This document shows, piece after piece, positions 1 through 64,000 of a stretch of DNA of 64,000 nt (position 1 is its first letter; every line of letters starts with the position of its first letter). The notes beneath the pieces are model-generated. The model was not told the DNA's origin and ran no database searches. It saw only the letters and a program-made list of their open reading frames with translations. This DNA is from Sporocytophaga sp. (lineage in GTDB: Bacteria > Bacteroidota > Bacteroidia > Cytophagales > Cytophagaceae): assembly GCA_024707265.1 (NCBI GenBank), contig JANQAB010000001.1:193501-257500 (forward strand). The letters run 5' to 3'. The position numbers and the translations under genes are program-made.

Positions 1-1246
1 TGTTCATGCTATAAAAAAGTCCTTTTGAAGTACCAATCCACAACATGTCATTTACTTTAAAGAAACAATTGATGGACGTATTTTCATCCAGCCCCTTATT
101 GATCATTTTCCAGGACTTTCCATCATCCGAAGAACGGAAGGGGCCTTTTCCCGTGCGGCAAAACCAAAAACCGTCTGCATAGTAAGTTCCACCTATTCCC
201 CAGACTGCATCATAGTGAAAAGGCGGACTACGCATGATCCATGTCATTCCATTGTCGTAGGAGATGTATCCTCCGCTACCATCTGATGCACCATAGATGG
301 CGTTTCCATCTGTTGCCAGTGAGACGAAACTTCTTACCTGATTACTCTTCAAAGGAGAGGCGACAGGTTTCCAGTTCAAGCCATCTTCCGAAAATACCAT
401 TCCCCAATAAGATGACACTAACTGAGTCTTTCCCAGATTCAATACATCGAGGTATTCTCCTGCCAATCCTCCCAACTGAATTTCAACTATCTCATTTTTG
501 GCGGTCTTTCTAAAAAGCTGAGTCTGTGTGTAAATATATAATTCCTCCCCGCTCTGACTAAGTCTCTTAATAGCCTGACTTCCGAAGAAGGCAACTCTTG
601 TCCAAACTTTACCGGTATCAGAAGAGTAAAACAACCCTGTATTTGTACCAGCATAAAGGGTATCCCCCAGACGTCCGACAGAATTAACAGATGCTCTGCC
701 AGAAATCCTTTTCCAGATAAGACCATCATCGTATGATATGTGTACTCCGCTATCTGTAGCTGCAAGGAGATCATTTCCGAACTTCTTAATATCCACTACA
801 TTTCTGGCTGTTGTTCCTGTAAGCTCCAGAGTCTTTAATGTGTCCGCGCTCCTCAGTATCCCACGGTAAACACCTACTAACAAAGTAATTCCTTTTACTT
901 CCAGGCTGTAAATATTACCTTGGGGCCAGGTCTGACTTCTTAGTTTTTGACCAATGGATACGTCAGAATAAACAGTTATCGTATTGGAAGTGGCCGTTAC
1001 AAAATAGTCACCCCAGGTGCAGGCGTATTTAACGCCAGTTGATTGATCTATGGGATAAAAAGCATATACATCTTCGCTTTCCCTGTCACCGGCACAAACC
1101 CGGCCTTCAATGATGGCATAAGCTTTATCATGATGATTGATCAACCTGAGCGCTGAGATTGGATACATGTATCCCAATGGTTGCCACTGAGCCATTCCAT
1201 TCAACACCATCAAAAAAAGGATGAAAGTAAAAAAGACCTTTTTCAT
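1..1246 (-). CDS. Secreted YCF48/BNR-type beta-propeller protein (3' end outside window)
   Basis: The reading frame starts with ATG at 1246 and stays open to the window edge, so the C-terminus is missing. The first ~20 residues (MKKVFFTFILFLMVLNGMAQ) form a signal peptide ending in a signal-peptidase-like site, so the mature protein is periplasmic, surface or secreted. The rest is made of repeated blades with the pattern G-(T/S)-x-x-G-(L/V)-(F/Y)-x-S-x-D-x-G-x-x-W, for example LYAGTNTGLFYSSDTGKVW and VHISYDDGLIWKR. This is the Asp-box signature of sialidase/YCF48-like propellers. In Bacteroidota such proteins often end in a T9SS sorting domain, which cannot be checked here. The Asp boxes alone do not indicate an enzyme, and no catalytic sialidase residues could be assigned. 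It is read away from the neighbouring secreted-protein gene at 1806. Confidence 0.8.
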   Translation of the reverse strand, partial: MKKVFFTFILFLMVLNGMAQWQPLGYMYPISALRLINHHDKAYAIIEGRVCAGDRESEDVYAFYPIDQSTGVKYACTWGDYFVTATSNTITVYSDVSIGQKLRSQTWPQGNIYSLEVKGITLLVGVYRGILRSADTLKTLELTGTTARNVVDIKKFGNDLLAATDSGVHISYDDGLIWKRISGRASVNSVGRLGDTLYAGTNTGLFYSSDTGKVWTRVAFFGSQAIKRLSQSGEELYIYTQTQLFRKTAKNEIVEIQLGGLAGEYLDVLNLGKTQLVSSYWGMVFSEDGLNWKPVASPLKSNQVRSFVSLATDGNAIYGASDGSGGYISYDNGMTWIMRSPPFHYDAVWGIGGTYYADGFWFCRTGKGPFRSSDDGKSWKMINKGLDENTSINCFFKVNDMLWIGTSKGLFYSMN

Positions 1247-1805
1247 ATTACCTGAATTAAAATTTGAGCTTTTATGAGGGTAAGCTACAACAAAGGTAAT
1301 GAATAGATAAAAGGTAAGAGAATTATATGCTATAATATTATTTATGAATGGGGTTAGCTAATTAAGGTCCGTTGACAGAACAGCGGATCGTGGTTTACTA
1401 AACAGTGTTTAAGTTGGCCAATAATCAGGTGACAATGCATGACCCGGGATAACCAAAGATCCAATTAATTCTAAAATCCTGTAAATCCTGATTCAGACTA
1501 TCTCACAATCCTGAAATGATTGAATATTTATAGATAGCTGGGCATTGCCTTGGTGCGCCCCCTACAGGGTCGGATGTTATTTGTCTGGTCTATATATTTG
1601 ACCTCTTCGAGGTCAGGACTTTCATGACTTTGAACTCCTGGCGACATCAATGGCAACAAGGTAGACACCAAAAAAATTATCCGAATTAATTAGTATTCGA
1701 TTTCTCAAATGAATATGTTAATATTCCATCTAGCGCAAAAAACAATTGCTCATTATTTAACCTTTTGATAACTTCATTTTTATATAATAGTCTACTTTCA
1801 TAATT
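1247..1805. other. 559-bp intergenic region with short repeats and a hairpin
   Basis: This lies between two divergently read genes and has no convincing ORF. It holds three close copies of AATCCTG (1475-1481, 1484-1490, 1507-1513), the middle one running into ATTCAGAC, and a perfect 6-bp hairpin GACCTC-TTC-GAGGTC at 1600-1614. These look like debris of a dispersed repeat. Promoters for both flanking genes should also lie here, but no clear TTG-N19/20-TAnnTTTG pair was found. Confidence 0.4.
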
Positions 1806-2519
1806 ATGAAATTTTTTACCTGCACTCAAATTATATTCGGAATCCTTCTGGCAGTCGTTTGTGAAGCACAGACTTTAGACACTATTAGCAGAAATAAAAC
1901 CTATGTAATAGGACCAATGCCTGAATTCAACGAAATAATGAAACTCAACAAAGAAGATTCAAAGCTTGAAAAAAATGGAAAGAAAGTTCATCAACACATT
2001 CTAAAACTTCATAATGAAAAAGGGACCAGATATAATGGACCGAGGTATAATTATTCTAACAACAGGGCAAGGATAACTTTGGAAACATTCAGAAACGGAC
2101 ATTTATCCGAAAAGGACAACAATGCCAAAGATGCAGCCATGCATTGCGAATGTGAGCTAGAAAACAATGAGAAGATTACTATAAAAATAGGATTTGGTCT
2201 TTCTGCGGCTTTTGCATACAATCTCACTATAGAAGGAGATTCATTTGAAACACATTATATCCCACTTTATTTTGGCACTCCAAAATTTAAAAATGATCTG
2301 AAAGACCCAATAATGGTTTCAAGCATAGTAACCTTATCACAAAATCAATATATGATCCTTGATCAAAAACCAACATTCAGAGAAAACCAGCAAATAAGTG
2401 GTTATATAACATTCTCTTCCTATAATTTCTATGAACATACATCACCGGAAATATTTGACACGCTCAGGATAAATGCCAAAGCACATTTCACCTGTAACGT
2501 TTTTAAGAGGAAATATTAG
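1806..2519 (+). CDS. Secreted hypothetical protein
   Basis: The 237-residue product begins with a clear signal peptide (residues 1-22, ending VVCEAQ) and is otherwise hydrophilic, with no transmembrane segment. Features include a Lys/Glu-rich region around residues 35-70, a single CEC motif near residue 116 and a beta-rich C-terminal half. I do not recognise a family. It is a single gene converging on the CE2-CE4 gene with a 74-bp gap. The ATG at 1806 is directly followed by the signal peptide, which supports this start. It is probably periplasmic or exported; no T9SS sorting domain is visible. Confidence 0.6.
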   Translation: MKFFTCTQIIFGILLAVVCEAQTLDTISRNKTYVIGPMPEFNEIMKLNKEDSKLEKNGKKVHQHILKLHNEKGTRYNGPRYNYSNNRARITLETFRNGHLSEKDNNAKDAAMHCECELENNEKITIKIGFGLSAAFAYNLTIEGDSFETHYIPLYFGTPKFKNDLKDPIMVSSIVTLSQNQYMILDQKPTFRENQQISGYITFSSYNFYEHTSPEIFDTLRINAKAHFTCNVFKRKY

Positions 2520-2593
2520 ACTAGCTGAATAATTATACGATCCGATTGATCACAAAAAAATAAAAAGTGTTGCAAGATATACCTATTGCATTT

Positions 2594-5212
2594 TTACCTT
2601 TTCACAAACTTCATTACTTGATTCAAAATTCTTAAAAAGTATATTCCGGAGGGCAATTCTGAAACATCAACCGTTTTACCTTTCCCTGAAGTTAAAGTAT
2701 GTCCTGTCATATTGGTTATCAGCCATTCAGGGTCTTCGGCATTAATATCAATCATCAACAAATTACCTGCGGGATTGGGAAACAGCTTTACTGAAGCAGC
2801 TTTATAACCTGACAAAATTTGTGAAGCCAATGAATCCTTGCAATCATCAGACTTTGCAACTACTATGGTTTTCCCTAACACATCTGAAGCTATTGAACAT
2901 CCGTTATTGGTAACATTTACTGAATAAACTCCAGGCTCAGAAACAGCGATAGAATCATTGCTGCTATTTTCAACCGCAACGCCATCTTTGAACCATTCAT
3001 ACGTGTTACCTTCCACATGATCTGCAAAAAGCAGGGCCTTCTCAGGACTGCAGAAAACTACCTCTTCTGCAGGGTGAAGATTTATCTCTGGTACTGCGCA
3101 AGCGGAAATATTAATTGTTATTTCACCTCCATCCGGAACGGCATTAAACACAAACTCGCCTGATAGTATTTTAAAATTTAGCTTTTTACCATTCTGGTAA
3201 ATACTTAAAACATTTGCAACAACAGAAGGTTTCTTCACTTTAATTGTCAGAGGCTGAAAATACAAGCTGTCAGGAAGCTTGTCGGACAAATTCAGTTTCC
3301 ATGTATTTCCATTTTTAAATGGAGCTGACGTCTCCGTAAGTGTAGCAGTCTTTTTCTCTCTATGATATTGAATTGCCTGGGCAAAAGTACATATCCAGAC
3401 ATCGTTCTTTCTTGACAACAAAGTATCCAGTTGTTTGGCCAAATCATTCTGATGTATCTGGGCATAAGAATTATCATTGATGGTATTGCTATAAATACTA
3501 TGATATAAATAAGTAAGCAATCCCCCGCCTTTAATAATACTTTCGATTTGTGAATTAAACTGAGCAATAGAAACCTTGTTATCCATTCCATAGGTAAGAA
3601 TCTTATAATAATCATCCTCTGAAGGAGCAAAATTATAAGTATAATTTCCTGATGAAGACTGTACCCCTCTGGAAGCAATGTGATTGCTGTTCTTCACAGA
3701 ATCAATCACCGCCTGGTCATAAGTTCCGAAAGGATAAGCGAATGTCAGCACTTTTCCTCCGGTTAACTTTTCTGCAAAGTAACTCCTTGCATCTCTGATT
3801 TCAGCCTTCTTCTGATCTCCCGATAATGTTGTTAGATCCGGATGGGATTTGGTATGGTTGGCAATTTCATTTCCATCAGCATGGGCATTTCTTATCTGAG
3901 ACCAGTCAGGAGTACCTAAAGCATTGGTTATAAAAAAAGTCGCATTGACACTTCTTTTCTTCAACTCAGGAATCACTATAGCAGGATGCCCGGGAGACCA
4001 GTCATCAAATGTTAAGGATATTGCTGCTTTCTTATTGTCCAGCCAGTTGGATATGGAATAATTCAGATCGGCTTCTGATGAAGCGCATTGTATATTCAGT
4101 GAATTGATAAAAGCAGTAAGTCCTGAAGCCATACTTATGTGAGTAGCAGTACTAGGATGCCAGTCTTCTCCATACGGTTCATTCTGAGGACTCATTTCAT
4201 AATAATATACATGCTGATATTGTGATGATTTAAGTGTATTGACAACATTTTTAACATATGTTCTGATCCTTGTCCACTGCTGGGCGCCGACAGGATATCC
4301 ATCTGACATCATAACTCCTGCTGAAAGAATGATTACTGCATCAGGATGATATCCTTTTAATCTTTTAACGAAGTTCACATAAGTTGATTCGAAAGTCTCC
4401 TGATTCACAGGATTTGCAGGATCCGGGAAAAAGTCATTTGTTCCTAGGTTAATGACTATATAGTTTGGATGATGAGATGCGTGATTCCAAACCGGAGAGG
4501 ATGCATTATCAGGAAAAATGCGGTCATAGATACCAGGCAGAGTGCCTGTAGTGGAGGCATTATTATTTCTGTAAATACCTCTTCCGCTATAGCATACTGC
4601 CCTGTATTTCATCCCAAGGTTTCTAGCTGTAATATATCCCCAGGCGTTATAGTTATTTTCATTGGCAGAATGAAAACCCGTAGTTGGGTTCCCGCTAGCT
4701 AGGATGTTCACTTCATTTCCATAACCACATGTAATGGAATTTCCAATGAATTCAATTTCGCAGGAAGGTTCACTTAGCGGTAGCAGCGTAGCACCACCAT
4801 CCAGAACAAATCCCTGAAAAGCTGACTTTCCCACAGCAGCTTCTGTAAGCTTTATAAGTTCCACAGTATGAGAACCAGCGCTTAAACCTGTAGCAATTGA
4901 ATATGTATTACTGCCTGCCAGTACTTCAAATTTCTGAGGAGTACCACCATCAATTATTCTATAAAAATAATTGGTGGTGGTGGCACCATGAGCCCCATAA
5001 TCCTGAAATTTAGCTTTGATGGAAGTCCCGGTAAATTTTGCACGGATCGTCACTCCGGAAAACTCAAAAGCCGGAGCTTTTGAGTTTGTAAAATCAACCC
5101 TTCCCCAATAGTTGATATCAGGATGATCAGCATCGATTGTCACCTGGGCTTGTAATGATGAAAAAGAAATTAAAATACAGCAATACGCTATTGTTGACAG
5201 AATTATTTTCAT
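2594..5212 (-). CDS. Bifunctional CE2 acetyl esterase - CE4 polysaccharide deacetylase, T9SS-secreted
   Basis: This 872-residue secreted enzyme carries two deacetylating modules. A signal peptide (1-22) is followed by a CE2-type N-terminal jelly roll (~25-145) and an SGNH hydrolase domain (~150-375) with GNSIT (Ser159), NLGTND (~255-260) and the Asp-x-His pair DWHPS (Asp350/His352). A NodB/CE4 domain (~392-625) follows with TFDD (401-404) and the metal-binding HTKSH (His453, His457). The last ~200 residues hold a beta-rich linker, an Ig-like module and a type A T9SS sorting domain (LFPNPAGN... to the Lys-Arg end). Both module types are known on xylan or chitin oligomers; here acetylxylan is the likely target because the gene follows a GH9 cellulase gene by only 19 bp, presumably in one transcript. 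The fusion lets one polypeptide remove acetyl groups by two mechanisms (serine esterase and metal-dependent). Confidence 0.88.
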   Translation of the reverse strand: MKIILSTIAYCCILISFSSLQAQVTIDADHPDINYWGRVDFTNSKAPAFEFSGVTIRAKFTGTSIKAKFQDYGAHGATTTNYFYRIIDGGTPQKFEVLAGSNTYSIATGLSAGSHTVELIKLTEAAVGKSAFQGFVLDGGATLLPLSEPSCEIEFIGNSITCGYGNEVNILASGNPTTGFHSANENNYNAWGYITARNLGMKYRAVCYSGRGIYRNNNASTTGTLPGIYDRIFPDNASSPVWNHASHHPNYIVINLGTNDFFPDPANPVNQETFESTYVNFVKRLKGYHPDAVIILSAGVMMSDGYPVGAQQWTRIRTYVKNVVNTLKSSQYQHVYYYEMSPQNEPYGEDWHPSTATHISMASGLTAFINSLNIQCASSEADLNYSISNWLDNKKAAISLTFDDWSPGHPAIVIPELKKRSVNATFFITNALGTPDWSQIRNAHADGNEIANHTKSHPDLTTLSGDQKKAEIRDARSYFAEKLTGGKVLTFAYPFGTYDQAVIDSVKNSNHIASRGVQSSSGNYTYNFAPSEDDYYKILTYGMDNKVSIAQFNSQIESIIKGGGLLTYLYHSIYSNTINDNSYAQIHQNDLAKQLDTLLSRKNDVWICTFAQAIQYHREKKTATLTETSAPFKNGNTWKLNLSDKLPDSLYFQPLTIKVKKPSVVANVLSIYQNGKKLNFKILSGEFVFNAVPDGGEITINISACAVPEINLHPAEEVVFCSPEKALLFADHVEGNTYEWFKDGVAVENSSNDSIAVSEPGVYSVNVTNNGCSIASDVLGKTIVVAKSDDCKDSLASQILSGYKAASVKLFPNPAGNLLMIDINAEDPEWLITNMTGHTLTSGKGKTVDVSELPSGIYFLRILNQVMKFVKR

Positions 5213-5231
5213 CGTATCCAGGCTATATCGA

Positions 5232-7409
5232 TTAAAGTTTTATCATAGGTTTAACCATCACCTGCTCTCCACCTGTCACTTTAATCAGATAGGACCCTGC
5301 AGGCAGGTCATGAAGCTGAAGCTCCTGTGAGCCATTATCCATATTGAATGTTTTCATTACAGATCCTCTGATATCCATTACTGATACATGATACTTGCCT
5401 GGTTTCATGTTGGCTATCCAGAAAGAACCATTTGTAGGATTAGGGAAAAGATCAAACGAAAATGCATTTCTTCCGGAAGCACTTTCAACACTGGTTGTTT
5501 CACCCAAATCCACAAACTTTGAAAGCAAACGAATATAGCTTATTTGATAACCATTGCTGTTTTCTGTCACTGACCATGAATTCACAGGCCAGTTGGAATT
5601 AAAGTCTTTATATGATTTTTGTTTAGGTTGTCCAAAAGGAGGAGAAACAGATTCTGCAGTACACAAAGCGTTATTTTGCGAACTACCACAACTACCACTG
5701 GCGCAGCATCCATCCAGCTCATAGCCAGGATTGGCGCCCCCCACAAGAAACCCAGGAGCCGGGCCGTATGTAGAAGTTCCTACTCTGTCCCACTTAGCAC
5801 TCTTATCTGTAAACCAGCTGTGATAAAATTCATTGACACTATTCTCAGCACCATAGTTGTTCATATTGGAAAGGTATACCAGACTAAGGGGATTCACACC
5901 ATGAATGTAATGGACGTAGCCCAGAGCAGCTTCTCTTGCAGTTGTGTTCTTAGTAGCGTCAACATTATAACTTATCACATTGTGGAACATTGTTCCCTGC
6001 ATTGATTTTATATTATTGCTTCCCCAGGTATAGTCCTTAAGATGCGCACGATAAGGATCTTTTTTGGAAGTGATTGCTTTAAAATTATCATCATTATTGG
6101 CCATTGCTGATTTATAGGTATTGATAATTTTCGTTTTACTTGCAGCTGTTGCACCCGAAAGAGACGCATAATATAGTAACACATCCTGCAATTCACTTTC
6201 AAAAGGATAAGCAAAGCTCCATTGTAAAAGATGTGCATTTTGATAGTTATTGTCTACATAGGTTTTGTACACTGTTTCGCCTGTAGCATCAAACAAAAAT
6301 ATGGCAGCTTTTAATCTTCCCATAGGAAGGTCATAATCACTTCCCTGCTCTTGCTGACCTGCACCTATGCCGGAAGATCCATTTGCTGCATCATTGTTTC
6401 GCCACATTACCGCTGGATTTGCAGCAGACCATTCCCAGGCCATTTTTGCTCTCTTAAGCAATGTATCTGCATAAGCAGTCATATTAAGGGAACGATATAC
6501 TTTGGAAGCTATCGCAAAAGCACCAGCTGCACTTTGGGCAGAAGAGGTATTGATGCCGCCATAGTAAGTTGTACCTGTTGCACTTGAAGGTGGACTTGCA
6601 TGGGCAAGCGAGGCAATACTTATAACCGAACCGTCGGCTTGTTGCATGCGAAGCAAATGATCAATTCCCCATTTTGCTTCATCCAATAAATCAGGAATTC
6701 CATTTCCCGATTCCGGCAAATTGTAATTATCCGCCCATGCATCCGGTTTTTCAAGATAAGCCAGCATCATCTGTACTACGTAACTGGAAGTCCAATTTGT
6801 ATATTTATTATAGTCACCCGCATCATACCAACCACCGGATACATCTTTTTCTTTTGCAGCATTGTTTCTATCGTTATAAGCCCTTGCTTTCTTGTCCTGC
6901 ATGTGGCTTGCTCCATCTGCCCAGCCTTCACCTGCATAAGCTGCCTGTTTTGCAAACCCAGCTCGCTGATAGAAGAATGCCCGAACTGCATGTTTGAGCA
7001 CATCATTATAAATCCCACCGCTAATCTGAAAAGTATAGGAACGGACATTATTATTAACATCCAGGATGTAATATTCACCCGGGACGTTTACTGAGGTAAA
7101 GTCAAACCACCAGGCTTTGTCACCTGATGAGTTGTCTTCAGCCCCGCCGGACCAAACCTGCAAAGGACCAGAATATACCTGTTCTCCTGCAACATTAACA
7201 ACTGCATACAAAGTCCCCGGAATGAAAGCTTCTGAGGCATCAAAACCCGTCACCGGATCCCGGACAACAGCTATTTTAACTTCATCAGGAAGATATCCGA
7301 ACTGGTCTATCACAATATACTTTGAAACAGATTGGCCGGACACATCCCTCAATCCCGTTAGGAGAAATAAGCAAAGTGATAGAAATAGAGTAGAGTAAAA
7401 TTTAACCAT
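5232..7409 (-). CDS. GH9 cellulase (endoglucanase) with CelD_N domain, T9SS-secreted
   Basis: A 725-residue secreted glycoside hydrolase family 9 enzyme. After the signal peptide (1-26) come an Ig-like CelD_N domain (~30-130) and the (alpha/alpha)6 catalytic domain (~133-630). Diagnostic residues are present: GGWYDAGDY (Asp196, Asp199, the base region), the substrate-binding FYHSW (~528-532) and the proton donor Glu616 in SWSVTEN. A Cys-rich insert (CCASGSCG, ~568-575) lies near the end of the catalytic domain. The C-terminus is a type A T9SS sorting domain (LFPNPTNGS...). Inverting hydrolysis of beta-1,4-glucan is the family activity; endo versus processive action cannot be read from sequence. 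It is the first gene of a two-gene unit with the CE2-CE4 esterase. All catalytic residues appear intact. Confidence 0.92.
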   Translation of the reverse strand: MVKFYSTLFLSLCLFLLTGLRDVSGQSVSKYIVIDQFGYLPDEVKIAVVRDPVTGFDASEAFIPGTLYAVVNVAGEQVYSGPLQVWSGGAEDNSSGDKAWWFDFTSVNVPGEYYILDVNNNVRSYTFQISGGIYNDVLKHAVRAFFYQRAGFAKQAAYAGEGWADGASHMQDKKARAYNDRNNAAKEKDVSGGWYDAGDYNKYTNWTSSYVVQMMLAYLEKPDAWADNYNLPESGNGIPDLLDEAKWGIDHLLRMQQADGSVISIASLAHASPPSSATGTTYYGGINTSSAQSAAGAFAIASKVYRSLNMTAYADTLLKRAKMAWEWSAANPAVMWRNNDAANGSSGIGAGQQEQGSDYDLPMGRLKAAIFLFDATGETVYKTYVDNNYQNAHLLQWSFAYPFESELQDVLLYYASLSGATAASKTKIINTYKSAMANNDDNFKAITSKKDPYRAHLKDYTWGSNNIKSMQGTMFHNVISYNVDATKNTTAREAALGYVHYIHGVNPLSLVYLSNMNNYGAENSVNEFYHSWFTDKSAKWDRVGTSTYGPAPGFLVGGANPGYELDGCCASGSCGSSQNNALCTAESVSPPFGQPKQKSYKDFNSNWPVNSWSVTENSNGYQISYIRLLSKFVDLGETTSVESASGRNAFSFDLFPNPTNGSFWIANMKPGKYHVSVMDIRGSVMKTFNMDNGSQELQLHDLPAGSYLIKVTGGEQVMVKPMIKL

Positions 7410-7798
7410 ATTTTATTTAGCTTTTTTTGTTACTACTATAAAAAGGATCAATAAGTAATCACTTGAGTCAAAAAAGAATACAAAATTTCCTTAATAAATC
7501 ACAATCCAATAACTATTCGTACGCAGCAACTTCAATTCGGATGAAAGATTCCAAGATTTTATTCTGGGAATAAAAATCAACGTAAGAAGCAATCTCAATC
7601 CTAAATATCAGGCGTCCGCAATAGAACATTATCCCGAAAATATAGAATCAAAACAAGAAATAAAGATTATTCAACTAGGAATGTGACTTAAATAAACTAC
7701 TGGGATAGGGCTGTTAAGTTATTTTAGGTAGTTACTTATCAAACAAAACAAACTGAATTTCAATAGAATTAAAAAAATAAATTATTACTAATAGATAT
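7410..7798 (-). promoter_or_regulatory. 389-bp upstream region of the GH9 operon
   Basis: No ORF of note. It should hold the promoter of the GH9/CE2-CE4 operon and the end of the upstream 7TM gene transcript. I found no convincing TTG/TAnnTTTG pair and no clear terminator. The sequence is A/T-rich without obvious repeats. Confidence 0.3.
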
Positions 7799-9688
7799 TT
7801 AGTTCTCAAAAATCAGATCTTCCCAGCTTTTAATTTTAATACCTTCCTTTTTGCGGGATTCTAGAGCATCTTCCAGTTTCATTTTAAACTTGAGACAGGT
7901 TTTGTAATTAAGATCTATTTCACGGGCCAAGTCACTGACATTGAGATTTTCTTTCCACATAAAAACAGCGTAAGCAATATAAAAAGCTTTATCCAATGGA
8001 AATTTCAGCTTGTGAAAGATCGTTTGCGCTGTGATAGATTCTATCGTTCCACATTTGGAACAACGGCGTGAGTAGAAGTCATTTAGCTTAGCCTCTTTAC
8101 TGTTACCGCACTTTTTGCAGCTGAATCCGTCCACCCATTTAAATTCACTAAGAAAATTATAACACTCTGTTTCAGAAGGAAACAATTCCCTCATCTGGAA
8201 AAATGTCAGATTTTCTGGCATCACCTTTCTGATTTTGAGTGACTTTATAGTTTTGTTGAGGTTCCAGTTTTCCTTGTCAAGGTTGATATTCCATTGCCGG
8301 ATCATCTCTGCCTGCTCTTCCAACCTCCGGTTAGACTCCTCCAGCTGGCGGGTTCTCATCGCAACTTTTTCCTCCAATTCTCTATTTACTTTGTTAAGAA
8401 GCAGCTCATTTTCCTCCATTTGACTTATCACTTTCTGCCGCGCTTCATTTTCGGAAATCAAAGCCCTTTCCTTTTCCAGCCTTTCCTGTCTGAGTCTTGA
8501 GCTTAAGGCAAAAGAGAACATAAATGTATCTATCCCTATCCCGTAAAAAAGACTATAATAGACAAAGTGATTGCCTCGGATCCATCCATTGTAGTAGAAG
8601 TAGGTTACAGCAAAGCCGATAAAGATTGAGATGAAACCTATTAAGAAAATCCTGACGGGTTTGTACCCTTGCTTTAATCTTTTAACAGCTACATACAAAA
8701 GCATGGATAATATACTGAAGATAAAAATTTCAGAGATGGCCAATGCAAATGGCATACCCGGATAAACATAATAAACTATGGATTGCATTACAGCAAACAA
8801 AACAAAGGTGCACCATATGCCAAAATGAATTCTAGGAAATAACTTCTTTATTGAAAGAAAATACGACACATAGTGGATTATCCCAAAGACGAAAATTACA
8901 CGAACATATTCATCCAAAAAATAATTGACCGCGGGATAGTCAGGTGCAAGTATTGCAAATCCCATCTGATCAACTTTCAGACATTCAAGAGCAGATACAA
9001 GTACAAATAGTATATAGTATAAATAAATTCTATCTTGCGTTGAAAGGAAAAACAGGAAATTGTAAAGTACAAGAATAAACAGTACCAGATAAAATCCTCC
9101 TATTATAAAATAATACCGGTTAGAATAATTAATGTAATGCTGATAAGGCAACAATTGAGCTGAAAGCCCAAGATAACTGCTAGACCTGTATTTTATAAAA
9201 ATGGTATTATTTCCTTTTTTTAAAGGTATTTGAAAGGCAGGAAAACGATGATGAAGATTTCTCTCATAAAAGGGTATTTCCAATCCAATGGTATCAATGG
9301 CTACAAACCCACTCTTCTCCTTTTCGACAAACAAAATAATTTCAGCTGCCCGGTGATTGAACATTTCAAAAATCCACTTTTCATCAAGCCCTTCATTAGC
9401 TGTGAAGTTGAGCTTTAGCCACAGTGATTGATGAATGTTATCATTAAAATTTTTATAGTTAAAGTCAAACTTAGAATCTGGCAACTTTGACACCTCTTCA
9501 ACAGATATTTCCGCATTCGGACCAAACAGTATAAGGAAGTTACTCAGATTGAATGCATATTCGCGATTTTCGGATATTAATTTGTTGGCAGCGCCAGCCA
9601 GTCCACTTTCAGCAACTGTAAACAGATTGATGAAAAAAAACAATAGTATAAACCTTTTCCCTATGAGGTTGATTACTAACCTGGACAT
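7799..9688 (-). CDS. 7TM-DISM receptor fused to coiled coil and IS1595-type zinc-ribbon/HTH
   Basis: A 629-residue membrane protein with an unusual output end. Signal peptide (1-~33), a periplasmic 7TMR-DISMED2-like beta-sandwich (~40-185), seven predicted transmembrane helices (~192-397), a Glu/Arg-rich coiled coil (~398-485), then a C-terminal DNA-binding-like region. In that last part residues ~502-610 match the N-terminal zinc ribbon of IS1595/ISXO2 transposases: LFPSETECYNFL, then CKKC (Cys524, Cys527) and CSKC (Cys543, Cys546), the S-x-T-A-x-T-I-F block, and a helix-turn-helix (NVSDLAREIDLNYKT). No transposase catalytic domain follows. DISMED2 domains are thought to bind carbohydrates. 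The inferred role is a one-component membrane transcription factor sensing a glycan. It sits between the GH9/CE2-CE4 operon and the PL1 gene, all on one strand, which makes those genes possible targets. Confidence 0.85.
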   Translation of the reverse strand: MSRLVINLIGKRFILLFFFINLFTVAESGLAGAANKLISENREYAFNLSNFLILFGPNAEISVEEVSKLPDSKFDFNYKNFNDNIHQSLWLKLNFTANEGLDEKWIFEMFNHRAAEIILFVEKEKSGFVAIDTIGLEIPFYERNLHHRFPAFQIPLKKGNNTIFIKYRSSSYLGLSAQLLPYQHYINYSNRYYFIIGGFYLVLFILVLYNFLFFLSTQDRIYLYYILFVLVSALECLKVDQMGFAILAPDYPAVNYFLDEYVRVIFVFGIIHYVSYFLSIKKLFPRIHFGIWCTFVLFAVMQSIVYYVYPGMPFALAISEIFIFSILSMLLYVAVKRLKQGYKPVRIFLIGFISIFIGFAVTYFYYNGWIRGNHFVYYSLFYGIGIDTFMFSFALSSRLRQERLEKERALISENEARQKVISQMEENELLLNKVNRELEEKVAMRTRQLEESNRRLEEQAEMIRQWNINLDKENWNLNKTIKSLKIRKVMPENLTFFQMRELFPSETECYNFLSEFKWVDGFSCKKCGNSKEAKLNDFYSRRCSKCGTIESITAQTIFHKLKFPLDKAFYIAYAVFMWKENLNVSDLAREIDLNYKTCLKFKMKLEDALESRKKEGIKIKSWEDLIFEN

Positions 9689-10046
9689 AAGACAAATCTA
9701 TTAAATTTATTCCACTTTAAATTCCTGAGATTTTTTTAATCATTATAGCAATATATATTATTTTAAATCAGTGGAATTCCTGCTCATCAGAACAAATAAT
9801 GAGTTCCTTTGAAATATTAGTTTTAAGATTCATACATTATTGAAGCCTTCCATGGGGCATTTTATGAAAGGACTTTTTTAAAAAGTATTATATGCCACTC
9901 TTTTATGAGGATGAAAGCTCCCTTTAGGATCAACTTAAAAAAAGTGCCTCGGCATATAGAAGTTTATACAATTTAATTTAGATATTAATACCCTTTACGA
10001 TGACAATCCTGTCTATCTCTTAATCTCATAAATTCCCGTTCAGACA
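9689..10046. other. Intergenic region between PL1 and 7TM receptor genes
   Basis: About 360 bases without a supportable gene. It holds the upstream region of the 7TM receptor gene (start 9688). No promoter pair or repeat is clear enough to call. Confidence 0.3.
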
Positions 10047-10081
10047 AATAAAAAGAGACTGACCCAAACGGAGTCAGTCTC
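10047..10081 (-). terminator. Rho-independent terminator of the PL1 gene
   Basis: On the minus strand a 9-bp perfect stem GAGACTGAC / GTCAGTCTC (10055-10063 with 10073-10081) is followed by TTTTTATT. It lies 31 bases past the stop codon of the pectate lyase gene. Confidence 0.88.
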
Positions 10082-10112
10082 ATATATAGAAAACAAAGGT
10101 TAACTGAAGATC

Positions 10113-13100
10113 TTAATACTTTACAAACTTGTATACTTTGTTCTGTATTTTAGCAAAGTATACACCAGGGCTTAATTCATTTCCAAATTCTATTTCAGAT
10201 ACATCTTTGAAGGTTTCAAAAATTTTACCTTCTGCATTAGTGATTTCAATATTTGCAGATGCATTCAATCTGATATTAAAGTTGTCTGCACTTGGATTTG
10301 GATAAATTGACACTTCAGGAATATTAATCTGATTATCCATACCAGTAATAACACAATCTCCTTTACCCAAGCCAGCACTTACATATCCTATCTGATCTAT
10401 ATTAGCCAATCCCTCTGCCGTTGCAGATGAAAGCTTTACTATATTAATTCCGGCATTGAGGTTAATATTTACCTCTACTGTTTTATAAATTGTAAATGCA
10501 CCGGTAGCAGGGAAACTAAGCTGACCGATTAAAGATGTGCCATTAACGTTGACCAATGCTTTGCGATCAGCGGTACCACCACATGCATACCTAAAGCTTA
10601 ACGTTTTCAAACCTGCGGCATCTGAGCTCACATGAAAAGTGATTTGTGAACCGATTGTATTTGGTACATTAATAAACCCTGGCCCTTTAAAACCCAGGTT
10701 ATTGTTATCAATGGTGCCATCATAAGAACAAGCATCAATTTCTGCTTCTCCAGCTGAAGTACAAGCAGCTTTGCCTGTAGTTCCACCAACACAGCGATCA
10801 CAGTCATCAATAGTTGCAGTTCCGTTCATTGTTTTATTACAATCACATGGGTTGATGGTCACGTTGACATTTGATGCGGTAGAAGAAACTACAGCATTAC
10901 TGATAGCAATAACTTTCAGAGTTTTTGAACCTGTGGAAGATGGGAACCACAATATTGAATAAGGACTTGTTGCATCAGAACCAATAAGAGTAAAACCTTC
11001 ATAAAAATCAACCTTAGATATGGTTCCGCTTGAAACTGATGCAGTAGCTGTTATTGTCACAGTGTCTGACTGGCAATAGCTTCTTCCAGAGAATGGCCCT
11101 GTCAATGCTACAGTTGGTGTAGGGGTAGAGCAAGTTCCATCAACATACACCCCAACCTTTCTTGTCATCATAGCTCCTGCTTTATCTTTTACAGTCAGGT
11201 TAAAAGAAGCGAAGCCACAAGTTGTTGGTTTAAAGGTTGCCGTAGCTCCAGAAATGGTGACTGTTCCATTTACTACAGACGAGACCGAGTAGGCCGGACT
11301 TGTCTTGGAATAGCCCATAAACATGCTTGTCAGGTTGATAGTCTGTGTAGCAGTATTTGAAATAATGTAGTGGTACTCAGCCATCCAGCTGAGATAGTCT
11401 TCCAGATTCGTATAACCGTCTTTATCAGGATCAGCATTGGATTCACTGAAATCTCCTTTAGCAGAATTAGGATTGAAACCCTTACCTTTCTCCCAGAAGT
11501 CAGGCATACCATCTCCATCAGAATCCCAATTTGAAGCTCTGGATGTTGTCGGATAGCTTTCATATCCGCCAACATCGCTTTCTTTATCAGGAAAACCAGG
11601 CTTTCCAGTTACACTTCCTTTGTATTTATAAGTCCCGTTTAAAGTCTCGTCAACGATCCTTATATCATGATCATCGAAAACCGGCTGGTTATGGCCAACA
11701 TCTGACAAGACAGTTTTATAAGCCTCAATAGCACCTTGAGTAGTTACATAAGAAGGAAAGAATGGAGCATTCACATATCCTTCATACTTTTTAGAATCTC
11801 CATTTCTATAAGTTTCTCTTCTTCCTTTGGACTGACTTGATTCATCAAAATAACCAGGCATCACATTTCCAGAGAAATAACCTCTTTGCGTCCCCGAACC
11901 CGTATTTTCATGGTCGATAGATAAGGCTACAAAAATTTTACTTCCTGCTCCAGGCTTATAATAGTTATTGACGAAGTTGACTTCCATCGCACCACCGTCT
12001 GTAGTACGTCCTCCCCAATTGTAGACTACATTGTTGGTAATATCCAGTCTTCTGGCATAATAACCATTTCCATCAAGACCACCACCCAAACTCCAGTTTC
12101 GGCCATAATTATGTGCCAGTAGATTATGGTGAAAACTTCCAACATCACCCCCGATAGTAGCAGCGTATCCATGTTCGGTTCCGGAGGGATAATTCTGATG
12201 GTTTGCGGCATTCAAAGCTTCTGAAATCAAGGTGCGCTGTAAAGTAATGTTTTTACCACCACGTGAGCTGAAAGATTCATCTATAGTCCAGCTTATTGAA
12301 CAATGATCAAGAATACTGTGATTTGCTCCTGTTAAGCCGATACCATCATAGGTTGGTCCTGCCCCAAGTCTAACCTTCATAAACCTGCCAATGACATCAT
12401 TTCCTGTAAAACCAAAAGGAGCTTTTCTGATACAGATACCTTTACCTGGCGCGGTTTGACCTGCAACAGTTACATATGGGTCACTCAGGACCAGCCTGGA
12501 TTCCAGAGCAATCATCCCTCCGACATCAAATACGATGGTTCTCGGCCCTTTCTCAACCTCTACGGCATATCTTAAACTTCCAGGGTTCTTGTCATCTTTG
12601 AGATTGGTAACATGGACCACTTTACCACCTCTGCCTCCTATTGCAAAACGGCCATATCCTTCAGCACCAGGAAACGCCAGTTGTCGTGGACGAAACACCC
12701 AAACATTACCTTTGGTCACAACACCTGAGCTACTCACTTCATCTATCCTCCAGTAATATGTATTCATACTATACAGTCCAGTGACATTATAGCTTGTGCC
12801 TGCCTGTTGACCTTTATAACAAGTTGAACTTGTAGTTCCTGTTTCAACACAAGTCTTGTCAGTACCGAAATAAACACGATGAGAGGTTGCGTTGGAACCT
12901 GCAGTCCATTTTAATATAGCAGAGCCTGTACCTCCATCAACATGGCGATCTCCATCTGAAGGTACAGGACTTTTGGCCTGATCTTTTACATTGGGAGTAT
13001 TCAGTTCAAAGCCATTGATATAAACGTTTTTCATAGACGCTGAGAAAGCTGTTTCTGCCTTATATAACAAGACTACATTCTTTCCGGCAGTTGCATTAAA

Positions 13101-13616
13101 GGTAACATAGGAACTTGCTACTGTATTGATTGATACGGCTCTGTTTGAAGGAGCCAGGTTGTTAATTGTCAATGTTCCGTTAACATAGACATCAATTGGT
13201 GCAAAGGTATTTGGTGCAGGATCAGCAAATGAATTATGATAAAGCAACATGGAATGTGTTCCTGTAGAAAGACCACTTATAGTAAGCTCAATCTCTGCTC
13301 CCGCATTTCCCCCATCCACAACGATTCCATCACATATAAGCCGGGCATAGCTTGGTGCCTGTACTCCAGCTTTATACCAATCAGCACGTAATGCAGAACC
13401 ATTAGATCCTGTCTTCTTAAAGGTAAAAGTTATTCCGCTAAAAGTCTTGGAAATGCTGACTACATTATCAGGAATCCATGCCAGATAGTTCGGATCATTG
13501 GTCTCAGCCTCACTGCGTCCACTCATGTTCAGGTCGACTTTGATGACCGGGCTTTGAGCCATTATTGAATGTAGAGAACTTAAAGCCAAAGCAATGAAGA
13601 ATAAAAGTTTTCTCAT
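10113..13616 (-). CDS. Multidomain PL1 pectate lyase, T9SS-secreted
   Basis: A 1167-residue secreted polysaccharide lyase. Order: signal peptide (1-20); a beta-sandwich, probably carbohydrate-binding or malectin-like (~24-205); fibronectin-III-like module (~210-310); PL1 right-handed beta-helix (~314-640) starting FPGAEGYGRFAIGGRGG, the usual opening of this subgroup, with the LDHCSISWTIDESF and NNVVYNWGGR strands; a calcium-binding TSP3/EF-hand-like stretch (DSDGDGMPDFWE, then DPDKDGYTN); an Ig-like cadherin-type module; a bacterial Ig module; a Cys-rich segment (CDCNKTMNGTATIDDCDRC); a CBM35/CBM6-like sandwich; and a type A T9SS sorting domain. The family cleaves pectate by beta-elimination with Ca2+. 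It appears monocistronic, with its own terminator. The catalytic Arg could not be pinned down with confidence by eye. Confidence 0.85.
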   Translation of the reverse strand: MRKLLFFIALALSSLHSIMAQSPVIKVDLNMSGRSEAETNDPNYLAWIPDNVVSISKTFSGITFTFKKTGSNGSALRADWYKAGVQAPSYARLICDGIVVDGGNAGAEIELTISGLSTGTHSMLLYHNSFADPAPNTFAPIDVYVNGTLTINNLAPSNRAVSINTVASSYVTFNATAGKNVVLLYKAETAFSASMKNVYINGFELNTPNVKDQAKSPVPSDGDRHVDGGTGSAILKWTAGSNATSHRVYFGTDKTCVETGTTSSTCYKGQQAGTSYNVTGLYSMNTYYWRIDEVSSSGVVTKGNVWVFRPRQLAFPGAEGYGRFAIGGRGGKVVHVTNLKDDKNPGSLRYAVEVEKGPRTIVFDVGGMIALESRLVLSDPYVTVAGQTAPGKGICIRKAPFGFTGNDVIGRFMKVRLGAGPTYDGIGLTGANHSILDHCSISWTIDESFSSRGGKNITLQRTLISEALNAANHQNYPSGTEHGYAATIGGDVGSFHHNLLAHNYGRNWSLGGGLDGNGYYARRLDITNNVVYNWGGRTTDGGAMEVNFVNNYYKPGAGSKIFVALSIDHENTGSGTQRGYFSGNVMPGYFDESSQSKGRRETYRNGDSKKYEGYVNAPFFPSYVTTQGAIEAYKTVLSDVGHNQPVFDDHDIRIVDETLNGTYKYKGSVTGKPGFPDKESDVGGYESYPTTSRASNWDSDGDGMPDFWEKGKGFNPNSAKGDFSESNADPDKDGYTNLEDYLSWMAEYHYIISNTATQTINLTSMFMGYSKTSPAYSVSSVVNGTVTISGATATFKPTTCGFASFNLTVKDKAGAMMTRKVGVYVDGTCSTPTPTVALTGPFSGRSYCQSDTVTITATASVSSGTISKVDFYEGFTLIGSDATSPYSILWFPSSTGSKTLKVIAISNAVVSSTASNVNVTINPCDCNKTMNGTATIDDCDRCVGGTTGKAACTSAGEAEIDACSYDGTIDNNNLGFKGPGFINVPNTIGSQITFHVSSDAAGLKTLSFRYACGGTADRKALVNVNGTSLIGQLSFPATGAFTIYKTVEVNINLNAGINIVKLSSATAEGLANIDQIGYVSAGLGKGDCVITGMDNQINIPEVSIYPNPSADNFNIRLNASANIEITNAEGKIFETFKDVSEIEFGNELSPGVYFAKIQNKVYKFVKY

Positions 13617-13969
13617 AAAGTATGGGTTAAAAGGATATTCTTATTTCCGAATTAATATTTTTAATCCTTATTAAGCAGAATACCCAACCCCAAATTCAGA
13701 AGTAACATTTTTCATAAAAAATTTCTAAAGCAAAAAAAGAAAGATCAATATATCCTTCATTATGAACTGTATTCAACCCTCTGAAGCACTTTAAAAAACT
13801 GAGACCCAGTAAAAGGTGCTAAACATAAATAGCCTTTGCCTTTGAATGAAATGGCTCAAATAAACCCATAAAACAATCTTTTACATTTGATAATATCGAC
13901 TTAACAATAAGGTAACATAACAGACTAATTTGCAATAGGGTTTTATAGTAAATCACATTCCCGAAAGCT
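13617..13969. other. Divergent upstream region of PL1 and 13970 genes
   Basis: 353 bases between divergent genes with no supportable ORF. Both promoters must be here. I saw no clear consensus pair and no repeat. Confidence 0.3.
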
Positions 13970-14680
13970 ATGAGGACATTTAGCAATTTAGAAAAGAGCA
14001 TCATAAAAAAGATTATATGTCTTAGTAAGAGAGGACAAACAAAAATCTCTCCTGAGCTTTTTATAGAAAATCAACTGAGTTCAAATTCTCAACTTTATGT
14101 CATTCTGAGAAAAAGTACAACCACCATATCAGAAGAAAGCATATGGAATTTCTGCAAAATAAAAATAACAGGTAAGGCCGAAGATGTTTATAAAGATATT
14201 CACGAATTGCCTAAACGACTATTGCTGATCTCTGAACTAATAGATTATCTCTTAAAAGAAGGATATCTGATCATACAAGGAAGCAGATTACCCACCAGTT
14301 TTTATCTAAACAGAATTGCACACATCGCAGAAGATGACGAAGGTATAGCAGAACTAGATTTAAAGACTACTCTTTCTATCAGGTTATTTCTTCATAAATG
14401 TTCTTATTACTATGCACCCACGGATTCCTTGATAAAACTTACTGAATCCGATTTCAATACAATATCCCGACATAACAATCTATGGAAACACAAACTGCTC
14501 ATAACCTCTATTGGAAAGTACCTGTTCAGGTGGAAGATATACTATAGACTTATGAAAACCCGGTCAAATCCTCAGTCAATAAAACTGAATCCTCCACTTG
14601 AAATAGCATATAGCAATGCGAGGTCTAATGAAATTCAATTCAAAACAGATCCGATTTATCTCTCATTACTTGAAGATTGA
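13970..14680 (+). CDS. Hypothetical cytoplasmic protein
   Basis: 236 residues, no signal peptide and no transmembrane segment, Lys/Ile/Leu-rich. The family is not recognised. The N-terminal ~35 residues (SNLEKSIIKKIICLSKRG) resemble the opening helix of many Bacteroidota hypothetical proteins with a winged-helix start, but no motif is firm. A conserved-looking LLKEGYLI-x(8)-PTSFY patch lies near residues 96-115. It stands alone, divergent from PL1 and upstream of the iron locus. A weak hairpin GAAAGC/GCTTTC straddles the stop codon region and could end the transcript. Confidence 0.6.
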   Translation: MRTFSNLEKSIIKKIICLSKRGQTKISPELFIENQLSSNSQLYVILRKSTTTISEESIWNFCKIKITGKAEDVYKDIHELPKRLLLISELIDYLLKEGYLIIQGSRLPTSFYLNRIAHIAEDDEGIAELDLKTTLSIRLFLHKCSYYYAPTDSLIKLTESDFNTISRHNNLWKHKLLITSIGKYLFRWKIYYRLMKTRSNPQSIKLNPPLEIAYSNARSNEIQFKTDPIYLSLLED

Positions 14681-15105
14681 AAGCCCAAAAATCTATTTTG
14701 CTTTCATTATTGTGTTCCTCATCTAAAGACACTCCTGGTCAGACAAAAGTGCATTTGGAAAGGAGCAGAAAACAGAAATTTTTACAGATAATCATAAATC
14801 CCGAGCTGTTTTCTGGAACAAATCCATTAAAAGGTTCAAATCCAGGATAATTTTGAAGAGAAAAATTTTTTTGTCTAATCAATTAATTTTTATAAGTTTA
14901 CAACCAGTTTATAATAAGTCTAAATAAAAATAAGGAATTATATCTATTGATGAAAAAAATCCCAACTCCATCATATTAAAACTAACAACTTGAAATACAA
15001 CACATAACCCTGATTATTAAAGTCTGAGCTTACGGTTCAAGCAGAGGCCTTAAGGACAAGTATTTTGAAGGTACTTTTTGGTAACACAAAAATTATAGTA
15101 GTTAA
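14681..15105 (+). promoter_or_regulatory. 425-bp leader upstream of the TonB receptor with candidate promoter
   Basis: Within this region TTTG (14870-14873) and TAAGTTTA (14893-14900) are separated by 19 bases. This is one mismatch from the Bacteroidota -33/-7 consensus. If used, it gives a ~200-base 5' leader before the TonB receptor ATG at 15106. No riboswitch structure was recognised. The phased GGTA boxes seen before the biosynthetic operons are absent. Confidence 0.4.
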
Positions 15106-17471
15106 ATGAAATTTTGTTTTCTAGCTCTTTTAAGCATTTCTTTTTTTCTGTCCGGGGCAACTTTTGGACAAGGTGATCATTGTACAATCATAGGAAAGGT
15201 TCTGACTTCATCCGGAGAACCAATACCTTATGCAACTATTGTAACCCAGCCTTTGCAGTTAGGAACAATGTCAGACCAAAACGGTGCATTCATCATAGAA
15301 AGGGTGCCTTTGGGAAACTATAGCATTCAGGCCCGGGCTATTGGTTTTATGCCTTACACAATAACAGTGACGGTGGACGATACTGAAGCTCTTAGTGTTA
15401 ATTTTAAACTTAGTCCGGAACCACATTCACTGGATGAAGTAGTAGTAACCGGCAAAAGCGAAGCCACGAAGATTAAAGAGAGCGGATTTAATGTCAATGT
15501 TATCCAAGCAAAGAACTTCTCCAACAGAACAAGTGACCTTAATCAGGTGCTGGCCACCACTACTGGTGTTAGAATCAGAGAAGACGGAGGGCTCGGGTCC
15601 GGATTCAACTTCTCTCTTAATGGCTTTTCCGGCAATCAGGTACGCTTCTTTCTTGATGGAGTTCCAATGGATAACTTCGGGTCTTCCCTTACATTAAACA
15701 ATATTCCCATCAATCTTGCCGAGCGAATAGAAATATACAAAGGTGTAGTACCTGTATGGTTAGGCTCTGATGCATTGGGAGGCGCAATCAATATTGTTAC
15801 AGACAAAAAAGCCAGAAATTTCCTTGATGTATCATATTCGTACGGTTCATTTAATACACACCGTTCCTCTGTAAATTTTGCCATTACAGACTCTGCAACC
15901 GGCCTCACTGCTCGCGCAAATCTCTTTCAAAATTACTCAGACAACAACTATTGGGTAGATGTAGATGAAGTCATTAATAACTCTTATACGGGCAATATGA
16001 TTCGTGTCAGGAGGTTTCATGATACCTACGATTCCAAATCTGCAATTTTCGAAGTTGGTTTACTTGATAAAAAATATGCAGATCAATTATTGTTTGGGTT
16101 TATAGTATCCGGCAGCGATAAAGAAATTCAAACTGCTTCAACCATGGAAAGGGCGTATGGAGAGCGCAGACAGCTGAGTTCTACTCTGATGCCTACTATC
16201 AAATATCAAAAGAAAAACCTTTTTGTAAGGGGATTAAGTTTAAGCACCTACACTTCTTACAACTTTGGCTATGACCAAACCATCGATACAGCCACTGCCC
16301 GGACATATTCATGGAATGGTACAATAGGTTACAAGGCAAACAGAGGGGAAAACTCGTTAACCATGTATCGCTATAGTAACAATCTGATACTGGCTAGAGC
16401 TAACCTGAGTTATCTGATTTCCGAACACCATTCTCTGGTTGCAAACTATACCTTTAATAGCTTTGACCGCAAAGGCCATGATGAAACAGATCCGGATAAC
16501 ATGAGATATAAACTTCCTCAGAGGGTTAATAAATCAGTCTTAGGACTGGGCTATCGTTTTGATTGGAAAGAAAAAGTTACCTTATCGTTTTTTGCCAAAA
16601 AATATTTTCAAAATGGTGCAGCCTATTATATATCTGACAGATATGTTTCTGATTCCTGGAAAAAAATGAGTTAAACCGTGAGTACACTGGATGGGGGGTA
16701 GCTACACAATGGTCAATCATAGGAGGTTTGAAAGCAAGTTTTTCCTATGAAAATTCCTATCGTCTACCGGAGGGTTATGAGTTTTTTGGAGATGGGATGA
16801 ATTTAGAAGGTAACCCGCTTGTTGCATCTGAAAAAAGCAAAAACTTTAACCTGTCACTAAGTTATCGTTTAAATATCAAACCGGCACATAAAATTATACT
16901 GGATGCAGGATTACTGTACAGGCGTGCTAAAGATTTTATCCGGCAGGAAGTGGGAGAGTTAAACTCGAAAATCATCAACGAAGCTGCTATAGAGGTAACA
17001 GGATTTGACGCCGATATTCTTTATGAATACAAAAACTTTTTACATCTTTCTTTAAATGGAACTTGGCAAAACGTTATCAGTCTTGCAAAATTTGATAAGG
17101 ATGGTAATCGGGTTCTGTCGTATCTGACCAAAGTACCCAATATCCCTACTCTTTTTGGTAATGCAAATATTTCAGTCCAGCATAGCAAAATTATCTGTTC
17201 ACACGATCAACTATCCGTGGGCTATCGCTTTGCTTTTTTTGAAGAATATTTCCTGAAATGGGAAATATATGGAAGAAGAGATACTAAACTTAGAATTCCA
17301 AGACAGACTTCCCATGCAGCATATATTACCTATTCTCTGAAAAACGGACGCTACAATATCAGTGCTGAGTGTAACAATATTTCTGATGCACAATTGTACG
17401 ATAATTTCAGGCTTCAAAAACCTGGCAGGGCATTTTATATCAAGCTTCGATATTTCATTAGTAAACCATAA
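15106..17471 (+). CDS. TonB-dependent siderophore receptor (XusA-like), frameshifted at an A7 tract
   Basis: Outer-membrane receptor importing a ferric siderophore, powered by TonB. After the signal peptide (1-~21) come a carboxypeptidase-like regulatory domain (~25-105), a plug domain opening with LDEVVVTG, and the beta-barrel ending in a terminal aromatic-rich strand (KLRYFISKP). The frame is broken after residue 522: frame one stops at 16674. The downstream frame gives ...SDSWKK-NELNREYTGWGVATQW..., continuous with the barrel, if the seven-A run at 16660-16666 had eight A. The joined protein would be ~789 residues, normal for the family. The DUF4374 lipoprotein gene starts 21 bases later. 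This receptor/DUF4374 pair matches XusA/XusB of Bacteroides. Next door to a siderophore operon it probably imports the cell's own product, though xenosiderophore uptake is possible. Confidence 0.85.
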
Positions 17472-17492
17472 ACCATTAAATAAATTTTTACC

Positions 17493-18729
17493 ATGAAAAA
17501 ACAATTATTACTCTGGGGTATAGGTCTGACCTATGCTGCTATTTTTTTGACTTCTTGCAGAGAGAAAAAAAGATGACCTCCCTGATGTGGCATCAACAGG
17601 AGCCTATGTATTATCTGTACGTTCTGAAGGAGGTTCAACTGTATCGACAGAGTATCTTACAAATGTTGACAATGTAAAAAGTGGAGAAATATCCATTGTA
17701 GGAAAAGGTATTGAACAAACAAACTACCATCATTATCAACAGACTGGCAAATATCTTACTACTGTTACCTATACAGATGTAAATATCGGAACGATTTATA
17801 AGATGAATGAAAACAAGCAACTTGTACAACATAAGAAGTTTACTATAGATCGTTTGCATCTTTTTCATCCTATCAGTGATGTTGAATTTCTGGCTATCAA
17901 TATACCTTTTAAAGTACAGGATCAGAATTACGGCACAATCTTTCGCGTAAATGCGGAAACAGGTGCCGTGGTTATGCAAGGCAAAGTAAATCTTTATACA
18001 CCAACCAATCACTCCGGTGAACAAGCTGTGTTTTCAGGAATGACATTGAGAGGTAACAAACTGTATTTACCTTTCTTCCATATTTCGGATGGTAAATTTA
18101 ATTCAACATACACAGATACCGCTTATGTAGCTATCTACTCCTGGCCGGATCTGCAATATGAAAAAAGAATTGTAGATGACAGGACTGGTTTTATTGGTTC
18201 TTACTGTGCAGCTGGACACATCTTTACCACTGAAAATAATGACATTTATACTGTTTCTCCATGCTCTTTTTCTACAGGAGCTTCGCAGGAAACAAAACAG
18301 TCCGGAATTCTTCGTATCAAAGCCGGACAAACAGAATTTGACAAAGACTATTTTGTCAACATTGAAGAATTAAGCGGCGGATATAAAATCAACAGTGCAT
18401 ACTATCTTGGCAACAACAAAATGTTGGCAAGTATTTTTACAACTCATCACACAATAGCTGACAGATGGGCAAGAGCAGATGTGAAATTAGCTATCATCGA
18501 CATTGCAGCCAAGACTTTAAATTATGTAAACGGTGTGCCTGTACATTATGGAGGCGTAACAGGTATGTACCCAAACCATTTTATGATTGACAATGAAGGC
18601 AAACTTCAAATCAAGATAAAAAGCGCCGAAGGCTTATATATGTATGAAGTTGACCCTACCACCTATACAGGAATCCGTGGAGCTAAAATCATTGGCCAGG
18701 ATGTAATGCATGTTGCTAACTTAAAGTAA
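17493..18729 (+). CDS. DUF4374 surface lipoprotein (XusB-like siderophore-binding protein), frameshifted at an A7 tract
   Basis: The true start is ATG 17493: MKKQLLLWGIGLTYAAIF followed by the lipobox LTSC, giving a lipoprotein. That frame hits TGA at 17574-17576. With one A removed from the seven-A run at 17565-17571 it continues as C-R-E-K-K-D-D-L-P-D-V-A-S-T-G-A-Y straight into the long frame ending at 18729 (~412 residues). The body is a DUF4374 beta-propeller-like domain. In Bacteroides, XusB of this family is a surface lipoprotein that binds ferric enterobactin and hands it to XusA. Coupling to the TonB receptor upstream (21 bases) and the terminator just behind it define a two-gene uptake unit. 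No PepSY (XusC) gene is present here. Confidence 0.85.
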
Positions 18730-18775
18730 CACCACTGCTATAAAGATTAACTCAGGAGCTCGTCCAGATTTCAGA

Positions 18776-18812
18776 TCTCCCTTTCAAACTCCGAAAGGGA
18801 GACTTTTTTATT
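18776..18812 (+). terminator. Rho-independent terminator of the XusAB-like unit
   Basis: A 10-bp perfect stem TCTCCCTTTC / GAAAGGGAGA (18776-18785 with 18793-18802), 7-base loop, followed by CTTTTTTATTT. It lies 47 bases after the DUF4374 stop codon. Confidence 0.93.
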
Positions 18813-18926
18813 TCTCAAGGTCAAAAAAATTCCTCTTAATCCTTCTCTTAAAAGACAGTTAACTTAAAAGTAAATATTTTTAGGTTAAGGTAATTGCTAA
18901 TCAAGCGAGACGCTTAATAAATTTTG

Positions 18927-19062
18927 GGTACAAGCGAAGACGCCTGCACCAGCTTCAAATCGAGATGAAAGCTCTTCATTTAATTTCTAAGAACTATTTA
19001 TATTAAAATCGAATAATTATTAAAATTTTCTACGTGCTGGTTCAGATGCCTTCGCTTGGACC
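18927..19062. repeat. Imperfect 27-bp inverted repeat, MITE- or REP-like
   Basis: The left arm (18927-18953) and the reverse complement of the right arm (19036-19062) match at 22 of 27 positions: GGTACAAGCGAAGACGCCTG... against GGTCCAAGCGAAGGCATCTG.... They enclose ~82 A/T-rich bases with no ORF. Just left, at 18902-18914, lies a second small palindrome, CAAGCG-AGA-CGCTT. The arms are far more GC-rich than their surroundings. This is consistent with a small non-autonomous element or a dispersed palindromic repeat. No target-site duplication was clear. Confidence 0.5.
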
Positions 19063-19088
19063 TACTTTAACAAATTGTCCGTCACAAA

Positions 19089-19120
19089 ATAAAAAGACTG
19101 CCCACTATAAAGACAGTCTC
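19089..19120 (-). terminator. Rho-independent terminator of the ACP/AMP/oxygenase unit
   Basis: Minus-strand stem AGACTG / CAGTCT (19095-19100 with 19114-19119), extendable by further pairs, followed by TTTTTATTTT. It lies just past the stop of the oxygenase gene at 19143. Confidence 0.82.
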
Positions 19121-19142
19121 TCAATATTGATGATTAAGATAG

Positions 19143-20288
19143 TTAATTATCCTTTTCAGGTTCGTCAAACATTTCTCCCAAATGTTTTTCCATTACCAGA
19201 TAAGGATCATACGTATGGGTAACATGACGGATATTGATCAGACTTGCTTTACTCATCATGCGCATCATCTGTCTTCTCTCACATTTAATCCGTTCACCAT
19301 TAACAATCTTAACTCCTGCTTCAAATGCATTTCTTCCATGAGCACATAAATGATTGTTTACAAAAATGAGATCACCAGACTCCGGAATAAATTCATTGTA
19401 GATTAACGTCTTTGCTTCCTCCCAGTATTTCATAAGGTAATCCATTGCTTCCGGTGTTTGATTTGTTTCGGGATTAAATATCTGTTCCGCTGCATCAAAA
19501 CGAATAAACGGAAATTTTTCATTACCATACAATACAGGAGTCTTTACTTCAACCTTATTACTTTCTCCCGAATGATAGTTAGCATCCTGGGGACAACGGT
19601 AAATAGAATGGAATAATGGCTTCAAAACCTCACTTGCCTCACTATGAGAGCGAATAGAATAGAGTGTAGACGGAACCAATTCTTCATTTCTAAGGTACAT
19701 AAAACTCAAAAAATCTGCTGGGTTGAACAGAAATGCATCTTCAGTATGCACATATAGATCTGTTCTTGAGCCTGAACCTGTCTGAGTAAAATTCATGTTT
19801 TCATCAGGAATAATCGGATGCATCAACCCTCCTCCTTTCCGCTGAGAATAATACTGAACTGGCTTGGAAGGAACTGCTCCATGAAGCAAGGTAGAAATAA
19901 AACCATAAATACAGAGTTTATTGTAATCAGCGTCCTGCCATCGTGCAGGTGTGCGCCCTAAAACTAGTTGGTCAACTTGAACCAAACCTTTAAAAATGAT
20001 TGCCCCATATTGTGTTGCGGAGAAATCCGTACCAAACCTGCTTAATATCCTGATAATCCTTTCAGGAAGAAACTGATATGCATAAATATGAAGATTACTT
20101 ATATACTCAGGATCTTCATAAGTCTTATAAGCTTTGCAAAGAATTTCGGCAACCTGACTGATTGCTCTTCTCTCCTCTTCTGTTACCTCAATTATTTCAG
20201 GCTTCAGAGAAACTAAGGCTTTATGGGGTAAAGTTGACCGGCTGTTTTCCATATCCAAAACAGGAGGTTCATTATAGATTATATTCAT
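19143..20288 (-). CDS. Fe(II)/2-oxoglutarate oxygenase, clavaminate synthase/AsnO-like (siderophore tailoring)
   Basis: 381 residues, soluble. It has the facial-triad pattern of the clavaminate-synthase-like group (AsnO, VioC): His181-x-Glu183 in YVHTEDAF, the distal His317 in CAHGR, and an Arg-rich 2-oxoglutarate site ~20 residues further (CERRQMMR, ~336-343). HxE instead of HxD is typical of this amino-acid-hydroxylating clade. Members beta-hydroxylate free or carrier-bound Asn, Arg or similar residues. It is third in a unit with a carrier protein and an adenylating enzyme, ahead of a terminator, inside the siderophore locus. Inference: it hydroxylates a carrier-bound amino acid, for example creating a beta-hydroxy-carboxylate iron ligand. 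The true substrate is unknown. Confidence 0.78.
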   Translation of the reverse strand: MNIIYNEPPVLDMENSRSTLPHKALVSLKPEIIEVTEEERRAISQVAEILCKAYKTYEDPEYISNLHIYAYQFLPERIIRILSRFGTDFSATQYGAIIFKGLVQVDQLVLGRTPARWQDADYNKLCIYGFISTLLHGAVPSKPVQYYSQRKGGGLMHPIIPDENMNFTQTGSGSRTDLYVHTEDAFLFNPADFLSFMYLRNEELVPSTLYSIRSHSEASEVLKPLFHSIYRCPQDANYHSGESNKVEVKTPVLYGNEKFPFIRFDAAEQIFNPETNQTPEAMDYLMKYWEEAKTLIYNEFIPESGDLIFVNNHLCAHGRNAFEAGVKIVNGERIKCERRQMMRMMSKASLINIRHVTHTYDPYLVMEKHLGEMFDEPEKDN

Positions 20289-20332
20289 AGCTTATGAATA
20301 ATAAGTTGGAGGATAAATTATAGTAAAATATT

Positions 20333-21715
20333 TCAAACCAAGATTGATTCAATTGCCCTGTAATCATTTTTCCCATTTGCAGTCAAAGGTATTGAGTCTA
20401 CATAGCTCACACGAATAGTTCTGGGATGCAAGTGCAATCTGTGAGACAAAAGCTGGGTAATACACTCTTCCGAAACCTGAGGTTCACTATGAACTATATA
20501 CAGGAATTTATCTCCCACACCATGACAAGCAACAGATATATTTCCTAGTTCTCTTTTCAAGAACCCTTCAATTTCGTCCAGGTTAATTCTATGCCCTGAA
20601 AGTTTTATGAATCTTTTCAACCGGCCTGTGATATAATAATATCCCTCTTCATCACAGCGGCCAATATCACCTGTACGCAATAAACTATTGGTATCAAATG
20701 TCTTCAAATCTTCAGGACAAGAAGCATAACCTCCAAAAACGTTTGGCCCTTCATACAATAGTTCATTTGTATCAGGATCCAGACTCAAGGAACCACCTTT
20801 TATAGCATTTCCTACAGATCCCGTCTTTCTTAGTATATCATCAGGGTGTAAATAGGCTATTCTTGCTGCAGCTTCAGTTTGCCCGTACATAACATAAAAC
20901 TTCACGCCATACTGTTCTGCATATAGTCCGAAATTTCTTATAAGCCCATCACTAAGCTTTCCTCCTGCCTGGGTCAGATAGCGAAGAGAAGGATAATTTC
21001 TTGAACAGAATCCTATCCGGTTTAAGATCTCATAATTAAAAGGAACTCCTGCCAACGAAGTGCAACTGTAGTATTCAAAGTCATTCCAGAAATCCTTTTG
21101 CAGTATATCTTTCTCCATACATAATATACAACCTCCCCCAATGGAATTACTTGTAAACACCGACAAACCATAAGAATAGAACAATGGCAGATTTAAAGGA
21201 ACAACATCATCATCCTGAATAGGCAGGTAGTCAACAATTGACAATGCATTTGAAAGAAGGTTCTTTTCGGAAAGCTTTACAAATTTCGGAGATCCCGTGG
21301 AACCTGATGTACTCAGAAGATATTTCAAATTATGATGTATCTCATAATTCACCGGATTTAAACTAATATGAAGATTAATTCTTTCTCCATACTCAGATAC
21401 CTTATAACCGGAGATACCGTTCCTGGATATGTCATAAATATACCCCGGAGAATATATATTTTCCAGTTGAACCTTGAGATATTCAGCAATTCCGAGACTT
21501 AACAATACAATTACATGATCTGAACGAAGGAAATTCAGCAACACTTCCACTGAGCGTATTGTGTTGTTCAGATAGAGAAAGGCAAGGCTTTTAACTCCTT
21601 GTAGATTCAATGAATCATGAAAATCATCTGCCTTGTATAACTTACCGGTTGCTCCGTCTATATACCGAAGGTTCGTATTTTCAAGTATAAGATTATATAA
21701 ATTCTGATTCCCCAT
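20333..21715 (-). CDS. AMP-forming adenylation enzyme (stand-alone, acts with the adjacent ACP)
   Basis: 460 residues of the ANL superfamily. Visible core motifs: phosphate loop STSGSTGSPK (135-144), YVMYGQTEAAARIAY (A5), RTGDIGRCDEEGYYYITGR (A7/A8), and the catalytic Lys in LTANGKNDYR (A10) near the C-terminus. It is slightly shorter than a typical acyl-CoA synthetase and resembles stand-alone D-alanine/amino-acid-activating or acyl-ACP ligases. Its gene is 23 bases behind the carrier protein gene and 44 bases before the oxygenase gene. The likely job is to activate an amino or carboxylic acid as its adenylate and load it on the carrier protein. The substrate cannot be read by eye. Confidence 0.82.
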   Translation of the reverse strand: MGNQNLYNLILENTNLRYIDGATGKLYKADDFHDSLNLQGVKSLAFLYLNNTIRSVEVLLNFLRSDHVIVLLSLGIAEYLKVQLENIYSPGYIYDISRNGISGYKVSEYGERINLHISLNPVNYEIHHNLKYLLSTSGSTGSPKFVKLSEKNLLSNALSIVDYLPIQDDDVVPLNLPLFYSYGLSVFTSNSIGGGCILCMEKDILQKDFWNDFEYYSCTSLAGVPFNYEILNRIGFCSRNYPSLRYLTQAGGKLSDGLIRNFGLYAEQYGVKFYVMYGQTEAAARIAYLHPDDILRKTGSVGNAIKGGSLSLDPDTNELLYEGPNVFGGYASCPEDLKTFDTNSLLRTGDIGRCDEEGYYYITGRLKRFIKLSGHRINLDEIEGFLKRELGNISVACHGVGDKFLYIVHSEPQVSEECITQLLSHRLHLHPRTIRVSYVDSIPLTANGKNDYRAIESILV

Positions 21716-21738
21716 AGTATTTATCCGATCATAAAAAA

Positions 21739-21984
21739 TTAGTTCTTTAAATCTATATTATATTTGGCCAGCATCTTCTTTGCATCAGCATAACTTGTAA
21801 GAGCAAGGACATCATTCGTATCGATGTTGATATCAAACGTACATTCTATTTCTTCTATCAAAGTCAGATGACCGAGAGAATCCCATTCAGGTATACTCTG
21901 ATAAGAAAGGTCTTCCGTGACACTTCGTCCAGGAATCGCAAGTGCTCTTGAAAACGCTGACTGTAGTTTTTCTTCCGTATCCAT
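21739..21984 (-). CDS. Acyl/peptidyl carrier protein
   Basis: 81 residues with the four-helix carrier fold pattern. The 4'-phosphopantetheine attachment serine is Ser36 in EWDSLGHLTL, where Trp-Asp-Ser-Leu-Gly matches the ACP/PCP consensus. It is the first gene of the three-gene unit, and a strong promoter (22035-22065) lies about 50 bases upstream of its ATG. It is too small and acidic for a full NRPS module, so it should serve as a stand-alone carrier for the neighbouring adenylating enzyme and oxygenase. The phosphopantetheinyl transferase must be elsewhere. Confidence 0.88.
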   Translation of the reverse strand: MDTEEKLQSAFSRALAIPGRSVTEDLSYQSIPEWDSLGHLTLIEEIECTFDINIDTNDVLALTSYADAKKMLAKYNIDLKN

Positions 21985-22034
21985 ATCTATAAATTGTTTG
22001 CTTGATTTAGATTATTAAGTTTCTTTAATTGTTA

Positions 22035-22065
22035 CAAAACTAGTCTGGACAATCTCAGTAGACAA
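22035..22065 (-). promoter_or_regulatory. Promoter of the ACP/AMP/oxygenase unit
   Basis: On the minus strand TTG (22063-22065) and TAGTTTTG (22035-22042) are exactly 20 bases apart, a full match to the Bacteroidota -33/-7 consensus TTG-N19-21-TAnnTTTG. The same TAGTTTTG with the same N20 spacing occurs before the NIS operon (32968-32998). Confidence 0.8.
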
Positions 22066-22077
22066 TCACCATGAGGT

Positions 22078-22128
22078 GGTAAAAGAAGGGTATATATGAA
22101 GGGTAACAACAATACCTTTATGATGGTA
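22078..22128 (-). promoter_or_regulatory. Array of GGTA boxes (operator) upstream of the ACP promoter
   Basis: On the plus strand GGTA begins at 22078, 22089, 22102 and 22125, with an inverted TACC at 22113. The nearest box starts 13 bases from the -33 element. Offsets 0, 11, 24, 35 (inverted) and 47 match those before the NIS operon (0, 11, 24, 34 inverted, 46). Spacing near one or two helical turns suggests several protomers of a regulator binding one face of the DNA. The regulator is not known. Confidence 0.65.
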
Positions 22129-22275
22129 GTAGTATAAGCCCGCTAAAAATGTTTAGAAGATATATTATTGTATAGAGGCCAATAATATATTATGCCTCCT
22201 TTTTGATTTGAAGCTATGTAGGTACTGTAGATGTAAATTCTTTGATTATGGTCTTACTGCAATAATGCTCATAGA

Positions 22276-22941
22276 TCAAGCCTGTGCAACTATTCCGGAT
22301 TGAATGGCATAATTACATAATTCAACCGCAGAATGTAACTGCAGCTTCTTCATTATATTTTTCCTATGGGTATGTACCGTATGAGGACTTATATTTAATG
22401 TATCCCCAATCTCTTTATTGGTCTTACCGATACTGATCTGTTTGACAATCTCCTTCTCTCTTATTGTAAGAGCAGTTGCAGTGAAGTCAATATTGCTCTC
22501 TACTCTATGCCTGTCTGCAATGATTACATCTACAATAAAAGGGCAAAAAAACTTCTCTCCCTGAATGGTCGAAGTAACGGCCTTTAATATATCTCTTTTC
22601 CCGCAATCCTTCATAAGATAACAATAAACATTCAGATCAAGTGATTTTATTATATCACCTTTTTTATCAAGCCCCGCAAATACAATGACTCTGCAATCGT
22701 TCAAAACAGAAAGTATTCTCTTAATTTCATTCAACTCAAAAAATTGAGAGTTATAATCAATGATCAATATGTCCGGACGAAACTGTAATGCGGTATAATC
22801 GAATTCATCGGTGTTACCTACTTCCTCTATCAGAAATCCTGACTCTCCATCCCCTTCAAGAATCTTTTTGATTCCTTCTCTGAAAACTGGTTGCGCATCA
22901 GCAATTATTATTTTCGTTTTACTTTTAACTACCATTTCCAT
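22276..22941 (-). CDS. NarL/LuxR-type response regulator
   Basis: An orphan response regulator with no histidine kinase beside it. REC domain (~1-115 from the chosen start): acidic site IIIADAQPVFREG, phosphoacceptor Asp in DILIIDYNSQ, and Lys in YLMKDCGK, so it appears competent. C-terminal LuxR HTH: LTIREKEIVKQISIGKTNKE...SPHTVHTHRKNIMKKL. The longest frame opens with TTG at 22968, but a -7-like element TAGCTTTG overlaps that point, so ATG 22941 or 22935 is the better start. It lies between the two siderophore biosynthetic units and is read in the same direction. It is therefore one candidate reader of the shared GGTA operators; this is inference only. Confidence 0.82.
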   Translation of the reverse strand: MEMVVKSKTKIIIADAQPVFREGIKKILEGDGESGFLIEEVGNTDEFDYTALQFRPDILIIDYNSQFFELNEIKRILSVLNDCRVIVFAGLDKKGDIIKSLDLNVYCYLMKDCGKRDILKAVTSTIQGEKFFCPFIVDVIIADRHRVESNIDFTATALTIREKEIVKQISIGKTNKEIGDTLNISPHTVHTHRKNIMKKLQLHSAVELCNYAIQSGIVAQA

Positions 22942-23652
22942 AAGTATAATGATTTGGTCAATTAACAAAGCTATTTTGCTTGCTATATCAGAGAGAAAGT
23001 CCGATCAACATTTGAATTTCAACTCCCAGGAAAACCCATCTTCAATTAGACTTTTAATGTATTTTCATCAAAAACCAGGTTGAATAGCAGAAAAATATCG
23101 GTGAAATTATACCCTGTTTAGAATAATTCCAAATAACTTTATGCTAGTATTAAAAAATACCCTCATGAGGTTATGTACCATTGCTCACTATAAAACTCCT
23201 GTATTGCATCGTTTGACATAAAGAATAAAAAAAGAAATCATTTACCTGAACTTTGAATTTCAAACCTTTGGAAAAGGCTTGTATTCGTTGTGGTATGATG
23301 TCAACTTTTAAGTTAAAGACTGGTAGGCGTTAACCATAACATTTTGCCGACTATGGAAAGTAATACTAAGAGCAGGCCTTAACTATTGTATAAGAGAAGC
23401 TATCTGGATGAATTATAGTCTCCAATGAATTAACAGGATCAAAAACTTTTCCAACAGTTGATGTTAGAAATTTCAGATAATTTTAAACAGGCTTATGAGA
23501 TCAAATAGAATGCTTACCCTGTTTGAAAAATAAAATGAACCGGAGAGATATACAAGTTAAATTTTACAGCTATAGATAGAATGATTACAAGTATCAATAA
23601 AGTTTTGAGAGGATCTTAAAACTATTATTCCTAACCCATAACATGAAACAAT
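22942..23652. other. 711-bp gene-free region between exporter and response regulator
   Basis: No supportable ORF. It contains TACC motifs at 23110, 23158 and 23176 and a 10-bp palindrome CCTCATGAGG (23161-23170). It lacks the regular spacing seen at the two siderophore promoters. A -7-like TAGCTTTG (minus strand, near 22968-22975) may serve the response regulator gene. No terminator was found after the MATE gene. Confidence 0.35.
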
Positions 23653-25050
23653 TCATAGTTCACTCAACTTCCACTTTCCTGTCTTGAATACAAATAAACA
23701 AGCCAGGGTCAGCACTATTTCTGAAAAAGCAATACCAACGAAGATTCCGGTTGCGCCCCAGTTCAGCACAATAGCCAATAGGTATGCTAAAGGCAATTGT
23801 GTAATCAGGAACATGAGTATATACAACAACGTAACTGTATTTACTCTGCCTGCAGCATTCAGCGATTTGGCAATAACCATGGTATAGCCGAAGAAAAAAT
23901 AAGCTATAGCCATAAACTGAAGGTATTGAACAGAATATGCGGCTATGACTGCATCATTGGTAAACCAACCTACAATTTGTTTTCCAAAGAATAAGACTAT
24001 AAGACCTGTAAAACCCAGATAGGAGAAATTGAATAATCCAGCCTTCCAGACGGACTCTTCTGCCCGATCGGGCTTACCAGCTCCCAGATTCTGACCGGTT
24101 AATACCCCGGCTGCATTGGCAATACCCCAGGCAGGTAATACAGTAAACATGATCACTCGATTGGCAATGATGTACCCGGCAAGGACATGTTCGCCTAATC
24201 TGGCTACAATTACAACCATGAGAAAACGGCTCAGTGAAGGCACCAGATATTGCACAATTCCCGCAAATGCCAACGTAACCAACTTATGTATGATCTCAAT
24301 GGAAAGTTTTAATTGTTGTCTTCCTATTAAAATTCGGTCTTCCCGAAAAGCAAAATACCAAAACTGATATCCAACACTTAGTACATTGGCTATCAGAGCA
24401 GCCAATCCGATACCGGTAAGTCCCAATGCAGGTACTATACCCAAGTCGAATACGAATAGTCCGCAAAAGAATACATTCAGGAGATTCGAAATAGTCAGCG
24501 ATCGCATAGACATGGCAGCGTTTCCCGCCCCTCGAAAGATTCCGTTCATGAGTGTACGGATGAACATGAAGATGAGTGAACAGAACATTAAGGTAGTATA
24601 ACTACCTCCGGCCTGAAACATTGCAGGACTTCCGCCGGCAATTGTAAGAATAGATTTTTCAAACCCGATTATCAGTAAGGAAAATATCCCGGAGATTAAT
24701 ATGGTCAAAGCGATTACCTGAACTGCTACCTGGCCTGCTTCTTCAGGTTTTTTCTCACCGATACGTCTGGAAATTATAGCTGTTGCCGCTATACTTAGCC
24801 CTGTCGGGATAGAGTATAGAATAAGTATAACGGAGTTCGTGATTCCTGCAAGTGTGATCGCCTGATCACCTATACTGCTAACGAACAACAGATTCACCAT
24901 TACAAAAAGCGACTCCATGGCCAGTTCCAGCATAGTCGGCAAAGCAAGCAGGAAAGTCGCCCTGTTTACACTTCCTGTGGTAAAGTTTTTTTCATTTCCA
25001 AGAAGAGCAATTTTAAATAAATTGGCGTACGATCGTAGTTTTAGTAACAC
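23653..25050 (-). CDS. MATE family efflux transporter (probable siderophore exporter)
   Basis: 465 residues with about twelve hydrophobic segments arranged as two related six-helix halves, the MATE/NorM pattern. The opening TTGSVNRATFLLALPTMLELAMESLFVMVNLLFVSSIG and the mid-protein GAGNAAMSMR and GQNLGAGKPDRAEESVWKAG stretches are typical of the family. Inner membrane, driven by a sodium or proton gradient. It is the last gene of the NIS operon, 55 bases behind the N-hydroxylase gene. MATE or MFS exporters are common in such operons, so siderophore export is the likely role; substrate assignment rests on context only. Confidence 0.85.
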   Translation of the reverse strand: MLLKLRSYANLFKIALLGNEKNFTTGSVNRATFLLALPTMLELAMESLFVMVNLLFVSSIGDQAITLAGITNSVILILYSIPTGLSIAATAIISRRIGEKKPEEAGQVAVQVIALTILISGIFSLLIIGFEKSILTIAGGSPAMFQAGGSYTTLMFCSLIFMFIRTLMNGIFRGAGNAAMSMRSLTISNLLNVFFCGLFVFDLGIVPALGLTGIGLAALIANVLSVGYQFWYFAFREDRILIGRQQLKLSIEIIHKLVTLAFAGIVQYLVPSLSRFLMVVIVARLGEHVLAGYIIANRVIMFTVLPAWGIANAAGVLTGQNLGAGKPDRAEESVWKAGLFNFSYLGFTGLIVLFFGKQIVGWFTNDAVIAAYSVQYLQFMAIAYFFFGYTMVIAKSLNAAGRVNTVTLLYILMFLITQLPLAYLLAIVLNWGATGIFVGIAFSEIVLTLACLFVFKTGKWKLSEL

Positions 25051-25105
25051 GGTTATTGAGTAGTATAAGACAAAAGTTTATGTAGAAATATTCTGATAAT
25101 TACAT

Positions 25106-26458
25106 TTACAATGATTCGGCAAGATTTTTTACTGATTCCCCTTGAGGCAATTTTTCTTCAGAATTCACAGGCACTCCGAATTCCTGGAACGCAATCCGTT
25201 TTTCTACTTTGTAAATTTCTTTTCCGGCAATAGTATTTATAATAATTGAATTGCGATAGGCACCCATTCCCAGATCAGGGCTTACAAAACCATGCGTATG
25301 AAGCTCTGCATTCTGTACAAAAATTTCATTTTTATTGATATCAACAGTATAGTTTCGACTCACATCCAGAAGATTTTCAGGAGTTCTCATTATCCTGCTT
25401 TGAATGCCTTCAATACAGGAAGGCTCGTTATATTTATAACCGGTAGCAAGTATGACATAATCACTTTCTTCTGTAAAATTCTTCTGCTGATGAACCTCAG
25501 TAAACTCAAGATGGTTACTACCTTTTCGGGTAGGCGATATGACATTTAGTTTGCAATTGGTTCTTAATAAAACCGGAAGTTCTGTATTGTCCACAGACAT
25601 TTCATATAGCTTATCAAAGATGCTGGAAATAAGATCAAAATTAATTCCTTTGTATAAATTGTTCTGAACGCTTAGTATTTGCCTGCGCTTTTCCGAAGGT
25701 AAGTGGTAAAAATAATCCACATACTCTGGTGAAGTAAGTTCAAGTGTCAGTTTTGAATATTCCAGTGGGAAATACCGTTCAGATCTGGTAAACCAATTAA
25801 TCTTTAATCCGCTTTGCAGCCCCGGAAGCAGATCGGAAAAAATTTCCGCTGCGCTCTGCCCTGATCCTATTATGCTTACAGAAGCACTATCAAGGATTTC
25901 AGATTTCCGGAATTGGTATTGAGAAGTGTGAATTACTTTAGGTAACGATTGACGATTTACAAAATCAGGAATATTAGGTTGAGTACCTGTACCCAACACC
26001 AGCTTCCTTGTGATATATTCCTTTTCTTGCCCAGTGCTGACATCTTTTACTTTCAGAATGTATAACCCATTATCATAACTGACAGACGTAACCTGTTGCC
26101 CGAACTTACAGTTATCAAGCTGTGAAGCAACCCATTTGCAATAGCTGTTATACTCCTTTCTAAGAATGAAAAAATTTTCTCTGATAAAGAATTTATATAA
26201 CCTGTCATTTTCTTTCAGATAGTTTAAAAAACTGAACCTGCTCTTAGGATCGGCCATAGTCACCAGATCAGTACCCATAAATGGGTTTTGCAAAGTGGCA
26301 CTGTCAAGCATAAGGCCAGGATGCCAGTTAAACTCACTAACTCCATCGAAAAAAATTGAAGACAATTCCTTTACAGGTTGCAGAAGCGCTGCAAGGCCAA
26401 GGTTAAAAGGACCGATGCCTATACCAATTAAATTATATATAGTTGATTCTTTTTTCAT
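25106..26458 (-). CDS. Flavin-dependent N-hydroxylase of amines (IucD/SidA/RhbE family)
   Basis: 450 residues of the lysine N6-/ornithine N5-monooxygenase family. FAD-binding GIGIGPFNLGLAAL near the N-terminus, the family's FFDGVSEFNWHPGLMLDSATLQNPFMGTD block (~38-66), the NADPH motif IIGSGQSAAEIF (~200), and C-terminal ATGYKY. It hydroxylates the terminal amine of lysine, ornithine or, when a decarboxylase is co-encoded as here, of a diamine such as cadaverine, putrescine or diaminopropane. The product feeds the acyltransferase to give a hydroxamate iron ligand. Its start overlaps the upstream gene's stop by four bases (translational coupling), and the exporter gene follows. Confidence 0.88.
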   Translation of the reverse strand: MKKESTIYNLIGIGIGPFNLGLAALLQPVKELSSIFFDGVSEFNWHPGLMLDSATLQNPFMGTDLVTMADPKSRFSFLNYLKENDRLYKFFIRENFFILRKEYNSYCKWVASQLDNCKFGQQVTSVSYDNGLYILKVKDVSTGQEKEYITRKLVLGTGTQPNIPDFVNRQSLPKVIHTSQYQFRKSEILDSASVSIIGSGQSAAEIFSDLLPGLQSGLKINWFTRSERYFPLEYSKLTLELTSPEYVDYFYHLPSEKRRQILSVQNNLYKGINFDLISSIFDKLYEMSVDNTELPVLLRTNCKLNVISPTRKGSNHLEFTEVHQQKNFTEESDYVILATGYKYNEPSCIEGIQSRIMRTPENLLDVSRNYTVDINKNEIFVQNAELHTHGFVSPDLGMGAYRNSIIINTIAGKEIYKVEKRIAFQEFGVPVNSEEKLPQGESVKNLAESL

Positions 26459-28914
26459 GATAGTATTGAAAGTTTGGATGTTAAAAGTTGTTTATCAAAA
26501 TTGAATATAGTTTCAGGAAATTTTTCCAGATACCACTCCCGGTAACATATATTCAGATGGGCTTTTTTATGTGGCATCTCTATAATCTTTTGAAGCCTGA
26601 ACCCTACCTGGGCCTTGTTTACCAGAGCTGCCATAGATTCTACTGATCCTTCTCCTACAAGTCTTCCAACTTTAGGTTCATTGAATAACCAGTCAAGGAT
26701 TGCACGCATACAGAGAACAGGATGCTTCTTGCTTTTATCAGTGGTGGCAATCATAAAATGGGTACCATAATCATCCGGCAAAACATCATAATAATCACCT
26801 ACCAGATCAGCAATAGCCCTGTATATTTCTACATTGAAAGTAGGTTCACCGTTTATCATACCGATATAACTATACATATGATTACCGGCAAGATTTCTCC
26901 GGTAATACTGCTCAAGCTTGTCAAAAGACCAGTTCATCTGCCAGATCTTCAGTGTATGGTCACGGTGAAACCATTCATGCAGCATTTCAATATCACGATC
27001 AGGATCAACAGGACGCAAACTGACCTTAATATCTTCTTCTGGAAAATATCTGCTGAACACCTCCTTCTTTGGGTCCGGGAATAATAGATCAGTGGATATA
27101 TACCTGTAATGAAGAATGTTCGGCGTCTTTAAATACACCACTGATACGGTAGCAGTTCCTGCATCAATATTTCTGATAGCAGTTAATAAATTACCTTTTA
27201 TGCACCAATGCCTCTTCATTAAGAGATACTCCGTTATCATACCAGGGTTATCATTCTGAATCTGAATTGTCTTTTGGTAAAAGATTTCAATCAATTCTGA
27301 TTCCGGCACTAGTGCATTTTTCCCAAATGCATGTATCAATGCTGCAATATTGCTGGTGATCAAAAAGTGAGACAAGAGATCAAGCAGGGAGATCTCCCTT
27401 TGAAAGTTGTCTTCATTGTTGTTCAGTTCAGGAATTATTGAGCATAGATAATCCTTCTTTGTTTTCCTGAAGAGATAACTCTGATTATCTCGCAGATATA
27501 ATTTCTTCGGCAGATAATCATTGCCCAACTCGATGAGTATATTCTGTTGATGTAACTCACAGATAAAACCATAAGTCTCAAACATGGTAACAGTGGCTGG
27601 CAATATTATATCAAGATATTTTTCAAACCAGGTCTTTGCCGCAGAGGAAATAGAGCTGTTCATCATTTCAGCAGCTTTTTTAATCACCGATACAATTCTG
27701 GCAGGCTGACCTAAGACCTCATCCTGACACAAAGATGCCAGTAATCCTGTATTAGTATTTGCCTTGCTTTCTATGAATGGGTTGTTTCTGAATGAGGTAT
27801 TGAAGCCAGCTATATTATTACCTTTGTAATTCAGTGAAATAAACCCCGGATCATAGAGAAATTCAATATCAGGATGCAACTCCTGCAATCCTTTACCAAA
27901 GGCATCTTGCAGCAGTCTGCTGAAATCATATCCACGATGCATCTCGCTCAGGTGATTGACACGCTCCGCACTGGTAATCTTCACATGAAGGGAAAACTTG
28001 AGCATCCAGGGGCTGGATTCAGTGTAGACCGTTCTTACCGATGATGTTGCAGTGTACAATGGCCCCCATGAACCGATATCAATGAGCAATCCTGAATTCT
28101 GCAATTCTCGTACTTCCGATAGAGTATTTAAATAACCCGCTTCCCAAGGATGCACAGGCACCGGCTTCCACTCCGGATTCTCGGAAATCAATTTCATCGT
28201 CTTATGACTTTCAGGTATGTACTTCAGGAGCTCCTCTTTCAGATGTTCCGAAAATGGTTGTGCTTCAGAACTCTTTTCCAACACAATGCCTGGATGTGCA
28301 AGAAAATAATGTAACTGGAAGCGTCCTCCTGTTTCAGGGCTATACTTGAACAGATCAGCTTCCGAAAAGCCTTCTCTACTTTTTGTAAGCGGATGAAAAC
28401 TATGGCCGGTTACAAGGTTCTGTTCAGATTCAATAAAAGTCTGAAATGGCTTATTGACTTCTATGTTTTCTTCATTAAAAAAATTCAGAAAAGTGATCAT
28501 ATTGTCAATACTGTTTTTCAAACGGCGTACTATATTCTTTCTGTCCGAATCAGGATATCTGAGATTGCATTCTGATACAACAATATCTACGAACCTGAAG
28601 ATATCTATAGTATTAATCATACCGGTACTGTTGTTTCTTTCAAAAGCCGGAAAATCATAGACATGCTGTAATTGACATTCCGAGCGGTAAAGCACCGGAA
28701 TAAAGACCTCTGTATTAACAGATGTAAAGTTCATTTGCAGATGAAGCTCCCTACCTGACCTACGGATGAATGCTGCAAGTTTCTCATCAAACTTAGGGAC
28801 TCCAATATAAAACGAGCCATTTTGAAGTTCACGGAAGCAATTGTTGATCAGAATCGTAAAACTTATTTCCTCTGCTGTTTGCTTTGTCGGTTTACTTGAT
28901 TCCTTTGCTTCCAT
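26455..28914 (-). CDS. NIS synthetase (IucA/IucC) fused to a GNAT hydroxamate acyltransferase
   Basis: One ~819-residue polypeptide carrying two siderophore steps. N-terminal ~630 residues: IucA/IucC synthetase with GHSFHPLTKSREGF, VPVHPWEAGYL and ATSSVRTV, the ATP/carboxylate-binding blocks of the family, plus a ferric reductase-like FhuF/IucA C-terminal segment. Residues ~640-820: AlcB/IucB/RhbD-type acyltransferase (LRPVDPDRDIEMLHEWFHRDHTLKIWQMNW ... VGEGSVESMAALVNKAQVGF). In aerobactin and rhizobactin pathways these are separate proteins. The longest frame starts at 28950, but ATG 28914 is preceded by AGGA, shortens the overlap with the decarboxylase gene and gives a cleaner N-terminus. 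It probably acylates the hydroxylamine and then condenses it with citrate or another carboxylate. Confidence 0.87.
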   Translation of the reverse strand: MEAKESSKPTKQTAEEISFTILINNCFRELQNGSFYIGVPKFDEKLAAFIRRSGRELHLQMNFTSVNTEVFIPVLYRSECQLQHVYDFPAFERNNSTGMINTIDIFRFVDIVVSECNLRYPDSDRKNIVRRLKNSIDNMITFLNFFNEENIEVNKPFQTFIESEQNLVTGHSFHPLTKSREGFSEADLFKYSPETGGRFQLHYFLAHPGIVLEKSSEAQPFSEHLKEELLKYIPESHKTMKLISENPEWKPVPVHPWEAGYLNTLSEVRELQNSGLLIDIGSWGPLYTATSSVRTVYTESSPWMLKFSLHVKITSAERVNHLSEMHRGYDFSRLLQDAFGKGLQELHPDIEFLYDPGFISLNYKGNNIAGFNTSFRNNPFIESKANTNTGLLASLCQDEVLGQPARIVSVIKKAAEMMNSSISSAAKTWFEKYLDIILPATVTMFETYGFICELHQQNILIELGNDYLPKKLYLRDNQSYLFRKTKKDYLCSIIPELNNNEDNFQREISLLDLLSHFLITSNIAALIHAFGKNALVPESELIEIFYQKTIQIQNDNPGMITEYLLMKRHWCIKGNLLTAIRNIDAGTATVSVVYLKTPNILHYRYISTDLLFPDPKKEVFSRYFPEEDIKVSLRPVDPDRDIEMLHEWFHRDHTLKIWQMNWSFDKLEQYYRRNLAGNHMYSYIGMINGEPTFNVEIYRAIADLVGDYYDVLPDDYGTHFMIATTDKSKKHPVLCMRAILDWLFNEPKVGRLVGEGSVESMAALVNKAQVGFRLQKIIEMPHKKAHLNICYREWYLEKFPETIFNFDKQLLTSKLSILS

Positions 28915-30417
28915 AATTCCTGATTGATTCAAGTATTGCCTTGATATCATTGATTGTTGTGATAGGGTTAAGAATGGTAAATTTGAGATAAAACTTTCCG
29001 TTTACTTTTGTGCTCGCCAGCAATACCTCACCACTATTGAACAATGTCTTTTTGATCTTTAAATTAAGATCACAGATATTCTCCGAAGAAACATTTTCAG
29101 GCACATATCTAAAAACCAGGACACTGAAATCCGAATGGCAGAGGAGTTCAAATTCAGGATCTGATTCTATTAACTTAGCAGCCTGCTCTGTTGTATCTAT
29201 GACTTTGTCTATATAGCTACCCAACTTTTCTCTTCCCATAAGTCTGAGGGTACACCAAAGTTTCAGGGCATCAAACCTTCTGGTAGACTGAGTTACGGTT
29301 TTATTAATCTGGGCAGGATGTTCCTCATAGTCCTGTTCCTGAGGATTGAGATAATCTGCATGATGCCTGATGATATCAAGGCTACGCTTATTCTTAACTA
29401 TAATGGCGCTGCTGCTGATTGGTTGAAAAAAGATTTGTGATAATCTATCGTTACCGAATCGCTTAGTTCTATTCCGTTTAGCAAATGTCTGTACTTGTCT
29501 GAAAGCAGGAGTCCGCATCCATAAGCGGCATCAACATGCAACCACAGATTGTGTTTACGTGCCAGATGTCCTATTTCATTTAAGGGATCGACATTCCCGA
29601 AGTCTGTTGTAGCTGCAGTTGCAACGATAGCAATTGGAATATTTCCGGACTCGATTTCTTTTTCGATGGCTTGATGCAGCGCTGAAGACTGCATTCTAAA
29701 ACGTCTGTCAGTCGGAATTCTGACAAGGGCTTGCTCGCCAAGTCCCATCAGGGATGCATTTTTCTGATTACTAAAGTGTGATTTGTCAGAAACGAAAATT
29801 CTGAATTTTGAAGCATCTTTAGGATTCCCATGAATTTTGACATTATGCTTCAAATGGGTGCTTGCATAATTGTCACGGGCCAATAAAAGACCCATAAGAT
29901 TGCTTTGTGAACCACCGGCAGTAAATACTCCGTCTGCACATAACGTATACCCTATCTGCCCGGCAGTCCAGTCTATCAGTTTTCTTTCCATCAAAGTTCC
30001 TCCAGCACTTTGATCCCATGTATCTTGTGATGAATTGATAGCGCTTATTAACACCTCCGCCCATAATGCCGGTATGACTACCGGGCAGTTTAAATGCGCA
30101 ATGTATTTAGGCAAATGAAAAGCTGTGGCATGATCTACATAAAGCCTATTGATCTCTTCCTCCAGCTGCCTATAATTTTTTAATGGCTTATCAAAATCAA
30201 CTTTATCAAATTGTTCTCCTAACCTAGTCGGAGATATACCGCTAAAAGGGTTCTTGGTATTTTCCAGAAACCTTTCCGTTACTTGAATGGCCGATTGCAT
30301 TGCTTTCTGATAATCAGCTACGGTATTCTCATAAAATATATCATTTAGAAAATAATCAGTATTAGGTTCTGCAGGAATACTGATCTTTTTAATTCCTGGT
30401 TGAATTAGATCTTGCAT
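28892..30417 (-). CDS. PLP-dependent diaminobutyrate/lysine/ornithine-type decarboxylase, frameshifted
   Basis: Group II pyridoxal-phosphate decarboxylase of the DABA/RhbB/DesA type, ~508 residues once joined. The first frame covers the N-terminus and large domain (TAGGSQSNLMGLLLARD; HVDAAYGCGLLLS) up to the PLP lysine in SVTIDYHKSFF, then stops at 29398. Adding one T to the six-T run (minus strand, near 29411) gives HKSFFQPISSSAIIVKNKRSLD, the exact family continuation, in frame with the C-terminal part ending at 28892. It supplies the diamine for the N-hydroxylase in a citrate-hydroxamate pathway. The amino-acid substrate (2,4-diaminobutyrate, ornithine or lysine) cannot be fixed by eye. 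The gene lies 28 bases behind the nitroreductase gene and overlaps the synthetase-acyltransferase gene. Confidence 0.85.
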
Positions 30418-30445
30418 AATCTCTGTTGTAAGTTGTTTGAAAAAA

Positions 30446-31084
30446 TCAGTTTAGCCAGGTGGTCTTTTGTTCTATAGGTGTTCTCTTCTTCTCAATGTCG
30501 TAAGCTCCAGCATCATAATGACCAATAAAGAACAGTCCTAATGACTGCTCATTCTCCAGCAAGCCTAACGACTTGACAAATTCAATAGCCGGACCATTCG
30601 TTGCCCAGTATGAACCAAGATCATAAGCAGTACAGGTCAAAGCCATATTCTGAACTGCACAAGAGACTGCTGCAACTTCTTCCCATTCAGGAATGGTTAC
30701 ACTTGCACTGCGATTCAGGATAATGGCTATGATGCAGGAAGCAGGTAAAGGATAATTCCGAAGGTACCTCAGCTTTTCAGCAAGAGCTACCTGATTGGGT
30801 GCAGTTTTACTGTATATAGGCAAATAATAGTCAGCCATAAACTTTCCATAATTGATAAGTTGTTTGCCCTGAAGCACAACAAATCTCCATGGTTCCGTCA
30901 TTTTATGCGTTGGAGCCCAGCTGGCATTAGTCAGGATCTCCAGAATCAGATCTTCAGAAATCGACTTCTTCAGATAGTCATCAGCATATATGCTTCTGCG
31001 ACTACGGATAATTTCTGATATCATGTTTCCCCTCAATAAGTCAGAGTTTGTTGATAGAACTGAAATCGTATCGTATGAATTCAT
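30446..31084 (-). CDS. Nitroreductase-family FMN oxidoreductase
   Basis: 212 residues with the nitroreductase fold pattern: IIRSRRSIY near residue 26 (FMN phosphate), NASWAPTHKMTEPWRFVVLQG, and a C-terminal GLFFIGHYD. It lies 12 bases after the first synthetase gene and 28 bases before the decarboxylase gene, inside the NIS operon. This is not one of the standard partners in aerobactin, rhizobactin or desferrioxamine operons. Possible roles are reduction of over-oxidised (nitro/nitroso) intermediates, of an unsaturated acyl group, or of ferric siderophore. The N-terminal ~20 residues precede the usual family start; Met21 is an alternative. Confidence 0.8.
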   Translation of the reverse strand: MNSYDTISVLSTNSDLLRGNMISEIIRSRRSIYADDYLKKSISEDLILEILTNASWAPTHKMTEPWRFVVLQGKQLINYGKFMADYYLPIYSKTAPNQVALAEKLRYLRNYPLPASCIIAIILNRSASVTIPEWEEVAAVSCAVQNMALTCTAYDLGSYWATNGPAIEFVKSLGLLENEQSLGLFFIGHYDAGAYDIEKKRTPIEQKTTWLN

Positions 31085-31096
31085 GGCAATACTATA

Positions 31097-32923
31097 TCAA
31101 TCGGTTGCTATTAAATTTTTAATACTTTGTTTCTCCGGATGCCTGTATTTATATATCGGATTTTGATGCTTTCCGACCAGTTGAAAACTTGAAACCGGAT
31201 CTGATGCATTGAACATTTGCCTGTGGTTGCGTAACTGCAGTCTGTTTAAGCATGACTGGTCATACTCCTTTACAAAGAGATTTAATCTCGCAAACTTGTG
31301 TTCCAGATGAACATTTTCCTGTTGGTAATCATGAATACATTCTGCCACTAGTCTCCAGAACTCTTCATCCATAAACTGACAGCACTCCTCAAGAATTGAT
31401 GCAACAAACCGAAAGAACCCATCGAAAACATCAATGAGGATGTTTAACATTCTAATGTAGTCCGGTATATCAAGATAAATGCGTTGTGCTTTTTCAGGTA
31501 ATTTTAATTCAGGATTAAATACATTGATCTCTTCTGTTATGTCTTTCATTATTACCTTTACCGGAATATGATTCTCCAGTACCAGAATCACATTTTCCCC
31601 ATGTGGTATAAAGCTCAGGTCATATTCATAAAAGGCGTGCAACAAAGGAGTCAGGTAACAACGAAAGTATTTGCTAAGCCAATCCGAAATAGTCAATCCT
31701 GATCTTTTAATTATTTCAGGAAGCAATGCCTGGTTCTCATGATCAATGTGTATCAATGCCGCCATTGTCATAAGCTGCTGCCCTGCTCTGGTTACGGAAG
31801 CAGGGCTTTCTCTCCATAAGGCTGAGAGCATTTTGTTGTAAACGGAAGTCTGCCCGAATTTTTCAAAGGTAAAATTTCTGTATCCTACAGTTGCAACTTC
31901 ACATAGCATCGTAAATCCAAGGCTTTTAAAATAAGGATCTTCACCAATAGTACTTTTAATCCAATGAGTGATGGCAGGTGTTGTGTCCATAAAATAGGGA
32001 CTCATTCCTCGGAAAAATCCCATATTAAGAATAGAAAGCGCTGTCTTGGTATAGAATTTATCCGGATTGCTTATATTGAATAAAGTGCGCAGGGACTGTT
32101 GTGAAAAATAATTATCAGGTCCTGAACCCAGCAATACCAGTTGATTCGTTGCTATATCCGGAGCAAACAAAATAGCCAGTTTGTTCTCCCATTGCCATGG
32201 ATGCACTGGTATGAAAACGTATTCGTCAGGATCTAAACCCTTTTCCACAAGCTGCCTGTTGAATTGCTGAACGATACCCTCACCTAATTCCTGGTTCATA
32301 ATTTTTTCATAAGGCAGCTCATCAACAGCATTGTACGCGGTATGAGATTTATGACCTGCGAGCCATATCAATTGAATTGGCTGATTGGCTTCTGGGGCGT
32401 ATTTCCTGTAGTCCTCAGCATCAAATCCTATCCGACCATTGTTAGCAACAAAAATCGGATGACCGTTAAACATCGCATGTTCAATAGTCTGGTAATCGGC
32501 ATTCACAAGTTTATTAACCGGAATCTGATTATGCTTTAGAATAAACATACTTCCGTAAAGGGTTGCAGTTATTTCCTCTAAATAGCCAGGCAGTAAAGTT
32601 TCCGGAATTTCCAGATTATGTTGAAACTCCAGAATGAAATGAATGCTTTCCGGCAACTGGCTTTTCCCGTTTACTATTTTTCTAACGGAACCTTTCTTTA
32701 TAAGCCAATGGTTTAAATTCAGAACACGGGCTTCGAAATGATAGGTAATACAGGGATCTTCAGGTGCTATTAATTTATAGATTCCCCATCCGTTTTGATT
32801 CCCCTGTAATTGCGGCTTTATAATAGATTCATGAGCAAACTCACTAATGATCTTTTGTATATGAATCCCATTAGCCTTTTCCCAGAGATCTTTGGTGATG
32901 TGGGCGCTTGACTCTTTATTCAT
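31097..32923 (-). CDS. NIS siderophore synthetase, IucA/IucC family
   Basis: 608 residues, the normal length for a stand-alone NIS synthetase. Family blocks seen: GHPIFVANNGRIGFDAEDYRKYAPE (~160-184, the GHP...K/R...GF block), VFIPVHPWQWENKL, LRTLFNISNPDKFYTKTALSI and GENVILVLENHIPVKVIMKD near residue 455. It condenses an amine or hydroxylamine with a carboxylate (citrate, succinate or their adducts) through an acyl-adenylate. It is the first gene of a six-gene minus-strand operon and has its own strong promoter 45 bases upstream. With the second, fused synthetase it points to a product with two different condensations, as in citrate-centred siderophores (schizokinen/aerobactin type). Type A versus C could not be decided from sequence. 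Confidence 0.88.
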   Translation of the reverse strand: MNKESSAHITKDLWEKANGIHIQKIISEFAHESIIKPQLQGNQNGWGIYKLIAPEDPCITYHFEARVLNLNHWLIKKGSVRKIVNGKSQLPESIHFILEFQHNLEIPETLLPGYLEEITATLYGSMFILKHNQIPVNKLVNADYQTIEHAMFNGHPIFVANNGRIGFDAEDYRKYAPEANQPIQLIWLAGHKSHTAYNAVDELPYEKIMNQELGEGIVQQFNRQLVEKGLDPDEYVFIPVHPWQWENKLAILFAPDIATNQLVLLGSGPDNYFSQQSLRTLFNISNPDKFYTKTALSILNMGFFRGMSPYFMDTTPAITHWIKSTIGEDPYFKSLGFTMLCEVATVGYRNFTFEKFGQTSVYNKMLSALWRESPASVTRAGQQLMTMAALIHIDHENQALLPEIIKRSGLTISDWLSKYFRCYLTPLLHAFYEYDLSFIPHGENVILVLENHIPVKVIMKDITEEINVFNPELKLPEKAQRIYLDIPDYIRMLNILIDVFDGFFRFVASILEECCQFMDEEFWRLVAECIHDYQQENVHLEHKFARLNLFVKEYDQSCLNRLQLRNHRQMFNASDPVSSFQLVGKHQNPIYKYRHPEKQSIKNLIATD

Positions 32924-32967
32924 AGTTTAAATAGTTTGTCCATTGTTTTTTATAAATTCAACTGACA

Positions 32968-32998
32968 CAAAACTATATTGAATGAAGAGAAGCTACAA
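32968..32998 (-). promoter_or_regulatory. Promoter of the NIS siderophore operon
   Basis: On the minus strand TTG (32996-32998), 20 bases, then TAGTTTTG (32968-32975): a full match to the Bacteroidota consensus. It is identical in -7 sequence and spacing to the promoter of the ACP unit. The start codon is 45 bases downstream. Confidence 0.82.
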
Positions 32999-33010
32999 TC
33001 GCTTTGGGAA

Positions 33011-33060
33011 GGTAAAAAAAGGGTAGCCCGTAATGGTAGAATGATACCATTTCAAGGGTA
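33011..33060 (-). promoter_or_regulatory. Array of GGTA boxes (operator) upstream of the NIS promoter
   Basis: Plus-strand GGTA begins at 33011, 33022, 33035 and 33057, with an inverted TACC at 33045. The first two boxes form GGTAAAAAAAGGGTA, against GGTAAAAGAAGGGTA before the ACP gene. The distance from the nearest box to the -33 element (12 intervening bases) is the same in both places. Confidence 0.65.
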
Positions 33061-33153
33061 CAATTAAATCAGCAAATTATAACTGGTAGTGAAAAATGAA
33101 TCAGCCGTATCAGTTCTACATTCATTTGTTCCTTCGGAAAAATAAGAAATAGA

Positions 33154-33189
33154 GCAAAAAAATAGCCCCAAATAATCCGGGGCTATTTC
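33154..33189 (-). terminator. Rho-independent terminator of the GH30 gene
   Basis: Minus-strand stem AAATAGCCCC / GGGGCTATTT (33161-33170 with 33180-33189) followed by TTTTTTTGC. It lies 80 bases past the GH30 stop codon and insulates the siderophore operon from it. Confidence 0.9.
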
Positions 33190-33269
33190 AATTTACGAAG
33201 TATTAAATTAACAGGTGTATTACAAATTAATATCCATAGTGTAATGTAAAGAGCAAAAGCACTCCTACT

Positions 33270-35513
33270 TTATTGTCTTACTATTTTATAAAATCTTAAG
33301 CCCTGATGATCTTCAATTGAAAGCAGATAAACACCGGGAAGCAAATCTTCTGCTATGCTACTGTGATCTGAAGCTTGCCCTTCTTCCATAACAGCACCTT
33401 TCATATCCATAATTCTGAACTTAAAATCTCCAACATGACTGATCTTTAAACCGTCATTGCCAAAGGGATTAGGACTAAGCGTAGTCGCAGCAATTTTACT
33501 ATCTTTTATATCAGTAATTACTTCATTATTAAAAACCATATAATTCAAATTCATATAATTTGCATCAAATACAAGACGCAATATATGCTGACCTTCTGTA
33601 AGGTTAATATTGTTAAGCGTTATCGTTTGATAGGTCTGCCAGCCTTGAGTATTTGGAATATTAATCGGTCCTGTAATGTCAACGCCATCCACTTCTATAT
33701 GGAATATCTTTCCATCACCATCTGCAGCAGCTCTCACATCAATACTATATGCACCGGTTGATTTAACATTAACAGTGTATTCCAGCCACTCATTCTGCAT
33801 AATGTAGGCGATGTTATATCCTCCCCCCTCATCACTGCACACTTCTATGTCTACATCTTCATTACTTCTGTAATTGACAACAGGTGTAACCTGGCTCCCA
33901 GGGGTATCATCAAAGTACGCATTTCCATTTCCTCCAAGGTCAAATTCTTCCAGCTGTATTGTACCAGGGATATCATGAGGTTTTCCGTTATACGGGCTTT
34001 GAGGAATATTAACTTTGATAACGACAGCTGCGGAGGTTGTTTTATTTCCTGAGTTATCTGTTGCTATGGCAGTTATGGAATATGAACCAGCGCCTACATT
34101 TGTCCATGAATAAGTATAAGGCGATGAAGCATCTTCTCCTAACTTGACTGCTCCGTTATAAAACTCCACTTTCGAAATTGTCCCATCAGGGTCAGAAGCA
34201 TTAGCAGATATATTTATTGTAGCAGGGGAAGTGAATGTTGCATCATTTGCGGGTGCAGTAATGCTCACAATAGGAAATCCGGCAGGCGCTTTTCCTACAA
34301 AAGATGTCATACTCTGGGCATCCAGAGTAACTTGAAAAGACCCATCAGGATCGTTGATATTAGCTTCTTTCTGAAGGTTCTTTGAACCTGAGGTAACATA
34401 TCTTTCCCAGGTCTGAACTTTGGTACCAGGAATTGACAGGGTAATGGTTTTCGAAGAAGTACTTCTGTTTAAAGCAACGATAACCACATCATCACCTTTT
34501 TTATAAGCAGATACATATACATCGGTAGTAGGATTTTTGGTAGCATCAACTCTGTAATATCCTGGCCGCACAAATTTAGAATAATGCGTCATCATGTATC
34601 CCCGCTTACTAATGGTACCATCTTCTTTCATAGGGCTGTATTGCCTTCTGATATACCACCATACATACGCCTGGAATTCTGCATCAGCCAATGCACTGTG
34701 GATATGAAAACCGGTCTCAAGTGCTTCAGGCCAACGATCTGCTGATTGTGCTTCACTGTTGGGATGGTAAACCTCCGTCATCCAAAGTTCTTTTCCTGCA
34801 CCCTTTTGCTTAAAAAGCGGATAAGTGAAATTACTATAGGCAGTTCCGTAAAGGTGCGCCCCCAGGATATCCATGTTTGCTAAGGCCTGCGGATCATTCA
34901 GAATTGGATCAGACATGTTTTTCAGATAGGAGAATGATTCCGGGGAGATCACTCTGCAATTGATAGATCCAGCATTTTCCTTCATAAAGCGTAGTATCTC
35001 CTGTGGAGTCCACCAGGTCCAGTCGTGCGCATAATCTGGTTCATTCTGAACAGAAATCGCATACAACTCTACACCATTATCTTTCATGTACTTGACAAAG
35101 TCATTTAAGTGTTGGGCATAAGCAGCATACATATTAGATCTCAATCTCTTGGCATTTGTTTGTGTCCCACGGGTAAAGGTTTCAATCATGTTTGCTGGAG
35201 GATTCCAGGGGGAGGCAAAAACAATCGCTCCCAATTCTATTGCTCTTTTAGCAGTGGCTAGTTCTCTGGACCACTCACTGGGTTTATCAGAGACCCAGAT
35301 TCGAAGAACGGACATCCCCATTTGTCCTGCTCCATTTCCAAATGCAGTTTCTCTTTGTGAAGCTGTTAAATCACCCACCCACACAGGGTGATTGATTCCC
35401 CCAAAACCTCTTATATATTGTTTCTGGGAAGACAATGTAACAGTTGCTGTTTGAGCAAATACATGGATGCAAACAAGCAATGCTACAATCGATGTTAATA
35501 ATTTTTTTCTCAT
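33270..35513 (-). CDS. GH30 subfamily 8 glucuronoxylanase with CBM6, T9SS-secreted
   Basis: 747 residues. Signal peptide (1-20), GH30 (beta/alpha)8 plus side beta-domain (~25-395), bacterial Ig module (~400-495), CBM6-like module (~510-660), type A T9SS sorting domain (~675-747). The acid/base is Glu158 in SVQNEPD and the nucleophile Glu247 in WMTEVYHP. The loop YVWWYIRRQYSPMKEDGTISKR keeps the arginines that bind the 4-O-methylglucuronate branch in subfamily 8, so cleavage of glucuronoxylan near such branches is predicted. It is monocistronic with its own terminator. It lies between the siderophore operon and a sigma-factor cassette. Confidence 0.9.
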   Translation of the reverse strand: MRKKLLTSIVALLVCIHVFAQTATVTLSSQKQYIRGFGGINHPVWVGDLTASQRETAFGNGAGQMGMSVLRIWVSDKPSEWSRELATAKRAIELGAIVFASPWNPPANMIETFTRGTQTNAKRLRSNMYAAYAQHLNDFVKYMKDNGVELYAISVQNEPDYAHDWTWWTPQEILRFMKENAGSINCRVISPESFSYLKNMSDPILNDPQALANMDILGAHLYGTAYSNFTYPLFKQKGAGKELWMTEVYHPNSEAQSADRWPEALETGFHIHSALADAEFQAYVWWYIRRQYSPMKEDGTISKRGYMMTHYSKFVRPGYYRVDATKNPTTDVYVSAYKKGDDVVIVALNRSTSSKTITLSIPGTKVQTWERYVTSGSKNLQKEANINDPDGSFQVTLDAQSMTSFVGKAPAGFPIVSITAPANDATFTSPATINISANASDPDGTISKVEFYNGAVKLGEDASSPYTYSWTNVGAGSYSITAIATDNSGNKTTSAAVVIKVNIPQSPYNGKPHDIPGTIQLEEFDLGGNGNAYFDDTPGSQVTPVVNYRSNEDVDIEVCSDEGGGYNIAYIMQNEWLEYTVNVKSTGAYSIDVRAAADGDGKIFHIEVDGVDITGPINIPNTQGWQTYQTITLNNINLTEGQHILRLVFDANYMNLNYMVFNNEVITDIKDSKIAATTLSPNPFGNDGLKISHVGDFKFRIMDMKGAVMEEGQASDHSSIAEDLLPGVYLLSIEDHQGLRFYKIVRQ

Positions 35514-35732
35514 GATTACCAGATTCTCTATAAATCTTTGCTATTAATATTTTCAAAGGATTTTCACCATATATAGTTTAACCCGATAGTTTATTCATCC
35601 AATAGTCCCCTATTCATGATGAGCTAAACATACTCATACTATATGATCTAAAAATTTCTACTCTACAAAATAAGGAATCTGATTGTAAACATATTTTAAG
35701 AAAAATATTAAAATAATCTATAATTGCTGGGA

Positions 35733-35763
35733 CTGATGCCATCACTTAAAGTGATGGCATCAG
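35733..35763. terminator. 15-bp perfect hairpin after the anti-sigma cassette
   Basis: CTGATGCCATCACTT, one A, then AAGTGATGGCATCAG. The T-rich tail is on the plus strand (TTAATTTTATTT); on the minus strand the tail lacks a T-run. It lies 33 bases past the anti-sigma stop and probably ends or stabilises that transcript. Confidence 0.6.
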
Positions 35764-35795
35764 TTAATTTTATTTAATTTAAAATTAAAGAATAG

Positions 35796-36906
35796 CTACT
35801 TTGTTATAGTTACGGTACCTTCATCAACACTTCCATCAGAATATTCTATGGTAAAAAAGTATAAGCCAATTCCTAAACTTAGCCCCATATTGCTCTCTCC
35901 GGACCACTCCTCCGGCTGAAAATTCTGTACCCTGGATTGATAATAAACCTTACCGCTCTTCTCAATGAGTACAAAATTTACAGCCTCTTTATCCCTGTCA
36001 TAAGGAACAGACCAGGCACGGTCATATTCTGGATTAAAAACATAAGCTTTTGAAGTTGTACATATCTGCTCCGGAATCACAATTTTACTTGTGCCTTCTA
36101 CCATACAACTTCTGGAATCTTTTATCCTGAGGTAATATGTTCCTGATGAAAGCTCATCAAAATGTGACAATGATTGTTTATCATTCAACATAAAAGTGTA
36201 TGGAGGTTTTCCACCTTTAACAGTCTCAGGGTACAACTGAACCTTACCAGTTTCTTTTCCTTTACAGCTAGCTGTCACCGCATATCGAACATCCCCTTTT
36301 AGTTCTGCACAAGGATCCTTTTGCGGCAAAACTGCTGGCTGAATCTTCTTGTCTTCATTACTGACTGCAGAATCTTTTAATGTTAATCCCGATTGAGGGA
36401 TCAATGGAGGCTCATCCTTTTCTGTTAATTCAGAAGGTGCGACCTCTTGAGATTGGATTGATTGTTTATCTGATTTAACAGTTAAACTTTCTTTAGAGTG
36501 CTTATCCGGCTTTGATAAAGGTAAAGGCATCGCTTCAGGTTCCCGAGTCTTTTTCAGAAACTACTACCTGCACTTGTTTTGAAGTCACATTTACAGGGAC
36601 ATCAGCTTCTGAGCTAAGATTATAATATACATAAATTCCGCCTGCAAGACCGATTAATAAAGCCAGAGCATATACATTCCAATTTGGCTTGGACTTATAT
36701 AAGTATAAATCCTTGCGCATCTGTTCCTTTAATTTTAAAGCTTCCTGAGCTATGACCAATTCATCAGCTAACATGGAAAGCTCAAGACTCTTTCTTAACT
36801 GCTCATCAGAAGCAAGTTCTCCTTCAAACAAAGCTCTTTCCTCCTGGCTCATCTTGCCTTTGGCATAGAGTTCGATCTTTTCTATTATATCACTACCTGA
36901 GCTCAT
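35796..36906 (-). CDS. Membrane anti-sigma protein with SprB-like repeat and CHU_C (T9SS type B) end, cassette A, frameshifted
   Basis: Joined length ~369 residues. The first frame (36906-36535) gives a cytoplasmic anti-sigma-like domain (EKIELYAKGKMSQEERALFEGELASDEQL) and one transmembrane helix (NVYALALLIGLAGGIYVYY, ~76-94), then stops. Removing one A from the five-A run at ~36556 gives ...VVVSEKTREPEAMPLP..., continuing into the second frame: a low-complexity linker, an SprB-like repeat (TASCKGKETGKVQLYPETVKGGKPPYTF) and a CHU_C domain ending DEGTVTITK. The intact paralogue at 50856-52013 has this same order, which supports joining. The start overlaps the sigma gene by 14 bases. The predicted job is to hold the ECF sigma factor inactive while its C-terminal part reaches through the periplasm. 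Confidence 0.8.
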
Positions 36907-37477
36907 TTTTCAAAAAATTAATCATTGAACCATCATTTTCAACAAGCTCCATGAGCTTCTGCTTACACCTGTAATGCGTACTCTTAGCCACTGTTTCTCC
37001 CGCAAAATTCATTTTCTGAGCAACTTCTTTCATGCTCAGATTGTCGTATATAACATACTTGAGTATCTGTTTGCATTTTTCGCCAACTTTACTCATAAAC
37101 TGCTCTATCAATTCTTCCTTTTCCTTTGTAATAATTACTGCAAGATGGCTTTCTTCCAAAGGCTGCATCTGCATTTTTGAAATATCTAATTGTTTATTTC
37201 TTCTCTTTATTCTGTTGATCCATAAGTTTCTGGAAACAAAATACAAGAAGCCATTTACATCTTTTCCATGTTCGAATTTACCAAGCCGGACTGTAGTAAA
37301 AAGAGATACTACCGCATCCTGGAAAATGTCTTTTGCTTCGTCTTCATCGCCATTGTTCAGGCAGATGTATTTCATGATCTGAGGCAAAGCAGACTGATAT
37401 AAATGGTTAAGGACTCTCGAATTCTGGCCATTGAGAATAGCTTCAATAATTTCCTGATTTTTGTCCTTTTTTAACAT
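36893..37477 (-). CDS. ECF-type RNA polymerase sigma factor, cassette A
   Basis: ~194 residues from ATG 37477 (Met14 of a longer frame that begins at 37516 with an unlikely Cys/Leu/Phe-rich stretch). Region 2 is seen as DEAKDIFQDAVVSLF and FLYFVSRNLWINRIKRR. Region 4 is seen as CKQILKYVIYDNLSMKEVAQKMNF...VAKSTHYRCKQKL. It lies between a PorP/SprF-like gene and the anti-sigma gene, all on one strand, and overlaps the latter. It is clearly paralogous to the sigma factor at 52010-52585 (shared N-x-Q-V-L-x-x-L-Y, DIFQDAV, LSMKE, HYRCKQ). Its regulon is unknown. Confidence 0.88.
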   Translation of the reverse strand: MLKKDKNQEIIEAILNGQNSRVLNHLYQSALPQIMKYICLNNGDEDEAKDIFQDAVVSLFTTVRLGKFEHGKDVNGFLYFVSRNLWINRIKRRNKQLDISKMQMQPLEESHLAVIITKEKEELIEQFMSKVGEKCKQILKYVIYDNLSMKEVAQKMNFAGETVAKSTHYRCKQKLMELVENDGSMINFLKNELR

Positions 37478-37617
37478 ATTCTTCCTACAAACAAATAGTT
37501 TAAAAAGTAAACACAATTGTTAAGTGATATAGAAATCAAATTATAATCAACTGAAAAACCAATCACCACAGTAAATTCTGCAAATCAAAGAATTACATTT
37601 TCAATTTCTGGAAGATA

Positions 37618-38523
37618 TCATTCCTTGATAATATAATAATGAAGGTTTAACTCATACTGATTTGCAACAGGGTATACGTTGGATTGAGTCTTGAGGTATG
37701 CCAAAGAGAAGTCAAAATAATTTTTGTAAAGATTGATTTTATAAAGGTCGAGGATCAGACCAGAGCCGTTGCCGGTATAATGAAAGGCACTGATTCCTAC
37801 TGTATTGGACAAAACAAATCCTGCCTGAAGTATATAGGAGGAAGAAACTCCCGGAATCCAGTTACCTCTGGCTGCACCACGAATTTGTGTATTAGGCCCC
37901 AAATCGAAATACTTTTCCCCATATAGATTAACATACCTGTTAATCAGAAAGGTATAGTTGATAGGCGTAACAGTAGGGTTGTTAAAATCATTGAGAGAAG
38001 CTCCCAGACGAAAAGTAGGAGAATATAATGTGACGCTCCCATGACCTGCCCAGGTAAAGGAAGAACCTGAAGCTCCCGCAGCAGAAGCATCAAAGTTGTA
38101 ATTAATCATATGAAAAGCAATACCTCCGGACAGGTATAAATCTTCTTTTAAAGGAATATGAATAGCATAACGCAATATTGCTCTTACCCTGTTGAAATAT
38201 TCTCCTTCCCGATCATTATACAATCCTCCCCCAATGATATGTTTCTTATTTACAGACCTTTTTGATTCACTCTCCCACTTTTGCAAATTTATATTGGCAT
38301 CTGCATAATATGTCCTGATTACCGAGTATCTGCCAAAATAGGACCTGAAAACAAAATTTGACTGAAAGTCATTATCGAGACAAGCATGAGAAGGGGCATG
38401 TAACTGAATATTCTTCGGAAAGTGTATGAACGACTCTGAGAAATTGCTTTGTGCAAAAGCCTTCAAAGAGCAGAAGCATATGATTGTCAGCAAAAAAAGT
38501 CCCTTTGTGTACATTTTAAACAC
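37618..38523 (-). CDS. PorP/SprF-like outer-membrane protein, cassette A
   Basis: 301 residues: signal peptide (1-25, ...SLKAFAQ) followed by an alternating beta-barrel pattern of aromatic strands (e.g. HIIGGGLYND, LYLSGGIAFHMINYNF, FRLGASLNDFNNPTVTPI) that fits the PorP/SprF family. Members work with the T9SS to export or anchor partners with type B (CHU_C) sorting domains, as SprF does for SprB. Here two CHU_C proteins are adjacent: the anti-sigma protein downstream and the surface protein divergently encoded at 38700. The gap to the sigma gene is ~140 bases from the chosen start. The family call rests on pattern and context, so it is moderately certain. Confidence 0.75.
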   Translation of the reverse strand: MFKMYTKGLFLLTIICFCSLKAFAQSNFSESFIHFPKNIQLHAPSHACLDNDFQSNFVFRSYFGRYSVIRTYYADANINLQKWESESKRSVNKKHIIGGGLYNDREGEYFNRVRAILRYAIHIPLKEDLYLSGGIAFHMINYNFDASAAGASGSSFTWAGHGSVTLYSPTFRLGASLNDFNNPTVTPINYTFLINRYVNLYGEKYFDLGPNTQIRGAARGNWIPGVSSSYILQAGFVLSNTVGISAFHYTGNGSGLILDLYKINLYKNYFDFSLAYLKTQSNVYPVANQYELNLHYYIIKE

Positions 38524-38699
38524 AGACCAGTGCCGTGATTTTAGTTTTATTTTTCCTAAATTTCAAAAATACATTTACTTTTTTATTATTCGTTTGTAGA
38601 AACGTAAATCAGGAATAAAATCCTAAAATATTTCTTCGTAAGAAGATATATATTTACATGTTTAAGTCTTCAAAGGTTGTTGAACTACCTGAAAAGCAA

Positions 38700-40336
38700 A
38701 TGAAAAATATGAAATTACTCATGAGGTCCTACATTATAACAACTATTTTCTTGTGTCTATGCTTCATTGCAAAGGCACAAACAGGTCCTGCTGGAGTAGG
38801 TAAGAATGATGGAAGTTCATCACTAAAAATTTGGCTGGATGCAGGAAAGGGAACATTTTCAGATACCTTACAAAAATACTCTGCCAAGCCTGGTGATAAG
38901 ATTTTATTCTGGAAAGATCTGAGTGGCAGCAGTAACCATGTCATGTCTGCCAGTGATACAACTAATCCGCTATTAACCACTTCGAATCCACTTTTAAATA
39001 ATCAGGATGGCATTCGGTTTTTCAGGAATGATGGCAATGGAAACAAAAAAATTTCCTGGTATCCAAATCGTTCTCCAAAACCAATGATATAACTATCTAT
39101 TGCATCTTTCATGCATTAACCAAAGCAGGTGGAACAAATTTAAGTCCATTCAAAGCTACAAACTATGACAGTAATATGTGGTATTTCGGAGCTGGCCTTG
39201 TTGACGGGGGAGCGAACGGATTTACAAACGACATAAGTCTGGCTTTTTGTGATACCAGCATAGCAGCCGGTGCGGGAGACTCTACTTCTTCTACGGATTA
39301 TTGTGTAAAAGCTCCGGCCTCATTGAATAAAACTTACTTTGCAGTATTACAGAAAGAAGCATGGACTGGAAAACTTAAGATCGGACATAACACCAACACA
39401 GACTCCGTTTTTCAGGCAGGAACCCAACCCATCAATGTACCAACAAGGTATTATATAGGTTCAACCTCCAATGCAAAAGCCAATGCAGAGCCTTCTTTCT
39501 TTGATGGATATATTGCCTGTGTACTTGTCTATAACAAAATATTAAGCAGTGCCGAAAAAATTATACTTGAGAATTATCTTTCAGCGAAATACAACATTCC
39601 ACTTAAAGATAATGACATCTACCAGTTTGATGAACCGCATGCAGGAAACTTTGATTTTGAACTGATAGGAATAGGAAAAGCCAACGATGGTGCGTCCCAG
39701 CTTTCTGCAAGAGGCGAGGGGATGATAGAACTAAATAACATCTCAGAATTGAACAAAGGTGAATTTATGTTCATTGGCCACAATGGAAAGACTTTAGCTT
39801 CCGCAAAAGGTAATCTACCTACAGGCATTCAATACAGGCTGGACCGCGAATGGATTTGCTCTAAAACCGGAGGATCTCCAAAAGTTGATCTCATTATAGA
39901 CCCTAAAAACATCTCTGAAATCGACTCTAAAGACCTAAGACTTATAATAGATACAGACAATGATGGCTCTTATGCCATGGAGAAAATCGGAGAAGGCGTT
40001 ATTGAAATCTCTGAAGTAACCCGTGATGGACGCTACATTTTCAGAAGCGTTAATCTGAAACATGGCAATCATTTTACCTTAGGAAAAGTTAACAAAGATT
40101 CCTTCAACAGTGAGGCCGATTATTTTTCGCCTAATGGTGATGGGGTGTCTGACACCTATTATATACCCTATGCCGGTAAAGCAGATATCTATGACAGAAA
40201 CGGGAAACACATCAAAACCCTTACCACACCAGCCTTCTGGGATGGAACAAATAATGGAGGTGAACTTCTGCCTCCCGGGATATATTTCCTAAATGTGAAT
40301 GAAGATCTGCAAAAAACAGTAACGTTGATCAGGTAA
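38700..40336 (+). CDS. LamG-like surface protein with CHU_C (type B T9SS) end, frameshifted at an A7 tract
   Basis: ~546 residues when joined. ATG 38700 gives a normal signal peptide (MKNMKLLMRSYIITTIFLCL, then CFIAKAQ); the longer frame from 38658 only adds a leader. A lectin/LamG-like domain follows (LKIWLDAGKGTFSDT ... ILFWKDLSGSSNHV). The first frame stops at 39092. With one A added to the seven-A run at 39045-39051 it continues as GNKKNFLVSKSFSKTNDITIYCIFHAL into the second frame, which completes the LamG-like fold (DGYIACVLVYNKILSSAEKIILENYL) and a repeat-like beta domain. It ends in CHU_C (YFSPNGDGVSDTYYIPY ... KTVTLIR). It is divergent from the PorP/SprF-like gene and is its probable export client. 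Confidence 0.8.
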
Positions 40337-40489
40337 AATTTGCTTACTTCCAATTTAGACTCTTCCCTGTGAAATAACCTTGGTAATTACCGAGTGAAAA
40401 TTTTATTATTCAAGCCACTAATATTGCTTTGTTGACGTTCAATGAAGAAATTTAATATAATTTTTAAATTTAAATTTCTCAGAAATGAA

Positions 40490-42136
40490 ATGAAACATTG
40501 CCTTTTAATTTTTTGCCTTTTAACCACCACTTTTTGTGTTCATAAGAAAGATAAAAACACTAACCTCAATCTTGAATTAATTGAAGCTGCTCAGTACGAA
40601 AGAGACTCTTTATACATTGTAGATTTGCTTGAAAAAGGTGCTGATATAAACTATCAGGACTCAACAGGAAATACAGCATTGCACCACAGTCTTTCAAATT
40701 ACCTGCACGGTAAAAATGTCGATATGTTTCTCTCAAGACAAAACATTGATGTCAATCTTCGAAATAAATCAAGTCAATCACCTATATTATTAACACTGGA
40801 CAACAACTACATAAAAAAACTCATCGCTCTCGGCGCTGATGTGAATGTGCAGGATTATTCAGGAATGTCCCCTCTTCATTATGCTTGTAGTAAAAATGAC
40901 CCGGAACTTGTAGACTTATTGCTGAACAGAGGGGCAAGCGTAAATATAAAAGATAGCCTTGGCTTTACCCCGTTAATCTTGTGTTTCAAGGAAGTTACAT
41001 GGCCGAGTTTCAATGGACTGGTAGTAGGTGCATGCGGGGTATATTATCTATCAACAAATCACCCCCAGAGAGTTACCTCATATAAAATTGTTAAAGCATT
41101 ACTGAACAATGGAGCAAAGATAAATGAGAGGGATAAAGAAGGTAGGCCAGCATTAAACTATGCTATTTTACAGAATAACCAACCAGTATTATTACTTCTT
41201 CTATCATCTGGGGCAAAGGTAAGTAATGAGACTTCTGTTCGGGAAGAGTTATTGACCAATGCTATATATGGAGGAAATTCACAAATAGTAAAGTGGCTGC
41301 TTGAAGAAGGATGTGATCCAAACCAAAATGATAACGATGGCAAAACAATCTTATATATGGCTGCAGAAGTTGGGACATCAAAAATGGTACGGGATCTTAT
41401 TGAAGCTGGGGGAAATCCATCCGTTCCGTCCTACTCGTGCCTGAAATGCACAAGCAACAAGCAAATTACCTTTCCTATTCATGCTGCAGCAAATTCGGGC
41501 AATTTTGGGACATTGGTGGAATTAGTCAAAAAAGCAGATTTAAATGTAAATCTTAAGGACTATAAACAACAGTCACCATTACACCTGGCGGTTGAACAAA
41601 ACTCATATTATAATTCTTATGAGAATTATAGAGAGTACTTGTTAAGATACACAGATTGCATAGAACTACTTCTAAGCAAAGGAGCGGATCCAAATCAGGT
41701 TAACCAATATGGTTTGACACCATTAATGCTTATTAAGCCTGCCTACTATCCTTCCTATAAAAATAGCATAAGCACGACTGATAAAATCAATATTATCAAT
41801 TCATTTGCTAATAACTGTACTGACTTTAACATCAGGGATACAAATGGCATCAGTGTTTTTATGTATATATCACGTTGTCATAATATTAAAATGACTGAAC
41901 GAATGTTATCGGCAGGTGCAAACATTAATATCAAAGATAATAACGGCAACACAGCCTTGGACTATGCTTTGATGCATCAAAATGACTTGAACAGAAGGAA
42001 AGATGAGAAAGCTAAGAATACTAAAGAAGGAATGGTTTATATTTTAAATAAGATGGAATCTAAAGAAGATGTAATTGACAAATATATCAATTACCTTATT
42101 AAAAAAGGAGCGAAGAAAGGCAAGGATATAAATTAA
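40490..42136 (+). CDS. Exported ankyrin-repeat protein
   Basis: 548 residues from ATG 40490 (the frame opens 48 bases earlier, but Met17 starts a better signal sequence, KHCLLIFCLLTTTFC, possibly a lipoprotein signal although Phe before Cys is unusual). The rest is about ten ankyrin repeats, recognisable by GADINYQDSTGNTALHHS, GADVNVQDYSGMSPLHYAC, GASVNIKDSLGFTPLI, GCDPNQNDNDGKTILYMAA, GADPNQVNQYGLTPLM and GANINIKDNNGNTALDYAL. Ankyrin arrays bind proteins; no catalytic domain is present. It is a single gene converging on the GH16 gene with a hairpin between. The role is unknown. Confidence 0.85.
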   Translation: MKHCLLIFCLLTTTFCVHKKDKNTNLNLELIEAAQYERDSLYIVDLLEKGADINYQDSTGNTALHHSLSNYLHGKNVDMFLSRQNIDVNLRNKSSQSPILLTLDNNYIKKLIALGADVNVQDYSGMSPLHYACSKNDPELVDLLLNRGASVNIKDSLGFTPLILCFKEVTWPSFNGLVVGACGVYYLSTNHPQRVTSYKIVKALLNNGAKINERDKEGRPALNYAILQNNQPVLLLLLSSGAKVSNETSVREELLTNAIYGGNSQIVKWLLEEGCDPNQNDNDGKTILYMAAEVGTSKMVRDLIEAGGNPSVPSYSCLKCTSNKQITFPIHAAANSGNFGTLVELVKKADLNVNLKDYKQQSPLHLAVEQNSYYNSYENYREYLLRYTDCIELLLSKGADPNQVNQYGLTPLMLIKPAYYPSYKNSISTTDKINIINSFANNCTDFNIRDTNGISVFMYISRCHNIKMTERMLSAGANINIKDNNGNTALDYALMHQNDLNRRKDEKAKNTKEGMVYILNKMESKEDVIDKYINYLIKKGAKKGKDIN

Positions 42137-42202
42137 AACTAAATATTCTCCTTTACCCATTAATTGGTGGAATCTGAAAAAACAATTCCTTAAAGAATGA
42201 CA

Positions 42203-42227
42203 AAGGCTGCCCTTTCAAGGCAGCCTT
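42203..42227. terminator. Shared terminator between ankyrin and GH16 genes
   Basis: 9-bp perfect stem AAGGCTGCC / GGCAGCCTT (42203-42211 with 42219-42227), followed on the plus strand by CAATTTTAT. It stands between two convergent genes and may serve both. Confidence 0.75.
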
Positions 42228-42275
42228 CAATTTTATCTAACCAACACCCAGAGTCTACTCAAGGCAAGTTAAACC

Positions 42276-43294
42276 TTACTTCTTTAAAATCTCTACCTCC
42301 TGCAACTTTAATCCCGGCCCTGTGTATTCCAGCTTATTTTTTGTTTGATCACTTATAGGTTCCTGCAAATAAATGTCAAGCGTCCTGAGATCGCGATGAA
42401 GCTTGGTTTTGATTGCTCCTTTGCCATCCACTTTAAAATATTTTTTATTAGCATATGGTGCATAGGTATCGCCTTGGAAAGTAACCTGTAAATGATTTCC
42501 GTCAATCATCTTAACTTCTTGTATTTGGCCTTTACCTTCAGAGCTTTTTTCTTCTGTTTCAGTTTCTCTGACTGGCATTGATTCTTTGCAAAGAATTAAA
42601 ATCAGTTTGCCGTTTTTGAATTTAATATTATCACTGGTAAAATCTACTTTGTTACCATCAAAGGTATGAGATGCGGCAGACCACCTTTCCATATTCCATG
42701 AATTAAAATCGTCGGTCCACTTTAGATTGAAGGTTTTATCCTTTTTATATTCATAATACTTAACATAGTCGTATTCCGCAGACCTTGGTAATATTGAATC
42801 GTTCCAGGGGCCGGTCCAGTCATAAAACTCTGAGATCCATATATTCATCATTATTTTCTGAGGTCTGTTCATTCTGGCAATATGTTCTCCATCTTGCCTG
42901 TATACTTCCTTCCCATCCACACTCCATGCAATATATTCGGGAGTCCAGTCAAAAGCATAGGTATGAAACGCCTCATGAGGGTTAAAGCCCAATACTTGTC
43001 TGTGCTCATGCATCTTATGCCTGCCTTCTATGGCATTAAACTGGGCTTCATTGTTGTACCTGCCTAATATCTCCAGATCGATTTCATTCCAGTTGGTTGT
43101 AAAATCCGGATTATCATAGAAAGTAAAAAGGAGCTGACAAGGCCACTTCCCTCTGCAGACTTCATACTTACTTCAAACCGACCATATAAAAAGGATTCAT
43201 TGGTTCTAAGCTCTGCGCCCTTATATTCTTTTGCTTTTGTTAAAAATGGAGTGAATACCAGAAGAACAAAAGCGATTAAGATGTATTTTTTCAT
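42276..43294 (-). CDS. Circularly permuted GH16 licheninase (1,3-1,4-beta-glucanase), frameshifted at a T5 tract
   Basis: ~339 residues when joined. Signal peptide (1-~22), then a GH16 jelly roll in permuted order. The first frame gives GAELRTNESFLYGRFEVSMKSAEGSGLVSS and stops. Adding one T to the five-T run (minus strand, ~43128) gives SSFFTFYDNPDFTTNWNEIDLEILG, carrying the catalytic Glu-x-Asp-x-Glu of licheninases. The body then runs to EYDYVKYYEY, and only after this comes the segment FNLKWTDDFNSWNMERWSAA...DNIKFKNGKLILIL, which in ordinary licheninases is N-terminal. The same order is known from the Fibrobacter succinogenes licheninase. A ~100-residue beta-rich tail follows; there is no T9SS domain. 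A promoter lies directly upstream. Confidence 0.87.
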
Positions 43295-43320
43295 TGAATA
43301 AACGTTTGAAATTACCTTTA

Positions 43321-43350
43321 CAAAGGTACAAGAAATGGTTAGTCTACAAA
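43321..43350 (-). promoter_or_regulatory. Candidate promoter of the GH16 gene
   Basis: On the minus strand TTTG (43347-43350), 18 bases, then TACCTTTG (43321-43328), an exact TAnnTTTG. The spacing is one or two bases short of ideal. It is 27 bases before the GH16 ATG. Confidence 0.6.
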
Positions 43351-43354
43351 TATG

Positions 43355-43377
43355 AAAAGCCTGTAATATTTACAGGC
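43355..43377 (-). terminator. Terminator of the small gene at 43415
   Basis: Minus-strand stem GCCTGTAA / TTACAGGC (43359-43366 with 43370-43377) followed by TTTTCAT. It separates the 85-residue gene from the GH16 promoter. Confidence 0.75.
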
Positions 43378-43414
43378 GGATAGCATAATTTTCTGAATTC
43401 AATCTGAAAATATC

Positions 43415-43672
43415 TTAAGCAGAAATATATTCCTTAGCTTTTCTAAGAAAACCGGATCTTGTCTTTACTTTCTGTATAGATTTGGCTAAACTGTCATAAT
43501 TAATTACATATTTAATCCAGTTATAGAAATCATTTTTTTCTTTATTTACGTGGTACATAAAGGTCTCCTCACTCATTTCCTTTAAGCCTTTCAATAGCTC
43601 ATCTACATTGGTGAATACCTTTCCATCGTGGGAATAAAAGAATTTGTCAGGTGTCAGTTGTTGTAAGGACAT
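43415..43672 (-). CDS. Small conserved protein, DUF5752-like
   Basis: 85 residues, cytoplasmic, no signal peptide. It resembles the short domain with the pattern F-x-x-x-x-G-x-x-x-x-x-x-x-E-L-L-x-x-L-K-x-M-S-x-E-x-F-x-Y-H-V-N-x-E-K-N-D-F-x-x-W-I, seen here as LLKGLKEMSEETFMYHVNKE and KNDFYNWIKYV. Such domains occur alone or beside hydrolase-like proteins in many bacteria and archaea; no function is established to my knowledge. It lies just outside the 3' end of the group II intron and has its own terminator. Confidence 0.65.
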   Translation of the reverse strand: MSLQQLTPDKFFYSHDGKVFTNVDELLKGLKEMSEETFMYHVNKEKNDFYNWIKYVINYDSLAKSIQKVKTRSGFLRKAKEYISA

Positions 43673-43843
43673 TTGTATTAAAGAGTTATGATTCGTTAAT
43701 ACATGTAAAATGCTTTTAAAGGAAACATAGTTCCCCTACTGTTAAGGTTTAGGGGAAAATAATTAGAAAAGATTTCATGATGATAGAATGTCATAAGCAT
43801 TCACCTTAGAATACATCTTTTGTCCCTTAGGTCTGGCAGGGAA

Positions 43844-45812
43844 ATCGAGTAGGAAAATAGCCCTTATTGGGCTATTTGTCCTCTCACACCACCGTACGTA
43901 CCGGTCTGGTATACGGCGGTTTGTTAAAACATAGATGGCTGTCCTTGAGTTTGTCTGTAATAGTAAGAAAAACCTTGGTATCCCTGTTTCTTCCAGAAGC
44001 TTTTGGTAAGGGTTCTTTTAAGTATTGGACTATGTGCTATTCTACACGGGCCTTTGCTTGTGTTACCCCACTGGTAAGCCTTTGACTTTGACACTCCTAG
44101 TTTGATCAGATTACTTATTTTGGTCCTTATCCGCTTCCAATTACGCCATTTTGCTATACGCAAACGTGTTCTGATCTGCTCGTCAAGTTCTTCCAATTTA
44201 ATCATAGCTTGTGCTATCTTAAAATAGTTTACCCAACCTCTAATTATATCATCCAGTTTCTTGAGTTTGATACTTTCAGCTGTCGCGTCTCTTGAACTTG
44301 TAATCTTCTTACATGTTTCCTTGATACTTTTCAATGTTTGAGCACCTAGTCTTATCAAGAATTCTCCTTTCATTTTGTAAAAGGAAAAACCTAGCAATTG
44401 GCTTTCTTTTGGACGGCTGATTCTCGTCTTCGATCTGTTAACTTTTAGGAGTAGCTTGTCTTCTATGTATTTGCTGATACTCTCTGCTACTCGTTTGGCT
44501 GACTTTTCACTTCTTACATAGATACTGCAGTCATACGCATACCTTACGTATTTAAGCCCTCGTCTTTGTAACTCTTTGTCCAATTCGTGTAGCATAATAT
44601 TAGACAGTAAGGGGCTTAACGGACTCCCTTGTGGCGTTCCCTCACTACGGGGACTTGTTACTCCTCCTTCCATTATACCACTCCGAAGATAGCAGCCTAT
44701 TAATTTTAATAGCCGGATATCTCTTATCTTCTCTGAAACAAGACATAGCAGTTTCTGGTGATTCATCTTGTCGAAGAACTTCTCTAGGTCAAGCTCGATT
44801 ATCCACGTATAGCCTCTTTGCAAATATTCCTGGGCTTTCTTTACTGCCTGATGAGCATTCTTTCCTGGCCTGAATCCATAACTGCGGGGAGAAAAATCAA
44901 TCTCGTATAGCGGACTTAAAAATTGGTAAATACATTGCTGGATAAACCTGTCTAAGACTGTGGGAATACCTAACATTCTCATTCCTCCTGGTTTGGGTAT
45001 CTCTACCTTTCTTACTGGACTTGGTTTGTAACTGCTTTCTAGAATACTTTTCCGTAAAGCCTGGTAGTGGGTATAGATAAAAGGTCGAAGGCTATCGAAC
45101 TGCTGATTATCTATCCCACTGGCTCCTTTATTGCGTTCTACCGCTTTAAGGGATTTTTCCAGGTTCTTAAAGGTTAATATATTTTCTAGCATTTACTTAA
45201 ACTCATTTTTTACGCATCCTGAGTGTAATATCATCTCTTCTTAGTATGGCTAAGCTCCTCTTATATTCTACTTTCAGTTTCCGACTTATCCTCATATAAG
45301 CAGTTCTCTTACGTGTTTCGGCTTTTACTTTTTTTTTTCGCTTTCTAAGTTCCTTGATATCCACCCAATTTTAACATTCGGCCCTTCGTGATTCCTGTGA
45401 GACCTCTCCGCTTTTTTTTTCACGAAGCTCGTTTACCTTCACTACTATGACCTCTGCTGACTTCTTGCAATACCCAGTAATATCCCTATTATTAGTTGCC
45501 GCTTCGAGATGCGCTTCTCTCGTTACCAACATATTACAAGATCTCTCAGGGTAAATTTATTTTCTTTCCATTCATGTAGCTTCTGCATTTACATTATTAC
45601 ATTCTGTGTAGTGTCGGACTTTTGTTTCTTTGGCAACATTATCCATGTAATATCTACCTCTTATGCAGTTTCTGTTCGTAAGCTCAAATGTTTGCCGTAA
45701 GCTTCCTTCAGATTCGCAGTTACCCACGACACCCTTGCTTTTGGCTAATGCTAGGCACTACAACCCGCACTCGGGACTTGCACCCTAGAGAAAATAAATA
45801 TGCCTGACGCAC
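43844..45812 (-). mobile_element. Group II intron inserted at the GH10 terminator
   Basis: Minus-strand element of ~1.97 kb. The 5' end is placed at 45812, where GTGCGTCAGGC begins, followed by the typical CTAGGGTGCAAGTCCC. The 3' end is at about 43844 (…CTACTCGAT), just after a domain V/VI-like region: ACCGCCGTATACC ... GGTACGTACGGTGGTGTGAGAGG, then a hairpin AGCCC/GGGCT. The maturase ORF fills the middle; 620 bases before it should fold as domains I-III and hold no gene. The element abuts the T-tract of the GH10 terminator. Insertion directly behind a terminator hairpin is the habit of class C introns, and the ORF lacks an endonuclease domain, as class C ORFs do. The exact 3' boundary is ±3 bases. 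Confidence 0.82.
43924..45192 (-). CDS. Group II intron reverse transcriptase/maturase with altered YADD box
   Basis: 422 residues. N-terminal RT0 region (GASGIDNQQFDSLR), RT fingers/palm with RKVEIPKPGGMRMLGIPTVLDRF, the first catalytic Asp in ELDLEKFFDKMNH, GTPQGSPLSPLLSNI, the maturase X domain (DDIIRGWVNYF), and the C-terminal AYQWGNTSKGPCRIAHSPIL. There is no HNH endonuclease. The normally invariant YADD is YAYD (218-221; codon 220 is TAT at 44533-44535), so one of the two palm aspartates is missing. Reverse transcription should be lost or crippled, while splicing assistance might remain. Confidence 0.9.
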   Translation of the reverse strand: MLENILTFKNLEKSLKAVERNKGASGIDNQQFDSLRPFIYTHYQALRKSILESSYKPSPVRKVEIPKPGGMRMLGIPTVLDRFIQQCIYQFLSPLYEIDFSPRSYGFRPGKNAHQAVKKAQEYLQRGYTWIIELDLEKFFDKMNHQKLLCLVSEKIRDIRLLKLIGCYLRSGIMEGGVTSPRSEGTPQGSPLSPLLSNIMLHELDKELQRRGLKYVRYAYDCSIYVRSEKSAKRVAESISKYIEDKLLLKVNRSKTRISRPKESQLLGFSFYKMKGEFLIRLGAQTLKSIKETCKKITSSRDATAESIKLKKLDDIIRGWVNYFKIAQAMIKLEELDEQIRTRLRIAKWRNWKRIRTKISNLIKLGVSKSKAYQWGNTSKGPCRIAHSPILKRTLTKSFWKKQGYQGFSYYYRQTQGQPSMF

Positions 45813-45843
45813 CATAAAAAGGGATCACCCATTGGATGATCCC
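45813..45843 (-). terminator. Terminator of the GH10 gene, also the intron insertion site
   Basis: Minus-strand stem GGGATCATCC / GGGTGATCCC (45834-45843 with 45821-45830, one G-T pair), AAT loop, then TTTTTATG. The intron starts at the very next base. Confidence 0.88.
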
Positions 45844-45877
45844 TCAAAAAAACAACAACTTAAAAAAACAACTATTA

Positions 45878-48800
45878 CTATTGAAGCTTCACAAGCTTTG
45901 AGACTTCAATGCTTCCAGATACATATTCAATAGTCATCAAATAGGTACCTCCTTTCAGATCTTGTCCGATACTGCTGGTCTGATCTGAAGGTATATCATT
46001 CAATGCTTCTACTTCTGCTCCATAGATATTTGTAATCCTTAAATGTCTTATGGCCATATTAGAAGTAATCTTAAAGGATTCGCTTGATGGATTTGGAACT
46101 ATTCCGGTAAAGACTTTATAACCTCCGGAGAAAACACCTGTAGCAACACTTACATTCAGAGATACAGGACTTGAAGTAGTTACCCCTCCATTGCTGTCTG
46201 TTGCTTTCACCAATACCTCATGACTACCAGGACTTGCATTCTTATATTCGAATATATATGGTGAAGAAGTTGAAGAACCTACCAATTGACCATCCAGATA
46301 ATACTCTACCTTGGTAATTGTCCCATCAGGATCATCAACTGATACATCAAACGTGATAACATCACCGACAATATTTTCATTTGTAACAGGAGCGTTTATC
46401 GTGATTACCGAGGGCTGATTCCTATTGACAACAACAGCAGTCGGAGTAGAGGCAGCTTTACATCCGGCTCCATTCGTAACTTCTACAGAATAGCTTCCAG
46501 AGGTTGCTGCAGTGTAACTGGCATCTGTTCCTACCTGCTCACTACCATTAAACCACTTATAACTTAAGCCTGTTCCGGCATTTGCATTCAGCACCACCCT
46601 ATTGCCTTCCACAATAGTTGTAGATCCTGCTGCTGTAATAGTCGCTGGTGGCGTGGGGTTTACTTTAACCTCAACAGCATCCGAAGTAACCGACTGGCCG
46701 TTTGCAGTAACAGTTACAGAGTAGATTCCCGACTGCGTAGCGGTAAAAGAAGCTGCAGTTGCTCCGTCAATGACAGCATCTCCCCGTTTCCACTGATAGG
46801 TATAATCTGTGCCTGTACTTGCGTTCAGAACCACTGAAGATCCTTCACAGACTGTAGTACTTCCTGTAGTCGTTATTTGTGCTTCTAACTGAAAATTGCC
46901 TTCACTCATTTCCACTTTATCTATCACTATACATGTAGAGTTATTTCCTACATAGAATTTCAGTTTAGAAACAGCATCTGTTGTAGTAGCATTGAACTCC
47001 ATTGTAAACAACTGCGATGTAGTGGTAAGATCAACCGATTTACTAAAATAAGTAGTATAAGGATCTGCATCTTGCTGAACACTGACAGACATACTTCTGG
47101 CGGCATCAGCTTTAGCCATAAAACTAATTTTATAATTTTTTCCTTCAATTATTGGCGTTGCTTGTCTCACCTGCACATGCCACTCTGCAGTTCCAGGAGT
47201 AGCAGGGCATATTTTCAGAGAGTTAGTTCCTGACATATTTCCGTTTGTAATAACGGTCATAGTACCACTTGCGCTGCTGTTATTCTGAATTTCCCATTCG
47301 GTAGTACCCTGATCGAACTCTCCATTTTTAATCAGCGGAGTTCTTGGATTCCCTACAGTTATTGAAACTTCAGAAGAAGTAACTTTATTTCCGGAATTGT
47401 CTGAAGCAACAGCTGTAAGTTTATAGTTTCCTTCTGCCACACTGTTCCAGTCAAAGGTATAAGGTTCAGTAGCATCCTCTCCCAACTTCGTTGTTCCGTT
47501 ATAGAACTCGACTTTGGTAATGTTTCCGTCTGCATCACTTGCAGTTGCAGTAAGTGTGATATTGGCACCTACTTTAAATGTTGCATTGTTTGCCGGACCA
47601 GTTAGCTGCACTTTTGGCAATTCACCATTACTTGTACATGCACCTGTTGCACAAGCAGGATAGCCTACGCTTGTTCTTCCAGATACATAATTTTTAAGCC
47701 AGGTAAAGGCAGGCTTTTCAGTTCCCGAACTGCTCATAATCCCGGTACCTGTTCTCCATGTTGCACCTGAAATATACCCCCACAGCGTAACACCGGCAAC
47801 AGCTGGATGCTCCCAGTATACAGGGAAGTGAGTCTTATAGCTGTTTTCCTGTTGACTATTGTTACTTTCGGATTCAACACCACCATTCAGATCCAGCTCT
47901 GTGACAAATACAGGAACACCACTGGTTGCCATGAGATCCACTGCTGACTTTAACTGAGAAGCGCTTGTCTGATCCACATTAAAGCAATGAGCCTGAGTTC
48001 CGAAACCATCTATCAAACCTCTGTCGCGAAGTGCTTTAACCAAGCCTAACATACTATTAATTTTACTGGTATTGTTTTCTAACCCATAGTCATTAAGGAC
48101 AAGCTTGGTATTAGGGAACAAGGCACGAGCCTGTGTAAAGACCCAAATCTGCCAGTCATAGCCAGTGCTTCCTGTACCACCTAATAGTCTTTCGAAAACC
48201 GGATTATCTGTCTGGTGGCCTGCGAGCTGTTCATTAATAACATCAACCTGGTCTGTTAATGGGTATCTTTGAGCAACAGCAGTCATATACTCTAGAGCTT
48301 CTTCCCTTGCCTCGGCTACTGAGCTCAGATTTTTGAACCAGGACGGATATTGACTTGCCCACATCAACGCATGATAACGGAACATCATATTGTTGTTCTT
48401 TGCATGATTATAAGACACATCTGCTCCTCCCCAGTTAAACTGATCTCTCGTTCCTTCTACAGGTCCCCACTTACAGCTGTTCTCAGCTGTAACACCATTC
48501 CAGTAAGTGTTGTAATTAATTTGAGGAGCACCCGGTATAATATTAGCAAGGTATTTCCCTTTGCAGGCACTCATTCCCCTTTGTGTGACATTGGTAGTTC
48601 CAACAGTGATAACTACCCCTACAGAAGTAAATGTAACGCCTCTATTGTTTGTTGCTCTTGCCTTAATGGTATAAGTTCCTGCAGGTACACATCCCCACAC
48701 ATATTTATAAGTATAATTGGTATGTGATGTAGCTTCCCCTAAAAGAGTGGTTCCATTAAAAAATTCAACCTTTGTGACTGTTCCGTTATTGGTTGATTTT

Positions 48801-48970
48801 CCAATATCTGAAGCATATACATGGATCTCAACATCAGTTCCGGCCTTAAAATAGGCATTGCTATGCGGCATAGTAACAGAACACGATGGAGGATAATTTA
48901 ATGTCTGTGCCTGGAGCAACGTAATGAGCCCAAGCAGAAAGACAAGTATAAGTAAACCTTTTCCTTTCAT
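45878..48970 (-). CDS. GH10 xylanase with CBM4/9-like and Ig modules, T9SS-secreted
   Basis: 1030 residues. Signal peptide (1-22), bacterial Ig module (~27-123), GH10 barrel (~130-435) with acid/base Glu247 in DVINEQL and nucleophile Glu358 in FVTELDL, second Ig module (~450-545), CBM4/9-like module (~548-695), two PKD/Ig-like modules (~700-865), a further Ig module (~870-960), and a type A T9SS sorting domain (~965-1030). The catalytic domain is rather short, with the usual N-terminal sequence reduced (CKGKYLANIIPG; NGVTAENSCKWGPVEG). It retains the key residues, so endo-1,4-beta-xylanase activity is expected. A second xylan enzyme (GH30_8) lies 10 kb away. The gene is followed by a terminator and the group II intron. 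Confidence 0.92.
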   Translation of the reverse strand: MKGKGLLILVFLLGLITLLQAQTLNYPPSCSVTMPHSNAYFKAGTDVEIHVYASDIGKSTNNGTVTKVEFFNGTTLLGEATSHTNYTYKYVWGCVPAGTYTIKARATNNRGVTFTSVGVVITVGTTNVTQRGMSACKGKYLANIIPGAPQINYNTYWNGVTAENSCKWGPVEGTRDQFNWGGADVSYNHAKNNNMMFRYHALMWASQYPSWFKNLSSVAEAREEALEYMTAVAQRYPLTDQVDVINEQLAGHQTDNPVFERLLGGTGSTGYDWQIWVFTQARALFPNTKLVLNDYGLENNTSKINSMLGLVKALRDRGLIDGFGTQAHCFNVDQTSASQLKSAVDLMATSGVPVFVTELDLNGGVESESNNSQQENSYKTHFPVYWEHPAVAGVTLWGYISGATWRTGTGIMSSSGTEKPAFTWLKNYVSGRTSVGYPACATGACTSNGELPKVQLTGPANNATFKVGANITLTATASDADGNITKVEFYNGTTKLGEDATEPYTFDWNSVAEGNYKLTAVASDNSGNKVTSSEVSITVGNPRTPLIKNGEFDQGTTEWEIQNNSSASGTMTVITNGNMSGTNSLKICPATPGTAEWHVQVRQATPIIEGKNYKISFMAKADAARSMSVSVQQDADPYTTYFSKSVDLTTTSQLFTMEFNATTTDAVSKLKFYVGNNSTCIVIDKVEMSEGNFQLEAQITTTGSTTVCEGSSVVLNASTGTDYTYQWKRGDAVIDGATAASFTATQSGIYSVTVTANGQSVTSDAVEVKVNPTPPATITAAGSTTIVEGNRVVLNANAGTGLSYKWFNGSEQVGTDASYTAATSGSYSVEVTNGAGCKAASTPTAVVVNRNQPSVITINAPVTNENIVGDVITFDVSVDDPDGTITKVEYYLDGQLVGSSTSSPYIFEYKNASPGSHEVLVKATDSNGGVTTSSPVSLNVSVATGVFSGGYKVFTGIVPNPSSESFKITSNMAIRHLRITNIYGAEVEALNDIPSDQTSSIGQDLKGGTYLMTIEYVSGSIEVSKLVKLQ

Positions 48971-49222
48971 AGAAATTATTTCAAGTTGAGTTTGAAGCGG
49001 TATTATTCGTCCCTCTCACACATTGGATTATCCTGATTGTTTAAAAAAAGATCAGTCAAAACTCCCAAAAAGTATTAGATGGAATTAAACTTTCTACCCG
49101 AAAGTCAATAAAAAGTAAACCGAAAAAAATTTTATTTAATCGACCAATTATCCTATTCGAACTAATAATGAAATGAACTCCTAAAATTATAGAGGTTATT
49201 AAAAAAAGGAAATGATGTCCTA

Positions 49223-50854
49223 TTAACGGACAACCGTAATATTGGTAAGTTTTTTATTGTCAATGGTTATAACATAGTATCCGGTGGTTACAATGTCACC
49301 TCCGGTACCAGTACCATCCCAGGTTGCAGGAGCAGTGAACTCACGAATAACATTTCCATTCATATCAAATATTCTCACAACACCTGGCTTATCAATAAAA
49401 TAAGAACTTTGTTGCCCACCATCAAGGGGAGAAATAACAGGATCACAATCAGAGGTTCTGTATATTATAAGATCCGCATCAAGTAAAATACGGCATCCTC
49501 TCTGATCTTTCAGACGGAGCATATAATTACCTGCCGGAATATTTGCAAACACGCCTGAAGCACTGTGAATTGTGTCATTTTTACCGGGCTCATTCAAAAA
49601 GTACGTAACAGGAGGCTGAAACCCTTCTGCTGACAGCTCAACACTAAAACCTGTGCCTTCTCTGCAATCCTGACTTAATATTTTATAGCCATAGGACTTT
49701 ACCTCCATACAGGAACCAGTCACGTTAAGTTTCCACGGCTTGTGGTAAAGCGTAAGCAAAGGCAATGCAGGATTGGTAATCTCTGCGTTATACTCTCCTA
49801 CATCTGAGAGATTAACCTTACTAATGCTAAAATCAGAAGAAGTTTCAGCGTCTATTAAATTATTATTCTTATACCATGCATATTGATTTCCGCTTAAAGC
49901 TTCCTCTTCATCCACACTAAAATTTATAGAATCGAGCAGTCTTACATTCTTTTCAGACCTCTCTCCAATAGAATCCTGAGGAGCATAATCAAAATTCGAA
50001 AATCCCTTCAATTGAGTTAATGGTAAAAGATCTTTAAATGTCAGCTTATTATTAATGACAGTTAGTTTTCTCAAAGAAGGCTTATTAGAAAAATCAGGAA
50101 GAGTTGTGAGCAAATTCTCCTCAGCATATAATTCCTCGAGAGTAGTGTTGTTCTCTAACTCTGAAAGATCTTCTAACTGATTTCCCCAGCAATAAATAAT
50201 CTTAAGGCCTGACAGTTTTTCAATACCATTAAGGTTTTTAAGTCTGTTGCGGTCACAATGAAACTCATTAAGTTTGATATTTTTCGAAAAATCTGGAAGG
50301 CTATCAAACCTGTTCACCCCTAATTGAAGATTTTCAAGAGAAGTAAGGTATTGAAGTCCGGAAATCCATGAAAGCTGATTTCCTGACAGAAATAATTTCT
50401 GAAGTTTTGTAAATCCCCGTAATTCAGGGAAAAATGTGAGTTTATTATAATATAACTGTATCTGTATAAGGTTTGTATTCCCTATTACAAAATCCGCATT
50501 GGTCAGCTGATTATTGTTCAGGTAGATGTATTCCAGATTGGTGATAGCAGAAAGATTTGGTACTGTCTTGATCTTATTATTTGAAGCATCGATTTTAAAA
50601 ACAGATTTAAAATTTTCTATGCCTGTAAGATCTGAAATGTTTGCATTGGTCAGGATAAGATCAAAAAGAAAATTGTTAGCAGCCGTAATATTCAATTTAC
50701 CACCGAGCATCACCGAAGGATATCTTGACTGTAATACATTTCTCAAATTAGTATCAGGCAGAGTCAAAGTCTGAGAATAGACCTTATGCACTGAAAGTAT
50801 CAGAGTCAGGGTTATGCCTATCAGCCTTAATATATTTTTAAAAATTCTGCTCAT
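49223..50854 (-). CDS. Leucine-rich-repeat surface protein with CHU_C (type B T9SS) end
   Basis: 543 residues. Signal peptide (1-27), internalin-like leucine-rich repeats (~40-285; units such as LEYIYLNNNQLTN, LQKLFLSGNQLSW, LKIIYCWGNQLED and LEELYAEENLLTT), an Ig-like segment (~300-375), an SprB-like repeat (GYKILSQDCREGTGFSVELSAEGFQPPVTYF, ~388-470) and a CHU_C domain (RIFDMNGNVIREFTAPATWDGTGTGG ... KLTNITVVR). It is encoded one base after the anti-sigma stop codon in the sigma/anti-sigma operon of cassette B. It is likely exported by the T9SS and displayed at the surface; the ligand is unknown. Confidence 0.85.
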   Translation of the reverse strand: MSRIFKNILRLIGITLTLILSVHKVYSQTLTLPDTNLRNVLQSRYPSVMLGGKLNITAANNFLFDLILTNANISDLTGIENFKSVFKIDASNNKIKTVPNLSAITNLEYIYLNNNQLTNADFVIGNTNLIQIQLYYNKLTFFPELRGFTKLQKLFLSGNQLSWISGLQYLTSLENLQLGVNRFDSLPDFSKNIKLNEFHCDRNRLKNLNGIEKLSGLKIIYCWGNQLEDLSELENNTTLEELYAEENLLTTLPDFSNKPSLRKLTVINNKLTFKDLLPLTQLKGFSNFDYAPQDSIGERSEKNVRLLDSINFSVDEEEALSGNQYAWYKNNNLIDAETSSDFSISKVNLSDVGEYNAEITNPALPLLTLYHKPWKLNVTGSCMEVKSYGYKILSQDCREGTGFSVELSAEGFQPPVTYFLNEPGKNDTIHSASGVFANIPAGNYMLRLKDQRGCRILLDADLIIYRTSDCDPVISPLDGGQQSSYFIDKPGVVRIFDMNGNVIREFTAPATWDGTGTGGDIVTTGYYVITIDNKKLTNITVVR

Positions 50855-50855
50855 T

Positions 50856-52013
50856 TTATCTGATCACTGTTATCTGACCATTTTCCTTTTTGCCATTAGT
50901 ATATTCAGCAACATACACGTAAAATCCCGTTTCCACCGTAGAGCCGGAATTACTGATGCCAGACCACTCATAGACTCCTGATAATAAACCGGATTTAAAT
51001 ACCATTTGTCCTGCCTGGTTATATATGCTAAGATAATAACTATTCCTGTCATTCCCATTAAATGCCCATGTCTCTCCTTGCGCCGGAGAGAAAGAAACAC
51101 CTGCAGGCTGACAGTTCTTTTCTGAAAGTTTAATGTTCCATTTGCCCAGACAACCGTTTACATCAACGACTTTAAGGGTATAATTTCCTGAATACAATTG
51201 ATCCAGATCGGAAAGGTCAACTTTTTGATTCCCAGAATAAAACTCAAATTTATAAGGGGCTTCACCACCTTGAATTGAACCCTCGTCAATTTCAATTCTT
51301 CCATCATTTCTTGCCTGACAAGCCTCAGAGGTTGACCAATTAACCTTTATAACTGCTTTTGAACACGGGTCCGTTTTTATTTCCGGTTTCACAAATGTAT
51401 TAGAAACAGGTTCCTTAACTATTGTCCTGTCATTCTCATTTCCAGTTGTAGATTGATTCTCAATTATAGCAGTATCCGCCCAGACTTGATTTAATGGCTC
51501 AGTATTGCTTTGGATTTCAACATTCTTATCTTTTGTGTTAGATTCTGAAGCTTTATTAATTTTTTTGCCGACAAATTCCGATTGTCCTTGTTTTTGGGCA
51601 CCATCATTAACAACATTATCCAAAAGTTCAGGGCCAGGAGCATTGGAAGGCTGAGTCACTTCTTTTGTGTCATTGACTGCTAATTCAGCATTTGCTTTAT
51701 TCTTGTCTTTCAGAAGAAAGTACCCTCCAGCAACAGATAAAAGACCTGCAATCAAAATTACACTAATGGTTTTATTAAAACCTTTACTGCTTGCTCCTTT
51801 ATCAATGCTGGCGATATCTGCAGACATCTGATTCCGAAGCTCGTTATATGCATTTACAGAGACAAGTTCATTTACTTCACTCTGAAAAGCAACATCTTCA
51901 GCAAAGCCGGGATCATCAGAAAGATTTTTGGTAAAATCTTCAAGCTCCCTTCCTGTTAGCTCCCCACGCAGATAGCGATCTATCAAATGATATTTTTCCT
52001 GTTCTGTGCTCAA
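50856..52013 (-). CDS. Membrane anti-sigma protein with SprB-like repeat and CHU_C end, cassette B (intact)
   Basis: 385 residues in one unbroken frame. Cytoplasmic anti-sigma-like domain (HLIDRYLRGELTGRELEDF, residues ~8-70), a single transmembrane helix (TISVILIAGLLSVAGGYFLL, ~81-100), a low-complexity Asn/Ser/Lys/Glu-rich linker (~101-220), an SprB-like repeat (SEACQARNDGRIEIDEG..., ~228-300) and a CHU_C type B sorting domain (~310-385, YEWSGISNSGSTVETGFYVYVAEY...). It overlaps the sigma gene by four bases and is followed after one base by the LRR gene. CHU_C domains normally route proteins to the T9SS; here one sits on a protein anchored in the inner membrane and apparently able to hold a sigma factor. 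Confidence 0.85.
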   Translation of the reverse strand: MSTEQEKYHLIDRYLRGELTGRELEDFTKNLSDDPGFAEDVAFQSEVNELVSVNAYNELRNQMSADIASIDKGASSKGFNKTISVILIAGLLSVAGGYFLLKDKNKANAELAVNDTKEVTQPSNAPGPELLDNVVNDGAQKQGQSEFVGKKINKASESNTKDKNVEIQSNTEPLNQVWADTAIIENQSTTGNENDRTIVKEPVSNTFVKPEIKTDPCSKAVIKVNWSTSEACQARNDGRIEIDEGSIQGGEAPYKFEFYSGNQKVDLSDLDQLYSGNYTLKVVDVNGCLGKWNIKLSEKNCQPAGVSFSPAQGETWAFNGNDRNSYYLSIYNQAGQMVFKSGLLSGVYEWSGISNSGSTVETGFYVYVAEYTNGKKENGQITVIR

Positions 52014-52585
52014 TTTCTAAGAAGATTTTCCAGTAACTTATTTCCTTTAATCATATTTATAAGTGATTGCTTGCAACGATAATGGCTGGCTTTGGCAACT
52101 TGTTCATTATTATAACCAAGCTTTTCACTTATCTCTTTCATAGACAGCCCTTCATGATTATAATAATGAAGGAGCTCTCTGCATTTTTCATTTAACTGAC
52201 CGAACAACTTACTAACTGCCGCAGATCGTTCTTTGGTGATGAGGTCAGAGAGAGAATCTTTCCCTGACTCCGCAACTTCAAAGACAGACATATCTTCGTA
52301 GTTTGAGATGCGTTTTTCGTCCCGCAATTTATTCAGCCAAAGGTTTTTTGCTACTGTGTAAACAAACGCGTCAATTGCGTGTCTTTCATCAAACTTACCT
52401 TTTCTGACCTGATTAAACAAGATAATCACAGCATCTTGAAATATGTCACTCGCCTGATCCATATTCCCCCCATGAGTAAGAATATAATGCCTTACCTTTC
52501 GTAAGGTAGTTTCATACAAATAAGATAGCACCTGACTGTTTTTGCCAGACTTTATACTCTCTAATATTTCTGGGTCCTTGTTCAA
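52010..52585 (-). CDS. ECF-type RNA polymerase sigma factor, cassette B
   Basis: 191 residues. Region 2: MDQASDIFQDAVIILFNQVR and FVYTVAKNLWLNKLRDEKR. Region 4: CRELLHYYNHEGLSMKEISEKLGYNNEQVAKASHYRCKQSL. First gene of a tight operon (sigma, anti-sigma overlapping by 4 bases, LRR protein 1 base later). It is paralogous to the sigma factor of cassette A along its whole length. Divergent to the PorP/SprF-like gene at 52833, with a 247-base shared upstream region in which no consensus promoter was clear. Confidence 0.9.
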   Translation of the reverse strand: MNKDPEILESIKSGKNSQVLSYLYETTLRKVRHYILTHGGNMDQASDIFQDAVIILFNQVRKGKFDERHAIDAFVYTVAKNLWLNKLRDEKRISNYEDMSVFEVAESGKDSLSDLITKERSAAVSKLFGQLNEKCRELLHYYNHEGLSMKEISEKLGYNNEQVAKASHYRCKQSLINMIKGNKLLENLLRN

Positions 52586-52832
52586 GATATTCGATTGGTA
52601 TTACACTGTCAAAAGAAAAAAGTAAACTTTACCTTCCTGCTTTTTTTCCAGACGGCTAACCCTGATTTTAAGTTACACGTTATCAACGGAAAAATGGAGT
52701 GGTATATATCGCTGTTAAACTTAAAATTTCAGTAAGGGCAATAAAAATTGATTTATTTTCCTTTATTTTAGGAGTTTTTCGGGACTAAATAATAAATACA
52801 AATTCTCCCTTCCTTTATAAATACGGTAAAAA

Positions 52833-53717
52833 ATGCAAACTCCTGGACGCATTAGTCTGCTTTTGATTTTGCTTTCTTTTTTGCCCGGACAGGTTAAATC
52901 CCAGTCTGCGGGAGGATCTTTCCTGACTTTTGATCAGTTCTTTCAAAACTATGCAATGTTCAATCCTGCCAGTGAAGACACGGCCGGAAAGTTTAATCTA
53001 AGGATTGGGAATAGCGCACTTTACGGATTATTTGAAGGGGTAAACAGAAGATACCTTGACCTTGATTTTAAACCTGGAAACAGAAAATCACTTTCATACA
53101 GCAAAATCGGCGCCCTTGTACAAAGTAACAATGACGGGCCATTTATAAAGAGAAGCAGATATTATGGGAGATACTCAAGAACTATAGCAATAGGCAGAGA
53201 ACATTATGTTTCACTTGGCGTTGCACTTGGCGCTGTATCTCTGACACTCAATGGATCACAATCTGTGGGTGGCGGAACATCTACCGTTTTCGACGGGTAT
53301 GCAGGAATGTGGTACCATTGGAAAAAATTAAAACTGGGAGCTTCGGTAGAACAATTCACGCAATCGGTTCTAACCCCCATACAACAAAATTTCAGACTTG
53401 AGCCTGTGCTGAATTTCAATGGCATATATAGTTTAGATATCAGTCCAAGAATAACAATGTATAACCACCTTTACTTCCGCAAAGAATACCAAAACCCCGG
53501 ATCATTTGAATATGCGCCTGTGTTATCGCTGGCAGAAGTAATTGAAGCAGGTGCTAATTTCAAGTTCAGGCGTGGTATTGCCATCATGCTTGGGATTAAT
53601 GCTCATACGCTAGACTATGGCACTATCAGTTTTATGGGATCTTTTCTGATTGGCACAAGACAACTCTCTACTTCCGCAGATAATAAATTCGAAATTACCG
53701 GAAGATATTCTTTTTAA
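52833..53717 (+). CDS. PorP/SprF-like outer-membrane protein, cassette B
   Basis: 294 residues: signal peptide (1-24, ...GQVKSQ), then FFQNYAMFNPASEDTAGKFNLRIG, which matches the family's NPA-x-x-G opening, followed by paired amphipathic strands (SYSKIGALVQSNND, HYVSLGVALGAVSLTLNG, LKLGASVEQFTQSVLTPI, RGIAIMLGINAHTLDYG). PorP/SprF proteins assist T9SS export of CHU_C proteins. It is divergent from a sigma/anti-sigma/LRR operon that encodes two such proteins. The ATG at 52833 immediately precedes the signal peptide. Confidence 0.82.
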   Translation: MQTPGRISLLLILLSFLPGQVKSQSAGGSFLTFDQFFQNYAMFNPASEDTAGKFNLRIGNSALYGLFEGVNRRYLDLDFKPGNRKSLSYSKIGALVQSNNDGPFIKRSRYYGRYSRTIAIGREHYVSLGVALGAVSLTLNGSQSVGGGTSTVFDGYAGMWYHWKKLKLGASVEQFTQSVLTPIQQNFRLEPVLNFNGIYSLDISPRITMYNHLYFRKEYQNPGSFEYAPVLSLAEVIEAGANFKFRRGIAIMLGINAHTLDYGTISFMGSFLIGTRQLSTSADNKFEITGRYSF

Positions 53718-54221
53718 AAGCAATTTTTCTTTACCCCGATACCCCAGTTTCATTAAAAGAAAGGTAATAACCTCTTCAAAAAGAAGAAATCGAAAAATAA
53801 TTTAAAAAAATAAAAAAAATTTTAGCCCTAAAAATACAAGGCCTTTATAAAAAAGCATCCCACACCATTAGGGTTTTCCCTGACATGATAGTTCCTTTTC
53901 TAAAAAATAGGCTACCTTTTTTCAACCACCCCCGAAATTATCAGCAATCAGTATCCTCATTTTCTACCTGGCTCAAAGGAACACTTTTCAACATTTAGAA
54001 ATACGTCCTACTACTAAAATCAAGGTGAAAACTTCAATACATAGTCACTTCTATAAGCCATTCGGGAAAACAACCAGCACTTTTTTAAGAAAGGCCCCTG
54101 AAGTTTCAGGCATCTCAAAGGTTTTTGAAAATTTTAAGCATTTTAAAATCAATAACTTATTCCTCATTTTTACGGTATTAGAACTGATTACTGTTATTTT
54201 AAAAGACAAAATCTGAATCTT
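53718..54221 (+). other. 504-bp A/T-rich region, at most one doubtful small ORF
   Basis: Mostly A/T-rich sequence without repeats. A 63-codon frame at 54025-54216 has a hydrophobic stretch (NNLFLIFTVLELITVIL) and ends 5 bases before the next gene. It could be a small one-TM protein but has no other support. Confidence 0.3.
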
Positions 54222-54767
54222 ATGAGAACGAATAACACAGATATAAAAAAGACAATCGGCAACTACTTACAATACTTCGCCCTTGTTGCGTTCACATTAT
54301 TCTCTATATACTTCTCATTTTCATACTACCGCTTATACCATATGGATTCTGAGGAATTAAATGAGCTGACCGGCAAAGTGGAAGCTGTTCGTATGAAGGA
54401 AGGCAAAGGCAAACAAGGTAAGTCAGAAGTATGGATTACAATGGCTGAAACTGGCCAATTCAGAGTGGCTTATGGAAATACCAAAACCATAAAAGAAGTA
54501 AGCAACCTGATAAAAAAGGATGATGCAATCACGATCTATCTGAAAAAAGCTCAAAATGCCTTTATAGATTTAGGCAATGATAATGATGTGCTTCAACTTG
54601 TAAAAAATGGAGTTATCATTTATTCATTGGATATCCCTCAGAAAAATTTTCAGAAATACTTCATGTTTTCAGCCATTATGAGCATCCTTCTACCATTAGG
54701 CTGTGTGTTTTACTGGGTAAAATCAAGAAGCAATATGATGGCTGCCCTTCAGAATCCTACTGTATAA
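54222..54767 (+). CDS. Membrane protein with two TM helices, DUF3592-like layout
   Basis: 181 residues: a short cytoplasmic start, TM1 (~16-35, YFALVAFTLFSIYFSFSYY), a ~105-residue extracytoplasmic beta-rich domain (ELTGKVEAVRMKEGKGKQGKSEVWITM...), and TM2 (~145-166, YFMFSAIMSILLPLGCVFYWV). This layout resembles DUF3592-type proteins, but the family is not certain. It is a single gene followed by a strong terminator. The function is unknown. Confidence 0.65.
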   Translation: MRTNNTDIKKTIGNYLQYFALVAFTLFSIYFSFSYYRLYHMDSEELNELTGKVEAVRMKEGKGKQGKSEVWITMAETGQFRVAYGNTKTIKEVSNLIKKDDAITIYLKKAQNAFIDLGNDNDVLQLVKNGVIIYSLDIPQKNFQKYFMFSAIMSILLPLGCVFYWVKSRSNMMAALQNPTV

Positions 54768-54800
54768 TTATAGAGATAACCTCAGGAATTAAAGACAATA

Positions 54801-54840
54801 AATAGTCCTTCAGTTCGAAAGAATGAAGGACTATTTTTAT
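54801..54840 (+). terminator. Terminator of the 54222 gene
   Basis: 12-bp perfect stem AATAGTCCTTCA / TGAAGGACTATT (54801-54812 with 54824-54835), followed by TTTAT. Confidence 0.9.
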
Positions 54841-54935
54841 AATAATGATTTAAACTAACTTTGCACAAAGCACATAACGTGAGATGTTGTAAAATGACAA
54901 TGATAAAATTAAAGGATTTTCAAAAAGGGGCATTG

Positions 54936-54955
54936 CATTAGGTATTCACCTAATG
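54936..54955 (+). promoter_or_regulatory. Small hairpin just before the 54964 start codon
   Basis: CATTAGGT-ATTC-ACCTAATG, 8-bp perfect stem with a 4-base loop, ending 8 bases before the ATG of the small ORF at 54964. In mRNA it would sit over the ribosome-binding region. Confidence 0.4.
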
Positions 54956-54963
54956 TAACCTCA

Positions 54964-55188
54964 ATGAAAAGAATAAAACAAATAGCAAATGCTTTTGGAT
55001 TGACTGATGAATGGGAACAAATTAACTTTCCTCCCAAAGTTTCCAACATTCAGATATCCAGAATTATTAATGGGAAGAAGGAATGTTCTTTCTGCTTTCC
55101 TCATGGCTGGGAAACTTCAAACTCAACCATTAATAACAGACAAAGGAGTTGGAAGAAATTCAGACTTCACCAATGGAAAGATAAATAA
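54964..55188 (+). CDS. Small hypothetical protein
   Basis: 74 residues, basic, no signal peptide, with two Cys in CSFCFP. The sequence MKRIKQIANAFGLTDEWEQI looks like an N-terminal helix pair but no family is recognised. An alternative frame (55007-55285, 92 codons) overlaps it and is equally unsupported. A hairpin upstream and a strong plus-strand terminator 25 bases downstream suggest a real plus-strand transcript. Whether it codes or is a small RNA or a gene remnant is open. Confidence 0.35.
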   Translation: MKRIKQIANAFGLTDEWEQINFPPKVSNIQISRIINGKKECSFCFPHGWETSNSTINNRQRSWKKFRLHQWKDK

Positions 55189-55212
55189 GCAAAGTCATTT
55201 GTTAGCAAAATC

Positions 55213-55246
55213 AAAAGCTTCTGAACAATCGGAAGCTTTTTTTATT
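55213..55246 (+). terminator. Terminator after the small ORF at 54964
   Basis: 9-bp perfect stem AAAAGCTTC / GAAGCTTTT (55213-55221 with 55232-55240) followed by TTTATT on the plus strand. Confidence 0.85.
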
Positions 55247-55432
55247 CATTATATTATTACCATCAAAATCCAGATCAGTTTTTAAGCTTCATACATCTTT
55301 CATCTTTGAAATATTTATTGATAAATGTTAAAGCAACATCTTTAAAAAGGAAAGCTTCCAAATCATAAGGTGAGAGCTTTATTAAAAATCAATTCATTTT
55401 ATTCTTTAAATAACAGACCTCACACCGATCCT

Positions 55433-56599
55433 TTAATACTGATTAAACAACTCCAACATATTAGAAATCGCATTTGCAGAATGTAATAATTCTGTTTGTT
55501 CCAGAGTCAAACTAGCTACCTCTGCAAACCTTAAAAGCATTTCACTTTCATAAGATGCAATGGCACTTTGCACATCCAATAACTCCGGATTTAAAAGACA
55601 ATTAGATAATTCAAGTGCATCAAGCATGGCCATATTAACGCCTTCCCCTGCATAAGGTGGCATAACATGGGCAGCATCTCCCAGCATTGTAAGGTTTGGA
55701 TGTGAAGGCCAGCTTTGATTTAATGGCATGCAATACTGAGGCCTTGGAATAAAATGAGGTTCTGCATTTTGAATCAGATCAAGCCAGATAGAATCCCATC
55801 CATCAAACTCCTTTAAGAACCAATCTTTAACATGACTATTATTATTAAAATCAATATTACTTTCTTTATACCAGATTTCTCCTGTCTTACAGCCTGTATA
55901 AAAAGTTATGCTACCATCACCTTTTGAACTGAGGATTAAACTTTTTTCATCTCCAAAGGCAAATACCTTTCCTCCATTAACAAGCTTATAAATATCCGGA
56001 GTTTGTTCTTCGGCATTATAAACCGTCCCTTCCACTATTGTTATGCCAGAATAGAATGGTTTTAAAGGGGTAATGAATGGTCTGACTTTTGAATTTGCAC
56101 CATCTGCGGCAACAACAATATCCGTCAAAGCGAAAGAGCCGTTGTTAAACTCAATTTCCCAGGAGTCCCCAACTTCTGCCATCGTTTTAAAATGACTGTC
56201 CCAAACCACAGTATCAGGTTGAAGAGACTCTAACAAAATTTTCCTCAAAGGTCCACGATCAATCTCCGGTCGGAAACCTTCATCTCCAAACGTTTCTTCA
56301 GATACTTGATCTGTTTGTTGATCGAAAAGGATTAAAGCATGTTTATCAGTGACGCGCATTTTATCAGCACTGGGCCTGTAATTTTCTTTAAATGCATCCA
56401 TCAGCCCTGCCGCTCTGATCGCCTTAAGACCAGAATCCTCATGCAAGTCAAGCGTAGCACCTTGCATTCTGGCATCTTTATTAACATCTCGTTCATAAAC
56501 CTTAACATCTGCACCGTTCATTTGCAGTAGTCTTGCTAATGTTAATCCACCAGGGCCCCCACCAATAATAGCGATTCTTTTATTCTTAATTTTTTCCAT
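55433..56599 (-). CDS. FAD-dependent monooxygenase, Tet(X)-like
   Basis: 388 residues, the same length as Tet(X) enzymes. FAD-binding RIAIIGGGPGGLTLARLLQMNG (~8-29), VYERD, then TLDLHEDSGLKAI (Tet(X) has TLDLHKGSG), the DG-type motif VVAADGANSKVRPF, and the second FAD motif MLGDAAHVMPPYAGEGVNMAMLDA (Tet(X): GDAAHLMPPFAGQGVN). The flavin hydroxylase class is therefore firm, and the Tet(X) subgroup is likely. Whether tetracyclines are substrates cannot be told; many environmental relatives act on other aromatic compounds. It follows a TetR-type regulator gene by 87 bases on the same strand. Confidence 0.88.
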   Translation of the reverse strand: MEKIKNKRIAIIGGGPGGLTLARLLQMNGADVKVYERDVNKDARMQGATLDLHEDSGLKAIRAAGLMDAFKENYRPSADKMRVTDKHALILFDQQTDQVSEETFGDEGFRPEIDRGPLRKILLESLQPDTVVWDSHFKTMAEVGDSWEIEFNNGSFALTDIVVAADGANSKVRPFITPLKPFYSGITIVEGTVYNAEEQTPDIYKLVNGGKVFAFGDEKSLILSSKGDGSITFYTGCKTGEIWYKESNIDFNNNSHVKDWFLKEFDGWDSIWLDLIQNAEPHFIPRPQYCMPLNQSWPSHPNLTMLGDAAHVMPPYAGEGVNMAMLDALELSNCLLNPELLDVQSAIASYESEMLLRFAEVASLTLEQTELLHSANAISNMLELFNQY

Positions 56600-56686
56600 G
56601 GGTTATTTCTATTACTATGATTGATAAACTAAAAAATAACATTATACCTTCGACCTTAAATATTATGCTTAAATGGCATCTTTCAC

Positions 56687-57283
56687 TTACAACTTAATCC
56701 CTTCAATTATAGCATCACAACAATCTGAAAGGACCTTCTCTGTAATGATCTGTTTAGGCCTTTCTTTATACTCAAAATATTCGTTGCTCAAATCCAGAAG
56801 AGGTGCAAATAACAGAGCTCTCAGAACACCTATTGGAAAACTTTTAATAGTGCCGTTCTTTATATTTCTTTTAAGGAAACGATGTACAGGAGCAAAGAAA
56901 TCTCCTTCATTAATATTTCTTTCCTTAAATGCTTTATTAAGCAATGGAGAAGATTTTCCATATTGCATTAATATATAAGACTGCCTGTTGCTTTTAAAGT
57001 ATTTAAATGTATTCAGCCAGATCTTTCTCACCCCCTCTTCAAAATTCATTGTTTCCTCAAAACCCTCCAGCACAGCCTTTTCATAATTTCCCAGGACTTC
57101 ATCAATGAATAATTTGATTAAAAGATCCTCTTTATTTTCATATTTAATATAGATGGTTCGGGGAGAGATATTGGCTTCTTTTGCCAACTTCTGCATACTC
57201 AAATTCTCCAGGCCTTCTTCTGCAATTATCCTTAAAGCTATCGATCGGATAGCCTCCTCTTTTTCAAAATCTTTTGGTCTCAT
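56687..57283 (-). CDS. TetR/AcrR family transcriptional regulator
   Basis: 198 residues. N-terminal TetR HTH: KEEAIRSIALRIIAEEGLENLSMQKLAKEANISPRTIYIKYENKEDLLIKLF (~8-59), with the helix 2-3 signature L-x-x-A-x-x-A-x-(I/V)-S-x-x-T-(I/L)-Y. The C-terminal helical domain would bind a ligand. It is directly upstream of, and co-directional with, the Tet(X)-like monooxygenase gene, and a perfect inverted repeat lies 48 bases before its ATG. Autoregulation plus control of the monooxygenase is the natural reading. Confidence 0.9.
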   Translation of the reverse strand: MRPKDFEKEEAIRSIALRIIAEEGLENLSMQKLAKEANISPRTIYIKYENKEDLLIKLFIDEVLGNYEKAVLEGFEETMNFEEGVRKIWLNTFKYFKSNRQSYILMQYGKSSPLLNKAFKERNINEGDFFAPVHRFLKRNIKNGTIKSFPIGVLRALLFAPLLDLSNEYFEYKERPKQIITEKVLSDCCDAIIEGIKL

Positions 57284-57330
57284 TATATGGCAAGAAATAA
57301 TTTCTGAAGCAATATAGTATTTTTTTAGTA

Positions 57331-57348
57331 AGTAAACGTTTGTTTACT
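57331..57348. promoter_or_regulatory. Probable TetR operator
   Basis: Perfect 7-bp inverted repeat AGTAAAC-GTTT-GTTTACT, 18 bp overall, the size expected for a TetR dimer site. The remaining upstream sequence (57349-57649) shows nothing else of note. Confidence 0.7.
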
Positions 57349-57649
57349 ATTAAAAGTTTTACCCAAAAAATAAAAACTAAAAATCAGAAAATTATCTTCC
57401 AATGAATTATAAAATTTCTATTAATTACAACTAATAGTGCTTGGGAAAATATCAATAAGTTTATATTGCTCTTAAGAGAATCCGAGGGGTTAATTTTGTA
57501 TAAACAAAAGCCGTATTACCTGGCAATGTGTTTCTGCATACAACAGACAATCAAAGTGTATAAATACGCAAGACATCAATGACAGATTTTACTAAAAAAA
57601 TAGATATCAACGTATTACAACCGCACATAAGAGAACTTGAACTATACTA

Positions 57650-57684
57650 AAATTAAGTCAGTAGAAATTTTACTGACTTAATTT
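57650..57684 (-). terminator. Terminator overlapping the histidine kinase stop codon
   Basis: 14-bp perfect stem AAATTAAGTCAGTA / TACTGACTTAATTT (57650-57663 with 57671-57684), followed on the minus strand by TTAGTA. Its right arm includes the last codons of the kinase gene. Confidence 0.75.
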
Positions 57685-60600
57685 CCTTAAACAAACTTTA
57701 AACCTTGATCCCTGACCGAGCTCGCTTTCCACTTCTATCTTTCCTCCTGCATTGTCAACAATTCTTTTCACAATATAAAGGCCTATTCCTGTGCCCTCTA
57801 CGTGATCATGAAATCGCTTGAACATGGAAAACATCTTAGCCCTGTTTTCTTCAGAGATACCTAAACCATTATCACTAAAAATGATGATAACATAATCTTC
57901 GTTTTCTGTAGTTGAAATTTCAACAACCGGTTTTCTTTGAGAAGAAGCATATTTAATTCCATTGGAAATAAAATTATAAAATATGCTTCTAAGATTTTTT
58001 CTTGAAAAGTTTACTTCCTCAACGGTTAAAGAAATCTTTATTTCAGCATCGTTTTTCTCTATCTGATCTTTAATTCCCAGCTTAACCTCCTCAATAATCT
58101 CTGACAATTTAATTACTTCCAGATCATCGGAAGAGCTTCCCTTCTGAACTTTGGTAATTTCAGTAAGATCTTTGATAGTACTTTTAAATGTAGAGAAAGA
58201 GGCATCAATCATAGATTTTATTGCTTCCAAATCATCGCTTAATTCTATCTCACTTAAAAAAGCAGTAAAGAGACCTTCAAGATTTATAACAGGAGCTTTC
58301 AAATCATGTGAGGCAGTATATATGAAATTATCAAGGTCATTATTTATTTTAATAAGCTCCATATTACTTTCTGCAAGCGCTGATTCAGCTTTCTTCTGAT
58401 TATCAATTTCTGTATTAGTCCCTATCCACCTGATAATTTTGCCATCATCATTCTTTACAGGATATGCTCGTGTTAAAAACCACTTGTACTCCCCACTCTT
58501 ACTTCTCAGGGGATGCGTTAACTCCCATGGCTGGTCCTTTTTTATGGCATCTGTTATAAATTGAATAACCCTGTTAACATGATCAGGATGTTGCACCTTT
58601 GTCCATCCCCAACCTTCCATTTCATTATAAGCGGTTCCGGTATAGTTATACCATCTTTCGTTATACCAGTATGTCCATCCATCGGGATCAGCGATCCAGG
58701 CAAGATTCTGGATATTATTAGCAAAGGTACGGAAGTGCTCCTCACTCTCGAGAAGCATCTTTTCATTCCGTTTACGTTCTGACACGTCACTTGCTGCTCC
58801 GAACCATTCTAATATATCGCCTTTATCATTGATAATGGGAATAGCACGTGAAAAAGTCCACCCAACCGATCCATTAGCTCTCACCACATGATGCTCCAGT
58901 TGAAAAACTCTTTTCTCCTTCACGGCATTATTGATCTCTTCCATAACCATCTTCTGATCCTCTGGGGGAATATACTTATCCATCCAGTCATGTATAGGTA
59001 CGCCTGTATCTACGAGAAAATTGCGACCATCCATATAAATCATCGTTTCCCATTTTGGACTCATGCGGTAAATAACTTCGGACGAAGCCATTACAAGAGC
59101 TTTTAAATGTTCTTCACTTTCCCGTAATGCTTCCTCTGCATTCTTTCTCTCAGTGATATCAACCACAACACCTGCAAATCTCCATGGTTTCCCCTCATCA
59201 TCTAATAAGCATTCACCTCGCCCGATAACCCAGATTACATTTCCACCTTTCTGCTTCAATCTGTATTCAAGGAAAAATTTTTCCCCAGTATCTAAAGTAT
59301 GCTTTATATTTCTCCGAACGTTTTCAACATCATCAGGATGAACGCCGCCTAGGTAATCTTCCAAAGGCCTTCCCCTTTCACCATCATCAGGAGGCAATGA
59401 GAATAAAGAATTAAACTTTTTATCCGCAAAAACAAGATTTTGCTGAATATGCCAGTCATATGTACCGACCAATTCAGAAGCCATCATTGCAAAATTGAGT
59501 CGTTCTTCACTTTGCATTCTTTTTATTATATCCACATGCCATTCGGTGACAATTCCAGCTGTTCGGGAAAGAAGATCTACCATCTCCTTGTCATGAGTAT
59601 CAGGAATGGTTTTTTCGGAATAATAAAGGACAAAGACACCAAGTACACTACCATTCGATGACCAGATGGGGACAGACCAACATGCCCTAAGGTTATTAGA
59701 CAATGCAATATCCCTTAAGCCACTCCACAAAGGGTCACTTTCAATGTCATTTACAATCACCTCCTTACCCCAAAGTGCAGTTGTTCTAAATGGATTTCCA
59801 TCGTTTATCGGGGATGCATCAATATTACCAGTAAAACTTTTTGATAGACTTGGTGCACTTGCATGAAGCAAGTGGTTCCCATCTCTTTCGAGTAGGATTA
59901 TAGAAGCAAAAAGATTATTGGCAGATTGCTCTTGAGCTGTTAAAGCAATGGTATTGAGAACAACTTCACGGGGTTCTCCATTAACAGCTTTTTCAAGAGC
60001 ACGTTTTTGCCCTTGCAGAATAGACTGCATTCTTTTTCTATCAGTAATATCTTCTATCACTGCCACAAAATTCAGTGGATGATCTTGTTGATCTTTTAAT
60101 AATGCGACACTTGCCAGCGCCCAGACAACTGTCTTATCTTTCCTGATATATCTTTTTTCAAACACATACGACGACAAAGTTCCTTCCTTTAATTTATTCA
60201 TTAAATCGTGGTTTTTCTTCCTGTCGTCCGGATGGGTTATTTCAGCTACAGAAAGCTTCACCAGTTCATCTTCATCATAACCGAACATCTTTGATGCGGA
60301 CTTATTTGCCTTCAGAAAACATCCGTTAAGACCCACAATAACTACGGCAACGGCAGCGCTTTCGAAAGTAGTTCTGAAAAGCTCTTCACTTTTAAAATAA
60401 ACATTTTTTATACGGGCTACTTTCTCTAAGGTATTTAAACATTTTAATTCAGCATCCTGAGTACTGATATTGCTAATTAAAAGTTCCAGTTTACCGGCCA
60501 TCAACTCTAAATAATTACGGTAATGGATATCATAACTTAGTCCTGGATTTATTCCTGAAATAAAAAAGCCTGACAGATATTCTTTGCCATATTTAAAGAT

Positions 60601-61464
60601 AGGCAATACTACAACTTTATCAATGAGCTGCTTCAGGCTGTTATAGACAGGCCAATAACTACTGGCAAAATTATCTATCACTAAACTTTGTTTGCTTGCT
60701 AAAATTTCTTTCAGTGGTAAATGCTTATCCGAAAGTTGTTCATCCAAATTAATAAGCAATGGAGCAGCTACCTCCGGAAGATTATTGGTCTTTCCCAGGA
60801 GTTTTGCATATTGCCCTTCCTCATTGGTTAAATAGATAAGTGCAAATGGAATATCAATTGCATTTTTTTCAATAATGCCAAAGATATCTTTGCTCAGTTC
60901 TTCTGATGCCATTGCTTGAGCATCTACACCAGCGATACTTTTCAAAGTCATGATCCTCCTGTCATCCTTCCCTCCTTTACTTTCTTCAATGCAGGTGCAG
61001 AAAACACCTCCGATACTGCCTTCATTATCATGAGCAGGACTGCAGGAGAAGGTCCAGTAGGTCTCTTCGTAAGACTCTTTCCTTCTTAAAGGCAACATAA
61101 AGTTTTCAGTATAAAAAGTCTTCCCTTGGCCGAAGACATCTTCAATAAATGATTCTAATTGGGGCCATATTCCCTTATAGACAATAGCTCCTGAAGCTCC
61201 TAGTGCTTCAGGATGTTTATCTCCTAATGCACGCACAAAAGAATCATTGTAAATCATATAAAGATCCTTTGACCACCATAGTGCCATTGGAAGTGCAGAA
61301 TGCAAAATAAGATTTGTCTGAATCTTTAAACTAAGAGGCCATCTTTCCAGATCCCCTAAGGGATGAGCGTTCCATTCAAAATCACGAATTAACTCCCCCA
61401 TTAATCCTCCCTCGCTAAGGAAGTTCTGCTTATTGATGCTATTTAATCCTCCTAAATTTTTCAT
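57670..61464 (-). CDS. Multi-PAS/GAF sensor histidine kinase
   Basis: 1264 residues, predicted cytoplasmic (no TM helix seen). Order: N-terminal PAS-like block (HPLGDLERWPLSLKIQTNLILHSALPMALWW, ~33-165), GAF (~195-340), PAS (~368-480), GAF (~490-650), then three PAS/PAC units (~660-1030) with repeated VxxDITERKxxE/NTEIDNQKK junctions. The HisKA domain has His1053 in YTASHDLKAPV and the HATPase domain runs to the end (N box NFISNGIKYA, DNGLGISEENRAKMF, GTGIGLYIVKRIV). No receiver domain is fused and no response regulator gene is adjacent. This is the typical Bacteroidota light/redox/small-molecule-type sensor; the signal is unknown. Its gene is monocistronic with a terminator over the stop codon. 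Confidence 0.9.
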   Translation of the reverse strand: MKNLGGLNSINKQNFLSEGGLMGELIRDFEWNAHPLGDLERWPLSLKIQTNLILHSALPMALWWSKDLYMIYNDSFVRALGDKHPEALGASGAIVYKGIWPQLESFIEDVFGQGKTFYTENFMLPLRRKESYEETYWTFSCSPAHDNEGSIGGVFCTCIEESKGGKDDRRIMTLKSIAGVDAQAMASEELSKDIFGIIEKNAIDIPFALIYLTNEEGQYAKLLGKTNNLPEVAAPLLINLDEQLSDKHLPLKEILASKQSLVIDNFASSYWPVYNSLKQLIDKVVVLPIFKYGKEYLSGFFISGINPGLSYDIHYRNYLELMAGKLELLISNISTQDAELKCLNTLEKVARIKNVYFKSEELFRTTFESAAVAVVIVGLNGCFLKANKSASKMFGYDEDELVKLSVAEITHPDDRKKNHDLMNKLKEGTLSSYVFEKRYIRKDKTVVWALASVALLKDQQDHPLNFVAVIEDITDRKRMQSILQGQKRALEKAVNGEPREVVLNTIALTAQEQSANNLFASIILLERDGNHLLHASAPSLSKSFTGNIDASPINDGNPFRTTALWGKEVIVNDIESDPLWSGLRDIALSNNLRACWSVPIWSSNGSVLGVFVLYYSEKTIPDTHDKEMVDLLSRTAGIVTEWHVDIIKRMQSEERLNFAMMASELVGTYDWHIQQNLVFADKKFNSLFSLPPDDGERGRPLEDYLGGVHPDDVENVRRNIKHTLDTGEKFFLEYRLKQKGGNVIWVIGRGECLLDDEGKPWRFAGVVVDITERKNAEEALRESEEHLKALVMASSEVIYRMSPKWETMIYMDGRNFLVDTGVPIHDWMDKYIPPEDQKMVMEEINNAVKEKRVFQLEHHVVRANGSVGWTFSRAIPIINDKGDILEWFGAASDVSERKRNEKMLLESEEHFRTFANNIQNLAWIADPDGWTYWYNERWYNYTGTAYNEMEGWGWTKVQHPDHVNRVIQFITDAIKKDQPWELTHPLRSKSGEYKWFLTRAYPVKNDDGKIIRWIGTNTEIDNQKKAESALAESNMELIKINNDLDNFIYTASHDLKAPVINLEGLFTAFLSEIELSDDLEAIKSMIDASFSTFKSTIKDLTEITKVQKGSSSDDLEVIKLSEIIEEVKLGIKDQIEKNDAEIKISLTVEEVNFSRKNLRSIFYNFISNGIKYASSQRKPVVEISTTENEDYVIIIFSDNGLGISEENRAKMFSMFKRFHDHVEGTGIGLYIVKRIVDNAGGKIEVESELGQGSRFKVCLRKLSQ

Positions 61465-61620
61465 TCCGGTTTACCATTATAGCCTTTACACTAAGAGGCT
61501 CAAGCCAAGCAGTTTAAGCTAAAATGCAGAAGGTTAACCAGCTTAAATATAATTTGTTAAAACCGAATTTAAAGTTCTCCTTTCAATTACATTATCTTGG
61601 TCAGCATCTTATTTATGTAA

Positions 61621-61776
61621 AAAATTTCAAAGGATATTATCCTAAAAAAACTATTAAAGAAAACTGTAAAACTTGAGCGTTAAAATGTTTTCAACAAGGA
61701 AGTTCCTGAGGAAATCTATGTGGTAGAAATACTTGCAGACAATAGCATTGACTATATTACAATCCTAAAAAAATAA
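61621..61776 (+). pseudogene. Possible C-terminal gene remnant
   Basis: In one plus frame the bases read ...KKLLKKTVKLER, a TAA stop at 61681, then NVFNKEVPEEIYVVEILADNSIDYITILKK and a stop at 61774-61776. The second part has good protein character (amphipathic, no internal stop) but no start codon. It may be the tail of a decayed gene or chance. The rest of the 365-base gap holds no gene. Confidence 0.25.
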
Positions 61777-61790
61777 AACTTAAAATTTTT

Positions 61791-61828
61791 CAAGAGCCCA
61801 TCAATTTATGACAGGCCCTTGATTTTTT
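61791..61828 (+). terminator. Weak hairpin with T-run before the 61830 gene end
   Basis: CAAGAGCC / GGCCCTTG (61791-61798 with 61814-61821), one mismatch on this strand (a G-T pair on the other), followed by ATTTTTTATT on the plus strand. It could serve the minus-strand gene pair ending at 61830 or a plus-strand transcript. Confidence 0.4.
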
Positions 61829-61829
61829 A

Positions 61830-62093
61830 TTAATAAGGTTGGTATACAACTCCAGTGCCATCATAATAAGCTTCGTAACGAGTTCCATTGCAATCTGCTC
61901 CTGCCGCACATCCTGGAGGAAGTGCAGCCACTGTACCTTCATTGTATCTCCTATTCACCCTTCTTGAAGTTCTTCTTGATGTCCTCCTAGCAACACGTCT
62001 GCTTGTTCCGAACTGCGCATAAACTTCATCTGCTATTATTGAGGCAACAAAGAATAACATAATTGCCAAGCAATATTTTCTTATAACTGACAT
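61830..62093 (-). CDS. Small secreted Arg-rich protein
   Basis: 87 residues: signal peptide (1-26, ...ADEVYAQ), then an Arg/Ser/Thr repeat RRVARRTSRRTSRRVNRRYNEG, a Cys pair in PPGCAAGADCNGTRY, and a Tyr-rich end. It lies 4 bases behind the DUF2092 gene, so the two are co-transcribed. Similar small proteins with RRT/RRV repeats accompany DUF2092 genes in other bacteria as far as I recall, but no function is established. The mature protein is strongly basic and probably periplasmic. Confidence 0.7.
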   Translation of the reverse strand: MSVIRKYCLAIMLFFVASIIADEVYAQFGTSRRVARRTSRRTSRRVNRRYNEGTVAALPPGCAAGADCNGTRYEAYYDGTGVVYQPY

Positions 62094-62097
62094 ATGA

Positions 62098-62946
62098 TTA
62101 TCGGTTAGATTTAGCTTCTTCTGAAATATTATTTTTAATAAAATTTATTTTCTTAGCCCCTTTAGGAGCTTTAAAAGTAAAGAAATCACTATTTAACTTA
62201 GGACTAGTATTCCATTCATTTATTTCAATACTGTAATCCGGAGACTGATCAATTTTTTTGGAGGTAATAACATATTTTCTTGGAAGAGGAGCCGGGCTAT
62301 CTTCAACCCATATCTGCCAGTCTGTTTCGTTTCCTTTAAAAGCAAGGTGATGACATTCTTTACCACCAGCAAGTCCTTTTCCAACATACATTCCTGAAAT
62401 AACATCCTCCATTAATCCTTTGTGAAGATTGGTATAGAACAAATCAGCACCAGGCGTTTCAATATTAAGGGCATCCCGACCAAAATCTATGGCTTTATCT
62501 ATATTATCAGGAGCATCTTCCTGAGCATAGTATTTCAGCTTTTTGCCAAATACAGTAATCTTCTTACCATCATAAAAATACTCCATATCTGCTACATCAC
62601 CCTTACGCTCTACTTTTATTTTATTCGGTCTTTTAACATACGTGGAACTAACATTATTCATCTGAATCTTCTGATCTGTAGAGTCATCAATGTATTCAAA
62701 ATAGCCATTTGATTTACATGAAAATTCACTGAGGTTGTTCATGTAATCACTCATTGATTTTAAAATTCTTTCAGCATCCTTACTCACTACACCTTTTGAA
62801 GGAGATCTCATTTCTCTTTTATGTGCTACAGGACGATTTGGCTCTCGCATATAAGCCATTAATCCTCCTATACTGACCGCTGACAAGATTAAAAGCAGCA
62901 ATGTCCATTTCACTTTATTGGATACACTTTTTGGGTTAAAAGCCAT
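62098..62946 (-). CDS. DUF2092-like periplasmic protein
   Basis: 282 residues. An N-terminal membrane anchor or uncleaved signal (VKWTLLLLILSAVSIGGLMAY, ~13-33) is followed by the DUF2092 pattern: ILKSMSDYMNNLSEFSCKSNGYFEYID, RPNKIKVERKGDVADMEYFYDGKKITVF, YYAQEDAPDNIDKAIDF, GLAGGKECHHLAFKGNETDWQIWVEDSPAPLPRKYVI, NTSPKLNSDFFTFKAPKGAKKI. The fold is related to LolA/LolB-type lipoprotein carriers, so lipid or lipoprotein binding is possible. First gene of a two-gene unit with the Arg-rich small protein. Family call likely, function unknown. Confidence 0.75.
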   Translation of the reverse strand: MAFNPKSVSNKVKWTLLLLILSAVSIGGLMAYMREPNRPVAHKREMRSPSKGVVSKDAERILKSMSDYMNNLSEFSCKSNGYFEYIDDSTDQKIQMNNVSSTYVKRPNKIKVERKGDVADMEYFYDGKKITVFGKKLKYYAQEDAPDNIDKAIDFGRDALNIETPGADLFYTNLHKGLMEDVISGMYVGKGLAGGKECHHLAFKGNETDWQIWVEDSPAPLPRKYVITSKKIDQSPDYSIEINEWNTSPKLNSDFFTFKAPKGAKKINFIKNNISEEAKSNR

Positions 62947-63157
62947 AAAGATTTATTTTTTGAAAACTTCATTAATTGACATGACCTACAAAAAGACAAT
63001 TACAAAGTTAGTGAGTAGTCTCTTCTGTCACCACCTTAACAGGCCAGAATCAGGATTTGTTTTTGCAGGTACACAGGCTATAATATTTTCCCTTTGAACC
63101 AATAATAGCAATAGGAATTACAAAAAAGGAGGTGTAAAAAAACTATTCCATTTTGGG

Positions 63158-64000
63158 TTATTGTAATAATATTTTTTTATCCCTAAGGGTAGGATTGATT
63201 TCTAAATTCTTCAAAATATTCACAGCTTTTCCATGTCCCATTTCCTTCACCTGTTTAATAAGACTTAAAGCCTGTTCATATGAATCTGTCTCAGTTAAAA
63301 GCTTTACACCGTAGTCAAAAATACTTTCCCTTGTAACAGGATTATAAGTCACAATACCGGTTTTTATATCAACAGCATAATAACCCTCAGCAACCTTTTT
63401 TTCTCTTATATGACTGAATAGGATTAATATGATAAACAAAGACCGTATTATTATCCTGCCATTTAATCCTATCAAATGCTTTGAAAAAATAGTTACCGAT
63501 TAAAAAAGAATTTACATTTCCATTACTATCCGTCACGTCTAAAAAAAGCTTTCTCTCATCATAATTTTCAGAAAGAAAGCCACGCATTTGAGCCGAATGT
63601 TTTTTATCAGGGCTTACCTTTCTACTTTCGAAATTTTTATCAAATATAACCCCTTCGTTAATTATCTTTTCTTCAATCAACTTAAACTCCGCAACAGGAT
63701 ATTTATAAATTTCACAGCAGATTTGTATTCCCTTTGAAAACAGTTTTACCAAAGCCAACTTAGCTTTTAAATTATTCTTGCCACTTAAAAATCCAGCTTC
63801 AAGATATATATAATAATCTCTGCATTGTCCTAACTCTTCCGTTGCGTTATTGAATGCTTTATCTGTAGTAAGATTAATTTTAAATCGCCATATATTATTG
63901 CCTATTTCAATTTCAGAAGGTAGATAAAAATTATAAAGTTCTTCTATAAGCCAACTATATCTGGAAACAACCTTTTCCTCTTCCGATAACTCTTCTTTCC
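63158..64000 (-). CDS. Hypothetical protein, 5' end outside window, frameshifted at an A7 tract
   Basis: The frame is open at the window edge (…EELSEEEKVVSRYSWLIEELYNFYLPSEIEIGNNIWRFK…), so the N-terminus is missing. The first frame runs to ...VYHINPIQSYKRKKGC and stops at 63387. Removing one A from the seven-A run (minus strand, near 63400) gives KRKKVAEGYYAVDIKTGIVTYNPVTRE, continuing to the stop at 63158. The visible part is ~280 residues. It has a beta-rich central region (SENYDERKLFLDVTDSNGNVNSFLIG) and a helical end. No family is recognised and no membrane segment is seen in the visible part. Confidence 0.6.

Follow-up and report, generated by a model that had tools for sequence, protein, structure and literature searches.

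A 7TMR-DISM receptor carrying an IS1595 transposase-type zinc-ribbon/HTH head, a probable membrane-tethered regulator of adjacent saccharide loci in Cytophagales

The window analyzed here, a stretch of 64,000 nucleotides from Sporocytophaga sp., carries on its minus strand an intact open reading frame of 629 amino acids (positions 7799 to 9688) that encodes a 7TMR-DISM receptor ending in a zinc ribbon and a helix-turn-helix (HTH) region. A terminator-like hairpin (10055 to 10081, minus strand; 11 pairs and a T tail) lies between the upstream gene and the receptor gene, and a gap of 389 bp (7410 to 7798, minus strand), by its position the putative target promoter region, separates the receptor from the next gene. 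The latter (5232 to 7409, minus strand) encodes a GH9 cellulase-like enzyme with a sorting tail (Pfam GH9, 8.3e-52) and is followed, at +2, by the gene of a protein joining CE2 to a CE4-like polysaccharide deacetylase (2594 to 5212, minus strand; Pfam CE2_N, 6.3e-28; Polysacc_deac_1, 1.3e-23). An earlier note on this DNA, which left the strand of the receptor gene unstated, had placed it between GH9/CE2-CE4 and PL1 genes; Pfam bears out the GH9 and CE2/CE4 labels, but does not recover PL1 (10113 to 13616), where only CBM, Ig-like and sorting-tail domains are matched and the PL1 label comes from reading the sequence alone.

The order of modules in the receptor, all of them on the minus strand, agrees between Pfam and a confident AlphaFold model (mean pLDDT of 84.9) and is the one that the earlier note had read: a DISMED2-like domain, seven helices, a coiled coil and a ribbon with HTH. 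The modelled protein opens with a hydrophobic helix (residues 2 to 29; 9602 to 9685), inferred to be a signal peptide or anchor, and continues into a periplasmic 7TMR-DISMED2 sensor domain (residues 55 to 179; 9152 to 9526; PF07696, 1.6e-14), the beta-rich model of which resembles the periplasmic domain of RetS (3jyb; E of 7.7e-5, TM of 0.70). The 7TMR-DISM_7TM membrane domain (residues 193 to 398; 8495 to 9112; PF07695, 1e-26, 94.6 bits against a cut-off of 29) comprises seven modelled helices between residues 182 and 400, the last of which (TM7) runs unbroken into a helix ending at residue 485, within a coiled-coil linker (residues 401 to 488; 8225 to 8488). The C-terminal head consists of an IS1595-type zinc ribbon (residues 504 to 547; 8048 to 8179; Pfam Zn_ribbon_IS1595, 6.3e-7, 29.7 bits against a cut-off of 25.4) and a DNA-binding-like region of three helices (residues 565 to 581, 584 to 591 and 595 to 614; 7847 to 7996), assigned from the model and from a match to the NCBIfam IS1595 transposase model NF033547. 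That match covers the HTH part only (residues 562 to 615), is weak (4.7e-5) and falls far below the model's own cut-off, while the DISMED2, 7TM and zinc-ribbon matches, including the zinc-ribbon family whose recovery had been proposed as a check, all exceed their curated cut-offs. The presence of the head is observed; its cytoplasmic side is only inferred, from the seven predicted helices.

No DDE catalytic domain follows the zinc ribbon and HTH, as had been claimed: the protein stops about 83 residues after the fourth Cys, where true transposases have about 220 to 250 residues, so that the zinc ribbon and HTH expected of an IS1595 member are met and the catalytic domain is not. Histidine kinase, receiver and AraC HTH domains gave no Pfam match in the receptor at E values up to 10. 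The four cysteines, Cys524, Cys527, Cys543 and Cys546, lie where the earlier note had put them and do not vary in alignments of 47 and of 62 relatives.

This architecture is not unique. Five full-architecture paralogs occur in the same genome, the other four being 28 to 34% identical to the window copy, and true IS1595 transposases co-occur with them. A second receptor/zinc-ribbon paralog (G000:C7:262658-264256) lies shortly past the right edge of the window, where it adjoins a stand-alone LytTR-like gene that is conserved in the genus. Nearly every sampled genome of the same GTDB family carries several fusion copies, up to about a dozen, and a scan of 84,980 species genomes, from which the best 80 loci were examined, yielded the same fusion in 80/80, with the four Cys kept and no DDE domain; by label these loci belong to Cytophagaceae, Cyclobacteriaceae, Fulvivirga and kin, other Cytophagales and Pedobacter, and a few bear other MAG labels. 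The survey suggested earlier thus finds a large, conserved family. In an even sample of 395 genomes of the phylum, the fusion was confined to a few families of the class; the remaining strong 7TMR-DISM matches that were inspected have a kinase or cyclase domain at their C-terminal end. HTH outputs on other 7TMR-DISM genes of 500 to 570 aa in the phylum were considered and rejected, since those inspected finish with the sequence of a kinase or cyclase. The fusion is not a product of chance, of a frameshift or of misassembly: same-architecture relatives, at 25 to 34% identity, are spread across Cytophagales, and strong purifying selection acts on orthologs of the genome's receptor paralogs (dN/dS of the head between genus orthologs of 0.006 to 0.056 where computable).

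The same head is also found on other sensors, namely on propeller receptors of the Reg_prop/Y_Y_Y type, about 1000 aa long and with an HTCS-type sensor (L207 to L209), and on short proteins whose membrane part is limited to one or two helices (L210, L211 and L246); since it has moved among sensors, it behaves as an output domain. Two of the short proteins (L210 and L211; 238 aa) consist of one membrane helix, a coiled coil and the head, without a sensor domain.

The claimed transposase origin of the head is backed by a tree of 87 zinc-ribbon/HTH domains, built on a short alignment of 137 columns, in which one branch (SH-aLRT of 98) splits 19 IS1595 transposases from all receptor-linked heads. 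When rooted on distant transposases, the receptor heads nest within the transposases, with the propeller and short forms placed among the 7TM fusions and with weak support for branching inside the receptor-head clade; a single capture from an IS1595-type transposase is the simplest reading of these sequences. Residues conserved at 70% or more in both fusions and transposases include the four Cys, an SxT..TxFH segment, KAF and TxWxFxxK. The head of the window copy is divergent, with an end branch of 1.2 and Leu599 where most relatives have a conserved Trp. Another Trp past the HTH, W622 (7820 to 7825), is invariant in the 22 fusions of one alignment (A2) and not throughout the wider set. Structure prediction gave a pLDDT of 91.6 for the head alone and a helical, DNA-binding-like fold; Foldseek returned no match to the head below an E value of 0.001, and VIA-align related its helical part to homeodomain-like, HTH and other DNA-binding folds with Z of about 6, a modelled resemblance that may reflect merely a common arrangement.

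Between TM7 and the head, Arg445 and Thr446 (8351 to 8356, minus strand) are invariant in all 47 aligned sequences, usually as ERT and in the window copy as M-R-T. The coiled coil with the RT of ERT bears the hallmark of the signaling helix, for which a role as a dimeric switch between sensors and outputs, occasionally HTH domains, has been proposed (PMC1592074).

The gene neighborhoods of relatives point to saccharide use. A SusC-like TonB receptor gene stands at +1 on the same strand in 46 of the best 80 loci, or in about 45 of 78 relatives with a downstream gene, and a gene for a SusD-like protein stands at +2 in 43 of the best 80; these calls were checked by Pfam for one locus (L080), and the order recurs in two more loci (L216 and L217). 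None of 16 control genes for kinase- or cyclase-tailed 7TMR-DISM proteins has susC at +1. Several loci without susC have GH18, GH20, GH30 or GH9 at +1, and the window gene, with a GH enzyme at +1 on the same strand, resembles these. The upstream neighbor is divergent in 46/94 cases, against 188/734 background pairs (Fisher p of 8e-6). Conserved copies in the genus adjoin an RND efflux operon, a Crp-like regulator, a LytTR protein and GH3 (labels by sequence reading); because several genus paralogs have such non-CAZyme neighbors, the regulated functions may exceed saccharide use.

The gap between regulator and susC, usually 200 to 450 bp, contains a shared motif. Motif discovery on 43 gaps returned (cgttTga)AATCaATGTTTTTtTTnnGtaAAAA, in short form approximately AATCaATGTTTTTttTnnGtaAAAA and partly palindromic, with a log-likelihood of 418 against about 95 in shuffles; when SusC clusters were left out of training in turn, a site at p<0.01 was found in 30/43 gaps. 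PWM scores of 20 or more occurred in 23/43 gaps, in 0/35 regions upstream of the regulators and nowhere in 722 kb elsewhere in the same loci, and the motif mostly starts 130 to 190 bp before the susC start. A genome-wide pattern search found one perfect match each in ten distinct fusion genomes, always just downstream of the fusion gene; of four fusion-free genomes, one has the sole other perfect match. A single match per genome, beside the fusion, speaks against an element common to susC promoters and against the site of a global regulator. Some of these same sequences, however, served to train the motif, the loci are related by descent, and a simple ORF caller supplied the gene starts. The motif is absent from the two Pedobacter loci, though these are susC-linked. 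A strict 29-letter pattern with 2 mismatches, run on 148 genomes, was set aside, giving mostly chance matches and one beside a fusion; the terminal repeat of the same genome's IS1595 element (AGGATTACCCATTTA...) is unlike the candidate operator. We regard AATCaATGTTTTTttTnnGtaAAAA as a candidate operator of the receptor family, tied to the regulator by position only and without binding data.

At the window copy the motif is not significant (p of 0.18 in 7410-7798; p of 0.81), and it reaches only marginal values (p of 0.02 to 0.04) in one ortholog group of the genus, whose four copies are non-independent.

Taken together, these observations lead us to propose, with a probability of roughly three in four, that the receptor is a membrane-tethered one-component transcriptional regulator that switches an adjacent saccharide operon by means of a head derived from an IS1595 transposase. 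The DISMED2 domain and seven-helix bundle would sense a signal, probably a saccharide, the ligand and the topology being inferences; the signal would pass along the continuous, presumably dimeric TM7/coiled-coil signaling helix, which would position or free a pair of cytoplasmic zinc-ribbon/HTH heads; and the heads, as descendants of one captured N-terminal DNA-binding part of an IS1595 transposase lacking the catalytic domain, would attach to DNA close to the target promoter and turn the adjacent saccharide-degradation operon on. DNA binding and activation are likewise inferred. The predicted target in Cyclobacteriaceae, Fulvivirgaceae and other relatives is the directly downstream susC-susD operon; for the window copy it would be the downstream GH9-CE2/CE4 pair, a control deduced from gene position and from the relatives that have a GH gene at +1, without demonstration and without the PUL motif. 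The membrane-tethered transcription factor imagined in the earlier note gains indirect support from retained DNA-binding residues, fold, module swapping, SusCD/CAZyme linkage and the motif, but DNA binding itself remains to be shown.

Three other explanations of the head and the motif deserve consideration. Zinc ribbons often mediate protein contacts, and the head could be an interaction or scaffold module that docks RNA polymerase, a sigma factor or another regulator, such as the LytTR and Crp-like proteins encoded beside some genus paralogs; the weakness of the PDB fold matches of the head leaves room for this. We nevertheless consider a scaffold unlikely, since the conserved residues are common to transposases in ribbon and HTH alike, the regulator-susC gaps share a motif, and the helical part finds its closest structural counterparts among DNA-binding proteins of the homeodomain-like and HTH kinds. 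Marginally less unlikely, and still improbable in our judgment, is that the receptor is merely PUL-linked and that the motif before susC works for something else, be it a global regulator of the Crp type, a sigma factor or an RNA leader element. In its favor, nothing but position identifies the motif, which is in part a palindrome, and Bacteroides sugar regulons are reported to have a palindromic Crp-type site of 22 bp (PMC3878776); the uniqueness of the exact match beside the fusion in ten genomes and the lack of the motif in the 722 kb of other sequence speak against it. That the head is a functionless piece of transposase, which an insertion joined to the receptor and which has merely persisted, can be given hardly any credence; IS1595-type elements in the same genome would supply the material, but the heads form one clade, strictly keep their Cys and HTH residues under low dN/dS and have been reused on other sensors.

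The preferred reading, a tethered one-component regulator, is of a known kind, whereas its output domain and lineage-wide deployment appear new. PUL regulation in Bacteroidota, known mainly from gut Bacteroides, has been described in terms of three main types, the SusR-like, HTCS and ECF-sigma (with anti-sigma) systems (PMC3878776). SusR of the Bacteroides thetaiotaomicron starch PUL is likewise an inner-membrane one-component protein with a periplasmic sensor, a C-terminal DNA-binding domain and linkage to susCD (PMC3878776), and this layout recurs in the relatives with a DNA-binding-type domain, the window copy not lying beside susCD and DNA-binding data being lacking; the fusion differs in its 7TMR-DISM sensor and IS1595-type head, and the predicted SusR-like motifs are direct repeats with centers 67 or 77 bp apart, whereas the fusion motif is one short partial palindrome. 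HTCS proteins also join a periplasmic sensor and a DNA-binding output in one polypeptide, and the propeller forms carry their type of sensor, but the fusion lacks their histidine kinase, receiver and AraC HTH and has a transposase-type head instead. The same kind of sensor as in the fusion occurs in 7TMR-DISM kinase and cyclase receptors and in the one listed precedent of a 7TMR-DISM with DNA-binding output, the proteobacterial proteins with a ChiS-family DBD (PMC8092284), from which the fusion differs in its output and its Bacteroidota lineage. With IS1595-family transposases (NF033547, PF12760) it shares the zinc ribbon, the HTH and most invariant residues, but it lacks the DDE domain and is joined to a receptor. 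No description of the zinc-ribbon fusion was found in the open-access literature, outside which most subscription journals lie.

A wider proposal, which we favor with less assurance, is that the head defines a fourth, undescribed class of Bacteroidota PUL/CAZyme regulators, in which a one-time capture of the IS1595 head was spread over at least three sensor types (7TMR-DISM, Reg_prop/Y_Y_Y propeller and bare membrane anchors), each with a local operator for the adjacent locus. If these proposals hold, (i) environmental Cytophagales use a further type of PUL regulator with a specific candidate operator, (ii) a transposase DNA-binding head has become, in a clear bacterial case, the output of sensory receptors and spread across sensor architectures, and (iii) ligand and target hypotheses become available for many receptors known only by their 7TMR-DISM domain.

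Elsewhere in the window, a TonB-dependent receptor gene (15106 to 17471) is apparently split into two ORFs (522 and 247 aa); a stop or frameshift may be the cause. The region from 19143 to 32923 resembles, on ORF reading only, an NIS-type siderophore cluster, with two IucA/IucC-like synthetases, a lysine N-monooxygenase-like protein, a MATE exporter, a ligase and a decarboxylase; a PLP-decarboxylase-like gene at 28892 to 30417 lies in two overlapping ORFs in different frames and may be frameshifted. An ORF at 43924 to 45192 likewise reads as a group II intron-type reverse transcriptase/maturase.
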